NCBI RefSeq assembly: GCF_003253995.1
Contig: NZ_QKZL01000023.1
Location: forward strand, 1 to 56,284
Direction of reading: 5' to 3'
Origin: Palleronia aestuarii
GTDB taxonomy: Bacteria > Pseudomonadota > Alphaproteobacteria > Rhodobacterales > Rhodobacteraceae
DNA length: 56,284 nucleotides
Shown here: piece by piece, positions 1 through 56,284 of the stretch
Layout of the letters: each line of letters begins with the position of its first letter
How positions within the stretch are numbered: position 1 is the first letter of the stretch
The notes under the pieces: model-generated
Database searches by the model: none
What the model saw: the letters and a program-made list of their open reading frames with translations, nothing else
Told to the model about the DNA's origin: nothing
Program-made: the position numbers and the translations under genes

Positions 1-270
1 GCCGGGCGCCCGTCAGGCCGCAGGGAGGGCAGGGGGTCGGGGCTCGGGGAGGGCCGGACCCGGCCCGACTAGAGCGCGGTGCCGCCAGGCGATAGGCTGA
101 CGGCAGGGGCCCAGGTGTTCTTGCCGGATGTCTGCTGGTCTCGCTGAGAGGCCGGCAGCTGACCAGCAACCAACGACCACATCGGATGCACTTGTTGCAC
201 TTATTTAACTTATTGCGTTTATGGTATCGGAAGCCTACATATGTCGAACCACTCAAAGGAGGCTTTCGTC
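1..270. other. Leader region upstream of the toxin-antitoxin pair
   Basis: No gene is recognisable here. The first 180 bases are very GC-rich. An AT-rich patch at about 190-226, with the short direct repeat GTTGCACTT/TTGCACTTATTT, is the only likely promoter for the two genes that follow. A Shine-Dalgarno sequence AAAGGAGG lies at 255-262. Confidence 0.4.
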
Positions 271-729
271 ATGTCCGCGTTGCGCCAAAACCGGTTCGAC
301 GACCGGCTGCCCGACCAGATCGAGGTGCAAGGCGCCGAACAACTGCTGACCATCCTCGCCGCGCAGGCGAAGGAGAATGGCGAGGTCGAGCTCGAGTTGA
401 CTGATGCGAAGGGTCAGCGAACGCCGATCACGCTCGCGCCCGCCCTGTCCGCCTCGCTGCTCGAGCTCTTGCGCCTCGTCGCGGACGGTCGGGGCTTCAC
501 GCTTGTGCCGCTCGAGGCGGAGCTGACGACGAAGCAGGCGGCCGATCATCTCAACGTCTCGCGGCCCTTCCTCATTAAACTGCTGGATGAGGGTGAGATC
601 CCGCACCACAAGGTCGGACGGCATCGACGCGTTCGCGCGGAGGATCTCTTCGCCTACCGGGCCAGGCGGGACGCCGAGCGCAGCAAGGCCCTTGATGAAC
701 TCGCGCGTTTGGATGCCGATTTCATCTGA
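271..729 (+). CDS. Excisionase-type HTH DNA-binding antitoxin
   Basis: This 152-residue protein is probably the antitoxin of a type II toxin-antitoxin pair. Its second half (about residues 86-130) is a MerR/excisionase-type helix-turn-helix: TTKQAADHLNVSRPFLIKLL, then a wing with GRHRRVRAEDLFAYR. The N-terminal half is acidic and could wrap the toxin. The start at 271 is chosen because AAAGGAGG lies 8 bases upstream; an in-frame ATG at 241 has no such site. The stop overlaps the start of the PIN gene in a TGATG, which indicates translational coupling. It probably also represses its own promoter, as such antitoxins do. The role is inferred from domain and context. Confidence 0.75.
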   Translation: MSALRQNRFDDRLPDQIEVQGAEQLLTILAAQAKENGEVELELTDAKGQRTPITLAPALSASLLELLRLVADGRGFTLVPLEAELTTKQAADHLNVSRPFLIKLLDEGEIPHHKVGRHRRVRAEDLFAYRARRDAERSKALDELARLDADFI

Positions 730-1301
730 TGCGGCGCGGGGACCAGTTCACGGCGCTGGTCGACGCCTGCGTGCTCGGCGGCGCGCTGCGGCGGAACCTG
801 ATCCTCAGCCTCGCCGAGGCCGGGCTTTTCCGCCTTCGCTGGAGCGACGCGATCCTCGACGAGACGGAACGGACCATCGCGAGGATCACCGAAGGCAAGG
901 CAGACACGGCACGGCAGCGCGCAGCGATGGTCGCCGCCTTCCCGGAGGCCATGGTGCTCCATGACCGCACAATCGAAGCGCATCTCGCCCTGCCTGATCC
1001 GGGCGATGTGCATGTCCTGGCCGCGGCGATCAACGCGAAGGTGGACGTGATCGTCACCGACAACGTGAAGGACTTCCCAGCCGACCCCCTCGAAGCTTGG
1101 GAGATCGAGGCCGTGACTGCCGATGCCTTCATCGCCGACTGCCTCGACCTCGACAGTGCGGCCGGGGTTGAAGCGATCCGCCGGATGCGAGAACGCCTGC
1201 GGCATCCGCAATTCGATGCCGACGGGCTCATACGCAAGATGGAAGGGCAAGGCCTGGTCCACGCGGCGGCCGCTCTGCATCGCTACAGGACATTCATCTG
1301 A
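729..1301 (+). CDS. PIN-domain protein, probable RNase toxin
   Basis: A 190-residue PIN-domain protein, likely the ribonuclease toxin of the pair with the preceding HTH protein. The acidic metal-binding residues of PIN enzymes are visible: the first Asp in VDACVLGG near residue 12, an acidic cluster DAILDETERT, and the DPGDVHVLAAAI and VIVTDNVKDFP motifs in the middle. It is longer than classical VapC (about 130 residues); the extra C-terminal helical region ends in LHRYRTFI. The start overlaps the antitoxin stop by one base. Such pairs stabilise plasmids by post-segregational killing. The cleavage target cannot be read from sequence. Confidence 0.75.
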   Translation: MRRGDQFTALVDACVLGGALRRNLILSLAEAGLFRLRWSDAILDETERTIARITEGKADTARQRAAMVAAFPEAMVLHDRTIEAHLALPDPGDVHVLAAAINAKVDVIVTDNVKDFPADPLEAWEIEAVTADAFIADCLDLDSAAGVEAIRRMRERLRHPQFDADGLIRKMEGQGLVHAAAALHRYRTFI

Positions 1302-1346
1302 TGACGCGCGCGACTGGAATATCCGGACTTCCGGATCGACAGATGC

Positions 1347-1691
1347 TCAGCGCGTCAGCTCATCCACGATAAGGCCGATGACGCTGGCATAGGCGATAGA
1401 GTGGTCCGGCTGTTCGGCGCGAGCGAGAGATTTCGCCACATCTTCCGGCCGGTGGCCATGTTGAAGGAGCAGCGACAGCAGCACGCAGGCGTCCTGAACC
1501 TGGAACTCCAGCTGGCTGCCGGATCGGAAGCCGGCCGAATAGAAGACCTCTCGCGGCCGCGTCGGCTCGGCTGGATCGAAGCCAATGGACAAATGGATCG
1601 TGTGCCCCTCGGGACTGACGATCTTGCGCGTCTCCACGAGCCGGCGGTCCGGGAGATCGTGGCGCGGCTCGGGATGATCGGGATAAATCAT
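1347..1691 (-). CDS. TSCPD-domain-like small protein
   Basis: A 114-residue protein whose central part (VSPEGHTIHLSIGFDP, then GSQLEFQVQDACVLLSLLLQHGH) resembles the TSCPD domain found at the C-terminus of vitamin B12-dependent ribonucleotide reductases and as stand-alone proteins. No signal peptide or membrane segment is present. It is convergent with the PIN gene and followed upstream by another leftward small gene. Whether it assists a reductase encoded elsewhere is unknown. The family assignment is by pattern reading and is moderate. Confidence 0.55.
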   Translation of the reverse strand: MIYPDHPEPRHDLPDRRLVETRKIVSPEGHTIHLSIGFDPAEPTRPREVFYSAGFRSGSQLEFQVQDACVLLSLLLQHGHRPEDVAKSLARAEQPDHSIAYASVIGLIVDELTR

Positions 1692-1749
1692 GGCGGCGGT
1701 CTCTCGTCGGGTGGGCGACTGGAGCGGGCCCGGAGGCCCGCTCTGCCCG

Positions 1750-1944
1750 TCACTCGGTGACGGGCTCGTCTTTCTTCGGGAAGGCGACCATCTCGACGCC
1801 GGGGAACATGTTGTGGCGGACCTGGATCGAGGTGATCTCGCCGCCGTCGTTGCGGTTGATGAAGAGGACCCCGCAGGTATCCCAGTAGTTTTTGCCTTCC
1901 TTCTCGCCGGCTTTCACGCGGAGCTTCAAGTTCTCGGTAGCCAT
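1750..1944 (-). CDS. Small conserved-looking hypothetical protein
   Basis: A 64-residue soluble protein, rich in charged residues, with a compact beta-strand pattern (LKLRVKAGEKEGKNYWDTCG, then LFINRNDGGEITSIQVRHNMFPG). I do not recognise a family. The start has AAAGGA 9 bases upstream on the minus strand, so translation is plausible. It probably shares a transcript with the TSCPD-like gene, 58 bases downstream. Its upstream region carries a 14-bp inverted repeat that may be its operator. Confidence 0.55.
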   Translation of the reverse strand: MATENLKLRVKAGEKEGKNYWDTCGVLFINRNDGGEITSIQVRHNMFPGVEMVAFPKKDEPVTE

Positions 1945-2368
1945 CTGTCAGTCCTTTCTGGGTTCGTGTTTCGATGAAATTGCCCGGGCCGGGCAGAGGA
2001 AGCGGGTGTCAAAGGGTAATTTGCCTCGCGAGGAATGGGCCCTTCGGGGACAGGGGAAATTACCCTTTGAAGGGCAAGGCCCGTCGCGCGCGCTGCCCGC
2101 CAAGTTTCATCCCTTGGAAACACGGGCCCGAAAGGTCCAGGACGGCCACCGCGGACGGAGCCTCGTGGAGTGCGGAAGGAATGGCAGACCGGCGTAGTCT
2201 CGAGGTTTTGGTTCGTCCGGGAACGATACGAGAGGGCTGTTCGCTCGCTCTCGCGATCAGGCAAGGCCGCCGGCGTCGAGATGATCGCCGCTCCGAATAG
2301 GGGAGGGCATCGTCCAGGCAAGGTGGGTGATGTCGCAGCCCCCGGGCCGCTTGATGACACATGAGCCG
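1945..2368. other. Intergenic region with no recognised gene
   Basis: Several open frames run through here on both strands but none has a ribosome binding site, a recognisable domain or a codon pattern like the neighbours. The main visible structure is the inverted repeat at 2009-2070. The region separates two leftward genes and probably holds the promoter of the 64-residue gene. Confidence 0.45.
2009..2070. repeat. 14-bp perfect inverted repeat around a GC-rich palindrome
   Basis: TCAAAGGGTAATTT at 2009-2022 is repeated in inverted form as AAATTACCCTTTGA at 2057-2070, leaving a 34-base centre that itself contains the palindrome CCTCGCGAGG (2024-2033). The AT-containing arms stand out in GC-rich surroundings. 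It could be an operator, a recombination site or a large hairpin in the leader of the leftward gene that starts at 1944. Confidence 0.6.
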
Positions 2369-3046
2369 TCATACTGGCCGCGCCCGTTTGCAGAACGCGA
2401 TCCATCGTGCCGTGATCGAGGAATGATCGAGACCGATGGCGTGCGATCGCAGGTTCTCGCGGAACCTCTGCGCGATCACGTTGATATCGGGACGGCACCT
2501 ACCGGATGGCAGATGCTTCTCTGCCAGATTTCGCCAGTAGGCATCGTAGCGAATGGTTCCGGTCGGGAAAGACGATGTAGCTGGCGGCTCTTCACAGGAT
2601 TTTCTCTCACCTAGAGAGATATGATTCATATCTTTCTTATTGGGCGGACACTGTGCGACCGGAGCTTTCGTCAGCCGTTCCCGGAACCATCCCCAGAAGG
2701 CTGAGAACCGCACGCGGTTCAGCAGGTTCTTGTAACGGTGATGCGGGTTCTTCCGATGGACTCGCTCGACCAGGCCGAGGCGTTCGAGATGGGCGAACCA
2801 TCTCCGAACCGTTCGGTCGGAGACGGCGAGCGCGTCGGCGATCCGCGCGTTCGACAGAGGCCGCGTCTGAAAGGCGCGATCCGCCGAGAAGTCGTACCGC
2901 TGCTGCTCTAGGAAGCGCAGGAGGTCGATCAGGACCGAAACTTGGGGTCGGGAGAAGTTCGCGATGAGAAGGGGGCGGACGTGGTCTTCAATCCACGCCG
3001 CGAAGGTTCGGGTAGAGGGGGTGGGCTTGTGCCCTTTTCTGCTCAT
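2369..3046 (-). CDS. Winged-helix DNA-binding protein, possible replication initiator
   Basis: A basic protein of about 225 residues. Residues 75-120 form a clear helix-turn-helix with wing: LSNARIADALAVSDRTVRRW, then FAHLERLGLVERVHRKNPHHRYKN. The N-terminal part (FAAWIEDHVRPLLIANFSRP) is helical. Proteins of this plan occur as plasmid replication initiators and as transcription factors; I cannot separate these. The C-terminal 70 residues look poorly conserved. The start at 3046 (MSRKGHKP) is preferred over the in-frame GTG at 3121 because the extra segment looks unlike a folded protein, but neither start has a strong Shine-Dalgarno. Confidence 0.5.
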   Translation of the reverse strand: MSRKGHKPTPSTRTFAAWIEDHVRPLLIANFSRPQVSVLIDLLRFLEQQRYDFSADRAFQTRPLSNARIADALAVSDRTVRRWFAHLERLGLVERVHRKNPHHRYKNLLNRVRFSAFWGWFRERLTKAPVAQCPPNKKDMNHISLGERKSCEEPPATSSFPTGTIRYDAYWRNLAEKHLPSGRCRPDINVIAQRFRENLRSHAIGLDHSSITARWIAFCKRARPV

Positions 3047-3362
3047 GGTCTCTCGCCTCGTCAGGACAAGGCGGGTCGCAAACAGGCAAAGAAGAACCGG
3101 TCGCACGGATGCGGTTTTCACTTGCTCGGGTTGTCGGGAGAGTGCTAGAACCGGACCTGAAAATTGGTGTTAGGGCCGCTCGGGACGCCAATCCCGTGGT
3201 TCACAGCTCTCCCCCTCGCTTGGTCGCCGCCTTGCGGGGGGTTTGCTTTTTCGGGGTGTGGTTTCTGCTCCTCGTGATTCTCGTTTTTGTTACTGCACAG
3301 GCTTAAGGGTTCTTGATGCCTGCGGCAATTCTGGTGTGGGCAGTTGGTCTACCCCACAATTC
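3047..3362. other. Upstream region of the winged-helix gene
   Basis: About 300 bases without a convincing gene. A small hairpin CCGC-CTT-GCGG at 3227-3237 is followed by G and T runs on the plus strand although no plus-strand gene precedes it; this could end a short counter-transcript against the leader of the leftward gene. That reading is weak because the stem has only four pairs. Confidence 0.3.
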
Positions 3363-4079
3363 CTAGTATCGAACGACCTCGTAGCCGTGATTGCCCTCAT
3401 GGTCGCGCCACTCGACGCCGACGCCGCGGAACCGGCCGGCATGAGAGCAAGAGTTGTCGGCGCGAGTATGGAAGCCGAACCAGGCGGCGTCGCCGCTCTG
3501 GGCGTCGCCGGGTTCACCGTCCCGCCAGGAAAAGTCGCCCTGAAGGCCGTAGGTGCCAACCCGGACGCGCTGCTTCCAGCGGCGGCAATCGTGGTCTCCA
3601 TGCTGGTTCTCATGATCGTATTCCCACCAGTCGACGTCGAAGACGCGGATCGAGCGCACGAAGTTGAAGACCGGATCGCTGATGTCGATGTCAGCACCCC
3701 CGCCAACGACGTTGTGGAGGATCGCGTCCTTAGCCGGGGCGGGAAGGCGGGTCGGCTCGTCCGTTCGCGGCGCCGGTGCCAGCGAAACGGCACTCTGAGC
3801 GTAGGCGGCGTCGTAGAGGCGGATCAGCGGCGATGCCGGCCGTGCGTCGAACGCCGCGCTCATGGGGCAGCGCCAGATTTGAAGTGGCGGCTCCACCGGC
3901 CAGGGGGTGATGCGGCGGATGAACTCGGCGCGTGCCGGGATACATGCGCCCGCCGACGGCCAGCCGCCTGCGAGGCATAGCAAGATGGCACAGTCGATCT
4001 GATAAGCGGCGGCCGGCGCGGCTCCGAACGGCAGGACACTGCAAGCGGCGATGGCAACAGAGGCTAGGAGGGACTTCAT
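3363..4079 (-). CDS. Secreted Cys-containing hypothetical protein
   Basis: A 238-residue protein with a clear signal peptide (MKSLLASVAIAACSVLPFGA, cleavage after the AAPAAAYQ region). The mature N-terminus has closely spaced cysteines (IDCAILLCLAGGWPSAGACI and IWRCPM) in the style of conjugation-associated TrbM-like exported proteins, so a disulfide-bonded periplasmic transfer accessory is possible. The C-terminal half is rich in Trp, His and Asp and has no known motif. It lies in the leftward group that includes the resolvase, back to back with the virB operon. The TrbM comparison rests only on the N-terminal cysteine pattern. Confidence 0.55.
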   Translation of the reverse strand: MKSLLASVAIAACSVLPFGAAPAAAYQIDCAILLCLAGGWPSAGACIPARAEFIRRITPWPVEPPLQIWRCPMSAAFDARPASPLIRLYDAAYAQSAVSLAPAPRTDEPTRLPAPAKDAILHNVVGGGADIDISDPVFNFVRSIRVFDVDWWEYDHENQHGDHDCRRWKQRVRVGTYGLQGDFSWRDGEPGDAQSGDAAWFGFHTRADNSCSHAGRFRGVGVEWRDHEGNHGYEVVRY

Positions 4080-4136
4080 GGCGGGTCTCTCGCGCTATCG
4101 GATACGTATTACGCGCATGACGTGTTTATTGCATCC

Positions 4137-4412
4137 TTATTGATTTGGGAACATCGCTGCGTAGGCGGACAGGACCTCACTGACCTCGGCACGCGCCGTG
4201 TCGCTCGCTGCCTGAAGGCAGCGGATGTAGGTCTGGGCGTCGTCGAAATATTGGTCGAACTCCGCGCGGAGCTCGGGCCCGTAGTCTCGGATCAGCTCGT
4301 CGGACGCGGTGAGCTGCGGGATGAGCGGCGGCACGCAGTCCATCGCGGTCGTTCCCGTCTGCGCGCTGGCGAGAGCAGGAATAAGCAGAACCAAGGGGAC
4401 GAACCGGATCAT
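4137..4412 (-). CDS. Small secreted hypothetical protein
   Basis: A 91-residue protein with a signal peptide (MIRFVPLVLLIPALASAQ) and a short helical mature domain containing two cysteines (TAMDCVPPL and YIRCLQAA). Its ATG overlaps the stop of the resolvase gene in an ATGA, so it is translated from the same transcript. I do not recognise a family. The helical, two-cysteine secreted form fits a periplasmic accessory protein of the nearby secretion system, which is inference from position only. Confidence 0.6.
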   Translation of the reverse strand: MIRFVPLVLLIPALASAQTGTTAMDCVPPLIPQLTASDELIRDYGPELRAEFDQYFDDAQTYIRCLQAASDTARAEVSEVLSAYAAMFPNQ

Positions 4413-4975
4413 TCCGGTGACCGTGCCGCGCTCTGAAGCATCCGGTAGAGGGTCGCCTTGCTGATCTGCAGCGCCCGCGCGATCTCTTCTTTCGAGATCT
4501 TCGCATCGACCATCTTCTGCGCGCGTGCCTGGAGCTTTGAATTGATCTTGGATGGACGTCCGCCTTTCCGGCCGGCGGCCCTGGCGGATTCAAGACCGGC
4601 AAGAGTCCGCTCACGGATTCGCGCTCGCTCGAACTCCGACAAGGCGGCGAAGAGCTGCAACGTCAGCTTGCCGGCGGCGCTGCGCGTGTCGATGCTCTCC
4701 CGCATGGAGCGAAAACCGACCTTGCGCGCGGCCAATTCCTCGATCTGTGTCAAAAGGTGGACCACGGTCCGGCCGAACCGGTCGAGGCTGACAACGACGA
4801 TCGTGTCGCCCTCCTGAGCATCCGTTAAGATCGCGTTAAGACCAGGGCGATTTGTGGTAGAGCCACTCGCTGTATCGGTGTAAATTCGGTCGCATCTCTC
4901 GCGTGTGAGGATGTCCACCTGGCTTTTCAGATTTTGTTCCGCCGTCGAAACCCGGGCGTATCCCAAGATGGCCAC
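4409..4975 (-). CDS. Serine recombinase, Tn3-resolvase type
   Basis: A site-specific serine recombinase of 188 residues, the usual resolvase length. The catalytic motif GYARVSTAEQN carries the active-site Ser at about residue 10; SLDRFGRTVVHLL, the Arg-rich RARIRERTLAGL helix and the C-terminal HTH (KISKEEIARALQISKATLYRML) are all present. The frame stays open to 5065, but the domain begins at a GTG at 4975 with GGAGG 10 bases upstream, so I use that start. It probably resolves plasmid multimers or cointegrates. A 10-bp inverted repeat brackets its Shine-Dalgarno. It is translationally coupled to the following small secreted protein. Confidence 0.85.
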   Translation of the reverse strand: MAILGYARVSTAEQNLKSQVDILTRERCDRIYTDTASGSTTNRPGLNAILTDAQEGDTIVVVSLDRFGRTVVHLLTQIEELAARKVGFRSMRESIDTRSAAGKLTLQLFAALSEFERARIRERTLAGLESARAAGRKGGRPSKINSKLQARAQKMVDAKISKEEIARALQISKATLYRMLQSAARSPE

Positions 4976-4979
4976 CGTC

Positions 4980-5036
4980 TCAAAACCTCCTTGTTGTGCG
5001 AAACGTATCATAACCCCGGCCTGCAAGAGGTTTTGA
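4980..5036 (-). promoter_or_regulatory. Inverted repeat overlapping the resolvase ribosome binding site
   Basis: TCAAAACCTC at 4980-4989 and GAGGTTTTGA at 5027-5036 are perfect inverted copies, 37 bases apart. On the minus-strand transcript the second arm contains the GAGG of the resolvase Shine-Dalgarno, so a hairpin would hide it. The same dyad could be a binding subsite for the recombinase itself. Confidence 0.45.
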
Positions 5037-5262
5037 ACGAAATTTCTCACATCTCTCCAAACCATCGTTTTTGAGACTCCACGCTAGCGGCGGAAAGACG
5101 CCGACGCAAGCAAGACGTATATTACGTGGCAAAAAACTGCCTATTGCGGTAGGACGTTCTTAGCGCTTACAACTAGCACGAGACGCAACACCGCCTATTC
5201 CGCGACTTTCAGAAGTTGGATACCTCGATGACGTCGGACAGATGTCGGAGAGGAACACGACA

Positions 5263-5610
5263 GTGAGAGAGACGAGACATCCCGTGATCCTCGCGACGCA
5301 CATTCAGCCGGCGATCGAGGACGGGGCGTGGATCGAAGTCGAATGCGTGGAGGCGGCAGAGCCGAGCGGAAACACGCATAGAGGCGGATGGAAGATCTAC
5401 GTTTGTGCCCTCGATCCCGATGGTGACGTGCAAAGAGCGGTTCATGTGACCGGTCGCAATCTCGAAGCGCGCATCTTCAAGACCGTCAAAGGGCTCACCA
5501 GCTTCGCACTCGAACTGGGCCTGCACGTGATCTCCTTCCCCGTCCTAGCGGGCAAATGGGGGATCTGGCGCTTTGGCACTTCCAAGATACCAGAGGATCA
5601 TACCGTCTAG
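5263..5610 (+). CDS. Hypothetical protein preceding virB1
   Basis: A soluble protein of about 115 residues with no signal peptide, rich in beta-strand-like segments ([17 protein letters not shown] and ITGR-like [12 protein letters not shown]). I do not recognise it. The GTG at 5263 is preferred because GGAGAGG lies 9 bases upstream; an in-frame ATG at 5242 lacks a site. The gene overlaps the start of virB1 by 38 bases and is therefore probably the first gene of the secretion operon. Its role could be regulatory or in the relaxosome; nothing in the sequence decides this. Confidence 0.5.
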
Positions 5611-6238
5611 CGGACTTGTCGCGGCGCTGATCCTTCACGCCGGCCCGGTTCGGCCGGATTCGGTCATCGATCTCGACGCACCGAACTCCGTGCGGATCGC
5701 CGGGGCTGTCATGGACCTCGACGCACCGCCGCCGGGGCAACAGGAGCCGCCGGCAAAGGTGGTCGTTTCGACCTCCGGACCGGCCGCCCTGCGGATGCCC
5801 CGTGGCCATCGCCAGATCGAAGCGATGATCACCGACGTCTCGAGCGGATATATGGGCCATCACGGCCTGCGTCTCGCGGGGCTGTCGGCCTCCGAATGGA
5901 TGATGTTCTTCCGGGCCAACATCGCGGTCGAGAGCGCCTTCGACCCGCGCGCGCGTTCCCATGTCGGCGCGATCGGTCTGGGACAGCTCATGCCAGAGAC
6001 GGCCGCGGTGCTCGGCGTCGATCCGTATGATCCCCAGCAGAACCTCCACGGCTCGGCCCGTTACCTACTGGCGCAACTCGCGCGTTTCGGGTCGCCGGAG
6101 CTCGCGCTGGCGGCCTACAACGCCGGCCCCGAGGCCGTCGCGAGATATTCCGGCGTGCCGCCCTACCGCGAAACCCAAGGTCATGTCCGCAAGGTCATGG
6201 CGATCTTCCGCAAGTCCCTGAATGGAGAAAACTCATGA
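5573..6238 (+). CDS. virB1: VirB1-like lytic transglycosylase
   Basis: A periplasmic soluble lytic transglycosylase of 221 residues that opens the peptidoglycan locally for assembly of the type IV secretion channel. A signal-like hydrophobic segment ([13 protein letters not shown]) follows the basic N-terminus. The SLT domain occupies about residues 105-215: the catalytic Glu in [38 protein letters not shown] and [12 protein letters not shown]. The start is a TTG overlapping the preceding gene, so it is likely translationally coupled; a later start would cut the signal peptide. The stop overlaps virB2 in ATGA. A second transglycosylase domain occurs downstream in the same operon. Confidence 0.88.
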
Positions 6239-6522
6239 AGAACCTTCCCGTGGTCGTCCGGTTGGCGGCGCTTCTGGCGATCACCGCACAGCCGGCGCTC
6301 GCGCAGGACCTCGATCCGGTCTCCGACATGATCGACACCGTGATCGACGCGGTGACTGGCCCGATCGGTCGGGGCATCGCCGTCCTCGCGCTGGTCGGCG
6401 CGGGCGTCATGATGTTCTTCGGCCGCCTGAACTGGCCGATCTTCCTCGCGATCTTCGTGGGCGTCGTGCTGGTCTTCTCTGCGGAGACGATCGTGGACGG
6501 CTTTGGTGCGGCTGCGGACTGA
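6235..6522 (+). CDS. virB2: VirB2/TrbC-type major pilin subunit
   Basis: A 95-residue TrbC/VirB2 pilin precursor. The long signal peptide ends near ALAQ (residue 23). Two hydrophobic helices follow: [19 protein letters not shown] and [19 protein letters not shown], joined by a short basic loop (RLNW). These form the pilus wall after membrane insertion. ATGA overlap with virB1 shows coupling. A GNRA-capped hairpin directly downstream may protect this part of the mRNA so that pilin is made in excess. Confidence 0.88.
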
Positions 6523-6554
6523 GGAGAAACGGCCAGCCCGGAAGGGCTGGTCTC
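6523..6554 (+). other. Intercistronic hairpin between virB2 and virB3
   Basis: CCAGCCC (6533-6539), loop GGAA, GGGCTGG (6544-6550) is a perfect 7-bp stem with a GNRA tetraloop, and outer GAGA/TCTC bases can extend it. No T run follows, so it looks like an mRNA-stabilising or processing element behind the pilin gene, not a terminator. Confidence 0.5.
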
Positions 6555-6561
6555 CGATATC

Positions 6562-6837
6562 ATGCGCGAAACACCGCTCTTCCTGGGCCTGACGAAGCCG
6601 CCAAAGATCTTCGGACTGCCGATCGGGTACTTCCTGTCGCTCGTCTTCGCGAGCGTCATTCCGTTCGTGCTGCTCGACGACATGCGGTGGCTCTTGGTCC
6701 TCGTGGTGGGCTATCCGCCGCTCTGGATCGTGGCCGACCGTAATCCGCACCTCTTTCAGATCCTCAACGTCACGATCTCCAAGACCCCCCGAACGGCGAA
6801 CCACGACGAGAACGGGGGTGATCGCTATGTCAGCTAA
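6562..6837 (+). CDS. virB3: VirB3-like inner-membrane protein
   Basis: A 91-residue VirB3 family protein. The N-terminal RETPLFLGLTKPPKIFGLPI is typical of the family and precedes two closely spaced transmembrane segments (GYFLSLVFASVIPFVLL and WLLVLVVGYPPLWIVA). The DRNPHLFQIL motif follows. It assists pilus biogenesis together with VirB4. It overlaps virB4 by 11 bases. Confidence 0.88.
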   Translation: MRETPLFLGLTKPPKIFGLPIGYFLSLVFASVIPFVLLDDMRWLLVLVVGYPPLWIVADRNPHLFQILNVTISKTPRTANHDENGGDRYVS

Positions 6838-9193
6838 GGGCCTGCGCGGCTTTGCCGAGCGTCCGGCGGTCTCCGACATGCTCGGCACGGCGATCCTGCG
6901 GTCGGAACGGTTCGGGCGGCACCTGCCATTCGTGTCGGCCGTGCGGGACGACGTGATCCTGACGAAGCAGGGCGATCTGATAGCCTCCGCCGTCATCGGC
7001 GGTATCGACAGCATGACCTCGGACGACGCGGCGATCAACGAGATCGGAGAGGGGTTCGCGCGTGTCGTCGGACAGCTCGGCGAGCGTTTCGCGTTCTACG
7101 TCAACAAGGTCAGCCGCCCGGACCCGGCCGACCTTCCTTTGATCGACGGCGCGGGCTTCGCGGCGTCGGTCGATGCGGCCTGGCGCGCGACGCTGGCGGG
7201 GCGCGCGCTCAAGGCACGCGTCCTTATGGTCACGCTGGTCATCCGACAGAGCGCTGCCGACCGGTTCACCTTCCTGCCCGGGCGCGGCAAGAAGAACTTC
7301 CGCAGGGACATCACGGCACGCACGGCGGCGCTCGATGAGGCTTTGAACCTCGTGCGGGGCATCTACGCGCCCCACGGGTTCCGGCGCCTTGCCGTCTCAG
7401 ACGGGGAGTGGCTATCGCTTCTTGGGTCCGTCCTGGGGCACGGCTACCGCAAGGTGATCGCCGAGCCCGGCCAGCTTCTCGCCGAGACCATGACGAACTT
7501 CGAGGTGACGTTCCGGAGCGGAACGCTGGTGCTCGAGAACGGGATGGAGACGCGTTTCGGCGCGATCTTCGGGATGAAGAGCTACCCCGCGCGAACCTGG
7601 CCCACGATGCTGGATGGGTTGCAGCTCCCCTATGATGTGACCGTTACGAACTCCTTCATTCCCCGGCGCGGGAACGAGGCGACAGAGAGGATCACGCGGA
7701 TCTACCGGCAGCGCGGCGTCTCAGAGGACGCGGCGATCAGCCTGACCGAACAGCTCGTGCAGGCCGCCGACGACGTGGCGTCCGGGCGCACGAGCTTCGG
7801 CGATCATCATTGCTCGGTGCAGGTCTTCTGCGACAGCCCCGAGGAGCTGGAAGATGCGGCGTCGGAGGTCTGGCGCGCGGCACAGGAGGCCGGTGCGGTG
7901 ATGGTCCGCGAACGCTGGGCGGCCAAGGCACTCTATTTCGCGCAGGTTCCGGGCAACTGGCCCTATCGCATTCGCGACGGGCTGGTCTCGGCGCACAATT
8001 TTGCGGAGCTGGCGGCGCTGCACAACACCAGCCGCGGCCGGGCGCCTGATGAGAGCCCCTGGGGCGTCAGCATCACCGCGTTCCCGACCGTCTCTTCCAC
8101 GCTCCACCGGTTCAATTTTCATGAACGGGGCCGCGCGGGCGAGGAGCCGAGCGTGGGCCACACGCTCGTTCTCGGCCGGACGGGTTCGGGCAAGACGATC
8201 TCGACGGCGTTCCTCATGGCGCAGGCGAGGCGGGCCGATGCCCGGTTGATCGTCTTCGACAAGGACCAGGGCCTCGAGATGGCGGTGCGGGCGCTCGGCG
8301 GCTCCTACAGCGAAATCAGGATCGGCGAGCCGACGGGGTTCAACCCGTTCGCGACCGAGACCGATGCGCGCGGGGCCGCATGGCTGACGGACTGGCTGAC
8401 GGACATTCTCGGCCGCACGGCACCACTCGACACGGTGCAGAGCGTGGCTCTGAACGAGGCCGTGCGCCAGATCACCCGCGCGGAGACGGAGCTTCGGACG
8501 TTCGAGGGGCTGGAAAGCCTCGTCGCCTCGACCGACGACGACGGCGATCTGGTGACGCGGGTGCGGGAATGGACCGCGCAGGGCCGTTTCGGATGGCTCT
8601 TCGCACGGCCCGCCCGGAAGTCGATCTCCATCGGCGAGGATGTCGTCGGCCTCGATATGACCGAGCTTCTGGATCAGAACGCCGAACGCAGCGCGCTCCT
8701 GGCCTATCTCTTCCGGCGGATCGAACGTGTGGTCGAGGACAGGCATCCGACGATCATCGTCATCGACGAAGCCTGGAAGATGCTCGCCGACGACATCTTC
8801 GTGAAGCGCCTTCACGACTGGCTCGTCACCATGCGGAAGCGGAATTGCGTCGTGATGATGCTGACGCAAACGCCGGGGCATCTCGTCGAAAGCTCGGTCG
8901 GCACGATCATCACCGAGAGCGTCGCGACTCAGCTCTTGTTCCCAAACCCTCGCGCGAACCCCGAGGACTACAAGATCCTACGGCTGAACGAGCGCGAGGC
9001 CGAGTTTCTGTCCGGGCCGACCGGAGGACAGCGCCTGGCGCTACTCCGGTCGGGGCCGGATAGCGTCTACGTCAACACCGACCTCTCGGGCCTCGGCGGC
9101 CTGGTGACGGTCCTCGGCGGCGGGAAGACCGGCGACGAGCGCGCGCCCATCGAGTGGCGGCAAACCCCTGAGTTTTGGAAGGAGATGACATGA
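6827..9193 (+). CDS. virB4: VirB4 ATPase of the type IV secretion system
   Basis: The 788-residue VirB4/TrbE ATPase that energises pilus assembly and substrate transfer at the inner membrane. The C-terminal RecA-like domain has Walker A GRTGSGKT at about residue 450, Walker B TIIVIDEAWKML at about 640, and the family motif VMMLTQTPGHLVES. The N-terminal CagE_TrbE_VirB domain is complete. The ATG at 6827 has GGGGGTGA 5 bases upstream and is preferred over the GTG at 6818. The stop overlaps the lipoprotein gene in ATGA. Confidence 0.95.
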   Translation: MSAKGLRGFAERPAVSDMLGTAILRSERFGRHLPFVSAVRDDVILTKQGDLIASAVIGGIDSMTSDDAAINEIGEGFARVVGQLGERFAFYVNKVSRPDPADLPLIDGAGFAASVDAAWRATLAGRALKARVLMVTLVIRQSAADRFTFLPGRGKKNFRRDITARTAALDEALNLVRGIYAPHGFRRLAVSDGEWLSLLGSVLGHGYRKVIAEPGQLLAETMTNFEVTFRSGTLVLENGMETRFGAIFGMKSYPARTWPTMLDGLQLPYDVTVTNSFIPRRGNEATERITRIYRQRGVSEDAAISLTEQLVQAADDVASGRTSFGDHHCSVQVFCDSPEELEDAASEVWRAAQEAGAVMVRERWAAKALYFAQVPGNWPYRIRDGLVSAHNFAELAALHNTSRGRAPDESPWGVSITAFPTVSSTLHRFNFHERGRAGEEPSVGHTLVLGRTGSGKTISTAFLMAQARRADARLIVFDKDQGLEMAVRALGGSYSEIRIGEPTGFNPFATETDARGAAWLTDWLTDILGRTAPLDTVQSVALNEAVRQITRAETELRTFEGLESLVASTDDDGDLVTRVREWTAQGRFGWLFARPARKSISIGEDVVGLDMTELLDQNAERSALLAYLFRRIERVVEDRHPTIIVIDEAWKMLADDIFVKRLHDWLVTMRKRNCVVMMLTQTPGHLVESSVGTIITESVATQLLFPNPRANPEDYKILRLNEREAEFLSGPTGGQRLALLRSGPDSVYVNTDLSGLGGLVTVLGGGKTGDERAPIEWRQTPEFWKEMT

Positions 9194-9384
9194 CGACACG
9201 CCTTTGCGTGGCCCTGATGGCGCTCGCCGCGCTCGCAAGCTGCGCGGGTGTCTCCACGGGCGTCCGCTCCCCGTGCTTCGAGCGCGGTGCGGTCGTGACC
9301 CGATCGGTGTCCTTCCTAGCCGATCCCGTGGCATCGGCTCCGACCGAGGATGTGGCCCATGATTGCGATTTCCGGTCGTTCTGA
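9190..9384 (+). CDS. VirB7-like small lipoprotein
   Basis: A 64-residue lipoprotein. The signal peptide MTTRLCVALMALAALASC ends in a lipobox (ALASC), so Cys18 is the acylated residue. The mature part has two further cysteines (SPCFERG and HDCDFRSF). Size, lipid anchor and position behind virB4 fit VirB7, the outer-membrane lipoprotein that stabilises VirB9, although it is farther from virB8-virB9 than in the Ti plasmid. The start lies in an ATGA overlap with virB4. The gene end overlaps the next start by 26 bases. Confidence 0.65.
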   Translation: MTTRLCVALMALAALASCAGVSTGVRSPCFERGAVVTRSVSFLADPVASAPTEDVAHDCDFRSF

Positions 9385-10483
9385 TCGCATGATCCGGGCG
9401 GCCGTCGCGGCCGTGGTGACCGCCTCCACGGCGGCCGCGCAAGGCGTGCCGGTCATCGACGGCTCGGCCCTGGCCAATGCCATCTCGCGTGTCGAAGAAC
9501 ATGCGCGGGACTTCGGACTTCAGACCGAGAAGCTGACGGCGCGATCGCGCCAGGCAGAGCTTCATGAAGACCAGGGGCAAGCCTATGCGCGCTTTCTCGA
9601 AGAGACGACCGGCGCGACCGACCTGAGCGGGTTCGAGGACGGCGCGGGCGATTTCGCGAGCGCGGCCGAGACCTATCCCGCCGTCGAGACACATCCCGAT
9701 GCCGAACGCCTGTTCGGCGAGGATCAGGATGTCGAGCGGATGATCATCACGGTCGCGCAGCGGCATCAGGGCCATCCCGGCGTGGCGGCGGGCGGGTTGA
9801 ACCCGCTCACGTGGCGCATCCTCTTCCAATCCCTCATCAAGCAGGAAAGCCGCTTCAACAACGCCGCCGTCAGCCATGTGGGCGCGCGCGGGTTCTGCCA
9901 GCTCATGCCGGGAACGGCGAGCGACCTAGGCGTCGATCCGCGCGATCCGTGGCAGAACCTCGACGGGGGCGCGCGCTACATCCTCGCACAGCTCGAAAGG
10001 TTCGGGCGCGTCGACCATGCGCTCGCGGCCTACAATGCCGGGCCCGGCCGCGTGATCGAATACGGAGGCATTCCGCCCTTCGAGGAAACCCAGACCTACG
10101 TCCGCCGCATCCGGGGCTATTACGAGGAATATCTGGGCCAGATCACGAGCGCGGACATGACCGGCTCGCTTGCGGGCTTCGATGGCGCTTCGGCCGCCTG
10201 GGGCAACTGGTCGGACGCATCCGTCGGATATGGAGGCCATGTCGGCGGGCAGGTCGATCAGGCCATGGGACGCATCGCGGCCTTGCTCGACAGGGGCGCG
10301 CCGTCGAACGCCAAGGAAGCGGTCGATCTCAACACCTACATGCTCGGCGAACGCGCGCGCCTCATGGCGCTGACGCTCCGCCTGCGCGCGGCGCACGCGA
10401 AAGTCGACGCCGCCCGCGGCTTGACGGACGCGGCCGACGCCCTGGCCAAGTCCACATTCTGGAGGTTCATCGATGAAGGCTGA
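9359..10483 (+). CDS. VirB5-like protein with an inserted lytic transglycosylase domain
   Basis: A 374-residue exported protein with an unusual layout. After a signal peptide (IRAAVAAVVTASTAAAQ) the mature N-terminus is GVPVIDGSALANAI, nearly the same as that of the VirB5 protein encoded next. An SLT transglycosylase domain follows: catalytic Glu near residue 164 in [50 protein letters not shown]. The C-terminus (AVDLNTYMLGERARLMAL) again matches VirB5 (SIDLNTRMAAETNFML). So a wall-cutting domain sits inside VirB5-type ends. The ATG at 9359 has GAGG 9 bases upstream. The likely role is placing the pilus-tip protein and wall opening together. Confidence 0.85.
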   Translation: MIAISGRSDRMIRAAVAAVVTASTAAAQGVPVIDGSALANAISRVEEHARDFGLQTEKLTARSRQAELHEDQGQAYARFLEETTGATDLSGFEDGAGDFASAAETYPAVETHPDAERLFGEDQDVERMIITVAQRHQGHPGVAAGGLNPLTWRILFQSLIKQESRFNNAAVSHVGARGFCQLMPGTASDLGVDPRDPWQNLDGGARYILAQLERFGRVDHALAAYNAGPGRVIEYGGIPPFEETQTYVRRIRGYYEEYLGQITSADMTGSLAGFDGASAAWGNWSDASVGYGGHVGGQVDQAMGRIAALLDRGAPSNAKEAVDLNTYMLGERARLMALTLRLRAAHAKVDAARGLTDAADALAKSTFWRFIDEG

Positions 10484-11309
10484 ACGCATGTCCCGGTTCC
10501 TGGCCGGTCTCGCCACCTCCGCGCTCATCTCGGTGGCAGGGGCGAGCCCGGGTTTCATGCCCCGCGTGGCCGCGGCCCAGGGCGTACCGGTCATCGACGG
10601 CTCGAACCTGGCGCAGAATATCGAGCAGCTTCAGGCGGCGCTGCGCGACGCCAACAACCAGATCCAGCAAATCGAGGAGCTACGCCGGCAGATCGAGTTG
10701 CAGATCGAGCAGATCACGAACCTCGAAGGCATCTTGGGCTCGATCAGCGGACTGAACGAGATCGGGTCGCTCTACAATAGCGCCGAGGACCTGCGGTCCC
10801 GCGCGGCGAAGATCACCAACATGAACGGCTTTTTGCGCGCGGTTCAACTCGGCGATTTCGACAGCCTCGTGGACAGTCTTCTCGATGGCGACGTGACCAT
10901 GGGCGACAAGCGCGCTGCCGAGGCATTGCAGGAGACCATGGAAAGTGCGGGCTTCACCCGTGAGCGCCTGGACGCACTGAACAACGCAGAAGACCCGCAG
11001 GGTGAGATCATCGCGCGGACGGCCGCGGCAAACGCCACCGGCATCGCCGCCGCGCAGCTTGCCTACGACGAGGCGGGCCAGAGCATCGAGCGGGTAGACG
11101 GGCTGGTCGACGAGATCGCCAACCAGGAGACGCTGAAGGAATCCATCGACCTCAACACGCGGATGGCGGCCGAAACGAATTTCATGCTCGGGCAGATGTG
11201 GCGGCTCAACGCGGCACAGGGTCTCGCGCAGGGTCAGAGCGGCATCGACTTCGCGGCCGAGCAGGCCCGCGCCCGTTCGTTCTTCGATTTTAGCGGCGCG
11301 GAGGAGTGA
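10473..11309 (+). CDS. virB5: VirB5-like minor pilin/pilus-tip protein
   Basis: A 278-residue exported helical protein of the VirB5/TrbJ type. The signal peptide ends near VAAAQ (residue 35). The mature part is dominated by long helices with coiled-coil character (LQAALRDANNQIQQIEELRR), then LGSISGLNEIGSLYN and the C-terminal SIDLNTRMAAETNFMLGQMW. VirB5 proteins sit at the pilus tip and contact the recipient. The gene overlaps the preceding chimera by 11 bases and shares its start and end sequences, so the two probably arose by duplication. Confidence 0.82.
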   Translation: MKAERMSRFLAGLATSALISVAGASPGFMPRVAAAQGVPVIDGSNLAQNIEQLQAALRDANNQIQQIEELRRQIELQIEQITNLEGILGSISGLNEIGSLYNSAEDLRSRAAKITNMNGFLRAVQLGDFDSLVDSLLDGDVTMGDKRAAEALQETMESAGFTRERLDALNNAEDPQGEIIARTAAANATGIAAAQLAYDEAGQSIERVDGLVDEIANQETLKESIDLNTRMAAETNFMLGQMWRLNAAQGLAQGQSGIDFAAEQARARSFFDFSGAEE

Positions 11310-11313
11310 CGCC

Positions 11314-11814
11314 ATGATCCAGATGAGAATCCTTGCCATGGTGGCGATGACGCTGATGGCCGTGTCGGCGTCGGCGCAGGAAGCGTCCGACCTGTCGGAC
11401 ACGGGCGTCCTCGATGCGCTCCAGGAGGCGATCGACGCCAGCGACGAGGCCCGCGTCCTGGAACTGATGCAGGAAGCAGAGAGTCGCGGGCTGACGATCG
11501 AAGCGCGTGGTGGCGCGCCCCGTTGCGAACAGCCCGTGGTGCCGAAGGTGGGTGCCCTCGAGCACCCGTTCCGCTGGGGCATGGCCAAGCAGGCGCACGG
11601 GATCAGGCTGCGCCAGCTTGCGATGGAGCAGGGCTATTGCGGCTGTCTCTCGGAGCTCATGGATTTCGCCGAGTTCACCCGGGAACGGACGGGAAAGTCG
11701 CCGGAGGCGCTGACTGAAGATGATCTCGCAACGATCCGCGAATGGTATCATGGTATCCGGGGCGAAATCAGAGAGCCTTACATCGCCTATCGCAACCGTC
11801 AGTGCGGGGACTGA
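11314..11814 (+). CDS. Secreted hypothetical protein in the virB operon
   Basis: A 166-residue protein with a signal peptide (MRILAMVAMTLMAVSASAQ) and four cysteines in the mature part (APRCEQPV, GYCGCLSEL, NRQCGD) that suggest disulfides. GGAG lies 8 bases before the start. I know no family name. Its position between virB5 and virB6, with 4- and 3-base gaps, marks it as a structural or accessory part of the secretion system; that is inference. Confidence 0.65.
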   Translation: MIQMRILAMVAMTLMAVSASAQEASDLSDTGVLDALQEAIDASDEARVLELMQEAESRGLTIEARGGAPRCEQPVVPKVGALEHPFRWGMAKQAHGIRLRQLAMEQGYCGCLSELMDFAEFTRERTGKSPEALTEDDLATIREWYHGIRGEIREPYIAYRNRQCGD

Positions 11815-11817
11815 CGG

Positions 11818-12852
11818 ATGGCGGTTATCAACGATATACTTGATATGGTGGATGGTGTCGTCGTCGGCGTTGCCGGCGATACCTACGCTGACATCGCGAA
11901 CATGGTGCAGCCGGTCGTCGCCACCAGCTCCGTTCTGATCGTCGCCCTGGTCGGCATCAACATCATCACGATGACCGTGGCGCTGGCGCCCTCGACCATC
12001 CTCGGGCTGCTCCTGCGGCTCGTGCTCATCAACATCTTCCTCGATTTCAGCAATCTCGAACCCGTCTATATGGCGCTCACGGAAGGACCTGCGGCGGTTG
12101 GTGCGGGAATGCTTTCAGCTTTGAGCGGGGGCGAAGCGACCAATCTATACGAAGGGCTCGACGATCTCTATGTGAGCTGCCTCGAAATCGGCGAGGCGAT
12201 CGCTGACAATGGCGGCCTCTTCGCGGGGCCGATGACGGCGGTCCTGATGTTCTTGGTCGCGGCGCTCATGGCGGTCGCGACGATCATCATCCTCTCGGCC
12301 GCGAAGATCATGATCGCGGTGCTCCTGGCGATCGCGCCGGTCGCGATCGGCTGCACGATGTTCAAGCAGTCGGCACCCGTCTTCGAGGCATGGGTGAAGC
12401 TCGCGCTCGGCTTCGCCTTCGTTCCGCTCTTCGTGGCGGCCATGGCCGGCTTCACGATCGCGGCCGGGGAGACGGTCGCGCCGAGCGACCTGTCGGATGC
12501 CGAGACGATCGGCGACGTGATCTCCTTCGTGGTGGTGATGCTCCTGGGGGCCGGCCTGATGGCGTTGATCCCCGGTTTCGCGTCGAGTCTCGCGGCCACG
12601 AATATTGGGATCGCCGGCGTGAACGACAGGTTCACCGGAAGCATGAGCCGGGCCATGCGCGGGGCCGGCGGCGCGATCCGCGGCACCGACGATTTCCGAC
12701 GCGGTGCGACGGCAGGTGCGCGTGGCCTCGGCGTGTCCGACCGCTCGTCGAGCGCCGCGCGGATCGGCAACTACACTGGCACCGGCATCGTGAGCGGTGC
12801 CGCCCGCGCACGCCAGCTTGCCGGCAAGATGAAGGGTGGTAAGCCGCAATGA
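11818..12852 (+). CDS. virB6: VirB6/TrbL-like polytopic channel protein
   Basis: A 344-residue inner-membrane protein of the VirB6/TrbL family. At least five hydrophobic segments are visible: SSVLIVALVGINIITMTV, STILGLLLRLVLINIFL, TAVLMFLVAALMAVATIII, MIAVLLAIAPVAIGCTMF and FAFVPLFVAAMAGFTIA. The motif with CTMFKQSAPVFEAWVKL is typical of the family. The C-terminus is Gly/Arg-rich and probably cytoplasmic. VirB6 is part of the inner-membrane channel. The stop overlaps virB8 by 4 bases. Confidence 0.88.
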   Translation: MAVINDILDMVDGVVVGVAGDTYADIANMVQPVVATSSVLIVALVGINIITMTVALAPSTILGLLLRLVLINIFLDFSNLEPVYMALTEGPAAVGAGMLSALSGGEATNLYEGLDDLYVSCLEIGEAIADNGGLFAGPMTAVLMFLVAALMAVATIIILSAAKIMIAVLLAIAPVAIGCTMFKQSAPVFEAWVKLALGFAFVPLFVAAMAGFTIAAGETVAPSDLSDAETIGDVISFVVVMLLGAGLMALIPGFASSLAATNIGIAGVNDRFTGSMSRAMRGAGGAIRGTDDFRRGATAGARGLGVSDRSSSAARIGNYTGTGIVSGAARARQLAGKMKGGKPQ

Positions 12853-13502
12853 GCGATTTCGACATTGATCTCGTGACCGGTCCCCGGCGATCCGCTCGGA
12901 TCGCGTGGCTCGTGGCGGGCTGCTCCGTGATCGTGTCGGTGCTTCTTGCGATCGTCCTGGTCGTTCTTCTGCCGCTTCGCAGCACCGAGGTCTTCACTGT
13001 CCTGGTGGACAGTACGACCGGCGCCGCAGAGCGCATCTATCAAGTGCAGCCGACCGGCATCGAGGATGCCGAGGCAATGAAGCAGGCGTTGCTTGTGGCT
13101 TACGTCAACGACCGCGAGAGCTACTTCCGGGCGGGCATTCAGGAACGGCTCGAGAGCGTACGGCGCCGATCCGCGGGTCAGGCGCGCCGCACGCTCGTCG
13201 AGCTTTGGTCGGAGGACAGCGAGAGCTACCCGCCGCGCGTCTACGGACCCGGCGCCCAAGTCGATGTCGAAGTTCGCAGCATCACCTTCTTCGAGCCCGA
13301 AGTGGCGCGTGTGAGATTCACGAAGATCCTCCAGCGCCCCAACCGAGACACGGTGCGCCAGTCCTTCGTGGCGACCGTCGAGTTTGATTTCAGGCCTCGG
13401 CAGGAACGCTCGCTCGAGCGGGTCTGGGAGAACCCGCTCGGCTTCGAGGTCACGTCCTACAGGGTCGATGCGGAGACGCTGAACGGAGGGAGCAACGGAT
13501 GA
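12849..13502 (+). CDS. virB8: VirB8-like assembly factor
   Basis: A 217-residue bitopic inner-membrane protein. One transmembrane helix near residues 20-40 (LVAGCSVIVSVLLAIVLVVL) is followed by the periplasmic NTF2-like VirB8 domain with the features YVNDRESYF, SITFFEPEVARVRFTKIL and the C-terminal NPLGFEVTSYRVD. VirB8 joins the inner and outer membrane parts of the channel. ATGA overlaps link it to virB6 and virB9. Confidence 0.92.
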   Translation: MSDFDIDLVTGPRRSARIAWLVAGCSVIVSVLLAIVLVVLLPLRSTEVFTVLVDSTTGAAERIYQVQPTGIEDAEAMKQALLVAYVNDRESYFRAGIQERLESVRRRSAGQARRTLVELWSEDSESYPPRVYGPGAQVDVEVRSITFFEPEVARVRFTKILQRPNRDTVRQSFVATVEFDFRPRQERSLERVWENPLGFEVTSYRVDAETLNGGSNG

Positions 13503-14257
13503 AAATTACCATAAGTTTCATTCTAGGTTTTTGTTTCGCCTTCGTCGTTCCGATGGTTTCGCATGCCGAACGCGCCCCGACGACGATGGGTCAGGACGCA
13601 CGGGTACGGAATGTCCTCTACGCGCCGAGCGACGTGATCCGCATCGACACCAACCTCCTCGTGAACACGGCTGTTGAGCTCGGGCCCGGCGAGCGGATCA
13701 ATCAGGTCCTGCTCGGCGATAGCGATAGCTTCGAGGTGCAAGTTCTATCGAACCGCAACGTCGTCTCGATCAAGCCGGTAACGGCCCGGGCTTCCACCAA
13801 CATGACGATCTACACGGCTCGCCGGGCCATCGCCTTCCAGCTTACCGAGGGGCGCAGCGGCACGCCGACCTATCGCGTGGCGATCAATTTCCCCGACGAT
13901 CGGCCGCGTTCGGGTCTGAAGACCGTGAGCGCACAGACGCTCGGGCCGCGTGACACCGCCTACCAGTATACCGGCGACACGCGGAGCCAGATCACGCCGG
14001 TTCGGGTCTGGAACGACGGGCGGTCGACGTTCTTCGAGTTCCGGGGGAACGTGCGGCCCTCTGTCTTCGGGCTGAACGCGCAGGGCTATGAGATCACTCA
14101 GAACAGCGCGACGCGCGGCAATATCGTGCGGGTGGACGGCGTCAGGAACGCCTACACAGTCCGGCTTGGCGAGGAATACGTCTGCGTCCGGCGGGTGCGC
14201 GGCACCTATGAGACCGACCCGACGACGGTCGCCTACCTCCGATCGAAGGAGTTCTGA
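13499..14257 (+). CDS. virB9: VirB9-like outer-membrane channel protein
   Basis: A 252-residue periplasmic protein with a signal peptide (ITISFILGFCFAFVVPMVSHA). The N-terminal domain carries DVIRIDTNLLVNTAVELGPG and VVSIKPVTARASTNM; the C-terminal VirB7-binding domain has PVRVWNDGRSTFFEF and the ending KEF. VirB9 forms the outer-membrane core complex with VirB7 and VirB10. The first codons are AT-richer than the surroundings, which helps translation of an exported protein. Confidence 0.93.
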   Translation: MKITISFILGFCFAFVVPMVSHAERAPTTMGQDARVRNVLYAPSDVIRIDTNLLVNTAVELGPGERINQVLLGDSDSFEVQVLSNRNVVSIKPVTARASTNMTIYTARRAIAFQLTEGRSGTPTYRVAINFPDDRPRSGLKTVSAQTLGPRDTAYQYTGDTRSQITPVRVWNDGRSTFFEFRGNVRPSVFGLNAQGYEITQNSATRGNIVRVDGVRNAYTVRLGEEYVCVRRVRGTYETDPTTVAYLRSKEF

Positions 14258-14259
14258 CC

Positions 14260-15819
14260 ATGGCCGGCCCCGACGACGATCAGACGCAGCAATCAGAGAA
14301 CCCATCGCGCCCGGTATACCGGATCGACTCGCCGCGCCAGCGCATGTCCGGCGGGTCGGCGTTCGTCGTCTCGGCCATGGTGATCGGAGGGCTCGCGCTC
14401 GTGGCATGGCCATATCTCACCGGCGAAGAAACCATCTCGATCGAGACATCCGAGACCGAGGAGTTTCAGGAGGCCGACGACGATCGCGGCTTCGGCGACA
14501 TGGACCTGAGTGAGACAAATCCGCAGCAGGACGGAGAGCCGGAGATTGTCGTGATGGAACCCGAGCCGTTTGACGGCGGCGCGCTTCAGGCCCAGCTCGA
14601 CGCGCAGCGCCGGGCGATCGAGGCGCAGAACGAGGATCTGGCTTCCGAAGTGACGCGACTCCGCGAGCAGCTCTCGGATTTGGCCGGTCGCGAGCCGGAC
14701 GATAATTCGGCCGAGCTGGCGCGGGCTCTCCAGGACATCCAGCGGCAGAATGCTGACCTGATCGAGTCGCTGCGGAGCGATTTCGAGAACAGGATCGAGC
14801 AGGCCGAGCTTCAGGACCGCCAGCGGGAGGCCGACGCCGCATCGGCTCGTCAAACGGCCGAACAGCAGGCGGCCACGTTGCGTCAGCAGCTCAACTCGGT
14901 GTCGCAATCGATCGAGAGCCTGCGCCGCGAGAACCAAGCGCTCGAAGAGCAGTTTCAGCGCGGACTCGACTCCGCTTTGACCGAACAGCAGGAGCGCGAT
15001 CGCCAGGCTGAACTGGAGGCGCAGCGGCGGGCCGAGTTGGAAGCGCGCCGCGCTGAGGCCGAGGAGGCGCGGCAGGCACGGATCGAATCCGAAGGCCTTA
15101 TCTTCGATGCTGGCGGGCGAACCAGTGGTGCGCCGTCAGATGGGAATGAGGCTGTTCCGGCAGGCAGCGCCGGCGGGGCCCTGCGCGCCCCGTCGCGTGA
15201 CGATCTCGAACGCGACTTCGTGACGGCTGCCCTGGAGCCGGTGCAAACGGCCGCCGCGGAAGTGATTGCCAACCCAGGCAGCACGGTGCTTCAGGGAACG
15301 ATCATCCCCGCGACAATGGAGACGGCCATTTCGTCCGACATCCCGGGACCGGTCTCGGCTGTCGTGAACTATCCGGTCTGGAGCTTCGACCAGTCGCAGG
15401 TGGTGATCCCGCAGGGCTCGCGTCTTTTTGGCTCCTACAGCTCCGATCTCGCACTCGGGCAGAGCCGCATCCTCATCCGCTGGTCGCGGATCGTGACGCC
15501 TGACGGCCAGTCCGTACAGATGGCGTCCTTCGGGGCCGACGACCAAGGGCGGTCCGGCGTGACAGGCGATGTGAACCGGCGCTTCGGCCTACGTTTCGGG
15601 TCCGCTGCCCTGCTTTCGATCGTGGGCGCCGGACCGACGCTGGCGGCAGCGCAGTCGGACACCGAAGTGGGAGCGGAGGTTGCGGAGGACATCGCCGATG
15701 ACTTTTCGCGAACGACGCAATCCGTCGCCAGCGAATACGCGCGTATTCCGCAGGAAATCTCGATCCAGCCCGGGGCTTCAATTACCGTCATCGTTGATCG
15801 CGACCTGGAGTTCTTCTGA
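14260..15819 (+). CDS. virB10: VirB10-like scaffold protein with a long coiled coil
   Basis: A 519-residue VirB10/TrbI protein that spans both membranes. One N-terminal membrane helix (AFVVSAMVIGGLALVAWPYL) is followed by an acidic stretch. A long Gln/Glu/Arg coiled coil (about residues 105-275) replaces the Pro-rich linker of other VirB10 proteins. The C-terminal beta-barrel domain has VIANPGSTVLQGTIIPATME, SQVVIPQGSRLFGSYSSDL and the ending ASITVIVDRDLEFF. It senses ATPase activity and gates the outer pore. The linker is unusually charged. Confidence 0.93.
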   Translation: MAGPDDDQTQQSENPSRPVYRIDSPRQRMSGGSAFVVSAMVIGGLALVAWPYLTGEETISIETSETEEFQEADDDRGFGDMDLSETNPQQDGEPEIVVMEPEPFDGGALQAQLDAQRRAIEAQNEDLASEVTRLREQLSDLAGREPDDNSAELARALQDIQRQNADLIESLRSDFENRIEQAELQDRQREADAASARQTAEQQAATLRQQLNSVSQSIESLRRENQALEEQFQRGLDSALTEQQERDRQAELEAQRRAELEARRAEAEEARQARIESEGLIFDAGGRTSGAPSDGNEAVPAGSAGGALRAPSRDDLERDFVTAALEPVQTAAAEVIANPGSTVLQGTIIPATMETAISSDIPGPVSAVVNYPVWSFDQSQVVIPQGSRLFGSYSSDLALGQSRILIRWSRIVTPDGQSVQMASFGADDQGRSGVTGDVNRRFGLRFGSAALLSIVGAGPTLAAAQSDTEVGAEVAEDIADDFSRTTQSVASEYARIPQEISIQPGASITVIVDRDLEFF

Positions 15820-16827
15820 ATGAATACTTCGCCTGCCGATCACCAGACGTTTCTAGCCGCGTATCTTCGACCGCTGTCGGCCACGCTGACGGACCCGAAG
15901 CTGGTCGAGATCGCGATCAACCCCGATGGCGCGGTATGGGTCGAATGGCAGGGCTGCGCCCATATGGTCCGGCTCGACGGTGTGACGTTTTCCCCAGCCC
16001 AGGCGAAGGACCTGGCGGGCGCGATCGCGGGCGGCACACACGGTCAGATCAGCGAGAAGAAGCCGCTGATCTCGGGCAAGATCATTCATAGCGGGATGCC
16101 GATACGAGCGCAGGTCATCTACACACCTGTGGTGGAAGGTGCCGCTTCGATCACTTTGCGCCGGTATCAGACGAAGCGGCTTGGCCTCGACGGGTTCGAG
16201 CTCCTGCATGGTGGCCTCGTCGATCTCGATGAGCAACGTCGCGAGAAGGCCCGCGCCGTCGTCCAGGCGGTTGCACAAGGCGCCATTCGGGACGCCATGA
16301 AGATGTGCGTCGCCAACCGCTTGAACGTGATGGTAAGTGGCGGGACATCGACCGGGAAGACGACTTTCGCCGGCGGACTTCTCGAGCTGGTCGATCCTTC
16401 GGAGCGGATCATTACGATCGAGGATGCCTACGAGCTCTTCCCGCCGCAGGAAAACAGCGTGATGCTGAAGGCAGACCGCGCGGAGGGAAGCGAGAAGTCA
16501 CCCGCCCGTCTTCTGGAAGCCGCGCTGCGGATGCGGCCCGATCGGATCATTCTCGGCGAGCTGCGCGGCGGTGAGTGCAAGACGTTCCTCGACGCGATCA
16601 ACACCGGCCACAGCGGCTCGTTCACGACGATCCATGCGAACACGGCCCGGAAGGCGATCGACCGGCTTGCGCTCATGGTCATGTCGGTCGGCATCAACAT
16701 GAATTTCGAGGAGGTTCGGCGCTATTGCGAGGGCTCGATCGACATGATCGTGCAACTCGGGCGCGCCGACGGCGCGCGAGGAATCGCGGAGGTCTATCTG
16801 CCGGACGTTGATCGAGAAGCCGCCTGA
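15820..16827 (+). CDS. virB11: VirB11 ATPase
   Basis: A 335-residue hexameric traffic ATPase of the VirB11/GspE family. Walker A is MVSGGTSTGKTTF (about residue 172), followed by the Asp box RIITIEDAYELF, Walker B RIILGELRGGE, and the His box GHSGSFTTIHANTARKAIDRL. It switches the machine between pilus assembly and DNA transfer. It starts directly after the virB10 stop (TGAATG). Its stop codon is the first base of a perfect 21-bp hairpin. Confidence 0.95.
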   Translation: MNTSPADHQTFLAAYLRPLSATLTDPKLVEIAINPDGAVWVEWQGCAHMVRLDGVTFSPAQAKDLAGAIAGGTHGQISEKKPLISGKIIHSGMPIRAQVIYTPVVEGAASITLRRYQTKRLGLDGFELLHGGLVDLDEQRREKARAVVQAVAQGAIRDAMKMCVANRLNVMVSGGTSTGKTTFAGGLLELVDPSERIITIEDAYELFPPQENSVMLKADRAEGSEKSPARLLEAALRMRPDRIILGELRGGECKTFLDAINTGHSGSFTTIHANTARKAIDRLALMVMSVGINMNFEEVRRYCEGSIDMIVQLGRADGARGIAEVYLPDVDREAA

Positions 16828-16875
16828 AGGTCCGCCCGCTGCGGTCGGCCGAGACGACCGCAGCGGGCGGACCTT
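16827..16875 (+). terminator. Perfect 21-bp hairpin closing the virB operon
   Basis: AAGGTCCGCCCGCTGCGGTCG (16827-16847) is followed by a 7-base loop GCCGAGA and its exact complement (16855-16875). The last stop base of virB11 is inside the stem. No T run follows, so it may end transcription less directly or protect the 3' end of the long operon mRNA. Confidence 0.7.
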
Positions 16876-16999
16876 CCGGGCATTCAAAGCGCGAGCACCA
16901 ATGCCTGCTTCTGCGCCCTTTCATCGTTTTAGGGCGGATTACGCTTTAAGACGCGCGTCTACTACCGCACGCCAACCTTTTCGCCGATGAAAGGCAGTT

Positions 17000-17668
17000 A
17001 TGGACCTCTCCTACCAGACTCTGCTGCTTGCCTTCGGCCTCGGCCTGCTCGGCTTCATCGAACCCTGCACGATCGGCGCCCACATGCTTTTTCTGGGAGG
17101 CCAGAGGGCTCGACCGATGGGTCGGCGGCTTGGAGCGGCGGCGATCTTCCTCTTGGCGCGGCTCGTCATAATGGGCGGGTTTGGCGGTATGATCGTCGTG
17201 CTGGGTCAGCGCCTTATCGGGGTTCAGACCGGCGCATGGCTCATTTTCGGGGTAATCTATCTTGGCCTCGGTTTTGCGATCTTCGCGGGATGGGACAGAT
17301 CGATGCGCCACCGCATCGGGTTCGCGCCCGAGCGCTGGAAGGTGGCGTCCAACCCGCTCGTTCAGGGGTTGGCGTTCGGGCTCAACATTCCGGCCTGCGC
17401 AGCCCCGATCCTGTTTGGATTGATGGGTGCCGCAACCGTAAGCGGGTCGGCTCTGACCGGCTTCGTGATGATGGCGGCTTTCGCCTTTGCGCTGTCGCTC
17501 CCACTGTTGCCGCTCTCTGTCGTTCCCGGCCTTGCCAGGCCTTTGGATCGGCTTGCCGATTGGCTACGGCCGCGTCGATGGTTTTTAGGCGCGATCTTCA
17601 TCGGGCTCGGAATCTGGTCCGTCTGGTTCGGTTTGTTTGTCGAACCCGTCAATTGGAGCGGGACATGA
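17000..17668 (+). CDS. CcdA-family thiol-reductant transporter
   Basis: A 222-residue polytopic membrane protein of the CcdA/DsbD-beta type, carrying electrons from cytoplasmic thioredoxin to periplasmic thiol proteins. The two redox cysteines lie in the expected places: GFIEPCTIGAHM in the first helix and NIPACAAPILFGL in the fourth. Six hydrophobic segments can be counted. AAAGG precedes the ATG by 6 bases. It is the first gene of the cargo region, and its partners are probably the thioredoxin-like proteins at 21.2-22.3 kb. A second CcdA homologue lies at 24.2 kb. Confidence 0.8.
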   Translation: MDLSYQTLLLAFGLGLLGFIEPCTIGAHMLFLGGQRARPMGRRLGAAAIFLLARLVIMGGFGGMIVVLGQRLIGVQTGAWLIFGVIYLGLGFAIFAGWDRSMRHRIGFAPERWKVASNPLVQGLAFGLNIPACAAPILFGLMGAATVSGSALTGFVMMAAFAFALSLPLLPLSVVPGLARPLDRLADWLRPRRWFLGAIFIGLGIWSVWFGLFVEPVNWSGT

Positions 17669-18009
17669 CGCCCGGCCGTTGCTTCTGGCCCATGGCAGCC
17701 ACAGACACCGCATTCAGGTGAGATCGGCGGATGCAGACAGTGCAATTGGGATGTCGACGCTGGTCTACCAAGCGACGGACAGTCCGGTCGCCGCCGTCGC
17801 AGTCTCCAAAAATTCTGCGGCTCGCTTGGCTTCGGCCCCTGCGTATTCTTGGCAATTTCCGAGGGACGGCGGCCATCGAACCTCAGTTTCCTTGCAGCTG
17901 GTTCTACTTGAGTGCCGGTCCAGTTCGACGGACTAGCGCGCATCGTTATCGGTCGACGTACCTCGCAGTGATGTGAACAGCAGCTGCTTGGCATCCCCCT
18001 ACTGGAAGG
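17669..18009. other. Intergenic region with candidate CueR-type site at its end
   Basis: About 340 bases without a gene I can support; open frames on both strands lack binding sites and known motifs. At the right end, TTGGCA (17988-17993), 19 bases and a half-site CTGGAAGGT (18002-18010) resemble a CueR-type copper promoter, although the left half-site is degraded. Confidence 0.35.
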
Positions 18010-18024
18010 TTGCATGGTGTATGC

Positions 18025-18381
18025 ATGCGTCGTGTCGTTCACCTCGTTCTCATTCTCGCGGTCTCCTTCACCGCCTTGTGGGCGCCTGAAAGGTCGTCAG
18101 CGACCGCGAACGATCTGCCGATGCTCCAGATGGATATTGGTGAGGTGGCCGACCGGAGTTGTGACGGTTGCGTCTCCACCGGGTTCGCCGACGGCATCCT
18201 TTGTGAGGGCGGATGTCCTGTTCCATGTGGAGCGAGCGGGTCCGCAGCCCTGACAGCTCCCGAGACTTCCTCGGGGGTCTTCCCCATAGCACTCGGTTCT
18301 CTCCACACCGAAGGCGAACAACTCATTCTCCCCGGCATTTTCCTGTCACTCGATCCGTTTCCTCCAAAACTGCCCGTCTGA
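18025..18381 (+). CDS. Secreted Cys-rich hypothetical protein
   Basis: A protein of about 118 residues starting with a signal peptide (MRRVVHLVLILAVSFTALWA). The mature part has a cysteine cluster (DRSCDGCVSTGFADGILCEG, then GCPVPCGAS) that could bind copper or form disulfides. The family is unknown to me; its place directly before a multicopper oxidase suggests a copper-handling role. The ATG at 18025 has no close Shine-Dalgarno; GGAAGG at 18004-18009 is 15 bases away. If the candidate CueR-type promoter is real, the transcript would start close to this ATG. Confidence 0.5.
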   Translation: MRRVVHLVLILAVSFTALWAPERSSATANDLPMLQMDIGEVADRSCDGCVSTGFADGILCEGGCPVPCGASGSAALTAPETSSGVFPIALGSLHTEGEQLILPGIFLSLDPFPPKLPV

Positions 18382-18471
18382 ACGCGATTCCGGCCTAGCA
18401 CGATGCAAGGGCCGAGCGGTGCGCTGGCCTTATTCGGCCAAGCGCCATTCCTTCAGATCAGGACAGTTCCG

Positions 18472-19911
18472 ATGACCAGCCAAGGACCGATTTCACGACG
18501 AGGCTTGCTCCGCGCCGGCGCGGCGCTCGCCTCCGTCTCCCTGCTGTCTCCGATGCGTACAGCGTGGGCTGATACGTCCGGTAGCCCGCTCCGACTTCGT
18601 GCAGCAGCTGGAACAGCCGGGCTGCGCTCAGCTCCCTACGGCTCGACCGATATCTGGGGCTATGACGGGATCGTCCCCGGGCCGGAGATACGGGTTCGGC
18701 AGGGCGACCGGATCCGGGTCATGGCCGAGAACGGGCTGGATGAGGAGACCACGATCCACTGGCACGGCATCCGCACACCCAATGCGATGGACGGGGTGCC
18801 GCACCTGACGCAGGCGCCGATCCCGGTGGGCGGCGAGTTTCTCTACGCGTTCGATGCGCCTGATGCGGGCACGTTCTGGTATCATCCGCATCAACGCAGC
18901 TTCGAGCAGGTCGGCCGCGGCCTCTATGGCCCGCTGATCGTCGAGGAGGCCAATCCGATCCGTGTGGATCGCGACCTGACCTGGATGCTGGACGATTGGC
19001 GGATGACCGAGGACGGTCAACTGGCCGACGATTTCGGCAGCCGGCATGACGCCATGCACGGCGGCCGGATCGGCAACACCGTAACCATCAACGGCAAGAT
19101 ACCCGAACGGATCGCGGTGCGGTCGGGAGAGCGCCTCCGGCTGCGTCTGATCAATGCCGCGAATGCCCGTATCTTCGGCCTGGACTTTGGCGACCTCGAA
19201 CCCGTCATCGTCGCGATGGACGGGCAGCCCGTCGCGCCGCATGCCCCACGAGACGGCATCGTCGTGATCGGTCCGGCTATGCGGCTCGACCTCGTCCTCG
19301 ACCTGACCGGGCGGCCCGACGCGGTCGAGACCGTCACCGACGTCTTCTACGACGGTCTGGAATATCGCCTTGTCGATCTCGCCTATGACCCGGACATGCT
19401 GCGCGCTTCTGTGCCGGACTGGTCGATGGTTCTGCCGCCGAACCCGCTGGCAGAACCGGACGTGGCCGCGGCCGCCCGCCATCGGATCGTCTTCAATGGC
19501 GGGATGATGGGACAGATGATGATGGGTGATGCCATGGGGTCGATGATGGGCCAGATGCGCCAGGGCAATATGTGGTTCATCAACGGCGTGGCTGCGACCG
19601 GGCACATCATGGACCCGCTGCTGACCCTGCCGCTCGGATCGTCGCAGATCTTCGAGATGGATAACCGCACCGCCTGGCCGCACCCGATCCACCTGCATGG
19701 CCATTCCTTCCGCGTGATCGCACGAAACGGCCAACCGACCCGCCATCGCGAATGGCAGGATACGGTCCTGATGGCGCCGGAGGAACGGGTGGAGATCGCG
19801 TTCGTCGCGGACAACCCGGGCGACTGGATGTTCCACTGCCACATTCTTGAGCACCAGGCCGCGGGCATGATGGGCGTCATCCGCGTCGATTCCGGCACGA
19901 CGAAGACCTGA
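18472..19911 (+). CDS. Tat-exported multicopper oxidase
   Basis: A 479-residue periplasmic multicopper oxidase, likely oxidising Cu(I) to the less toxic Cu(II), like CueO. The twin-arginine signal SRRGLLRAGAALA fits export of the folded enzyme. All four copper-ligand motifs are visible: TIHWHGI, FWYHPH, HPIHLHGHSF and HCHILEHQAAGM. A Met-rich segment (GMMGQMMMGDAMGSMMGQM, near residues 345-365) is a likely Cu(I) entry site. The frame is open from 18403, but the ATG at 18472 has AGGA 8 bases upstream and begins the Tat signal. DUF411, cytochrome and thioredoxin genes follow in the same direction. Confidence 0.9.
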   Translation: MTSQGPISRRGLLRAGAALASVSLLSPMRTAWADTSGSPLRLRAAAGTAGLRSAPYGSTDIWGYDGIVPGPEIRVRQGDRIRVMAENGLDEETTIHWHGIRTPNAMDGVPHLTQAPIPVGGEFLYAFDAPDAGTFWYHPHQRSFEQVGRGLYGPLIVEEANPIRVDRDLTWMLDDWRMTEDGQLADDFGSRHDAMHGGRIGNTVTINGKIPERIAVRSGERLRLRLINAANARIFGLDFGDLEPVIVAMDGQPVAPHAPRDGIVVIGPAMRLDLVLDLTGRPDAVETVTDVFYDGLEYRLVDLAYDPDMLRASVPDWSMVLPPNPLAEPDVAAAARHRIVFNGGMMGQMMMGDAMGSMMGQMRQGNMWFINGVAATGHIMDPLLTLPLGSSQIFEMDNRTAWPHPIHLHGHSFRVIARNGQPTRHREWQDTVLMAPEERVEIAFVADNPGDWMFHCHILEHQAAGMMGVIRVDSGTTKT

Positions 19912-19946
19912 ACACGCAAAACGAACCCTCGAAAGGAACCAGAACC

Positions 19947-20402
19947 ATGAACAAGATTCTCGGATTCTCCAGTCTCGCCGCCGCCGGCGGTGCCGCCATC
20001 CTAGCGATGCCCCTGACCGCAGCACCGGCCGCGGCCGAAGAAGTGACGCTCTACAAGAACCCGCAATGCGGCTGTTGCGAGAGCTACGCTGACTACCTGC
20101 GCGAGAATGGCTTCACCGTCGAGGTGAAGCCGACGCACGACTTGGCGAAGATCAGCCGGGATGCCGGCATTCCGGACGATTTCCAAGGATGCCACACGGC
20201 CTTCATCGGCGATTACGTCATCAGCGGGCACGTGCCGATCGACGTGGTCGACCGGGTGCTGGAGGACCGCCCCGAGATTGCAGGCGTGACGCTTCCGGGC
20301 ATGCCGATGGGCTCGCCCGGCATGGGCGGCGAAAAGCAGGAACCCTTCAAGATCTACACTGTCGAAGACGGCGTGAATCCGACGGTCTACGCCGTCGAAT
20401 GA
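19947..20402 (+). CDS. DUF411 periplasmic metal-binding protein
   Basis: A 151-residue protein of the DUF411 family, found with copper resistance genes. A signal peptide ends near APAAAEE. The mature domain begins with a thioredoxin-like CGCC site (LYKNPQCGCCESYADYLREN), followed by GCHTAFIGDYVISGHVP and the Met/Gly motif GMPMGSPGMGG. It is thought to bind or pass copper. A paralogue is encoded at 35.4-35.8 kb. Confidence 0.85.
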   Translation: MNKILGFSSLAAAGGAAILAMPLTAAPAAAEEVTLYKNPQCGCCESYADYLRENGFTVEVKPTHDLAKISRDAGIPDDFQGCHTAFIGDYVISGHVPIDVVDRVLEDRPEIAGVTLPGMPMGSPGMGGEKQEPFKIYTVEDGVNPTVYAVE

Positions 20403-20468
20403 TCCGACACTTCGTCCGGCACGATGTCGTGCCGGACCCGACCCGGGAATGGCCTGAGGATGAACTGC

Positions 20469-20603
20469 ATGATGATGGACGGTGGAATGATGGGTGGCGG
20501 CATGATGATCGCCATGGGACTCGTGTGGCTGCTGATCGTGGGCGTGCTGGTCCTCGCGGCGATTGCGCTGGTCAAATATATCCGCTCGGGCCGCGAGAGA
20601 TAG
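20469..20603 (+). CDS. Tiny Met-rich single-pass membrane protein
   Basis: A 44-codon frame encoding MMMDGGMMGGGMMIAMGL followed by one transmembrane helix (VWLLIVGVLVLAAIALVKY) and a basic tail RSGRER. GAGG lies 9 bases before the ATG at 20469; an ATG at 20460 is too close to that site. The Met/Gly-rich face would lie in the periplasm and could bind Cu(I). It stands between DUF411 and cytochrome c genes with the same orientation. Small size is the main doubt, but helix, tail charge and binding site agree. Confidence 0.6.
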   Translation: MMMDGGMMGGGMMIAMGLVWLLIVGVLVLAAIALVKYIRSGRER

Positions 20604-20615
20604 GAATGACGGTCG

Positions 20616-20765
20616 ATGCGCGGGAACGGCGCCAGCATCCTGTTGATCGGGTTGGTCTGGGGCTTGTGCGTGCTGCTGGTCCTGATCGGCATCGGGACGC
20701 TCGCCGTCCTGTGCATGTGGCTTGGAAGAAGAGGGAGGCGGAGTTCGAATGATACGCTCCACTAG
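20616..20765 (+). CDS. Tiny single-pass membrane protein
   Basis: A 49-codon frame: MRGNGASILL, a long hydrophobic segment (LIGLVWGLCVLLVLIGIGTL and AVLCMW) and a basic tail GRRGRRSS. AGGA lies 10 bases before the ATG. It ends inside the start of the cytochrome c gene (17-base overlap in another frame), so coupling is likely. Function unknown; it may form a small complex with the Met-rich peptide encoded 12 bases upstream. Confidence 0.5.
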   Translation: MRGNGASILLIGLVWGLCVLLVLIGIGTLAVLCMWLGRRGRRSSNDTLH

Positions 20766-21177
20766 TCTGTCCGCCCTCGTTCTCGCGATCACGATCGGAC
20801 CGGTTGCGGCCCAAGGGGGAACGCCGGGCACGGGCGAGCTGCTCTACCGGGAAAACTGCGCCAGTTGTCACGGGGCCGATCTGGAGGGCCAGCCCGACTG
20901 GCGGTCGCGGTTGCCGAGCGGCAGGCTACCCGCCCCACCGCACGATGGCTCGGGACATACATGGCATCATCCGGACCGGGCGCTGTTCGACATCGTGAAG
21001 CGGGGACTGGCCGCCATCGTCGGCGACGGCTACGAAAGCGACATGCCGGGCTTCGATGGCACGCTGACGGATGCCGAGATCACGGCGATCCTCGACTACA
21101 TCAAGAGCACCTGGCCCGAACGAATGCGCGTCTTGCAGGAGGGGCGCACCCGCGCCGATCAAGAGGCGCGGCCATGA
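20749..21177 (+). CDS. Class I periplasmic cytochrome c
   Basis: A 142-residue exported cytochrome. The signal peptide (STSLSALVLAITIGPVAAQ) is followed by a single haem-binding CASCH motif (YRENCASCHGADLEG) and a Met ligand candidate in ESDMPGFDG. The C-terminal helix TDAEITAILDYIKSTWP is typical of cytochrome c. The ATG at 20749 has GGAG about 7 bases upstream and begins the signal peptide. It may accept electrons from the multicopper oxidase system. ATGA overlap with the next gene. Confidence 0.87.
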   Translation: MIRSTSLSALVLAITIGPVAAQGGTPGTGELLYRENCASCHGADLEGQPDWRSRLPSGRLPAPPHDGSGHTWHHPDRALFDIVKRGLAAIVGDGYESDMPGFDGTLTDAEITAILDYIKSTWPERMRVLQEGRTRADQEARP

Positions 21178-21770
21178 CAGAAGTGGCCGAAGCCAATAGA
21201 GACCGGTCCTCGCGACGCAGGATATCGGGCTTCGCTGCAGTCCCCGTGGCCGCCTTTGCGCTGATGGCGCTGTTTGGCTGGGGACTGCTGAACGGCGGGG
21301 ACGACCTGCCCTCGGCCCTGATCGACAAGCCGGTGCCGGACTTCTCGCTTCCGCCGGTTCTCGGCCGGGACGAGGGGCTGTCGACCGAGGACCTGGCCGG
21401 ACATGTCTCTCTGGTGAATGTGTTCGCCTCCTGGTGCGTGCCGTGCCGCGCCGAACATCCGCTGTTCATGGCGCTGAGCGAAAGCGGTGAGGTGCCTCTT
21501 TACGGGATCAACTACAAGGATCCGCCGGAGCAGGCCCGCGCCTGGCTCGACGAGCTGGGAGATCCCTATACCCGGATCGGCGCGGACCGCGATGGCCGTG
21601 CGGGGATCGAGTGGGGCGTCTACGGCGTGCCGGAAACCTACGTCATCGCCGCCGACGGGACGATCGCCTACCGCCATGTCGGGCCGATCACGGAGGCGAC
21701 CCTGCGAGAGACGCTCATGCCGATCGTGCGCGATCTGCAATCATCGGCCGTCGGAGAGGTGCCCGAATGA
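21174..21770 (+). CDS. CcmG/DsbE-like membrane-anchored thioredoxin
   Basis: A 198-residue thiol:disulfide protein with one N-terminal membrane anchor (FAAVPVAAFALMALFGWGLL) and a periplasmic thioredoxin domain. The active site is ASWCVPCRAEHP. The segments LYGINYKD and YGVPETYVIAADGTIAYRHVG match CcmG, which reduces apocytochrome c before haem attachment. That fits the cytochrome gene just upstream and the CcdA proteins that could reduce it. Its start is in ATGA overlap with the cytochrome stop; the frame is open further upstream but only as a shadow of the cytochrome gene. Confidence 0.85.
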   Translation: MTEVAEANRDRSSRRRISGFAAVPVAAFALMALFGWGLLNGGDDLPSALIDKPVPDFSLPPVLGRDEGLSTEDLAGHVSLVNVFASWCVPCRAEHPLFMALSESGEVPLYGINYKDPPEQARAWLDELGDPYTRIGADRDGRAGIEWGVYGVPETYVIAADGTIAYRHVGPITEATLRETLMPIVRDLQSSAVGEVPE

Positions 21771-22279
21771 GCCGGTTGATCCTGATACTCGTGATCTCTC
21801 TCGCCTGGTTCGGCGGCGCCAACGCCGGACCACAGGGCTTTGCCGTTCATGACGAACCCCAGCCGATCGCCAATGTCCGGTTCGTGACCGGGGACGGCAC
21901 CCGCATGGACTTGGAGGATTTCCGCGGAAAGGTCGTTCTGGTGAATGTCTGGGCGACCTGGTGTGTCCCATGCCGGGAAGAGATGCCGACGCTGGACGCC
22001 TTGCAGGCCGAACTCGGCAGCGACCATTTCGAGGTCGTGGCGCTGTCGATCGACCGGGCCGGTCCGCAGATCGTGCGGCGCTTCTATGACGAGATTGGCG
22101 TGACGCACCTCGGAATCTATGTCGACGAGACCATGCTGTCGGCCACGGCCCTGCGCACGGTGGGTCTGCCCACCACGCTCCTGGTCGACGCGGATGGACG
22201 GGAGCTCGGCCGTCTCGTCGGCCCCGCCGAGTGGGACGATCCCGAGATGGTGTCCTTCCTGAGGAGCTTTGTCGAATGA
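21767..22279 (+). CDS. TlpA/ResA-like periplasmic thioredoxin
   Basis: A 170-residue exported thioredoxin-fold protein. A signal peptide ([17 protein letters not shown]) precedes [23 protein letters not shown] with the CVPC active site, and [21 protein letters not shown] with the cis-Pro. It probably works as a thiol reductase for copper or cytochrome assembly together with the CcmG-like protein encoded just upstream (ATGA overlap). Confidence 0.85.
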
Positions 22280-22303
22280 GCCGGAAGAAAGCGGCGTCGC
22301 GCC

Positions 22304-22334
22304 TTGACCTTCCAGTTACTGGAATGACTACCTG
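22304..22334 (+). promoter_or_regulatory. CueR-type promoter/operator (TTGACC class)
   Basis: TTGACC (22304-22309) is followed by the dyad TTCCAGTTACTGGAA (22310-22324) in a 19-base spacer, with a weak -10 TACCTG. The layout is that of MerR-family promoters with a long spacer. It drives the gene starting at 22359 and resembles the copA operator near 27.4 kb. Confidence 0.75.
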
Positions 22335-22358
22335 TCAGATATCGAAAGGAAAAGCGAG

Positions 22359-22637
22359 ATGACGGACATTTCACCCGGCGCTGCCGGACTGTCGGACACA
22401 TCGTCCGCGGGCACTTGGCCGAAATGGCTCACGCGCAGGCGTCTGATGTTTGTCGGCGCGGCGAGCGTGATGGGTGGCGGCATGGCCCTGAACTGGGGCT
22501 GGCTGACCGCCATCGGTCTCGCGCCAATTCTCGTTTCGCTCGCGCCTTGCGCCGCGATGTGCGGGCTGGGGCTGTGCATGAAGGGCGGCTCCGGCAAGGG
22601 ATGCTCGAAGCCGACCGGCAATCCGTCATCCGACTGA
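22359..22637 (+). CDS. Small membrane protein, copper-region hypothetical
   Basis: A 92-residue protein with two hydrophobic segments (MFVGAASVMGGGMALNWGWL and TAIGLAPILVSLAPCAAMCG) and a short Cys-containing tail (GLCMKGGSGKGCSKP). The four cysteines could bind metal. AAAGGA precedes the ATG by 8 bases. It is the first gene behind a CueR-type promoter, so it is very likely copper-induced. Family unknown to me. Confidence 0.65.
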   Translation: MTDISPGAAGLSDTSSAGTWPKWLTRRRLMFVGAASVMGGGMALNWGWLTAIGLAPILVSLAPCAAMCGLGLCMKGGSGKGCSKPTGNPSSD

Positions 22638-22677
22638 CCCTTTCGACAATCCTCGAACCCACCCAAGGAGAATTACC

Positions 22678-22959
22678 ATGAAGAAGACCCTGACCACACT
22701 CGCCGTCGTGACGACCTTCGCGGCAGGCACCTTCGCCGTCAGCGCCCAGGAGCAGGCGACACCCGGGACGGGTGGGACAATGCAGACCGACGGCGCCATG
22801 CAGGGCGGCATGATGGACGGCGACATGCAGGGCATGAGGGAGATGATGTCCGAGATGAAGCCGATGATGGAAGCGTGCACCGAGATGATGGCCTCCATGA
22901 ACGAGAAGATGGATGGCGGCATGATGCCGTCGGAGCAATCGGACCAGTCCAAGGGCTGA
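22678..22959 (+). CDS. Periplasmic Met-rich protein
   Basis: A 93-residue exported protein: signal peptide TLTTLAVVTTFAAGTFAVSA, then a mature chain with about 20 Met residues in groups (MQGGMMDGDMQGMREMM, MKPMMEACTEMMASMNEKM). Such Met-rich chains bind Cu(I) in the periplasm. GGAG lies shortly upstream. It sits between the small membrane protein and SCO in the copper-induced group. Confidence 0.75.
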   Translation: MKKTLTTLAVVTTFAAGTFAVSAQEQATPGTGGTMQTDGAMQGGMMDGDMQGMREMMSEMKPMMEACTEMMASMNEKMDGGMMPSEQSDQSKG

Positions 22960-23002
22960 TATCCGCTCCATCTCTGCCGGTCTTCGGGTCGGCAGGGATC
23001 GA

Positions 23003-23716
23003 ATGCGAAGGACGAAGACATTGAGACCACTCACACGGCGCGCCGCCCTGGCAAGCCTCGCCGCCCTTCTGTCCGGCCCGGTCCTGGCGGACCATCCCGG
23101 AGAGAACTTGGATGCCCGCATGATGGAGATGGAAGACTATTTCCAGATCATCGACACAGCCGAGGCTCCTGCCTTCGAATTGCAGGACGCCGAGGGCAAT
23201 CTCGTGCGCCTGTCCGACTTCAGCGACAAGGTCGTCGTTCTGAACTTCATCTACGCGAGCTGTCCGGACGTCTGTCCGCTCCATTCCGAGAAGATCGCCG
23301 CGATCCAGGCCTCGATAAACGACGGGCCGATGAAGGATCGCGTGCAGTTCGTCTCGATCACCACGGACCCCGTGAACGACACCCCGGATGTCTTGCGCGA
23401 CTACGGCGACCTGCACGGTCTCGACCCGGTGAACTGGGTCCTGCTGACCAAGACGCCGGAGCAGCCGGACGATGCGACGCGTCTGCTGGCGCAGGATTAT
23501 GGGCTCGAGTTCACCATGACGGCCGACAGCGACATGATGATGCATGGGGCCGTGACCCATGTCATCGATGTCGGGGGCCGGTTCGCCGGCAAGTTCCACG
23601 GCATGGAGTTCAGCAACGTGAACCTGATCCTTTACGTGAGCGAGCTTCTCAACAACGCGCAACACCGGCGTCGTGAAACCGGCTGGTGGGACCGGCTGAC
23701 TGGCGCGTTTCGATGA
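23003..23716 (+). CDS. SCO1/SenC family copper protein
   Basis: A 237-residue SCO family protein. A signal or anchor segment (AALASLAALLSGPVLA) is followed by the thioredoxin-like domain with the CxxxC copper site in FIYASCPDVCPLHSEK and the conserved His in MMMHGAVTHVIDVGG. SCO proteins deliver copper to the CuA site of cytochrome oxidase or act as thiol reductases. Two more SCO genes are present at 37.2 and 39.4 kb. ATGA overlap with the next gene. Confidence 0.9.
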   Translation: MRRTKTLRPLTRRAALASLAALLSGPVLADHPGENLDARMMEMEDYFQIIDTAEAPAFELQDAEGNLVRLSDFSDKVVVLNFIYASCPDVCPLHSEKIAAIQASINDGPMKDRVQFVSITTDPVNDTPDVLRDYGDLHGLDPVNWVLLTKTPEQPDDATRLLAQDYGLEFTMTADSDMMMHGAVTHVIDVGGRFAGKFHGMEFSNVNLILYVSELLNNAQHRRRETGWWDRLTGAFR

Positions 23717-24201
23717 GCCTTGCGGCGGTCGGCTCACGCCCACGATACGAGGCGGATATATCCCTGGAGGCTTTGCGCCGCTATTTTGCGGTGATCATTC
23801 CGGCGAACCTGGTCTGGGAGTTCGCCCATATGCCGCTCTACACGATCTGGAACGACGGCAGCTGGGGTGAGATCGTCTTCGCGGCGCTCCATTGCACGGG
23901 GGGTGACATCCTGATCGCCATGTCCGCACTCATGCTGGCGCTGATGCTGACCGGTCATGGCTGGCCTCATGTTCAACCCGCGCGACGACGGGTCATGATC
24001 CTCGCGGTCGTGTTCGGTCTTGGCTACACCCTGTTCAGCGAGTGGCTCAACATCGTGATCCGCGCGGCCTGGGCCTATTCGGATCTGATGCCGATCATTC
24101 CGGTCCTCGATGCGGGGCTCTCGCCCGTCCTGCAGTGGATCGTGATCCCGATGGCCGGGTTCTGGTGGGCCGCACGGCCCTTCCGGCCGAAGGCGGCGTA
24201 G
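23713..24201 (+). CDS. Polytopic membrane protein of unknown function
   Basis: A 162-residue protein with four hydrophobic segments (YFAVIIPANLVWEFAHMPL, DILIAMSALMLALML, VMILAVVFGLGYTLFSEWL, VLQWIVIPMAGFWWA). Conserved-looking charged and His residues inside the helices (WEFAHMP, LHCTGGD, FSEWLN) suggest metal or haem binding. The start is in ATGA overlap with SCO, and it lies 2 bases before a ccdA homologue. I know no family name. Confidence 0.7.
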   Translation: MSLAAVGSRPRYEADISLEALRRYFAVIIPANLVWEFAHMPLYTIWNDGSWGEIVFAALHCTGGDILIAMSALMLALMLTGHGWPHVQPARRRVMILAVVFGLGYTLFSEWLNIVIRAAWAYSDLMPIIPVLDAGLSPVLQWIVIPMAGFWWAARPFRPKAA

Positions 24202-24203
24202 CC

Positions 24204-24941
24204 ATGGATATCGCAGGAATCGGCATCCTTGCGGCGTTCCTGGCGGGCGCCATCTCCTTTTTGTCCCCCTGCGTCCTGCCGCTGGTGCCGGGCTACGTCT
24301 CCTACATCGCCGGCCAGCCCGGCTTGCGGACGACACGGTCCGTCGGCCTGCGCGCGCGGGCCGGGGCCCTTGGGCTGAGCAGCTGTTTCGTCCTCGGATT
24401 TTCCACGGTCTTCGTCCTGCTCGGCGCCGGGGCGAGCGTGCTCGGGTCGCTTCTGCTGACCTGGCGGACGGAGCTGAACTATCTCGGCGGTGCGATCATC
24501 ATCCTCTTCGGGCTGGTCATGCTGGGCCTGTTGCGCGTTCCGGCGCTGTCACGGGATACCCGGCCCAATCTCGACATCCCGGGAGGCCGTCCGCTGGGGG
24601 CCTATGTGCTCGGCCTCGCCTTCGCGTTCGGCTGGACGCCTTGCATCGGGCCGATCCTCGGCGCGATCCTGACGCTCAGCTCCACCTCGGCCGGCATGTC
24701 CGACGGCATCTGGCTGCTGGCGATCTATTCCGCCGGGCTGGGCGTGCCGTTCCTGCTGGCAGCCTTGTTCACAGACTCCATCGCCGCGCGTATCCGGGGG
24801 ATCGGCAAGGCCGGGCGCTGGCTCTACAAGGGTGCGGGCATCGCCATGGTCTTGATGGGGCTGGCCATCATGACAGGGCAGTTGTCGCGCCTGGCCTACT
24901 GGCTGCTCGGCACCTTCCCGTTTCTCGCCTCGATCGGTTGA
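24204..24941 (+). CDS. ccdA: CcdA cytochrome c biogenesis protein
   Basis: A 245-residue CcdA protein with six transmembrane segments. The redox cysteines are in GAISFLSPCVLPLVPGYVSY and AFGWTPCIGPILGAIL, both at helix starts as in known CcdA. It moves reducing equivalents across the membrane to CcmG- and TlpA-like thioredoxins such as those encoded 2-3 kb upstream. It is closer to classical CcdA than the homologue at 17.0 kb. It is the last gene of the rightward copper block and converges on copA. Confidence 0.9.
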   Translation: MDIAGIGILAAFLAGAISFLSPCVLPLVPGYVSYIAGQPGLRTTRSVGLRARAGALGLSSCFVLGFSTVFVLLGAGASVLGSLLLTWRTELNYLGGAIIILFGLVMLGLLRVPALSRDTRPNLDIPGGRPLGAYVLGLAFAFGWTPCIGPILGAILTLSSTSAGMSDGIWLLAIYSAGLGVPFLLAALFTDSIAARIRGIGKAGRWLYKGAGIAMVLMGLAIMTGQLSRLAYWLLGTFPFLASIG

Positions 24942-24999
24942 GCAGGCTTCGGTCGGCCCTCTTTGGTGCTGCCAATATCGCAATTCAGTTGTCGTCCGA

Positions 25000-27321
25000 C
25001 TAAAGCTTCAGGCTCCGCAATCTGAGCGCGTTGGCGATCACCGAGACCGATGACAGGCTCATCGCGGCCGCCGCAATCATCGGCGACAGTAGAAGACCGA
25101 AGACCGGGTAGAGCACCCCCGCGGCCAGTGGCACCCCGAGGGTGTTGTAGGCGAAGGCCCAGAACAGGTTCTGGCGGATGTTGCGGATCGTCGCTACGGC
25201 GAGCGTGCGCGCCCTGACGATCCCGGTGAGGTCGCCCTGCAACAGCGTGATCCCGGCGCTTTCCACCGCCACGTCGGCGCCGGTGCCCATGGCGAGCCCG
25301 ACATCCGCCGCGGCGAGGGCCGGGGCATCGTTCACCCCGTCTCCCGCCATCGCGACCTTCCGGCCTTCGGCATGCAGCTCGTCCACCAGGGCCTTCTTGT
25401 CCTGAGGCAGGACGCCGGCCCGGACCTCGTCGATGCCGAGCGCACCGGCCACGGCCTGGGCCGTCCGTTCGTTGTCGCCTGTGGCCATGATGATCCGCAG
25501 GCCCGCAGCGTGCAGCGCGCGGATCGCATCGGCCGTCGTCTCCTTGATCGGATCGGCCACGGCGACGATGCCCGCGAGCTTTTCACCGATCGCCACGAAC
25601 ATCGCGGTCTTGCCCTCGGCGCGCAGAACGTCCGCCGCATCCTCCGCCGTGGACGTATCGAGCGACAGGTCCCGCATCATCGCGGAGTTCCCAAGGGAAA
25701 CGGCGCGCCCCGACACGGTGCCCCGGACGCCTTTGCCGGTGACGGCCTCGAAGTTCGTGGCATCGCCGATCCGGATGTCCTTCGCCTTCGCGCCTTCGAC
25801 GATGGCTTCCGCCAGCGGGTGCTCCGACCCCTTCTCCAGAGCGGCCGCGAGAGTCAGGATCGTCTCCTCGCTCTCGTCGGCGAGTGCGGTCACGTCGGTC
25901 AGCCTGGGCTTGCCTTCGGTCAATGTGCCGGTCTTGTCGACGATGAGCGTGTCGACCTTGGCCATGCGCTCGAGCGCTTCCGCGTCCTTGATCAGAACGC
26001 CGGCCTGCGCCCCCCGTCCTGCGGCGGTGGTGATCGAAATCGGCGTCGCGAGGCCCAGAGCGCACGGGCAGGCGATGATCAGGACCGAGACCGCCGAGGC
26101 GATCGCGAATGCCAGGGCGGGCTGCGGCCCGAAGGTCAGCCATGCGACGAAGGCGAGCAGCGCGATCACCACGACGGTCGGCACGAAGTAGGACGCGACC
26201 TTGTCCGCCAGCCCCTGGATCGGCGCGCGCGAGCGCCGCGCGTTCGAGACCATCTCGACGATCTGGCTCAGCATCGTGTCGGCGCCGACGCGCGCGGCCT
26301 CGATCACGAGCGAACCGTTCTTGTTAAGCGTGCCGCCGGTGAGCGGATCGCCGGGCCCTTTCTCGACGGGCAGGGGTTCGCCGGTGATCATGCTCTCGTC
26401 GACCGACGAGGTGCCCTCGATCACCGTCGCATCGACCGGCACCGCATCGCCAGGCCGCACCCGCAGGCGATCGCCTTCGACGATGTTCTCCAGCGGCGCG
26501 TCGTACTCGGTTCCGTCCGGCAGGATCCGTCGCGCCGTCTTCGGCGCGAGATCGAGCAGCGCCCGGATGGCATCCCCGGTTCGCTCCCGCGCGCGCAACT
26601 CTAGCACCTGCCCGACGAAGATCAGCGCGATGATGACGACCGCTGCCTCGTAATACGTCCCGACACCCTCGCCCATCCGGTAGGCCTCCGGGAACACGCC
26701 GGGCAGGAAGGTCGCCACGAGCGAGTAGAGATAGGCCGCGCCAACGCCGATGGCGATCAGCGTCCACATGTTCGGCGACCGGTTCACGATCGACGACCAT
26801 CCGCGCTCGAAGAACGGTCTGGCCGCCCAGAGGACGATCGGCGTCGCCAGCACGAACTCGACATAGGTGGCGATACGGTGGCCGATCCAGTCGCGCACCG
26901 GCAGGCCGACCATCTCGCCCATCGTCAGGATGACGAGCGGCACGGCAGCGGCGGCGCTGATCCACATACGCCGGGTGAAATCCGTCAGTTCTTCGCTTGG
27001 CTCGTCGGACGGCAGCATCGGCTCCAGCGCCATGCCGCAGATCGGACAGGCGCCGGGTTCGTCGCGCACGATCTCGGGGTGCATGGGGCAGGTATACTGC
27101 GTACCGGCCGGGGCCGTCGTGTTGCGGTCCGAGGCTGTGCCTGACGCGTAGTAGACAGGGTCGGCCTCGAACGTGGTCTGGCACTTGGCGGAGCAGAAGT
27201 AGAAGGTTTCATCGCCGTGTTTGGCTTGGCGGGCATCCGGGATCTTGGCGACCTTCATACCACAGACCGGATCGACCGCTTGCGCTGTCCCCTGCGCTGT
27301 CAAATCCGCTGCCTGTTCCAT
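25000..27321 (-). CDS. copA: Cu(I)-exporting P1B-1 ATPase with YHS and HMBD domains
   Basis: A 773-residue copper efflux ATPase. The N-terminus has a YHS domain ([18 protein letters not shown]; residues about 15-60) and a heavy-metal-binding domain ([19 protein letters not shown]; about 72-100) in place of the common HMA domain. The ion motif is ACPCAL (about residue 417), phosphorylation site DKTGTLTEG (about 462), and [10 protein letters not shown] (about 658). NLFWAFAYN in helix 7 and MSLSS in helix 8 are the Cu(I) signature. The ATG at 27321 is used because the longer frame runs through the promoter. A CueR-type operator lies upstream. Confidence 0.93.
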
Positions 27322-27355
27322 GTCCGGCCTTTCCCTGCATCGGTCTGATGCGCTG

Positions 27356-27386
27356 AAGGTGGGGCTTCCAGTTAGTGGAAGGTCAA
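27356..27386 (-). promoter_or_regulatory. CueR-type promoter/operator of copA
   Basis: On the minus strand TTGACC (27386-27381) precedes the dyad TTCCACTAACTGGAA (27380-27366) in a long 19-base spacer, with a weak -10 at 27361-27356 (CACCTT). It is 35 bases from the copA start and back to back with the cueR operator. Confidence 0.78.
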
Positions 27387-27420
27387 GCCTCATGTCAGCA
27401 TAGGCGGGCAGATACTGCCC

Positions 27421-27451
27421 TTGACCTTCCAGCTAGTGGAGGCCCCACATT
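27421..27451 (+). promoter_or_regulatory. CueR-type promoter/operator of the regulator gene
   Basis: TTGACC (27421-27426) and the imperfect dyad TTCCAGCTAGTGGAG (27427-27441) repeat the copA operator in the opposite direction. The spacer is 19-21 bases depending on whether CACATT or CATTAT is the -10. The regulator is therefore probably copper-induced itself. Confidence 0.72.
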
Positions 27452-27487
27452 ATCCGAGAGATTGGGACTTGCATGGAGGATGCCGTC

Positions 27488-27880
27488 ATGAATATCGGAG
27501 CTGCCGCCGAGCGAACCTGCCTTCCTCCGAAGACGATCAGGTATTACGAGGATATCGGGCTCGTCGCAGCGCCTCGTGATGCCAATGGCTATCGCGCGTT
27601 CGGCGCAGCGGAACTGCACAAGCTCGCATTTCTCGGTCGTGCACGGACCTTGGGGTTCACGATCGAGGACTGCCGCACCCTTCTCGCGCTCTGGGAGGAC
27701 AAACGTCGGTCCAGCGAAAACGTAAAACGTGTCGCCGAAGTTCACCTAAAGGCGATCGAGCAGAAGATCGCCATGCTTCAAAGTTTGAAACAGACACTCT
27801 CCGATCTTGTCGAGAACTGTGCGGGAGACGAGCGACCGGAATGTCCGATACTGGACGACCTGGCGGGGAAACGCATTTAG
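27488..27880 (+). CDS. cueR: CueR-type copper-sensing MerR regulator
   Basis: A 130-residue MerR-family activator. The N-terminal winged HTH (MNIGAAAERTCLPPKTIRYYEDIGL and YRAFGAAELHKLAFLGRARTLG, read as two parts) is followed by the dimerisation helix and a metal loop with CAGDERPEC, the C-x7-C spacing of the Cu(I) sensor CueR. It should twist the long-spacer promoters at 22.3 and 27.4 kb when copper binds. The ATG at 27488 has GGAGG 8 bases upstream; an ATG at 27473 has no such site. Confidence 0.88.
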   Translation: MNIGAAAERTCLPPKTIRYYEDIGLVAAPRDANGYRAFGAAELHKLAFLGRARTLGFTIEDCRTLLALWEDKRRSSENVKRVAEVHLKAIEQKIAMLQSLKQTLSDLVENCAGDERPECPILDDLAGKRI

Positions 27881-28005
27881 CTGCGCGTTCTTCGGCCGCT
27901 GCCGCGAAGAAGACTTTCGGGATTTCGGCTGGTGTCGGCGTTGTGCAACGTGTTGTTGCATGATGCTCGACGCTCCCCGGTTCTTGGGCAGATCGGCTTA
28001 AACAG

Positions 28006-28620
28006 ATGCGAGTATACGAAAATTACATTCTCCCTCGACTGACGCATCTGGCGATGCGCCAGGATCAGCTTGTTCCCTACCGGCGGCGCGTCGTTTCCGG
28101 TACGAAGGGACGCGTGCTCGAAGTCGGGATCGGCTCGGGCCTGAACCTTGCACTCTACCCCGAGGCCGTGCGTACGGTCATTGGTGTCGATCCCTCGCCC
28201 GAACTCCTTCGTCGGGCCGGACGGCTCGCTCATGAATCCATGCCGGCGATCGAAATGATCGAGGGCGTGGCCGAGGCTTTGCCGATGGAGGATCGCAGCG
28301 TCGACTGCGTCGTCGCCAGCTGGACGCTTTGCAGCATGTCGGACCCGCGCGCGGCGCTCTCCGAGATCAGGCGCGTTCTCAAACCGGACGGTGTTTTCCA
28401 CTTCGTCGAACATGGCTTGGCGCCGGATCCGCGCGTCCGACGATGGCAGCGCCGGCTGACCCCCGTCTGGAGGAGATGCGCGGGGAACTGCCATCTGGAC
28501 CGCTCGACGGGCATTCTCGTTGAGAAGAGTGGGTTCCGGATCGATCGACTTGAGACGGGCTATGCGGCCGGTCCGAAGCCTTTCGTCTTCATGTACGAAG
28601 GGCTTGCCCGTGTCGGATAG
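28006..28620 (+). CDS. Class I SAM-dependent methyltransferase
   Basis: A 204-residue methyltransferase of the UbiE/type-11 kind. The SAM-binding motif is VLEVGIGSGLNLALY, with IGVDPSPELLRRA, then DRSVDCVVASWTLCSMSDP and the post-motif LKPDGVFHFVEHGLAPD. A Cys-containing region (WRRCAGNCHLDRSTG) near residue 160 is shared by many members in metal islands. The substrate is unknown. It lies between cueR and the zinc-type ATPase, whose promoter begins about 50 bases after the stop. Confidence 0.8.
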   Translation: MRVYENYILPRLTHLAMRQDQLVPYRRRVVSGTKGRVLEVGIGSGLNLALYPEAVRTVIGVDPSPELLRRAGRLAHESMPAIEMIEGVAEALPMEDRSVDCVVASWTLCSMSDPRAALSEIRRVLKPDGVFHFVEHGLAPDPRVRRWQRRLTPVWRRCAGNCHLDRSTGILVEKSGFRIDRLETGYAAGPKPFVFMYEGLARVG

Positions 28621-28673
28621 CCGCCGACTAGGGCGCTGCCCGTCGAATATCGCGCAGGGCGCGCCGATTTCCC

Positions 28674-28704
28674 TTGAAGCTCCAGTGGCTGTAGGGGCTA
28701 TCTG
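28674..28704 (+). promoter_or_regulatory. MerR-type promoter/operator (TTGAAG class) of the zinc-type ATPase
   Basis: TTGAAG (28674-28679), a 19-base spacer containing CTCCAGTGGCTGTAGGGG, and -10 TATCTG (28699-28704). The spacer core CTCCAGTGGCT is shared with the operator at 40.05 kb, so both are probably bound by the same ZntR/CadR-like protein and not by CueR. Confidence 0.72.
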
Positions 28705-28735
28705 GGACGGGCATTGGACAATCCGAGGCCCGATC

Positions 28736-31099
28736 ATGCCATCTGACACCCTCCGCAACCTGGACCGGGACGATACGCTTCAACCCGAGGCACAGCGACG
28801 AGAAGGTGCCTGCTGCGGCTCGGCGGCGGCTTGCGGTGACGCTGCGCCGCCCGCGGCCGGTCCGGTCAATGGACGGAGCTTCCAGGTCAGTGGGCTCGAT
28901 TGCGCTGAGGAAGTGTCGATCCTGAACAAGGTCGTCGGCCCGGCGGTCGGCGGGGCAGAGCACCTGGCCTTCGACGTCATCAACGGACGCATGACCGTTC
29001 TCGATGGCGCGGAGAGCGTCTCGGACGACAGGATCGTCAAGCTGGTCTCCGATACCGGGATGAATGCCCGTCCGTGGGACGCGGACAACGCGGCTGCGGA
29101 TCAGGCAGCCCATCTCGCCCGGCAAAGGTGGTTCACGGGTGCAAGCGGCGGGTTCTGGCTTGCGGGGTTCCTCTGGCACATCGTCGAGATAGGCACGGGC
29201 GGCGCACTCAATCTCTTCGCGGGGCATGGCGAGGCGCCGATGCCCGTGGCCGAGATCGGTCTCTTCGCACTCGCGATCCTGTTCGGTGTCTGGCTGGTCG
29301 CGCCGAAGGCCTGGTCCTCGGCGCGCCGGCTGTCGCCCGACATGAACCTGCTGATGGTGGTCGCCGTGGCGGGGGCTATCGGGCTCGGCGAGTTCTTCGA
29401 GGCCGCGACCGTTGCCTTCTTCTTCTCGCTCTCGCTCTACCTCGAGAGTTGGAGTGTCGGGCGCGCGCGCAACGCCGTCTCGGCGCTTCTGGATCTCGCG
29501 CCGCCCACGGCACGGCTGATCCGGCCCGATGGCAGCGAGGCGACCGTACCGGCGGAAAGGGTCGCCATCGGTGACCGCTTCGTGGTGCGCGGCGGGGATC
29601 GCATTCCGCTCGACGGCGAGGTGGCGGACGGGGCCGGCGCCGTCGATCAGGCGCCGATCACCGGCGAGAGCGCGCTGGTTCCCAAGGAGGCCGGCGACGA
29701 GGTCTATGCCGGGACGATCAACGGCGAGGGCACGCTGACGGTACGCGCCACCAGGACGGCCGCGGACACAGTGCTTGCCAAGATCATCCGTATGGTCGGC
29801 GATGCGCATTCCCGCCGCGCCGAGGTCGAGCAGTGGGTGGCGAAGTTCGCTCGCATCTACACCCCCGCCGTCATGGTCCTGGCCGTCGCCATAGCCTTGG
29901 TGCCGCCCCTCGTCACCGGTGCGTGGGGGTTCTGGTTCTACAACGCGCTCGTGCTGCTCGTGATCGCCTGTCCCTGCGCGCTGGTGATCTCGACGCCGGT
30001 GTCCATCGTGGCGGCACTCGCCTCGTCCGCGCGCGCGGGCGTGCTCATCAAGGGCGGTGCCTATGTCGAAGCCCCGGGCCGGACCACGGCGCTGGCGATG
30101 GACAAGACCGGCACCATCACGATGGGCGAACCGGAGGTGGCCGCGGTCCATCCGCTTGGCGAAGCGTCGGAGGCAGAGTTGATTGCGCTGGCCGCATCGC
30201 TGGAGGCGCGGTCGTCGCATCCGCTGGCCCGCGCCATTCTGGCGAAAGCCGAGCTGGACGGCGTGCGCGTCGCCGCGGCGGAGGAGACGCGGACGGTGCC
30301 GGGCCGCGGGCTCGAGGGACGCTCCGGCGAATTCACCATCTGGCTCGGCTCCGACCGGTTCGCCGGGGAGAAGGGGTTCGGCGCCGCCATTCCTTCTGAC
30401 CTGCGCGACCGGATCGAAGGCGCGGGCAGCACGCTGGTCGCCGTCGGCGACGAGACGGGCGTGCGGGGGGTGCTCGAACTGCGCGACCGCATCCGGCCGG
30501 ATGCCCGGTCCATCGTCGCCCAACTCCATGCGCAGGGCGTCAGGACCATCGTCATGCTGACCGGCGACAACGAACGCACGGCACGGGCAGTGGCGGCCGA
30601 GGTCGGGATCGACGAGGTTCGGGCCGAGCTTCTGCCGGAAGACAAGGTGGCCGCCATCGAGGAGTTGGTGGCGAGGCACGACGTGGTCGCGATGATCGGC
30701 GACGGGGTGAACGACGCGCCGGCCATGGCGCGCGCGCATTACGGTATCGCCATGGGCGCGGTCGGCTCGGACGCGGCGATCGAGACGGCGGATATCGCGC
30801 TGATGACCGACGACATCGGCAAGGTGCCCTGGCTCATCGGTCATTCGCGCCGGACCATGACCGTCATCCACCAGAACATCGGCATTTCGCTGGTGACGAA
30901 GGCGGTCTTCGTCGGGCTGACCGCCTTTGGCCTGGCCTCGATGTGGGGCGCCATCGCGGCCGATGTCGGGGTGTCGCTGGTCGTCGTCGCCAATGCACTG
31001 AGGCTCCTGAACGGCGCCGATCGCGCGCCCCGACCGCCCAAGCGCGGCGGGCGGGTGGGCGAGCGCATGGCGGAAGGGGCATTGGCGCACGGCCATTGA
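28736..31099 (+). CDS. zntA: Zn/Cd/Pb-exporting P1B-2 ATPase
   Basis: A 787-residue heavy-metal ATPase. The N-terminus has a Cys cluster (EGACCGSAAACGD) and a degenerate metal-binding ferredoxin-like domain with GLDCAEEVSIL. Core motifs: [33 protein letters not shown]. The membrane signature is that of Zn(II)/Cd(II)/Pb(II) pumps: a Lys in helix 7 (ISLVTKAVFVG) and Asp-x-Gly in helix 8 (AADVGVSLVVVANALRLL). The ATG at 28736 follows GAGG by 8 bases; the longer open frame overlaps the methyltransferase and the promoter. Cd or Pb specificity is not decidable by eye. Confidence 0.9.
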   Translation: MPSDTLRNLDRDDTLQPEAQRREGACCGSAAACGDAAPPAAGPVNGRSFQVSGLDCAEEVSILNKVVGPAVGGAEHLAFDVINGRMTVLDGAESVSDDRIVKLVSDTGMNARPWDADNAAADQAAHLARQRWFTGASGGFWLAGFLWHIVEIGTGGALNLFAGHGEAPMPVAEIGLFALAILFGVWLVAPKAWSSARRLSPDMNLLMVVAVAGAIGLGEFFEAATVAFFFSLSLYLESWSVGRARNAVSALLDLAPPTARLIRPDGSEATVPAERVAIGDRFVVRGGDRIPLDGEVADGAGAVDQAPITGESALVPKEAGDEVYAGTINGEGTLTVRATRTAADTVLAKIIRMVGDAHSRRAEVEQWVAKFARIYTPAVMVLAVAIALVPPLVTGAWGFWFYNALVLLVIACPCALVISTPVSIVAALASSARAGVLIKGGAYVEAPGRTTALAMDKTGTITMGEPEVAAVHPLGEASEAELIALAASLEARSSHPLARAILAKAELDGVRVAAAEETRTVPGRGLEGRSGEFTIWLGSDRFAGEKGFGAAIPSDLRDRIEGAGSTLVAVGDETGVRGVLELRDRIRPDARSIVAQLHAQGVRTIVMLTGDNERTARAVAAEVGIDEVRAELLPEDKVAAIEELVARHDVVAMIGDGVNDAPAMARAHYGIAMGAVGSDAAIETADIALMTDDIGKVPWLIGHSRRTMTVIHQNIGISLVTKAVFVGLTAFGLASMWGAIAADVGVSLVVVANALRLLNGADRAPRPPKRGGRVGERMAEGALAHGH

Positions 31100-31161
31100 G
31101 CGGACTGTCCGGCGCATCTTGCCCAGCCTTCGTGCCCTCCAGTCTCCACCGCGGCTCGGTG

Positions 31162-32733
31162 TCAGCTGTGTCTTCGGTGGCGGCGATCGGGATGCGGGTT
31201 CAAGCGGTTCAGCCCGAGACCAAGCACCCAGGCGGCCAAGATCAATGGCAGCAGCATGACATCTCCGAACCTCGCGTAGAGCGTCGGGGACAACGCGGGT
31301 GGTAGTTCGGCATCGAAGGCGCCTGTCTGTTCCAGGCCAAGCCGATGCAGCACGCGGCCCCTGGCGTCGATCACCGCGGAGATGCCCGTGTTCGCGGCGC
31401 GGACGACCGGCAAGCCTTCTTCGACGGCGCGCATACGGGCCGAAGCCAGATGCTGCTCGGGCCCGATGGAGGTGCCGAACCAAGCATCGTTGGTAGCGTT
31501 GAAGATCCAGCCGGGACGGAACCTGTCGTCGACGGCATGGCCCGGGAAGATGATCTCGTAGCAGATCGTTGCCGCAACCAGCGGCAGCCCGGCGATGGCG
31601 AGCGTTCGTGGTCCGGGCCCCGAGGTGAAATCGCCGAGACCCACGGTCAGGCGGTCCAGTGGCAACCAGCCCCGCAGCGGAACGTATTCGCCGAAAGGCA
31701 CGAGGTGGTGCTTGGCGTAGCCGGTCAGGGCCTCGCCTGTTCGTCCATAGGCCTGGATCGTGTTGAAATAGAGCGCTTCCGTCCCGTCCATGACCCGATC
31801 GGGCACGCCGGTCAGAAGGACGCTCCCTTCGGGCAGAACCACCGAGATCCGCCGTCGTGCTGACGCGTCCTCGTCCAGAAATCCGGGAAAGGCGGTTTCG
31901 GGCCAGAGCACGGCATCGACAGGTCCGCCCTGTGCGGAAAGGGCGAGGTAGCGCGACAGGGTGGCTTCGGCGTTGCCGGGCGCCCACTTCTCTTGCTGGG
32001 GCACATTGCCCTGGACGACGCGCAGCGAAATTCCCGGCGGCGCCGGCAGGGGCAGCGCCAGGCGAGCGAGTCCGGCGCCCCACGCGCCAGCTACTACAAT
32101 CCCGGCGAAAAGGAGCGATGCGCGGCGGAAGGTGCCGCGGGCGACGATTGCCTGGGCCAGGACGGCACTCGCAAGGAACACGAGGAAACCGAGACCGTAG
32201 CTGCCGACCCAGGCGGCAGGCTGGCGCAGGGGGGCATAGTCCGTCAGCGCATAGGCCGACAGGTTCCACGGAAACCCGGTCAGCGCGTGTCCGCGCAGCC
32301 ATTCCGCTCCGGTCCAGCATGTCGCGAACAGGACTGCTGCCGCCGCTCCTTGAATACGGGTTCGGCGGCAGAGGATGCCGAAAACCGCCATCGCCAATGC
32401 CGGAAAGATGGCGAGAAGGGCGCTGAGCCCCGCAATGGCCGGGATCGCCAGCGCGCCGAACCGCTCGGCGTCCACCTGGAAGCTTTCGCCGATCCATGAT
32501 AGCCCGAACCCGAAATAGCCCAGACCGAAAACCCATCCGATCGCGCAGGCTGCCGAGGGAGCGCGGCCCCGCACCAGAAGGAACAACGCGCCGTAGGCGA
32601 CGGGAACGAGAGCGAGGATCGAATAGGGTGGTAGCGCCAGGACGGCCGCCGCGCCTGCCGCGAACGCCGCGAACGCCGCGGCGCCATATGGAAGAAGCGC
32701 CTGCCGAAGGGCGCGTTTTGAACCGACTTGCAT
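31162..32733 (-). CDS. lnt: Apolipoprotein N-acyltransferase
   Basis: A 523-residue inner-membrane enzyme that adds the third acyl chain to lipoproteins. The N-terminal half has about six to seven membrane segments; the periplasmic nitrilase-like domain carries the catalytic Glu (LWPETAFPGF), Lys (YAKHHLVPFGEYVPLR) and Cys (ATICYEIIFPG). It is complete and of normal length. Chromosomes carry an essential lnt, so this is an extra copy. It is 11 bases downstream of lspA in the same direction. The start at 32733 begins the typical N-terminus; the frame is open further upstream only as a shadow of lspA. Confidence 0.88.
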   Translation of the reverse strand: MQVGSKRALRQALLPYGAAAFAAFAAGAAAVLALPPYSILALVPVAYGALFLLVRGRAPSAACAIGWVFGLGYFGFGLSWIGESFQVDAERFGALAIPAIAGLSALLAIFPALAMAVFGILCRRTRIQGAAAAVLFATCWTGAEWLRGHALTGFPWNLSAYALTDYAPLRQPAAWVGSYGLGFLVFLASAVLAQAIVARGTFRRASLLFAGIVVAGAWGAGLARLALPLPAPPGISLRVVQGNVPQQEKWAPGNAEATLSRYLALSAQGGPVDAVLWPETAFPGFLDEDASARRRISVVLPEGSVLLTGVPDRVMDGTEALYFNTIQAYGRTGEALTGYAKHHLVPFGEYVPLRGWLPLDRLTVGLGDFTSGPGPRTLAIAGLPLVAATICYEIIFPGHAVDDRFRPGWIFNATNDAWFGTSIGPEQHLASARMRAVEEGLPVVRAANTGISAVIDARGRVLHRLGLEQTGAFDAELPPALSPTLYARFGDVMLLPLILAAWVLGLGLNRLNPHPDRRHRRHS

Positions 32734-32744
32734 AAGGCGTCTGA

Positions 32745-33236
32745 TCAGATGGCGTCCGTCCGCCGCTGGACGTGGCGCCGCGGCCAGAGCAGGAGCACGA
32801 CCACGCCGCAGAAGATCGCGCTGTCGGCGAGGTTGAAGGCGGGCCAATGGGCCTCACCGATGTAGAAATCGAGAAAGTCTGTCACGCCGCCCAGCCGCAG
32901 CCTGTCGGCGACGTTGCCAAGCGCGCCGCCCAGGATGAGCCCATAGCCTGCGGCATCGCCCGACCGTTCGGCCCGAAAGGTGAGGACCGCAAGCCACACG
33001 ATAATGATCAAGGCGAGCGCCACAAGGGCGAGCGGGGGCACGTTGTCCAGCATGCCGAAGCTCACCCCGGTATTGCGGTGCAGGACGAGATTAAAGCCGG
33101 GAGCCACAGGAAGGCCGGCGGCGAGGATTTCAGTGTTGGCGATGGCCATCGCTTTCGTCGCCTGATCGAGCACGAAGGCCGTGACGGCAGCCGAAGCCCC
33201 GAGTGCCGATGGCCGGATAGGCGAGGTCATCCCCAT
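32745..33236 (-). CDS. lspA: Lipoprotein signal peptidase II
   Basis: A 163-residue membrane aspartic peptidase that removes lipoprotein signal peptides. Motifs are FNLVLHRNTGVSFGML, GGALGNVADRLRLGGVTDFLD and FNLADSAIF, giving both catalytic Asp residues. Four membrane segments are visible. The start overlaps the ZIP stop in TGATG. LspA copies beside Cd/Pb/Zn ATPases are known from pbr-type resistance clusters, so a role in metal resistance is plausible. The region upstream is open but encodes the ZIP protein in another frame. Confidence 0.9.
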   Translation of the reverse strand: MGMTSPIRPSALGASAAVTAFVLDQATKAMAIANTEILAAGLPVAPGFNLVLHRNTGVSFGMLDNVPPLALVALALIIIVWLAVLTFRAERSGDAAGYGLILGGALGNVADRLRLGGVTDFLDFYIGEAHWPAFNLADSAIFCGVVVLLLWPRRHVQRRTDAI

Positions 33237-34018
33237 CACCCCAGCCAGACGTCGAGGAACAGCATCAGGACAAGACCGATGGCGAGGCCGAGCGTTGCCC
33301 GGTTCTGGTGCCCGCTCCGGTGGGTCTCGGGAATGATCTCGTGACTGATCACATAGAGCATCGCGCCGGCTGCGAAGGCCAGCCCCCATGGCAGGAGTGG
33401 CTGCGACAAGGTGATGATCCCCGCACCGAGAAGGCCGCCGACAGGCTCGACGAGCCCGGTCAGGGCGGCAATGCCCCAAGCGCGGGCTCTGGGATAACCC
33501 TCGCCGAGCAGCGAGACCGCTACCGCAAGCCCCTCGGGCGCGTTCTGGAGACCGATGCCGATCGCGAGCGGCAGACCGCCGGACAGCCCGTCCGCGCCGA
33601 AGCCCACCCCGACGGCGAGACCCTCGGGGAAGTTGTGGATGGTGATCGCGATGATGAAGAGCCAGACGCGCCTGAGCGATGCGGCTTCCGGCCCCTCGCG
33701 CCCCGTCTTGAAATGCTCGTGCGGCAGGCGCTCGTTCATCAGCGCGACCGCCCCCATGCCCAGCAGGATCGAGATACACACGATAGCGGCGGGCATTGCG
33801 CCGTTCTCGAACATCGGCTCGGCCGCATCCAGCGCGGGGATGATGAGCGAGAAGAAGGAAGCGGCCAGCATCACGCCCGCCGCAAAGCCGAGCGCCATGT
33901 CCCGCGTGGCCCGCGACGGGACTCGGCCGAATAGTACCGGCACAGCTCCGATGGCGGTCAGCGACCCGGCGGCCAAGCTGCCCAGGAAGCCAAGGGCGAT
34001 CGGAGACAACTCGGTCAT
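33236..34018 (-). CDS. ZIP-family metal transporter
   Basis: A 260-residue ZIP transporter, closest in style to ZupT/GufA. Eight hydrophobic segments can be counted. The core metal-site helices are FIIAITIHNFPEGLAVGVGF and IGIGLQNAPEGLAVAVSL, with the His/Asn/Pro/Glu signature, and HEIIPETHRSG near the end. ZIP proteins import Zn(II) or other divalent ions; pairing with an exporter may tune cytoplasmic levels. The ATG at 34018 has GGAG 6 bases upstream. Confidence 0.88.
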   Translation of the reverse strand: MTELSPIALGFLGSLAAGSLTAIGAVPVLFGRVPSRATRDMALGFAAGVMLAASFFSLIIPALDAAEPMFENGAMPAAIVCISILLGMGAVALMNERLPHEHFKTGREGPEAASLRRVWLFIIAITIHNFPEGLAVGVGFGADGLSGGLPLAIGIGLQNAPEGLAVAVSLLGEGYPRARAWGIAALTGLVEPVGGLLGAGIITLSQPLLPWGLAFAAGAMLYVISHEIIPETHRSGHQNRATLGLAIGLVLMLFLDVWLG

Positions 34019-34239
34019 GATCGCTCCCGGGAACACGGAGAAATTGAACGGGACGGCGAGGTGAGCCTCGGTATTCCCTGCCCTACGGAGCGGTCCGCGG
34101 GGTACGGCCTGGCCTTTGGCACTCGCGATGTCACACCCATGTGACGGGGCAGGACATCCACGGGCATCTTCTCTATTCTCAGCAAGAGTTTCGCAAAAAG
34201 CTCTGAAATGCCAGAGACCTCTAGGAGCGGATCTTCGCC

Positions 34240-34911
34240 ATGCTGACCAGACGCCATTTCATTACGACGACCGCCGCGATGGTCTCCGCGCCGATTGCCG
34301 GCCCAGCCTTGGCCAACTCCTGGCCAACGGACGCTGAGAAGGCCGCCTGGGACGCGCAGGTGACGCCGCCGGGCTACGATCCGGCCACTACGAACCCCTG
34401 GGGCCTGCATCCGCGTTTGCTGCCGCAGCGGGTCGAGGCGCGAGTCGGGCTGGTGCCGGGTGACATCCATGTCGATGCCACGGCGCGGTATCTTTACCAT
34501 ATCGAGACGGGCGGAACGGCCATGCGCTATGGCGTGGCCATCGGTCGGGGCGGCCTCTACGAGCCGGGCACCTACACGATCCGGCGCAAGGTGGAGTGGC
34601 CGCACTGGACGCCCACGCAGACGATGATCGAGAGGGAACCGGAAGCCTACGCCCAATACGAGGAAGGAATGGAACCCGGGCCCCGGAACGCGCTCGGGTC
34701 GCGGGCGCTCTATCTCTATGTCGGTGACCGCGACACCTACCTTCGGATTCACGGCACGCCCTACCCGCGGTCGATCGGCTCTCGGGCGAGCTCGGGATGC
34801 GTGCGCATGGTCATGCCCCACATCAACGACCTCTACGAGCGGGTCGAAACCGGGGTGACCGCCTTTCTCTACCCGGCCGCCGGCGACGGCATGGCGACTG
34901 CGATCAGCTGA
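34240..34911 (+). CDS. L,D-transpeptidase (YkuD family)
   Basis: A 223-residue exported L,D-transpeptidase that makes 3-3 crosslinks in peptidoglycan or attaches lipoproteins to it. The twin-arginine-like signal MLTRRHFITTTAAM precedes the domain; the catalytic motif is HGTPYPRSIGSRASSGCVRM with the active Cys. AGGAG lies upstream of the ATG. It is divergent from the ZIP-lspA-lnt group and convergent with the lipoprotein-DUF411 operon. With the M23 peptidase nearby, it forms a second wall-modifying function in the cargo. Confidence 0.88.
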   Translation: MLTRRHFITTTAAMVSAPIAGPALANSWPTDAEKAAWDAQVTPPGYDPATTNPWGLHPRLLPQRVEARVGLVPGDIHVDATARYLYHIETGGTAMRYGVAIGRGGLYEPGTYTIRRKVEWPHWTPTQTMIEREPEAYAQYEEGMEPGPRNALGSRALYLYVGDRDTYLRIHGTPYPRSIGSRASSGCVRMVMPHINDLYERVETGVTAFLYPAAGDGMATAIS

Positions 34912-35059
34912 CAGTCTCGGAGGACAGCGCTGGCCGCCAGTCTCACTTGGCATGGGCTCGATCTTGTCGCCGATTCCAGTTCGACCACCGGTCGGCAGAG
35001 AACGAAGGCACCGTAGATCTTCCGGGATCGATCGGCAGGCGGCGGTCAGCTTCATGCCT

Positions 35060-35362
35060 TCAGCCCGCTGCCTGTGCCATATCTTGCGCGCAAATGGGCC
35101 GGCCCTCGATCGTGCGGAGCGGCAGCAGGGTCGTTTCCACCGGTCCGACATGGCGATACCAGTAGCACCCGTCCTCGGGCCGCAACCGTGCCGAGTTCAG
35201 ATCCTGATAGGGTGCGGCCACGGCGCTCAGCTGCTCCAGCACATCCTCTGATAGAGCTCCCTCAGGCTTCGACGCGTCGCCGAACGGACCGGCGCAAGCC
35301 CCGAGCGCCAGCAGGCCCGCGAAAAGCACGATCATCTTGCCCGTGGCCCGTGCGCGCGACAC
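35060..35362 (-). CDS. Small hypothetical lipoprotein
   Basis: A lipoprotein of about 100 residues. The lipobox is LALGACAG; Cys23 would be acylated. The mature domain contains ALSEDVLEQLSAVAAPYQD and a Cys in EDGCYWYRHVGP, with no known family. The GTG at 35362 begins 3 bases after the DUF411 stop; an ATG at 35335 would also keep the lipobox. It is the last gene of the leftward SCO operon. Confidence 0.6.
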   Translation of the reverse strand: MSRARATGKMIVLFAGLLALGACAGPFGDASKPEGALSEDVLEQLSAVAAPYQDLNSARLRPEDGCYWYRHVGPVETTLLPLRTIEGRPICAQDMAQAAG

Positions 35363-35365
35363 CGA

Positions 35366-35821
35366 TCAATTCCCTTCGTAGCTTGCGAAGACGTCTTTCG
35401 AGCCATCCTCGCGAATGAGGAAGACATCGTAGGCATCGCGTCGGTCGCCGAAATCCATGCCCGGGGAACCCAGAGGCATCTCCGGTACGGCAAGACCGAC
35501 GGCTTCGGGACGTTCCTCGAGCAGGCGACGGATGTCGCCTGCTGGCACATGTCCCTCGATCACGTAGCCGTCGACCATCGCGGTATGGCAGGAGACCATC
35601 CGCTGCGGCACGCCGTTGTCGAGCTTGAAGCGCACGAGCGCGCCGCCAAACATGTCCTGTCCGGTCGGCGCGAAACCATTCTCTTCCAGATGCTCCATCC
35701 AGGCGAGGCAACAGCCGCAGCCGTTGGTCTTGCGCACATCGATCGGTGTCGCTTCGGCCAGAGCCTCAGCGGCGGGAAGAAGGGCGATGGCGGTCGTCAT
35801 CGCGGCGAGCAGCTTTCTCAT
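35366..35821 (-). CDS. DUF411 periplasmic metal-binding protein (second copy)
   Basis: A 151-residue exported DUF411 protein. After the signal peptide (LLAAMTTAIALLPAAEALA) come TNGCGCCLAWMEHLEENGF, MVSCHTAMVDGYVIEGHVP and EMPLGSPGMDFG. It differs clearly from the copy at 19.9 kb, so the two are old paralogues and not a recent duplication. It probably handles copper together with the PCu(A)C and SCO proteins of this operon. Confidence 0.85.
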   Translation of the reverse strand: MRKLLAAMTTAIALLPAAEALAEATPIDVRKTNGCGCCLAWMEHLEENGFAPTGQDMFGGALVRFKLDNGVPQRMVSCHTAMVDGYVIEGHVPAGDIRRLLEERPEAVGLAVPEMPLGSPGMDFGDRRDAYDVFLIREDGSKDVFASYEGN

Positions 35822-35824
35822 GGT

Positions 35825-37198
35825 TCAGAGCCTTTCGGTGGGGTTGGATGCAGGATCGCCGTTGAGTGCGTTCTCGAGACGCGCCCGCGCCTCGGTCAGC
35901 CGGTTCAGGTCCGCCCCGTCCTGAGCGTCACCCAAGACCGCCTCAGCAAGGCGCTCATCGGAAAGCGGATCGGTCGGACGGCCGTCTACGCGCACCTCGT
36001 AGTGCAGGTTCGGCCCGGTCGCCGTTCCCGTCGCACCGACCCGACCGATCGTCTCGCCCGCCGCGACACGCTGGCCTTTGACGAGGCCACCGGGCACTGC
36101 GCTCAGATGCGCATAGCGCGTCATGGTCTCCGTTCCGTGAGCGATCTCGACGACGCGCCCGTAACCACCCCGACGGCCGATGAAGGCGATGCGCCCCGGC
36201 GCCGTCGCGCGCACCGGCGTCCCGCGGGATGCGGCGAAATCGACCCCGGTATGCATGCGCACATTGCCGTAGACGGGGTGCTTGCGCCGGCCGTAGACGG
36301 AACTGAGCCGCGCTCCTTCCACGGGCTGGGCGAAGATCCGAACCACCTCGCCATCGAGGTAGATCGTGGCACGGCCGGTGCCGTCCTCGGGCCAGACGAC
36401 CTCATAGAGCGCGTCGCCGAGATCGAGGGAGGCGAAGGCGATCTCGGGTTGCCCGATCATGTCACCATCTACACGGGCCTCTCGCCAGAGGAGGCGCAAC
36501 GCCTCTCCACCGATCAAGTCGCGCCGGAAATCCACGGTGCCGCTCAACATCTGTGCGAGATCGACCGCGAAGCGAGCCGGAATGCCCGCCTGGTCGAGGG
36601 CCGCAAAGATCGAACTCTCGACCCGGGCTTCTCCGGCGAGGACCACGATGTCCTGCTCGGGCTCGACCACGCGGGCCGTGAGGCTCTCGCCGAAGATCGC
36701 CTCGATCTGCACGCCGTCCTCGACCTCGAGCGCGACGCGGCGTGGGCTACCATTCGACGCCGTCTCGACGGTCAGCACATGACCGGGACGCAGGCGGCGC
36801 AGATCATATTCCGCCCCGAGCGCCAGCGATATCTCCGCTCGGTCCGGCCCGCTGAGACCAGCTTCTGCTAGCAGCCCGTCGAGCGTCTCGCCGGAGACGA
36901 TCTCGCGCGACCAGATGGCGAGGGACGGCTTGATCTGGGATGACGGAACATCGGCCGTCGGTGCAACCGGTGGGGATGGGGCTTGAACCTCGGTAGGCGG
37001 GGTCGACGACGCAGAGACCTCTTGGAGCGCCACCGGCTTCACCTGCGCCGGGGATGCGACGAGTTTGGGAACCCAGAGCCCCGCTTCTGCCGGACCGGGC
37101 GGCGCCACATCGCTTTTTCTCGCGCCTGTCGCTGCGGCGGCCATCGCCAGGGCACTGCCGGTCATCGCCAATCCTACCGCCCAGTATCTCAACCTCAT
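35825..37198 (-). CDS. M23-family peptidoglycan endopeptidase
   Basis: A 457-residue exported or membrane-anchored LytM/M23 metallopeptidase. An N-terminal hydrophobic segment and a Pro-rich linker are followed by an OapA/LysM-like part (IVSGETLDGLLAEAGL) and the C-terminal peptidase. Zinc-site motifs are MHTGVDFAASRGTPV and NLHYEVRVDGRPTDP, with the HLSAVPGGLVKGQRV loop. It cuts peptidoglycan crosslinks. Its ATGA overlap with SCO shows it belongs to the copper operon. Confidence 0.85.
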   Translation of the reverse strand: MRLRYWAVGLAMTGSALAMAAAATGARKSDVAPPGPAEAGLWVPKLVASPAQVKPVALQEVSASSTPPTEVQAPSPPVAPTADVPSSQIKPSLAIWSREIVSGETLDGLLAEAGLSGPDRAEISLALGAEYDLRRLRPGHVLTVETASNGSPRRVALEVEDGVQIEAIFGESLTARVVEPEQDIVVLAGEARVESSIFAALDQAGIPARFAVDLAQMLSGTVDFRRDLIGGEALRLLWREARVDGDMIGQPEIAFASLDLGDALYEVVWPEDGTGRATIYLDGEVVRIFAQPVEGARLSSVYGRRKHPVYGNVRMHTGVDFAASRGTPVRATAPGRIAFIGRRGGYGRVVEIAHGTETMTRYAHLSAVPGGLVKGQRVAAGETIGRVGATGTATGPNLHYEVRVDGRPTDPLSDERLAEAVLGDAQDGADLNRLTEARARLENALNGDPASNPTERL

Positions 37199-37824
37199 GT
37201 CGCTCCCTCTGTTTTTTCTTCGTTCATTGCGCGGCGGATCTTCGGAACCGCGAAGTCTCTCGGTTCGTGGTAGTCGATGGTGGTCACGAAGCGTCCCTCC
37301 GCGTCGAACAGGAAGACGCTCGCCGTGTGGTTCATTGTGTAATCACCGCCGTCGGTCTGGACCTTTTCGTAGGTCGCACGGAAACCTTCAACCGCCAGAG
37401 CAATCTGCTGCTCCGTACCGGTCCAGCCGCGGATCGCCGGGTGGAAATAGCCGATATACTCCGCCATCGCCTCCACATTGTCCCGTTCCGGGTCGACCGT
37501 GATGAAGACGACGTTCAGTTGCTCGGCATCCTCTCCCAATGCGTCCAGCCAGCCGGAAATGTCCGCGAGCGTGGTCGGGCACACGTCCGGACAATACGTG
37601 AAGCCGAAGAAGATTAGTGTCGGCGATCCAACCAGCGTATCGGGGCCGACCGGACGTCCTTGGTGATCGGTGAGGTCGAACTCCATCGCGGTGAGCGGCA
37701 ACGGCCGTCTGCCGTCCGGTTCAGGCCCTCCGGGGCCGTCGACCTGCCACCAGCCGACGAACAGAGCGAGCCCGAGCGCACCGAGCGCCGCGGCACCGTA
37801 GCCGAGAACCGATCTGCGCTCCAT
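37195..37824 (-). CDS. SCO1/SenC family copper protein (second copy)
   Basis: A 209-residue SCO protein with an N-terminal anchor (VLGYGAAALGALGLALFVGWW). The CxxxC site is FGFTYCPDVCPTTL, and the conserved His is in YTMNHTASVFLFD. GGAGG lies 5 bases before the ATG, which overlaps the stop of the PCu(A)C gene (TGATG). It is closer to the SCO protein at 39.4 kb than to that at 23.0 kb. Confidence 0.9.
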   Translation of the reverse strand: MERRSVLGYGAAALGALGLALFVGWWQVDGPGGPEPDGRRPLPLTAMEFDLTDHQGRPVGPDTLVGSPTLIFFGFTYCPDVCPTTLADISGWLDALGEDAEQLNVVFITVDPERDNVEAMAEYIGYFHPAIRGWTGTEQQIALAVEGFRATYEKVQTDGGDYTMNHTASVFLFDAEGRFVTTIDYHEPRDFAVPKIRRAMNEEKTEGAT

Positions 37825-38288
37825 CAATCCTCCGGCCCGCGCGCTGCGATCCCGAGGATCGGCACTTCGACCGTTGTCTCGCCGCGGTCGGAGAATGTCA
37901 GCGTCAACAAAAAGCTCTCGCTTTCTTCCATCGGGCGTTGAAGCTGCATCAGCATGGCGTGCAGTCCGCCGGGTTCGAGCGCGACGGTCTCGCCAGGTGC
38001 GATGACGATCTCGCCCACTGGGCTCATCGAGCTCACGCCCTGCTCGTCGGTCGCGGTCCGGTGAATTTTGGGCATCATCGCGAGATCCGTCTGGAGCCCG
38101 GTCAGCGTGACCGGCTCGTCGCCCTTGTTGCGGATCTCCATGTAGACGGCACCCGGGCGGCTTGTTCCGATGGAAGCCCGCGCCCAGGCGTTCTCGACGA
38201 CGATATCGTCGGAATCTGCCAGCGCGGAGGTCGCGATGCCAAATGGCAATGCCAACGCGACGAGCAGAGCGATGCGGTGCGGCTTCAT
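37824..38288 (-). CDS. PCu(A)C-type periplasmic copper chaperone
   Basis: A 154-residue exported chaperone of the PCuAC family that works with SCO to metallate cytochrome oxidase. A signal peptide (IALLVALALPFGIATSALA) precedes IVVENAWARAS. Copper ligands follow the family pattern: MPKIHRTATDEQGVSSM and LEPGGLHAMLM. The ATG at 38288 has AAAGGA upstream; the longer open frame overlaps dsbA sequence. Confidence 0.88.
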   Translation of the reverse strand: MKPHRIALLVALALPFGIATSALADSDDIVVENAWARASIGTSRPGAVYMEIRNKGDEPVTLTGLQTDLAMMPKIHRTATDEQGVSSMSPVGEIVIAPGETVALEPGGLHAMLMQLQRPMEESESFLLTLTFSDRGETTVEVPILGIAARGPED

Positions 38289-38325
38289 TTTGGTCCTTTC
38301 CGGTTTTGGCCGACTTCTGGCCGGA

Positions 38326-38985
38326 TCAGCTTCCCGCAGCCGCGACTTCCGCCGCGACCAATGCCCGTAGCTCCACCTCTCCGAACGGATCGAGCGGCTT
38401 GCCATTGACGAAGAAGGTCGGCGTCCCGCTCACGCCTACGGTTTCGACATCCGCGCGGTCCTGGTTGAGAATGCCGATGACATCGGGCGCCAGCATCTGC
38501 GTTTCGGCGGCTTCAGCGTCGAGACCTGCCGTCGCGGCGACCTCGAGGATCAAGCCCGGTTCCGGCGCGCCATGGGATGCCCAGCGGGGCTGCTCGCGCA
38601 GGAGCGCTTCCAGCACCGGCTCGAAGACGCCCTGCATCCGAGCGGCTTCCAGAACCCGGATCGCCTCTTCCGACGCCTCCCCATGGAACGGGGTGTAGCG
38701 GATTGCCACGCGCACAACGTCGCCATGCTCGGCCATGATGTCCTTCACCACGGGATAGAAGGCGCGGCAGGCCTCGCAGGCCGGGTCGAGGAACTCGACG
38801 ATGGTGACGGGTGCCTCCTCCGGGCCCAGGATAGGCGAATAGGGGCGCAGCAGGGCCTCGGCCATCTCGGGTGCGACGGGCGCGGCGTCGGCGACGGGCG
38901 CGGGGCGGGTTCCGAACCAGGCCGCGGCAGCGAAGACGGCGAGGGCAAGCGCGAGCGCGCCGAGGATCAGGGATTTCCGGGTCAT
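38326..38985 (-). CDS. DsbA-family thiol:disulfide oxidoreductase
   Basis: A 219-residue exported or anchored DsbA/DsbG-like protein. The N-terminal segment SLILGALALALAVFAAAAWF is followed by a thioredoxin domain with the CEAC active site in FLDPACEACRAFYP and the cis-Pro loop VSGTPTFFVNGKPLD. Its usual partner DsbB is encoded directly upstream (ATGA overlap). The frame is open further upstream but only as a shadow of dsbB. Confidence 0.85.
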   Translation of the reverse strand: MTRKSLILGALALALAVFAAAAWFGTRPAPVADAAPVAPEMAEALLRPYSPILGPEEAPVTIVEFLDPACEACRAFYPVVKDIMAEHGDVVRVAIRYTPFHGEASEEAIRVLEAARMQGVFEPVLEALLREQPRWASHGAPEPGLILEVAATAGLDAEAAETQMLAPDVIGILNQDRADVETVGVSGTPTFFVNGKPLDPFGEVELRALVAAEVAAAGS

Positions 38986-39407
38986 CTCTTGGTATCCGTG
39001 AGCGAAGCGGCCGAGAGGCCGGCGATGAGTGCGAAGGCGAGAAACGACAAAAGCGGGATGGGAACACCAAGAATGAGTTGGTCGGCGTCGGTGCAGGACG
39101 GACCTGTCGCGGTGCAGGGCTGGATACGCTCGGGGATGAGACCGGCGTAGAGTCCCAAATGCCAGAGCGCGACGGCGCCGCCGGCAAGCGCGAGAACCAC
39201 GCCGTAACGCCCGACGCGACGGTCCTGCCACCACAGCCCGAGGCCCAGAACGATGGTCAGCGGGAACATGAACGCGCGCTGATACCAGCACAGAAGGCAC
39301 GGCGTCTGGCCCAGCACCTCGCCGACGAACAGCACGGCGAGCGAGGCGGTGAGGGCCAAGATCCATGCGCTGGCGAGCGCGGCGTCGCCGAAGAGCCTCG
39401 GTGTCAT
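38982..39407 (-). CDS. dsbB: DsbB disulfide-bond generating protein
   Basis: A 141-residue quinone-linked membrane protein that re-oxidises DsbA. Four membrane segments are visible. The first cysteine pair is PCLLCWYQRAF and the second is QPCTATGPSCTDAD, as in DsbB. ATGA overlaps join it to SCO before and dsbA after. A dedicated DsbA-DsbB pair in a copper operon is expected because copper damages thiols. Confidence 0.9.
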   Translation of the reverse strand: MTPRLFGDAALASAWILALTASLAVLFVGEVLGQTPCLLCWYQRAFMFPLTIVLGLGLWWQDRRVGRYGVVLALAGGAVALWHLGLYAGLIPERIQPCTATGPSCTDADQLILGVPIPLLSFLAFALIAGLSAASLTDTKR

Positions 39408-40012
39408 TGGGCGATCCGCTCCCGCAGATCGGCGAGGATCTCCTCTGCCGGTGTGCCATAGGCCCAAGAGGCGACGTAGCCCGCCTCCCGGCCGAACAGG
39501 AACAGTTGGGACGAATGGCTCATCGTGTAGCCATCCGGTGTCGAAGCTTCCTCGATCTTCTCGTAGAAAATCTTGAATGTGTCCGAGGTCGTCGCGATCT
39601 GATCGGGCGTTCCGGTTAGTCCGATGATCCCTGCCTCGAAACGCGGCACGAAGTCCGCCAGGGCCGAAGGGGTGTCGCGCTCGGGGTCGATCGAGATGAA
39701 GAGCGGCTGGACCTGCTCCGCATCGTCGCCGAGACCCTTCATGATGGCGGCGACCTCGGAGAGGGTGGTCGGGCAGACATCCGGGCAGTTGGCGAAGCCG
39801 AAGAAGACCAACATCCATAGGCCCGTGAAATCCTCCTGCGTGCGGAACATCCCCCGGTGATCCGTCAGCTCGAAATCAGCCTGGAAGGCCGGTTCCCTTT
39901 CAGCCCGCACAAGATCAGCGCGATAGTCGGCCCAGAGGAGTAGCCATACCAGTGCGAGGGCCGCAACACCCGCCAGCGCCCAGAGCGCTTTCCGAAAGAG
40001 TGTCAGCGTCAC
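39404..40012 (-). CDS. SCO1/SenC family copper protein (third copy)
   Basis: A 202-residue SCO protein: anchor KALWALAGVAALALVWLLLWA, CxxxC in FGFANCPDVCPTTLSE, and His in YTMSHSSQLFLFG. The frame is open to 40141, but that part covers the promoter; the GTG at 40012 directly before the anchor is the likely start. It is the first gene of the leftward operon SCO-dsbB-dsbA-PCuAC-SCO-M23-DUF411-lipoprotein. Confidence 0.88.
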   Translation of the reverse strand: MTLTLFRKALWALAGVAALALVWLLLWADYRADLVRAEREPAFQADFELTDHRGMFRTQEDFTGLWMLVFFGFANCPDVCPTTLSEVAAIMKGLGDDAEQVQPLFISIDPERDTPSALADFVPRFEAGIIGLTGTPDQIATTSDTFKIFYEKIEEASTPDGYTMSHSSQLFLFGREAGYVASWAYGTPAEEILADLRERIAQ

Positions 40013-40047
40013 GCGACCCGCCTGCCTGCCGTTCTTGGTTAACGACG

Positions 40048-40078
40048 CGGATACATCCTCTAGCCACTGGAGGTTCAA
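40048..40078 (-). promoter_or_regulatory. MerR-type promoter/operator of the SCO-dsb operon
   Basis: On the minus strand TTGAAC (40078-40073) is followed by a 19-base spacer with the near-perfect dyad CCTCCAGTGGCTAGAGG (40073-40057) and -10 TATCCG (40053-40048). It stands between the SCO operon and the divergent ZntR/CadR-like regulator gene, which probably acts on it. Confidence 0.75.
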
Positions 40079-40189
40079 CCACTTTCGCCCGGGCTCCGCA
40101 GCCCTGTCACGCGCATGTGAAAGGCTGGACGCCCTTGCCAATCCATTCCCGTAAACCTACTAAGACTATACGTTTGGTGGAGCTCCCGG

Positions 40190-40618
40190 ATGTTGACGAT
40201 TGGCAATCTGGCGAAGAAGACCGGCACCAAGGTGCAGACGATCCGTTACTACGAGCAGATCGGCCTGATGCCCGAGCCCGGCCGGACCGAAGGCGGGCAG
40301 CGCCGCTACGGCGAAGCCGAACTCGACCGGTTGTCCTTTATTCGGCATTCACGTCAGCTGGGCTTCTCGCTCGACGCGATCCGCGAACTACTGGATCTCG
40401 GCGATCACCCCGACCGGCCCTGCCAGGAGGCCGACACGATCGCACGGCGACAGCTGAAGCAGGTGGAGCGGCGGATGGCGCGGCTCGAAGCGCTGCAGAC
40501 CGAGCTTCGACGGATGGTGCGCGAATGCAGCGGCGGCAGAACGGCGGATTGCCGGGTGCTCGAGGTCTTGCGCGACCATTCCGAGTGCCTGACGGATCAT
40601 GAGGAGATCGGGGTGTGA
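40190..40618 (+). CDS. MerR-family regulator, ZntR/CadR-like
   Basis: A 142-residue metal-responsive MerR activator. The HTH is IGNLAKKTGTKVQTIRYYEQ, the long helix carries PCQEADTIARRQL, and the metal loop is ECSGGRTADCRVLEVL. The Cys before QE matches Cys79 of the zinc sensor ZntR, absent in CueR, while the loop spacing C-x7-C is CueR-like. So the effector could be Zn, Cd, Pb or an unusual mixture. GGTGGAG lies 7 bases before the ATG. Its neighbours are the SCO operon (divergent) and a CDF exporter (downstream). Confidence 0.82.
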   Translation: MLTIGNLAKKTGTKVQTIRYYEQIGLMPEPGRTEGGQRRYGEAELDRLSFIRHSRQLGFSLDAIRELLDLGDHPDRPCQEADTIARRQLKQVERRMARLEALQTELRRMVRECSGGRTADCRVLEVLRDHSECLTDHEEIGV

Positions 40619-40682
40619 GGTTCTGCAACCGGACCTGCGCCTCGTCCTCCTCTGTCCGGGTGTCAGGCAAGAGGCGCACGGT

Positions 40683-41297
40683 ATGAGCGAGAAGATCAAT
40701 CCGCGAGACGCCCGGCAACGCCGCATCCTGTGGATCGTCCTCGGGCTGAACGTCGCCATCGCTGTCGGCTTTTTCGGCAGCGGTGCGTTCGGCGATTCTT
40801 CAGCCCTGATCGCCAACGGGCTCGACAACACCTCCGACGCCTTCGTCTACGCGCTCAGCCTTTTTGCCATGTCGCGGTCCGACCGATGGAAGCGCATCGC
40901 CGCGACCGTTTCAGGCAGCCTCCTTATTCTCTTCGCCATCGGGATCCTTTTCGATGCGGGACGACGCTTCCTGGAAGGATCGGATCCCCTCGGTCCCATC
41001 ATGATCGTCATGGCGATCATCGCGGCAGTGGTGAACCTGGCCTGCGTGATCCTGCTGCGCCGCATCCGGGAACCGGACGTGAACGTGCGCGCCGCCAACA
41101 CGTTCAGCCTGAACGATTTCGTGGCCAATCTCGGTATTCTCGTCGCGGGCGGGCTGGTGGCCTGGCTGGGCAGCAACTGGCCCGACCTGGTCGTCGGCGT
41201 GGCGGTGGCGGCGGTCGCGGCCTGGGGTGGCGTCGAAATCCTGCGGGATGCCCACGGAGAGCACCACAAGGCCGTCCATGACGATCCGGTGGGATAG
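40683..41297 (+). CDS. Cation diffusion facilitator family exporter (short form)
   Basis: A 204-residue CDF transporter. Metal-site helices appear as [18 protein letters not shown] and [17 protein letters not shown], with Asp/Asn replacing the common His-Asp pair. Six hydrophobic segments are present but no large C-terminal domain. It probably exports divalent metal by proton antiport. It follows the MerR gene by 64 bases in the same direction. The ATG at 40683 begins the protein; the open frame upstream is a shadow of the regulator. Confidence 0.8.
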
Positions 41298-41329
41298 CGG
41301 GCAAAACCGCAATTAGAGCCGCGCCTGAC

Positions 41330-41671
41330 ATGCCCGCCGCACTTGCCTATCCGCTTGCCGCGCTGGCCGAGATCGCCGGTTGCTTCGCCATCTGGGCATG
41401 GTGGCGCCTCGGCGCCTCGCCGCTCTGGCTGGCCCCGGGCCTTCTTGCACTCGCGCTCTTCGGATGGCTGCTCGCTCAGGTCGACACCGTCGCGGCGGGG
41501 CGCGCCTTCGCAGCCTATGGCGGCGTCTATATCGCGGCATCGGTTCTCTGGATGTGGCTGGCCGAGGGAGAGCGTCCGGACAGGTGGGATCTGATCGGTA
41601 CCGCGATCTGCCTTGTCGGTGCGGCGATCATTCTGGTTGCACCGCGCGGCACGTGGCGAAACGGGTCTTGA
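41330..41671 (+). CDS. YnfA/UPF0060 family membrane protein
   Basis: A 113-residue protein with four membrane helices, of the YnfA family, related in size to small multidrug transporters. Typical features are [40 protein letters not shown] and [20 protein letters not shown]. It is often found beside metal exporters. The transported substrate is not established. It probably shares the transcript of the short CDF gene 32 bases upstream. Confidence 0.85.
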
Positions 41672-41698
41672 AGCTACAGCCGCTGTAGCCATTACATC
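41668..41698 (+). promoter_or_regulatory. MerR-type promoter/operator (TTGAAG class) of the CDF gene
   Basis: TTGAAG (41668-41673), the perfect 7-3-7 dyad GCTACAGCCGCTGTAGC (41673-41689) inside a 19-base spacer, and -10 TACATC (41693-41698). It overlaps the end of the YnfA gene, whose stop is at 41669-41671. It most resembles the operator of the zinc-type ATPase. Confidence 0.72.
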
Positions 41699-41727
41699 CC
41701 TCCTCGAACGATTCGAGGAGCTTTTCC

Positions 41728-42693
41728 GTGCCGCACGATCATGGCCATGCCCATATCGACCCTGAATCCGGCGACCGCCGCGTCTCCATCGCGATCTGGG
41801 CCAACGGGCTCCTGACCGTCGCACAGATCGTCGGCGGCATCCTGTCTGGTAGCCTCGCGCTGATCGCCGATGCGCTGCACAACTTCTCCGACATGGCCTC
41901 GCTGGTGATCGCCTTCGCGGCGCGCAAGATCGCCCGGCGGCCGGCGGACGAGCGCATGACTTTCGGCTACGGCCGCGTCGAGATCGTAGCCGCGCTCATC
42001 AACTACACCACGCTGATCCTGATCGGGTTCTACCTGATCTACGAGGGAGGCATGCGGATGATCGACCCGCCCGAGGTGGCAGGGTGGACGGTTGTGATCC
42101 TCGGCGGCGTGGCGCTGGTCGTGGATACGCTGACGGCATTGCTCACCTATTCGATACAGAAGGGCAGCGCGAACATCCGCGCCCTGTTCCTGCACAACCT
42201 CTCCGATGCGCTCGCCTCCTTGGCCGTCATCATCGGCGGATCGCTCATCATCCTCTACGACATGCGATGGGTCGACCCGGCCATCACGATCGGAATTGCG
42301 CTCTATATCCTGTACTTGGCGTTCACCGAGATCGGCGGCCCCATCCGGACGCTGATGCTGGGCAGCCCTCCCGAGATGGATTGCGACACCGTCCTCGACG
42401 CGATGCGTGACGTCGAGGGGGTCGAGGACGTCCATCACGTCCATCTCTGGCAAATGCAGGAGCATGAAGCTGCGCTCGACTGCCATGTCGTTCTCACGAA
42501 GGACGGCTGGGCGCGGATCGAAAGCATTAAGTCGGAGATCAAGACGCAGCTGAAGGATCGGTTCGGGATCACTCATTCGAGCCTGGAGTTCGAGCATACC
42601 GACCGTGCCCACGAAGACGCTGACCTCTACGGTCACGGAGGTTCGACAAAGAAGGAGGAGACCCATGTTCACCGAAACGCAGACACCGCATGA
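41728..42693 (+). CDS. CzcD/ZitB-like Zn/Cd exporter of the CDF family
   Basis: A 321-residue CDF exporter with His-rich ends (HDHGHAHID at the start, EETHVHRNADTA at the end). The metal site is IADALHNFSDMASL and LFLHNLSDALASL, each with His-x3-Asp. The cytoplasmic C-terminal domain with HHVHLWQMQEHEAALDCHV is complete. It has a GTG start with GAGGAG upstream and lies 30 bases after a MerR-type promoter. The export of zinc or cadmium by proton antiport is known for the family. Confidence 0.9.
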   Translation: MPHDHGHAHIDPESGDRRVSIAIWANGLLTVAQIVGGILSGSLALIADALHNFSDMASLVIAFAARKIARRPADERMTFGYGRVEIVAALINYTTLILIGFYLIYEGGMRMIDPPEVAGWTVVILGGVALVVDTLTALLTYSIQKGSANIRALFLHNLSDALASLAVIIGGSLIILYDMRWVDPAITIGIALYILYLAFTEIGGPIRTLMLGSPPEMDCDTVLDAMRDVEGVEDVHHVHLWQMQEHEAALDCHVVLTKDGWARIESIKSEIKTQLKDRFGITHSSLEFEHTDRAHEDADLYGHGGSTKKEETHVHRNADTA

Positions 42694-43027
42694 CGATGTC
42701 GTCGGGATCGCCTGTGAGGGCAAGCTGACGAAAACCGAACTGGAGCGGATGCACGCGCTTCTGCACGAACGGCTCGGAGGTGCAGACAGGCCCGGCCTCG
42801 TCCTCGACCTGACGCGGTTCGAAGGCTACGACGGGCCCGCCGCGATGCTCGAGGATCTGAAGATCGACATCGCGCACGCGCGGGATTTCCGCCGCATCGC
42901 CGTCATCGGCGAGAGCACATGGATGGAGTGGGGCACCAATTTCGCCGGCCTCCTGACCCGCGCCGAGATGCGCTGGTTCGATCCGGCAGAGATCGACGCC
43001 GCCAGCTCGTGGGCGCGCGGTTCGTGA
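42665..43027 (+). CDS. SpoIIAA-like (STAS-related) protein
   Basis: A 120-residue soluble protein of the SpoIIAA-like/DUF3478 family: IACEGKLTKTELERMHALL, GLVLDLTRFEGYDG and FRRIAVIGESTWMEWG. Such proteins bind lipophilic ligands or act in stress responses; the role here is unknown. AAGGAGG lies 8 bases before the ATG at 42665. It overlaps the end of the CDF gene by 29 bases, so the two are coupled. Confidence 0.8.
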   Translation: MFTETQTPHDDVVGIACEGKLTKTELERMHALLHERLGGADRPGLVLDLTRFEGYDGPAAMLEDLKIDIAHARDFRRIAVIGESTWMEWGTNFAGLLTRAEMRWFDPAEIDAASSWARGS

Positions 43028-43254
43028 GCCGGCGCTTGCCAGCGACGCTCAGAATCGGCCCAGGGGACGACATGAGAAACCGGGTTTTTCGGAGGCCGCG
43101 GCGTTTCTCACAGAGCCATCAACCGTCGCCACGGACCGTGATGGCTTAGGGGTGGTGGAGCAGCCGGCCGAGGATCGTGGTGGTCACGATGGGCCGTGGT
43201 GATGGGGGCGAACAATGAGGGTCAAGTCTTCCAGCGCGGCGACTTACTTCCAAC

Positions 43255-44043
43255 ATGGATAATCGACCCCATAGATACGCCGCCGACCGTTCGGCGTCGG
43301 CACGGAAGCCGATTCCCCGAACAATTGCGATTCCACGTCTCGACATCGTCGACGTCGTGCGCGGCCTCGCGATTGCAGGCGTGGTGCTCTTCCATCTTGT
43401 TTGGGACCTGTCCTTTCTCCGCGTCATTCCACTCGAAATCGCATCCCACCCGCTCTGGCTGCTGTTCGGCCGCGTGCTGGCGGGGACCTTCATGGTGCTG
43501 GTGGGGGTGAGCCTCGTTCTCGCCGCGGCGGGCGGTTTCCGGCAGAAGGCGTTCATGCGGCGCCTCGCCATTCTGATAGCAGCGGCGCTCGCCATCACAC
43601 TCGTGACCCGCGTCGCCTTCCCGCAGACCTTCGTCTATTTTGGCATCCTGCACGCCATCGCGGTGGCGAGCGTCGTTGGCGCCCTCGTGCTGCGTCTGCG
43701 TCCATCCATGATCGCAGCGCTCGGCATCGCAGCCTCGGCTGTCGGTTTCTCATGGGCGTCGCCAGCCTTCGATCCTCGATGGCTGGCATGGACCGGCTTT
43801 GCCTCCTCACCCCCATCAAGCAACGACTTCGTTCCCGTTTTCCCATGGGTCGGACTGACGCTGCTCGGCATGGCTGGAACGCGGCTGGCTCTCGCACGGG
43901 GCTGGGTGCAGCGCGCACGGCCGCTCGACGGAAGTCTTGCCCGATCTCTAGTTTGGCTTGGCCGGCACAGCCTCTCGATCTACCTCATCCATCAACCCGT
44001 GCTGCTTGCCGTTCTGATCCCGCTCGTTTGGCTGGCGCGATGA
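43255..44043 (+). CDS. DUF1624 heparan-alpha-glucosaminide N-acetyltransferase-like membrane protein
   Basis: A 262-residue polytopic protein of the DUF1624/acyltransferase-3-related type. The start motif RLDIVDVVRGLAIAGVVLFH with HLVWDLSFL is characteristic, and about seven hydrophobic segments follow, ending in GRHSLSIYLIHQPVLLAVL. It may acetylate a cell-surface sugar. It is not obviously linked to metals. The Shine-Dalgarno is weak. Confidence 0.75.
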   Translation: MDNRPHRYAADRSASARKPIPRTIAIPRLDIVDVVRGLAIAGVVLFHLVWDLSFLRVIPLEIASHPLWLLFGRVLAGTFMVLVGVSLVLAAAGGFRQKAFMRRLAILIAAALAITLVTRVAFPQTFVYFGILHAIAVASVVGALVLRLRPSMIAALGIAASAVGFSWASPAFDPRWLAWTGFASSPPSSNDFVPVFPWVGLTLLGMAGTRLALARGWVQRARPLDGSLARSLVWLGRHSLSIYLIHQPVLLAVLIPLVWLAR

Positions 44044-44325
44044 CCGGCCATTCATGAATCCATAGCGCGGATGGAACGGCAAAGCCGCCATTCGTGCCGG
44101 GCGCAGAACTCGTCGAAGTGGGCTTTTTGCCGCTGTTCGGCGCCGGCTCGGTGTGCGACCGCTCCGATGAGGCTCGACAATGCTCGGCGCCGCCGCAGTT
44201 GCCAAGAGGACGACTGGGATGGTTCAATGTGGGATCGACATTCGAGTCTTTTGCCTGAATGAATGGGGCCGTCGATGTCGCTCGGACCTGATTACCCTTC
44301 TCGAAGATCGAGCGGCAACTCTGCG
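44044..44325. other. Intergenic region, nothing recognised
   Basis: About 280 bases between convergent genes. No terminator stem with a T run, operator or small gene with a binding site could be supported. The repeated words CGGCGCCG and GAATGAATGG look like decayed sequence. Confidence 0.3.
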
Positions 44326-44985
44326 TCAGTCGTCGTACCACATACGTGAGAGATTGGCCTTTGCCTTGAAGAGCCGGTCGAAGGCCGGCGTCTTGCCATA
44401 CTGCTCATGCGTGGCCCGAGCAGCAACGTCGAGGTCGTGCAGGATCTCGCGTCGCGCGGGGTCGCGCACCCAGCTGGTGATCCACCCGACGATGGCGACC
44501 CGCTCGCCCTCGGTCACCGGCTCGACCCGGTGCAGCGCCGAGGTCGGGTAGAGGACCATGTCGCCGGCCTGAAGCCTGATGGCGCGATCCTCTAGCATGT
44601 CCTCCATGACCAGTTCGCCGCCGGTATAGGTGTCGGGATCGGTGAGCGAGAGCGTGAAGGAGAGGTCGGTCCGGTTGCCGTTCATCACCGGGTCGTCGAC
44701 ATGGGTGCCGTAGGCCATCCCGCCTCGGTAGCGCGACAGCAGCATGCGCGCGTATCTCTTGGGCCGAGCGATGGACGTCACGACCTCATTCGCATTGAGC
44801 GTTTTGCGGATCGTTCCGAAGATGGCGTCGAGCGCCGGTGACTTCCTGGCTTGGAGGTTGGCCTTGACATCGCGCGCGTAGCGTCCGGCGGTCGCGCGCC
44901 CGTCTTCGTACTCGAGCGCGTCGGCGGCCTCTCGCAAGGCCGCCAGGGCATGTGCGTCAAGCACGTTCGAAATCACGACAACCAT
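44326..44985 (-). CDS. PKHD-type Fe(II)/2-oxoglutarate dioxygenase (PiuC/YbiX)
   Basis: A 219-residue oxygenase of the PiuC/YbiX family. Iron ligands are His and Asp in YGTHVDDPVM and the distal His in TSALHRVEPVTEGERVAIVGW, with the 2-oxoglutarate-binding Arg near ERVA. The ending NLSRMWYDD is typical. Family members accompany siderophore receptor genes, but none is seen here. It lies 3 bases after the Gly/Glu-rich secreted protein gene, so the two form one operon. Confidence 0.87.
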   Translation of the reverse strand: MVVVISNVLDAHALAALREAADALEYEDGRATAGRYARDVKANLQARKSPALDAIFGTIRKTLNANEVVTSIARPKRYARMLLSRYRGGMAYGTHVDDPVMNGNRTDLSFTLSLTDPDTYTGGELVMEDMLEDRAIRLQAGDMVLYPTSALHRVEPVTEGERVAIVGWITSWVRDPARREILHDLDVAARATHEQYGKTPAFDRLFKAKANLSRMWYDD

Positions 44986-44988
44986 GGA

Positions 44989-45954
44989 TCAGTGGCTCTC
45001 GCCTTCGCCTTCACCTTCGCCCTCGGCACTGGCTTCGCCCTCTTCCTCGCTTTCGCCGCTGGCGGCGGATTCACCTTCGGCGCGGGCGAGTTGGGAGCTG
45101 GCCAGGTCCATGCGTGCCGCGGCGCCGTAGATGATGGAGGGATCCATCTCGAACGCGCCTTCGCCCTGCAGATCACCAAAGGCTGCGCCGGTGGCTTCGA
45201 CCTGCTCGAGGAGCGATCGGCCGACCTCGGCGACCAGGGCGTCTTCGCTATTGGCCATCTCGCGCGCTTCGGTCTCGACAACGCGCAGGAAGCCCCAGCT
45301 GTCCTGATACTCGTGAAGGTTCGAGAGCTGGCCGCCCTCCACCGCCACCGTGTATTCCTCGCCGGCGACGCGTGTGAGATCGATCAGGCCCGCGACTTGC
45401 TGCGCAGGCGAGAAGCCTTCGCGGACGGCCTCGAGCGTTTCGCGCATGGCGGCATACTGCTGCTCGATTTCCGCGTACTCGGCCTCTGCCTCGGTTGCGG
45501 CGGCCAGTGCGGAAATCTGCTCCTTGAGGGTATCGAAGCCTGTCTCGGCGAGACGTTCGGCGACGGCGTCGTATTTCTCCTCGATGGGATGGCCCATATG
45601 GGTCTTCGCCGCCTGGAGATCGCCTTGCTCGTAGAGGGCGAGGCCGGCGCGAATATGCCCTTCCATGAAGGCCAGCCCGCTCAGGAATGCGGTGTCTGGA
45701 TCGGCGCTCGCGCCGCCTTCGGCTTCACCCTCTCCGCCGACGCTCGCCGCGCCGTCCCCTTCAGCACTGGCGCTAGCCTCGCCTTCGCCTTCTGATTGGG
45801 CAAGGATGAGGCTCTCGTCAGCGGCACTTTCGCCCTCGGCTTGGGCTTCGGAGGAAGAGATAACTCCGGCAGCTGCAAGAGCGGCAAGTCCGGTGAGAGC
45901 CGAGACCCGGCGTGCGGTGACGAGGCGTGGCCCGTTAGGATTGCGTTCTGCCAT
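44989..45954 (-). CDS. Secreted Gly/Glu/Ser-rich low-complexity protein
   Basis: A 321-residue exported protein of unknown family. The signal peptide (SALTGLAALAAAGVISSSEAQA) is followed by a low-complexity acidic region (SEGEGEASASAEGDG and relatives, about residues 40-85), a helical domain (about 88-285) with FMEGHIRAGLALYEQGDLQAA and similar helices, and a second acidic tail (EGEGEGEGESH). The helical part resembles in size and feel cell-surface iron-binding or imelysin-like domains, but no motif proves it. It shares an operon with the PiuC-type oxygenase. The acidic ends could bind cations. Confidence 0.65.
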   Translation of the reverse strand: MAERNPNGPRLVTARRVSALTGLAALAAAGVISSSEAQAEGESAADESLILAQSEGEGEASASAEGDGAASVGGEGEAEGGASADPDTAFLSGLAFMEGHIRAGLALYEQGDLQAAKTHMGHPIEEKYDAVAERLAETGFDTLKEQISALAAATEAEAEYAEIEQQYAAMRETLEAVREGFSPAQQVAGLIDLTRVAGEEYTVAVEGGQLSNLHEYQDSWGFLRVVETEAREMANSEDALVAEVGRSLLEQVEATGAAFGDLQGEGAFEMDPSIIYGAAARMDLASSQLARAEGESAASGESEEEGEASAEGEGEGEGESH

Positions 45955-46217
45955 GGGATCGGATCCTTGATAATTGGAGTGCGGAACAAACCTGAGTAAA
46001 ACGGTTACCGGGGTGCGTGCGCCGGGTCAATTCAGACTGTTTAAGTCGGATAATGCCTGGTTGCGTCAGATATCGGTCGCGGGGGCACCTTGTAGGTACC
46101 TCCAGCCAGTTCTCCGGGATCAGCATCGGCACTAGGTCAATCGCCCGCCGGGCCGCTCGCGCCAGATCGAGCCTGCCTTGCGCGCATGGCGTCGAGCCCT
46201 GTAGCGTCTGATCCGGC
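45955..46217. other. Intergenic region between cargo and virD4
   Basis: About 260 bases. The upstream side of the secreted-protein gene holds the AT-rich TTGATAATTGGAG patch, a likely promoter. An open frame on the minus strand has no binding site or known motif. This marks the right edge of the metal cargo; no direct repeat with the left edge near 16.9 kb was found by eye. Confidence 0.35.
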
Positions 46218-48449
46218 TTAGGAAGAACCCGCAATCCTTTTGGGACGAGAACGCGTTCCGGCGGGTCGAGCGGGTTCGCCACCTGTGGCGCCGTCGGCAG
46301 AGCGACTATCGTTGAGGGTGTCTCGGCTGCTTCCCCTCTGGCCTTCGGCCTCGAACGTCGCGGCTATCGTCGCGGCGCTAGGTGCATCGGCACGCTTCAA
46401 AGGTGCGCGCCTGCCCTGCCCGACAGTTGGCGTGGACCTTGATGCACCGCTGGTATTCGGAGTTCCGCTTTCCTCGGCATCGTGTGCAAAATCTCCGAAC
46501 TCGGCAGCAATTTTTTTCGCAGTATGGGCGCCATCGCGTTTCGCCGGAGCCGCGCGGCCGGCCGACGCGGAAGGCGTGGGTCGCTGCTTCTGCTCCGCCT
46601 GACCCGCAAGGCCGGCATAGCCGCTCTGCTGTTCGGCGAGACCGGAGACCATCTGCTCCTGCGTGAGCGGTTTCGTCTCGGCAGGCGCTACGGCGACGAT
46701 CTTCTTTGCCCGCTTGGTGGGTTCGGTGAGCGGCGGATAGGGTAGATCGTGGCCTGCCCGGGCCGCGTAGATGCACTCGAAGTGATGATCCTCGAAATAC
46801 CGGATGTGGTGGGCCAGGATCGGGTATTGTCCCTCGGGCAGCACCAGAACGCGATCGAGCGGGAAGCGCAGGATTTCGGCTGGCGAGATCAGCGGGCGTT
46901 CCTCCGACCGGCGGCTGACGTTGCCGCTCTCGTCGAACTTCCGGATCACCGATTGCGATCGGGTGGTGCTGACTGTCGTCCGCTTGCCGAGCGCATCGGA
47001 CAGAACCTGAGCGGTCCGGTCGTCTTGCGGCGTCATGTAGATCTGCACCCCGGCCCCCGCGAGAAGCGCTCGGCGGTCGGTCTCCCCGTAGATGCTCTCG
47101 AGACCGGGGATCGACTGTGTGATGATGAAGAACCGGCCGCCATATTGCCGGATCGTCTTGATGCTGTTGAGGACCATTGGCTGGCGGCCAAGCTGGTCGA
47201 ACTCGTCCATCAGGAACATGACCGGATGCGGTTCGTCCGGTCCTGGCAGCTTGCGTTGCAAGCTGGCGATCGCGTCGGCGAAGAGAAGGCGGATGAGCGG
47301 CGCCAGCGTCTTCAGGTGCTCGGGCTGCACGACGATGTAGAGCGACTGCGGCTCGGATCGGAACGTTGAGAAGTCGAAATCGCTCTCGCTCGTGGCCCGA
47401 TCGACGGCGGGGTCAAGCCAGAGCTCCAGCCCTGCCCCGCGGATCACGCTGACATAGCTGTCGAGGATCTTGTCGGTCTCGTCCGCCATCGTCAGGAAAA
47501 TTTCCGCAACGGTCGGGTTGGACGTGGACTCGGCGATGGCGACGTAGCTGTCCTTCTTCGACCCGCCCCCGGTCATCAGCCGCAACGCCTCGCCGATCGT
47601 GGGTCGGCCCTTTTCGATCGCGTAGAGGCAGGCGCCGACAAAGAGGCTGCGGCCGGCCTGGAAGAAGCTCTGCGCGTTCACACTCTCGACGATGAGGAAC
47701 AGGTCGGCCATCGCGTTGATCGCGGTGTATTGCTGCTCCCAGCTCGGCAGCGCGGCGATGCGGGCGAGCGGATTGAACCGGTGCGTGCGTGTATAGACCG
47801 GGGTCGTGTCGTCGGCCCCTTCGGGCATCACGTAGTCGAAGGGCGAGAAGTACCAGATCCTGTTGCCCAGCCCGCGCTCCCGATGGATCGCGGTGTTCTC
47901 GAAATTCTCGCCTTTCTGGTCGAGGACGATCGCGCTGCCACCGAACTTCAGGAGGTTCGGCGAGACGAACCCGACGCCTTTCCCGCGGCCGGTCGGACCG
48001 ATCATGATCGCGTGCGGGAACCGGTTCGGCTCCGCCGACACGAACGGCCCCGGCCGCTGCGGCTTCGTCATCTTCGCGTAAACGAACCCGGGACGCTCCA
48101 CCGGCGCGGTCATCTTGTTCCGCTTGAGTTCGGTCCGGGTCTGAAAGTGGGAATCGTCGTAGGACGAGAGGCGCCCGCGCTGGACCGAGTTGATGCCGAC
48201 GCCTGCCAGCACGACGGCCGGAAAGGCCGTGATGAGCCAAATCGTGTATCGAACATCCGGATTGGCAGCGATCCGCGCCGGCGAATATCGCAGGAACCAG
48301 GGCTCCAGCACATTCCACGTGTTCACGCCGTCCCCGAAGACGAAAATCGCGTAGAGCGTGGCGAGGACCGCTCCGATATAAGTGCCGGCGGCCAGTCCGA
48401 CCGTGGCGGCGATCGGGAACCGCCAGGCGCTGTCCATGGATTGCAGCAT
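46218..48449 (-). CDS. virD4: VirD4/TraG-type coupling protein
   Basis: The 743-residue ATPase that brings the relaxase-DNA complex to the secretion channel. Two N-terminal membrane helices (FPIAATVGLAAGTYIGAVLA and IWLITAFPAVVLAGVGI) precede the nucleotide-binding domain. Walker A is MIGPTGRGKGVGFV (the GKG form usual in VirD4), Walker B is VMFLMDEFDQLG, followed by FFIITQSIPGLESIYG. The last 150 residues are Ala/Arg/Ser-rich and probably disordered. AAGGAG lies before the ATG. It is separated from virB11 by the 29-kb cargo. Confidence 0.93.
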   Translation of the reverse strand: MLQSMDSAWRFPIAATVGLAAGTYIGAVLATLYAIFVFGDGVNTWNVLEPWFLRYSPARIAANPDVRYTIWLITAFPAVVLAGVGINSVQRGRLSSYDDSHFQTRTELKRNKMTAPVERPGFVYAKMTKPQRPGPFVSAEPNRFPHAIMIGPTGRGKGVGFVSPNLLKFGGSAIVLDQKGENFENTAIHRERGLGNRIWYFSPFDYVMPEGADDTTPVYTRTHRFNPLARIAALPSWEQQYTAINAMADLFLIVESVNAQSFFQAGRSLFVGACLYAIEKGRPTIGEALRLMTGGGSKKDSYVAIAESTSNPTVAEIFLTMADETDKILDSYVSVIRGAGLELWLDPAVDRATSESDFDFSTFRSEPQSLYIVVQPEHLKTLAPLIRLLFADAIASLQRKLPGPDEPHPVMFLMDEFDQLGRQPMVLNSIKTIRQYGGRFFIITQSIPGLESIYGETDRRALLAGAGVQIYMTPQDDRTAQVLSDALGKRTTVSTTRSQSVIRKFDESGNVSRRSEERPLISPAEILRFPLDRVLVLPEGQYPILAHHIRYFEDHHFECIYAARAGHDLPYPPLTEPTKRAKKIVAVAPAETKPLTQEQMVSGLAEQQSGYAGLAGQAEQKQRPTPSASAGRAAPAKRDGAHTAKKIAAEFGDFAHDAEESGTPNTSGASRSTPTVGQGRRAPLKRADAPSAATIAATFEAEGQRGSSRDTLNDSRSADGATGGEPARPAGTRSRPKRIAGSS

Positions 48450-48466
48450 GTCGCGGCTCCTTCGCC

Positions 48467-50356
48467 CTAGAAGTCGATCACGTGGTCCATGTCCTCGTCA
48501 CGCCCCCTGCCCCGCTCGGCCCGATGGGCCGCGCGTTCATGGACACTCGCGAGATCACGATACCGTCCGACCGGTTCGCTGTCGCGCACGTCGAGGTCCT
48601 GGCCATCTTCGACGCGTCCCATGTTCCGCAGCTCCGATCCGACGGCGGCGCGTAGACCCGGATCGTTGATCTTCTCGATGAGCGGGTCCATTTCCCCTCG
48701 CCCCACCCGGTCCAGATCACCGTCGCTCATGTCGGCGCGAACCTCCTTCGCCAGGCGGTCGAGCGCGGCGATATCGGACAGACGGTCGGTCCGCTCGGCC
48801 TCCATCAGCTCCTGCCGTGCCAGATCCTCGAGGAGGTCGCGGCCGACGGGAACCGACGCGACGATCTTCTCGGCCTCGGCCCGCATTTCGCGTTCCATCT
48901 CGATCCATTCGGCCCGACGATCCGGATCGTCCGGCCGCCACTCATTGATCTGCGCCGCGCTCCGATCGGCGGCGGCGAAGCGCGCCGCCATCTCCTCGGC
49001 ATTGGTGTCGCCCCACTCGAACCTGCTTTCGAACCGCTCGAAGGCGTCGGCGAGCCGGTCACTTATGGCATCGAGCGCCGCATCGGCCTCGGCCGCAAAG
49101 CGTCCGTCACCTCGCGCGCGCTCCTGAAGGAGCGCCACGGGTGCGACGGCGTAGGGATCTCTCTCCCTGTCGAGGCCTTGGGCGTAGGACTGGAAGAACG
49201 GGTCCTGTCCGATGAGATGCGTGGTGGACCGCGCCTGGTCCGCGAACTGTCCTTCAAGCTCTACACGCTCCGGACCCGGCTCCATGTTCCGAATCTTCGT
49301 CCAGGCCATCTGCGCCTCGGAAATCAGCGCCTCGCGCGCGGCCGCGATCCTGCCCGCCGGGTCGATCGTGTCGGCGGGAATGTCGTTCACATCGGCAAAA
49401 TCGGACACGATCGGTTCTCCTTTCAGAAGATGCGCGGCGGCCGCGCTGGCGCCCTGGAACAGGCGGGCCGCGAACCCGTCGCCTTCAGTGTCGTCCAGCA
49501 TCGACGCGATCCCGGCCAGCGATCGGTAGTCGGCCGCGTAGGACCGAAGGGATGCCTCGCGCTGGATGCGCTGGACGAAGGACAGCGGCTCGACATAGGG
49601 CTCCCGTCCCTCTTGCAGCGCAGCCTGCACATCCGTCTCACGAGGCGCGTTCTCTATGAGCCCGCGCGACAGGCGGGGCGTCGCATTGAGCGCCAGACCG
49701 TGCTCGGACGCGATTTGCGCGTGCAGCTCGCGCATCATGTCGTAGTTGATCTCCGAATAACGGCTGATCGACAGGAACGCTTCATGATCCATGCCCACCT
49801 TGTCCACGACGAAATGCGCGTGGACGTGCTCGGTGTTGTGGTGCAGCGCGGCGACGTAGCGGAACCTGTCGGCGTAGAAGCCGCTCCCGAACACCTCCTG
49901 CCCCCATTCCCGCGCGATCTCCTCGGCCAGCCCGGCATCGGTGCCCTTCGGGAACGACAGGATGATGTGGTCGGTATGCCCGCGCTTCGGCGCACCGACC
50001 CAGGATCCACCCCAGTCTGCCACAACGCGCGCGATACCCTCTTCCTCGAAGCTCCGCTCGACACCGATCTGGTTCGACCATGAGGCCGTCAGCGCCTCGT
50101 CCCGGAGGACATAGGACATCTGCCGAGTGAGCTCCTTGCGGCTATGGCAACCGCCGGCGGATACGCGCTTCACGACGCTCTGCGGCACCCGCGCGACGTT
50201 CTTGGTCAGCCCGACGGCCTTGTCCGCCCTGCCCCGACCGACATCGGACTTTTTATATCGGGGCTTCGGGAACGCGCCCATCGAGCGATTGCGCCGGCCG
50301 ATATCGGGCAGCACCTCGCCAATGACGGCCTGCTGAACTGTTCTCCAGTCAGGCAT
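48467..50356 (-). CDS. VirD2-type relaxase
   Basis: A 629-residue relaxase that nicks oriT and leads the strand into the recipient. The N-terminal nuclease domain has a likely catalytic Tyr region (RQMSYVLRDE), the DHIILSFPKGT strand and the metal site HHNTEHVHAHFVVDKV with the histidine triad. The C-terminal 350 residues are charged and helical and probably carry the secretion signal. GGGAGGGGG lies upstream of the ATG, which overlaps the accessory protein gene by 8 bases. I name it by family, not by symbol. Confidence 0.88.
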   Translation of the reverse strand: MPDWRTVQQAVIGEVLPDIGRRNRSMGAFPKPRYKKSDVGRGRADKAVGLTKNVARVPQSVVKRVSAGGCHSRKELTRQMSYVLRDEALTASWSNQIGVERSFEEEGIARVVADWGGSWVGAPKRGHTDHIILSFPKGTDAGLAEEIAREWGQEVFGSGFYADRFRYVAALHHNTEHVHAHFVVDKVGMDHEAFLSISRYSEINYDMMRELHAQIASEHGLALNATPRLSRGLIENAPRETDVQAALQEGREPYVEPLSFVQRIQREASLRSYAADYRSLAGIASMLDDTEGDGFAARLFQGASAAAAHLLKGEPIVSDFADVNDIPADTIDPAGRIAAAREALISEAQMAWTKIRNMEPGPERVELEGQFADQARSTTHLIGQDPFFQSYAQGLDRERDPYAVAPVALLQERARGDGRFAAEADAALDAISDRLADAFERFESRFEWGDTNAEEMAARFAAADRSAAQINEWRPDDPDRRAEWIEMEREMRAEAEKIVASVPVGRDLLEDLARQELMEAERTDRLSDIAALDRLAKEVRADMSDGDLDRVGRGEMDPLIEKINDPGLRAAVGSELRNMGRVEDGQDLDVRDSEPVGRYRDLASVHERAAHRAERGRGRDEDMDHVIDF

Positions 50357-50885
50357 GGGCCCCCTCCCCTGCCTCTTCGGCGGGCCTGATCGCGCCCCGT
50401 GCGCCGGCCGCCTTCACGGCCTGGAGGTCTCTCGCCACGTCCTCGACCCGATCGAGAAGCCTGACGACGAGCTCGCCGTCGCGACGGTTCCAGCGCAGCC
50501 GACCCGCTCGCGCGAGCTGGAGCATCTGCACGAGGTTCCGCGCCAGCGCGTTCATCTGGTTCGAACTCTGACGCAACGCGTCGATTTCCTCACGGCGGAA
50601 ATCGGCGAGACCGGCCGAAAGCCGCATCAACCGGCGAAGCATCTCCGATGCGGACATGTCCTCGACGTCGAGCACGGCATCGAAGGCGTCGGCCTCTCGT
50701 TGCGAGACCCGGACCTGAAGGACGCGGCCGCGGGTGGTGCGATCCGTCGCGATCCCGCGCCGACGCAACCGCGAAACCGTCGGCCTTGAACATCCGACGA
50801 TGTCGGCGACATCCGCGTCCTTCCGCCCCTCGGCGACCAGACGCAGGATGTCTTGCTTCGTCTTGAACGTGAGGCGTTTCGGCAT
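50349..50885 (-). CDS. Relaxosome accessory DNA-binding protein (MobC/VirD1-like role)
   Basis: A 178-residue protein with an N-terminal helix-turn-helix (FKTKQDILRLVAEGRKDADV, VADIVGCSRPTVSRLRRRG) and a ribbon-like strand (GRVLQVRVSQREADAFDAVL) followed by MSASEMLRRLMRLSAGL. The C-terminal part has SNQMNALARNLVQMLQLAR, the motif common in MobC-type mobilisation proteins. It should bind near oriT and help the relaxase. Its upstream region holds the candidate oriT. It overlaps the relaxase gene by 8 bases. Confidence 0.78.
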   Translation of the reverse strand: MPKRLTFKTKQDILRLVAEGRKDADVADIVGCSRPTVSRLRRRGIATDRTTRGRVLQVRVSQREADAFDAVLDVEDMSASEMLRRLMRLSAGLADFRREEIDALRQSSNQMNALARNLVQMLQLARAGRLRWNRRDGELVVRLLDRVEDVARDLQAVKAAGARGAIRPAEEAGEGAHA

Positions 50886-50945
50886 GGTATGACCGGAAGC
50901 GACAGGCGTTCAATAACTGTCATACACAATACTATTCCTGTCAAC

Positions 50946-51200
50946 GTCCTTTCAGTCCGTTGTCGCTCCTTCGGAGAAGGGTCACGCGCGACAGCGAACA
51001 GACTGAAAGGACTCCACCAGCGCCCGGCGTGACCCGCTCGCGGGGCACTCGGATGCCGGGCGGCAAGACTCGCCAGATGGCGAGGCGCGCAGACGGACCA
51101 TGGGTCCGTCGGAGAGAATGCCCCTTCCGGCTCCTACGGAGGCCGGTGGAGGGCGCCATACATCTTCCTCACCCCTTTGACGCCCAGAAACTTTCTGGGC
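50946..51200. other. Nested inverted repeats, candidate origin of transfer
   Basis: Almost every base here can pair. GTCCTTTCAGTC (50946-50957) pairs with GACTGAAAGGAC (51001-51012), with inner TGTCGC/GCGACA (50961/50988). Then CCCGGC-CCCGC (51023-51037) with GCGGG-GCCGGG (51040-51060), CTCGCC/GGCGAG (51069/51079), GACGGACC/GGTCCGTC (51092/51103), a bulged CCGGCTCC/GGAGGCCGG (51127-51146), and GCCCAGAAA-C-TTTCTGGGC (51182-51200). The position between the divergent relaxosome genes and virC1 is the usual one for oriT. No known nic core was recognised. Confidence 0.55.
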
Positions 51201-51220
51201 TCTCCAGCGCCGTCGTTGCA

Positions 51221-51610
51221 AAGCCAAATCGCCTAAACGGCCAGACGTCCATGATGACAACCTATCGACCATGCTACACGGACGTTGGGCCACACGGCCA
51301 ATCGGCCATGTTGCATATCGCAACTGGGGGGCCAGCTAGCATAGGCGGCCACTACGCCAACGCGCCAAGTGCATTTGTGGCCATGTCGAACATCACGCCA
51401 AACGAATATTTAACCAAGATGCCGAAGGGCCGACATGACAAGCGGCAAATGGGCCACGCGGCCATACGACCGAGAGCCCGGGCGGCCAAACCGCCTAGAC
51501 CGCCGCACGGCCAATTGGATATACTGCCATCACGTCAAGATGCCGGGCGGCCATTCGACTACGCGGCCATGAGAACACCCGGCCAACAATACGCTGCGCC
51601 GATCGGCCAG
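51221..51610 (+). repeat. Degenerate tandem octamer array, consensus NCGGCCAW
   Basis: CGGCCA occurs 11 times in one orientation (51238, 51295, 51303, 51346, 51459, 51483, 51508, 51548, 51564, 51580, 51604). Most spacings from 51459 on are multiples of 8 (24, 25, 40, 16, 16, 24). The sequence between also divides into octamers: from 51491 fifteen units run without a slip, for example GCGGCCAT, TCGACTAC, GCGGCCAT, GAGAACAC, CCGGCCAA. Position 6 is C in nearly all units. Phase slips of 1-3 bases occur at a few places. It lies directly before virC1. Confidence 0.8.
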
Positions 51611-51642
51611 ACCCGCTCGGTGCGAAACGATGAGGATGAGCA

Positions 51643-52461
51643 ATGATCGTAGTGACCGCGATGTCCACCAAGGGTGGATCAGGCAAGACGACGCTGATGA
51701 TGGCGCTGGCCACGGGCCTTCTCGAGAGAGGGATGCGCGTGCACATCATGGATTTCGACAACGACAGCCAGATCGCGCTCTGGGAACAGAACTCGGACAG
51801 ATTTGCCTGGGACGAGACGGCCCCGCGCGTGTCTTGGCCCGACGCGCTGACGCTCTCTGTCGCGCCGGTGGCCATCGAGGATGTCTACTCCCAGTTGAAC
51901 GAACTGGAGAGCAAGGGCGTCGATGTGGTCCTTCTCGACAACCGTCCCGGCAACCTCGAAGAGAACGAGGACGTGGTCCTGGCCGCGGACATCGTCCTGC
52001 TTCCGGTCCGCCCGGAGCACACGGACTATCAGATGGCGGAGCGCACGCTGCGATGGGCCGAAGCGACGGTGGCCACCCTCGAAGAAGGACAGCCCGCGCC
52101 GATCTTCCGGTGCGTCGTAACCCAGCTCTCGACGCCGTTCTACAACCTGCTGACGGCCGGAACGCCGGAGGAGATCGCACGGGCGACCGCCAAGGTCGCC
52201 AATGCCGACCGCGCGATGATCGACTTCCTGCGCCAACTGCCATGCCTTCCGACGCCGATCAGGGACACCAAGCAGCTCTTCCGGATTTCGGCGACGGGAC
52301 CGCTCACGGTCGCGCGCGACACGTTCCTGAACGGGCAGGGGACCGCCCGGCACGCGCATGTCTTCAAGGAGGACATCGAGATGTGCGCCGACCTTGCCGA
52401 CGACGTGATGGATGCCGTGAGAGCCACGAACAAGGCAGCCGGGGAGATGGCCGATGCCTAG
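51643..52461 (+). CDS. virC1: VirC1-like ParA-family ATPase
   Basis: A 272-residue deviant-Walker ATPase. Walker A is STKGGSGKTTLM (residues about 8-19); DFDNDSQIALWEQNS follows as in VirC1 (DADENRPLTRWREN in the Ti plasmid, recalled from knowledge), and LLDNRPGNLEENEDVV is the Walker B region. VirC1 places relaxosomes at the cell poles and increases the number of transferred strands through the overdrive site. Its partner gene follows with an 8-base overlap. A general ParA role in partition is possible, but no ParB gene is present. GAGGATGAG precedes the ATG. Confidence 0.75.
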   Translation: MIVVTAMSTKGGSGKTTLMMALATGLLERGMRVHIMDFDNDSQIALWEQNSDRFAWDETAPRVSWPDALTLSVAPVAIEDVYSQLNELESKGVDVVLLDNRPGNLEENEDVVLAADIVLLPVRPEHTDYQMAERTLRWAEATVATLEEGQPAPIFRCVVTQLSTPFYNLLTAGTPEEIARATAKVANADRAMIDFLRQLPCLPTPIRDTKQLFRISATGPLTVARDTFLNGQGTARHAHVFKEDIEMCADLADDVMDAVRATNKAAGEMADA

Positions 52462-53206
52462 AGTCCCGCCTGCCCGGAAGAGCCCGACGCCACAGGACCC
52501 CGAGCATCCGACGAAAGAGAAGAAAAAGCGGGCGAAGCTCGCACCTGTCTCCCGGACAGGCCCCTTGCCGATCGCGTCACTAGTGGATCGAAACGACGTG
52601 GAGCCAGATACGCCGAGCGCGCCGAAGGGCAGGCGTACCCAGGCGGCACCCGCATCCGAGCAAGAGCTTCCGATCGAGACAATTTCGGAAGCGACGATCA
52701 AGACATCATCCCCGGCCGTGGCGCCGCCTCGAACGGAGGTGGACGAAAGGGCAGGGGAGGCGATGACGCCTGCGCCGACCGAACCTGAACCCGAAAAACG
52801 GCAACCCCAGAGTCGGAAGGCGGCCGGGCCCCGCAAGCCACGCAGCATCCGCCTCTGGTTGACCCGGATGCAGGAGGCGCAGCTTCGCGAGCTGGCGAAG
52901 GAGCTCGACATTGAAGTCGATTACCTGATCGACGGTCTCGCCACCCGCGCGCGGCATCGCCTCGCCGCCCTCCGCGATGCCTCCGGATGGCGGGAGCTTT
53001 CCGGTGCCCTGATCGTGACGAGCCGCCGGACCGACGATGGCAGGCGGGCGAAGCACTCGTCGATCGCGCTGAGCGACGCCGAGTTGCGCGAGGCCACGGC
53101 CCCCATCCGTGATCCTCTCGGGGTGCTGTCCGACACGCTCGTCCTCAACGCCTATTTCGACGCGGCGTTCGCGGCGGAGGCCGAGATCGTCCGCAACGAT
53201 GCCTAG
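52454..53206 (+). CDS. VirC2-like ribbon-helix-helix DNA-binding protein
   Basis: A 250-residue protein. The first 125 residues are Pro/Glu/Lys-rich and probably disordered. The rest carries a ribbon-helix-helix-like fold (RSIRLWLTRMQEAQLRELAK, then IEVDYLIDGLATRARHRLA) and a second similar part (GALIVTSRRTDDGRRAKHSSI, LSDAELREATAPI). Ti-plasmid VirC2 is a duplicated RHH protein that binds overdrive and is encoded after virC1, as here. It is a natural candidate to bind the octamer array upstream. Confidence 0.68.
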   Translation: MPRVPPARKSPTPQDPEHPTKEKKKRAKLAPVSRTGPLPIASLVDRNDVEPDTPSAPKGRRTQAAPASEQELPIETISEATIKTSSPAVAPPRTEVDERAGEAMTPAPTEPEPEKRQPQSRKAAGPRKPRSIRLWLTRMQEAQLRELAKELDIEVDYLIDGLATRARHRLAALRDASGWRELSGALIVTSRRTDDGRRAKHSSIALSDAELREATAPIRDPLGVLSDTLVLNAYFDAAFAAEAEIVRNDA

Positions 53207-53619
53207 TCGCAGCGCAGCTCCGGCATGGGATCGGCCGTCACGGTGAAGCTGTCGTCTTCGGTGACGACGGCGATCCGTCCGCCGGCCTGCGCCATCGCGA
53301 TCAGGTCCGACCATTCCTCCGCGTCGGCATCCTGCTGGGTGGCGATGCCTTCGCGGGTCATGAACGCGGCCTGCTCGCCGGTCTCCGCGAGGAACACGAC
53401 CTGCGTGACACTCTGGGCGACGGGCATTTCCACCACGAAATTGGCGTAGCTCTTGTCCGGGTTGTAGGCGCGGTCCGGGTCGCAGACCAGGACGACGGTG
53501 CCCCCATCGCCCGTGATCGTGTAGGAGTCGAGACCGCGCTCCAGGTCATAGACCCATTCCGCCGCCGTCGCCGAGGCGGCGGCAACGATCGCAACGGCGA
53601 TGGCGGTAAGCCGGATCAT
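53203..53619 (-). CDS. Secreted hypothetical protein
   Basis: A 138-residue exported protein with a signal peptide (LTAIAVAIVAAASATAAEW) and an all-beta mature part (SYTITGDGGTVVLVCDPDR, NFVVEMPVAQSVTQVVFLAE, DDSFTVTADPMPELRC). The two mature Cys residues probably form a disulfide. No family recognised. Its stop overlaps the virC2 stop in CTAG (convergent). The upstream region has two perfect palindromes. Confidence 0.6.
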   Translation of the reverse strand: MIRLTAIAVAIVAAASATAAEWVYDLERGLDSYTITGDGGTVVLVCDPDRAYNPDKSYANFVVEMPVAQSVTQVVFLAETGEQAAFMTREGIATQQDADAEEWSDLIAMAQAGGRIAVVTEDDSFTVTADPMPELRCD

Positions 53620-54041
53620 GACAGGACACCTCTCTTGATCGCAAACGATACGTCATGGCATTGCCGCTTGCGAGGAGAATATCGACGGTGAACGGCGCAT
53701 GGCGCCGTTCGCTGAGAAAAGACAGGCGATCGATCGCCTGACGACCCTTCTGCTTCATGGGTCCGCTGCCATCTCCCCGGCTCCGAGAAAAGGGGCAAGC
53801 GCCCGCGTGCCGCGGTCGGCTCCACCGGCCCCCGTGTCCTCGGCTGCGCCTGCGGGCCGCGCCGGGGCCGGCTCCGCCCCCTTGTCTCGCATCCGGGGAG
53901 CCGTCAGTCGGGCGTCGCCCTCCCTCCTTTGTCCGGTCCGATGCATGGGAGCATCGGCCGATCAAATCGGGTGGTCTCGCCATGGCGGACGGTCTGGGGC
54001 GGACGGCTGGTGTCGCGCCTCTCTTGGGAAGGGCGATGGAA
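53620..54041. other. Intergenic region with two perfect palindromes
   Basis: No gene could be supported in these 420 bases. GAACGGCGC-ATG-GCGCCGTTC (53690-53710) and CAGGCGATCGATCGCCTG (53723-53740) are perfect palindromes only 12 bases apart. They are upstream of the leftward secreted-protein gene and could be operators. The rest is GC-rich with further small stems. Confidence 0.5.
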
Positions 54042-54197
54042 ATGAGATGGTTCGGGATGCCGGTGGCGGCGGTCGTGGGAATGGTGGGCGGCCGGTTCGT
54101 GGAGATCGCGTCGGTCTATGAATGGTCGGACGGAACCCGAAGGATCGTTTGGCTGGATCGTGAGGCGGCACGCAGCGTCCGGTCCGCCGCACGCTGA
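54042..54197 (+). CDS. Very small hypothetical protein
   Basis: A 51-residue frame: MRWFGMPVAAVVGMVGGRF, then VEIASVYEWSDGTRRIVWLD and a basic end. GGGAAGGG lies 8 bases before the ATG at 54042. The C-terminal half looks like a beta-hairpin with a charged turn. The frame is open further upstream, but that part reads as non-coding. Function unknown; confidence is limited by the size. Confidence 0.4.
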   Translation: MRWFGMPVAAVVGMVGGRFVEIASVYEWSDGTRRIVWLDREAARSVRSAAR

Positions 54198-54217
54198 CGG
54201 CGAACGCCAATACCGAA

Positions 54218-54595
54218 CTATCGGAAGTTGGCCGGGCAGGTGCTCCGCAGGGCATCGAGCCCGGCCGTGGCGGTCTCGGGGTCGATGGCCCGGAACGTCT
54301 CGATGGTCTCCGCCATGTTCCGTACGGCCTGCCGGGTCGCCGGGGACGCCGCCTCGTCGAGCGTGGCGAAAAGTTCGACCTGTCGGGCCATGATCGCGCG
54401 GCCGAGCGCCAGGTTCGCGGCGTTGGCCATGGTCATGTCCGTCATGGCCGCGACCACGGCGTTGCAATCGGCCTGGGAGACGTCGGCACTTTGCGCATGG
54501 GCGGAGGCGGGCGCGAGCGCGAGGCCGGCCGAGAAAGCGACGCAGGCGATGGCGGATAAGCAAGGGGGTCGCGTCGGTATTGGTCCTCCCGTCAC
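54218..54595 (-). CDS. Secreted helical hypothetical protein
   Basis: A 125-residue exported protein. The signal peptide (LSAIACVAFSAGLALAPASAHAQ) is followed by a helical domain with two cysteines (SQADCNAVVAAMTDMTM and LRSTCPANFR) that could join the ends. The likely start is a GTG at 54595 in a GTGA overlap with the preceding gene; no ATG exists before the signal peptide. Family unknown. Confidence 0.6.
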   Translation of the reverse strand: MTGGPIPTRPPCLSAIACVAFSAGLALAPASAHAQSADVSQADCNAVVAAMTDMTMANAANLALGRAIMARQVELFATLDEAASPATRQAVRNMAETIETFRAIDPETATAGLDALRSTCPANFR

Positions 54596-55110
54596 CGGCG
54601 GCGGCTCACCACACCGTCTTCGGTGATGGCGTCGAGCTGACGCTCGGTCCGGCGCGACAGCCGCGCCCCGTCGCCGGTAACGACGATCTGAGCGTCCGGT
54701 GCGATGCGAATGAACGAGCCATCGGCCTCCATCCAGCTCGTATCGTCGGCGTTGCCGTCCACCTGCCGCCGGATCGAGCCGTCGCCCTGCACGGTGATCC
54801 AGACAGTCCCGACGAGAACCGAGACGCCATGATGGTCCGCCTGGATTCCGGTCCACCCGAGCGCCTCGTCGTCCCGGCGAAGGATGATCTTGTCCGGGTG
54901 CATCCTGATCTGGACGTCGCCGGCATCGCCGTCGCCGCGCAGGACGACGAATGCCTCCTTCTGCTTTGGGTCGTCGGGCAGCCCGGCGCAGGCATCGTTC
55001 GGACGCCACAGGCGCGGCTCATTGCGCTGGGTGCCGTGCCGGTCTCGATGGAAGGCGATCAGGAGCTGGGCGGATTTCCATGCCGATTTGATGCGGGCCG
55101 GGATGGTCAC
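54592..55110 (-). CDS. Hypothetical protein with beta-rich C-terminal part
   Basis: A soluble protein of about 172 residues. The N-terminus is basic (IPARIKSAWKSAQLLIAFHRD), then come beta strands with Gly/Asp turns (VVLRGDGDAGDVQIRMHPDK, VWITVQGDGSIRRQVDGN, FIRIAPDAQIVVTGDGARL), which resembles a repeated beta-helix or spike-tip unit. AAAGG lies 8 bases before the GTG at 55110; an in-frame GTG at 55143 has no site. No family is recognised. It is coupled to the secreted protein gene downstream. Confidence 0.5.
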   Translation of the reverse strand: MTIPARIKSAWKSAQLLIAFHRDRHGTQRNEPRLWRPNDACAGLPDDPKQKEAFVVLRGDGDAGDVQIRMHPDKIILRRDDEALGWTGIQADHHGVSVLVGTVWITVQGDGSIRRQVDGNADDTSWMEADGSFIRIAPDAQIVVTGDGARLSRRTERQLDAITEDGVVSRRR

Positions 55111-55272
55111 GGCGATCACCTTTGATGTCGTTTGCGTGTTCACAGCATAGCATCGGGCCCGTATCCTTACCCAATGAAAACAGGGTTTTGAGCGAATTTC
55201 CGTCGATCCGGCCGGCGCTGAAAAGCCAGCCGGATCGTGTTCCCCGCCTTCGGGACGGATGACGCACCGCGC

Positions 55273-56184
55273 CTAGGCGGCCACCCCCTCGGACATCGCC
55301 TCGATGGTCTCGCCGCACCGCTCGGTGATGTAGTCCACCGCCTTCTGCGCTTCCCGCGCGGCCTTGAAGATCGCCTTCTTGTCGTTCTTCAACGCGGCGA
55401 GCCAGCTTTCGACATAGGCCGCGCTCTGGTCGATGGTCGGCTGAAGGCCGATGCTCGCGAACAGCATGCACTGGCCGATCTCCGCGACGAGCTCTTCGCG
55501 CGCCCGGTCTTCCTTGGTCGGGAACTTCTTGATCCGGTCCAGTCGCGGGCTCCCGCCGACATAATGGATGGCCTCGTGCCCGAGGGTTTCGTAATAGCCC
55601 TGCGCCTCGTGAAAGGTGGCGATCGGCGGCATGTGGATCACGTCGCGGCCCATGTGGTAGTAGGCTTGCGGCTCGTCGGTGGTCTCGATGGTGGCGCCCA
55701 GCTTCGCGAAATACGCCTCGATCCCGGCAATCGGCTTCGTCCCGAGGTCGGCCGCCGCCTCGCGCTGGCGATAGTAGCTGTCCGGCAGGCCGTCGATCTG
55801 GTCGGCGCAAAAGACACGGTAGGCTTTGAGATAGGGGCGCTTCACCTCCTCGCCGGTCTCGTCCTCTTTCTCGACGGTCCCGTATTTGACGATCATGGTG
55901 GAGGTCTCGCCCTTGCGGACCTGCGCGCCCATCTCCTGAGCCTGCCGGTAGGTCATCCAGTAGGGCGAGGCGTAGCCCTTTTCGCTCGCGGTGAGCCACA
56001 GCATCAGCACGTTGATGCCGCGATAGCCTTCGCCGCCGTGCCGAAGGGGGAAGGGGGCGCCGCCGCCTTGGCCGGTCCATGGGCAACGCCACGGCGGGGT
56101 GCCCGCCTCGATGGCGGCGATGATCTTCGCGGTGATCTCGGCCTCGGGATCGAACTTCGCGGCGGTCTTCCTGCGGGTCGCCAT
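55273..56184 (-). CDS. ArdC-type antirestriction/zincin protein
   Basis: A 303-residue protein of the ArdC/DUF1738 family. The N-terminal ssDNA-binding domain has PPWRCPWTGQGGGAPFPLRH, GYRGINVLMLWL and a conserved SPYWMTYRQAQEMGAQVRKG; the C-terminal zincin-like peptidase has LGHEAIHYVG (HExxH) and EELVAEIGQCML. ArdC protects entering single-stranded plasmid DNA in the new host. GAGGAGGG precedes the ATG. It fits the conjugative nature of the element. Confidence 0.88.
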   Translation of the reverse strand: MATRRKTAAKFDPEAEITAKIIAAIEAGTPPWRCPWTGQGGGAPFPLRHGGEGYRGINVLMLWLTASEKGYASPYWMTYRQAQEMGAQVRKGETSTMIVKYGTVEKEDETGEEVKRPYLKAYRVFCADQIDGLPDSYYRQREAAADLGTKPIAGIEAYFAKLGATIETTDEPQAYYHMGRDVIHMPPIATFHEAQGYYETLGHEAIHYVGGSPRLDRIKKFPTKEDRAREELVAEIGQCMLFASIGLQPTIDQSAAYVESWLAALKNDKKAIFKAAREAQKAVDYITERCGETIEAMSEGVAA

Positions 56185-56284
56185 GTCTGGCCCTCCTCTT
56201 GCGGTGGCACCCCGGCTCCGGTCTGGTGCCGAAGATCGGGGCGGGGGTTCTGGCGAGGTCCGCGAACGCGGCGCCTCTCCTGAA

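Follow-up and report, generated by a model that had tools for sequence, protein, structure and literature searches.

The overdrive sequence of Ti plasmids lies outside the T-DNA. For pRi8196, Hansen et al. reportedly described in 1992 a T-DNA transfer stimulator sequence (TSS) made of repeated 8-bp units near a border. According to the accessible part of PMC5030305, overdrive is a short element of 24 nt at the right border of the T-DNA. In Agrobacterium, VirC1 and VirC2 promote relaxosome assembly, VirC1 binds overdrive, and VirC1 also delivers the intermediate of transfer to the channel for secretion (accessible text of PMC4949242 and PMC4285021). So short an element hardly reveals by itself what VirC2 targets, or for what reason T-DNA export is aided by an ATPase of the partition type.

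The other closely similar systems are partition loci in which a ParA-type ATPase works with a ribbon-helix-helix (RHH) protein on short repeats. At the parS sites of pSM19035, which lie over the system's own promoters, the RHH binder ParB (omega) occupies contiguous 7-bp WATCACW units, one dimer per 7-bp repeat; a site has 7–10 repeats in mixed orientations, and at least four contiguous repeats are required for full ParA activation (accessible part of PMC9499535). The parH locus of TP228, served by ParF and ParG, has degenerate short boxes with spacers that are coated by an RHH protein (accessible part of PMC7308502).

Here we analyse a window of 56,284 nucleotides from Palleronia aestuarii (contig NZ_QKZL01000023.1, the whole stretch read) that carries a long array of short repeats ahead of virC1. 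In the open literature, as covered by titles and abstracts and with subscription journals mostly outside the search, we found no description of such virC1 arrays; the accessible text of PMC4886583, on roseobacter conjugation, mentions VirD2 and VirD4, and virC and oriT are absent from that text. The features of the window are as follows.

6818–16827, plus strand: virB-type secretion stretch; the three open reading frames tested are VirB4-, VirB10- and VirB11-like (Pfam CagE_TrbE_VirB, TrbI and T2SSE)
46218–48449, minus strand: VirD4-type coupling protein (Pfam T4SS-DNA_transf, 9e-77)
48467–50356, minus strand: MOBP-type, VirD2-like relaxase (Pfam Relaxase, 3e-14; NCBIfam VirD2, 5e-24, under its cut-off)
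50349–50885, minus strand: helix-turn-helix gene in the mobC/virD1 position, a position common to relatives (Pfam HTH_23, 7e-9)
50935–50945, plus strand: nic-like motif TTCCTGTCAAC (pattern TTCCWGYCAAC), putative oriT cut region
50946–51012, no strand: oriT-like interrupted hairpin (inverted repeat I9; single-strand DNA fold)
51230–51609, plus strand: tandem array of degenerate 8-bp units (lag identity, cyclic-model path, tiling)
51496–51525, plus strand: weak sigma-70-like promoter match within the array (one found, against a shuffle mean of 0.3)
51643–52461, plus strand: VirC1-like ATPase of the ParA/MinD type (Pfam VirC1, 2e-17)
52454–53206, plus strand: VirC2-like protein, named from position, layout and predicted fold
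52808–53203, plus strand: C-terminal part of the VirC2-like protein, two predicted RHH halves in one chain (AlphaFold model)
55273–56184, minus strand: ArdC-type antirestriction gene (ArdC match also in nine of 18 wider contexts of relatives)

The array sits between the oriT-like hairpin and virC1-virC2, divergent from the mobC/virD2/virD4-type genes, and its end is 33 bp from the start of virC1; this is the order of parts that the first-pass annotation of this DNA had described. The window VirC1 meets Pfam PF07015 (63.7 bits, cut-off 24), lies under the NCBIfam VirC1 equivalog cut-off (61.7 of 313 bits), and has ParF of TP228 as its nearest solved sequence (E 3e-6). The motif TTCCTGTCAAC presumably resembles the T-border nick core TCCTGTCA; it lies about 290 bp from the array and is a candidate cut site only. 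Of 104 loci, 30 have the same pattern no more than 1.4 kb upstream of virC1, although this number includes plasmids that were counted twice. The hairpin that follows it has a single-strand DNA fold with a z of -3.8, a value reached by none of 200 shuffles, and in relatives hairpins after the nic-like motif are seen by eye only. Elsewhere in the window we observe a minus-strand hypothetical gene after virC2 (53203–53619), which has matches in five of 18 wider contexts and none in Pfam or PHROGs; a Ser/Gly/Glu-rich low-complexity open frame on the minus strand adjoining the coupling protein gene (44989–45954); and signals at lags 12, 33 and 36 in an open frame of the secretion gene region (11900–12600).

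The first-pass annotation had proposed octamers ahead of virC1, with eleven exact CGGCCA words in a single orientation and fifteen units in phase over 51491–51610, and had named autocorrelation at lag 8 as a check. The word count agrees: CGGCCA occurs eleven times in 51221–51642 and its complement TGGCCG not once. Lag-8 identity over the same bases is 0.394, well beyond every one of 2000 dinucleotide shuffles (mean 0.267, maximum 0.338), so the array is real; lags 16 (z 6.6) and 24 (z 5.1) give extra peaks against dinucleotide shuffles. A cyclic eight-state model that allows one-base slips gains 102.7 nats over background, compared with at most 22.5 nats in 20 shuffles. The array is larger than had been claimed, because the path of this model runs through 42 whole and four partial units, about 45 degenerate units over about 380 bp, with three loose bases ahead of 51230. 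Unit spacings are 8 bp in 39 cases and 9 bp in three, with a single break at 51315–51341. The run of fifteen holds its phase from 51500, where all units are 8 bp, and the unit at 51491 has 9 bp. Informative positions form the core [C]GGCCA: GGCCA carries the information, and the other three positions are loose. Among 224 tiles of 500 bp across the window, a score of at least 4 at period 7 or 8 is reached solely by the two tiles that overlap the array most, while Tandem Repeats Finder at score 30 does not list it. An open frame (50960–51646) crosses the array; we rejected a coding origin since a period of 8 bp is out of step with codons and since 1-bp gaps set the window apart from its congener in this stretch.

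How does the locus compare with the known systems? It shares with the Ti plasmids virC1-virC2, a VirD2-type relaxase, virD1 divergent from virC1-virC2 and a cis sequence near a putative transfer origin; in contrast to the 24-nt overdrive, the array is long. In line with the proposal that the sequences are unrelated, the overdrive consensus has no match here with up to three mismatches. By its reported description, the pRi8196 TSS likewise has 8-bp repeats. Compared with a short-repeat ParA/RHH centromere, ParA and repeats are present and RHH is given by predicted fold only. Unlike pSM19035 parS, the arrays described here have about 20–60 units in loci with neighbouring mobilization genes, run in one direction in the window, and adjoin oriT-like DNA; TP228 parH differs in being a partition locus and in its unit and length. 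The array is a proven member of neither the overdrive nor the short-repeat centromere class.

We collected VirC1 relatives from plasmid records (54 matched, 14 regions read), from genome samples, with VirC1 detected at family level in 40 of 394 genomes (E 1e-20), at order level in 47 of 390 (1e-30) and at class level in three of 385 (1e-25), and also from named genome contigs, and scored the 500 bp upstream of each gene at periods 5–14 against 200 shuffles. The best period exceeds every own shuffle in 100 of 104 upstream regions; it is 7 in 62 of these (14 counted as 7), 8 in 35, and 9, 12 or 13 once each. After L027, L054 and L055 were dropped, 101 scored loci with a VirC1 above 180 aa were left. 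A divergent mob or relaxase match lies within 1.5 kb upstream of virC1 in 87 of them, and 86 of the 87 have an array ahead of virC1. An array is also present in 13 of the 14 VirC1-like loci without a mob or relaxase match at this distance, a group in which five loci have less than 1 kb upstream and the mobC of L016 sits past an inserted transposase gene. Because two loci in some cases represent one plasmid (L024 and L178, for instance), we also give cluster counts: at 90% VirC1 identity the 101 loci form 44 clusters and the 87 mob-flanked loci form 38. In 16 of 18 wider contexts, the mobC-relaxase genes are divergent from virC1.

With Ti-type and L164 VirC1 queries we fetched eight more plasmid regions from outside the Rhizobiaceae. 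All seven with relaxase and mobC/VirD1-position genes carry arrays (L282, L283, L285, L287–L290); they include Roseobacter denitrificans pTB1, with annotated VirD1 and VirC1, and R. litoralis pROLI81, with annotated VirC2. The eighth, L284, is an Acidiphilium ParA gene adjoining repC and has no array upstream. Most of the non-Rhizobiaceae VirC1-like loci examined thus have an array in this place. Across the 86 mob-flanked array loci the median is 44 units, or about 315 bp; the gap that the model leaves before virC1 is about 30 bp in the median and reaches 301 bp. The prediction that similar arrays would be found at this place in related plasmids is borne out; the idea of a class of octamers as such is not, since one large branch has mostly 7-bp units, single loci have 9, 12 or 13, and the word depends on the lineage. 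The constants among loci are the position and the short pitch.

Some single loci are worth recording. In L012, from a Maritalea plasmid, a period-8 GCAAAAca array at about 4565–4780 stands with virC1, virC2 and a MobF relaxase; it lies 221–436 bp ahead of virC1, from which a small gene annotated as hypothetical separates it, and the virC module thus occurs with another relaxase type too. Arrays of period 9 (L141), 12 (L170) and 13 (L151) occupy the same spot ahead of virC1-like genes. In L130/L184 (G355:C30), a VirC1-like gene, a second gene of small size and an array of period 8 adjoin a replication initiator (Pfam RPA); no mob or other transfer gene was found in its 10.5-kb stretch, and the locus has the look of a partition system belonging to the same family. 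A scan of viral contigs gave ParA matches that are partial and weak (best E 9e-11).

As controls we scored the upstream regions of 70 other ParA genes. In 15 of these the maximum of 100 own shuffles is exceeded at some period, and the own-shuffle criterion is therefore loose. A score of at least 5 at period 7 or 8 is found in three controls (L097, L063 and L075), and L070 scores 4.0. L097 is a Paracoccus-type VirC1 that shares 50% identity with L017 over 152 residues. The ParA genes of L063 and L075 are preceded, at about 2600–3000, by AGGATC-type 8-bp repeats that are possible undescribed centromeres; L075 also has a coupling-protein-like match 1.9 kb downstream. A threshold of 4 at period 7 or 8 is reached by 97 of the 104 regions ahead of VirC1 genes and by 83 of the 87 that are mob-flanked, the four mob-flanked loci below it being L005, L049 (3.7), L141 (period 9) and L151 (period 13). 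Some regions pass their own shuffles narrowly, among them L014, with 5.6 against 5.5, and L049, with 3.7 against 3.6. The four own-shuffle failures among the 104 are L005, L027, L055 and L158. The cyclic model gives a positive result for L005 at period 7 (51.7 nats, with no more than 31.5 in 20 shuffles), the L027 match begins inside the gene, L055 has 394 bp upstream only, and L158 has neither an array nor a mob match.

We then asked which positions of the unit change between relatives. Pooled over 21 of 23 hand-chosen pairs of related loci (two pairs under 60% identity were left out), the two most informative positions are changed at 161 of 1638 sites and the three least informative at 487 of 2455. 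The most informative positions are less often changed in 22 of the 23 pairs, the exception being L013/L014. Between the window and its congener G066 the counts are 1 of 90 versus 15 of 134 (Fisher p 0.003). Core positions are thus constrained and change half as often as spacers between relatives. The longer gaps between relatives comprise whole units in some cases (7, 14, 21; 8, 24) and not in others.

The word differs between lineages. When profiles were trained on 31 hand-chosen arrays, each gave 46 to 178 nats more than shuffles on the array it came from, and close to zero on most of the rest. Exceptions occur among near relatives, and there are a few likenesses between lineages, such as window/L175 (32 and 43 nats) or L034/L018 (52 nats). 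The genome of the window holds a second such system (G000:C15); the two profiles score 6 and 3 nats on each other's arrays, against 116 and 110 on their own. The period follows the VirC1 tree: period 7 versus 8 requires four changes over 44 labelled tips, while 200 shuffles need at least seven and on average 14. This tree is a quick, midpoint-rooted one of 53 proteins, with long branches that include the window.

The putative array-binding protein is the product of the second gene. In 98 of the 103 listed loci, the 260 bp that follow virC1 contain the start of an ORF of at least 100 aa, though these were not each checked. For the window protein, AlphaFold models the C-terminal domain as strand-helix-helix twice in one chain (pLDDT 76, pTM 0.72), a predicted tandem RHH-like fold. 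The protein has no match above the curated cut-offs of Pfam, VirC2 PF07181 included (Rho_N appears at E 0.034, under its cut-off); NCBIfam and PHROGs likewise give no match at E 0.01. A Foldseek search of solved structures with the model gives no significant match; Ti VirC2 (2rh3) has the top TM scores (0.51/0.54) among the 50 matches listed, at E 1.4, and F-plasmid relaxosome chains rank first by E-value, none of them significantly. Profile comparison with Ti VirC2 by hhalign is insignificant (probability 2.8% and 1.35%); a DP motif that is invariant in eight VirC2-like domains aligns with Ti VirC2 in this insignificant comparison. Searching PDB sequences with the VirC2-like profile yields two designed proteins only (E 0.09–0.12). 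For the period-7 clade the model is poor (pLDDT 62.5), VirC2 is absent among the 50 matches listed, and the fold search is uninformative. Of nine proteins in the VirC2 position that we scanned alongside Ti VirC2, L164 (6e-18) and L141 (3.5e-9) pass the Pfam VirC2 cut-off, L056 falls just under it (1e-4), and six, the window's included, have no match. L164 (period 8) and L141 (period 9) thus have both a Pfam VirC2-passing second protein and an array. A search for the VirC2 family in the order of G792 found one locus, which was already in the set.

We favour, with moderate confidence, the reading that the array is a binding strip for the RHH VirC2-like protein, at which the ParA-like VirC1 loads or delivers the relaxosome; it is the most likely one because RHH proteins line short repeats and because of the roles that VirC proteins have in Agrobacterium. 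VirC2-like RHH units would bind next to one another, each on a single 7- or 8-bp unit, to form a long nucleoprotein filament adjoining oriT. VirC1 could then engage the filament, aid the assembly or stimulation of a relaxosome of VirD2-like relaxase and MobC-like protein, and pass it to the coupling protein. By analogy with the described systems, the array is probably overdrive-like in its role and centromere-like, of the short-repeat ParA/RHH kind, in its build. We infer further that the word would drift along with its binding protein, the two co-evolving, while protein-to-protein packing would keep the pitch. A point against the likeness to overdrive is that, if the plus-strand nic motif is the cut site, the array would lie on the leading side of the strand, in contrast to overdrive with its place outside the T-DNA.

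The strongest rival is a partition centromere, in which VirC1 and VirC2 would be a ParA/RHH inheritance pair and the array its parS, with the closeness to oriT secondary; we regard this as unlikely. Its build would be that of the pSM19035 7-bp repeats with their RHH ParB (PMC9499535, accessible part) and of TP228 parH, with degenerate tetramer boxes, AT-rich spacers and an RHH ParG coat (PMC7308502, accessible part), and it is the ParF of TP228 that is the solved sequence nearest to the window VirC1. The frequent mob or relaxase match divergent from virC1 (87 of 101 loci) argues against it. In this count, however, it is VirC1 and not the mob genes that the arrays accompany, being equally frequent without a nearby mob match (13 of 14), which favours partition and counts against a VirC strip; so does L130/L184, where no mob gene was found and ParA, the small second gene and the array adjoin a replication initiator. 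The arrays at the control ParA loci L063 and L075 also count against a VirC strip. The plasmids themselves point both ways. Of the 21 plasmid records of the set, 13 contain a strong ParA (PF13614, E no higher than 4e-25) that is separate from VirC1 and adjoins a ParB match, and many of them therefore need no second partition site; in the other eight, no separate strong pair was found with these models, as partition by VirC1/VirC2 would have it. The Maritalea plasmid of L012, on the other side, has another ParA and an annotated partitioning determinant adjoining.

It is improbable that the array is an operator only, through which bound VirC2 (or VirC1) would repress or time the virC operon. Such a role would suit an array that ends so close to virC1 and holds the only promoter-like match in 50880–51700, and RHH ParB proteins regulate their own genes via parS sites over promoters (accessible part of PMC9499535). 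Against this, the modelled gap to virC1 in relatives, although about 30 bp in the median, extends to 301 bp. Operators also usually need fewer than the roughly 45 units over 380 bp seen here. An operator role may exist besides the main one.

Wrapping of the relaxosome by the divergent MobC/HTH accessory protein, which would bind the array in place of VirC2, is very improbable. A divergent mob or relaxase match in 87 of 101 loci would suit it, and accessory proteins with RHH motifs belong to many relaxosomes (accessible part of PMC5675868). The nearer hairpin would nevertheless be the likelier MobC target, and the Maritalea locus keeps virC1, virC2 and array with a MobF relaxase and no mobC match within 1.5 kb. 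Neutral tandem-repeat debris or replication iterons deserve hardly any credence: short tandem arrays can arise through slippage, but the core positions are constrained, and the same place is filled with different words in many lineages.

The Rhizobiaceae differ. None of seven loci, Ti included (L277–L281, L291, L292), has an array upstream of virC1, and the Ti virD1-virC1 intergenic DNA has none in four of four cases; VirC function there therefore needs none. The gene order is shared: virD1 is divergent from virC1-virC2 in five of the seven (L277–L280, L292). Five Rhizobiaceae VirC1 tips, Ti included, form one clade beside L164, within the array-bearing group; of the branches that enclose it, two have SH-aLRT values of 99 and 95 and the inner ones 88–89. 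The simplest reading of this placement is loss or relocation of the array in the Rhizobiaceae branch. Tiles of period 6 and period 9 elsewhere in L292 fall in annotated coding sequence. In L281 (Rhizobium johnstonii pRL7), virC1 is annotated, the stretch read contains no virC2, virD1 or array, and the copy is seemingly an orphan.

Taking the VirC2 strip as our preferred reading, we tentatively put forward a broader proposal, to which we give rather less than even credence. Long arrays of 7- or 8-bp units would be an undescribed class of transfer element, situated between oriT and virC1 and standard for conjugative plasmids with VirC in the Rhodobacterales and some relatives. The word would be a private, fast-drifting address for the plasmid's own VirC2, and the pitch would be set by VirC2 packing. 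Since words are private, as the two systems of the window genome with no cross-recognition by profile suggest, relaxosomes of co-resident plasmids could be kept apart. The Ti overdrive may then derive from such an array that shrank and moved elsewhere.

Should the arrays be VirC2 strips, a large group of bacteria would begin conjugation on a centromere-like filament beside oriT, and the machinery of plant transformation would gain a visible ancestor. Dozens of natural protein-array pairs would then show how RHH proteins change their word at constant spacing.
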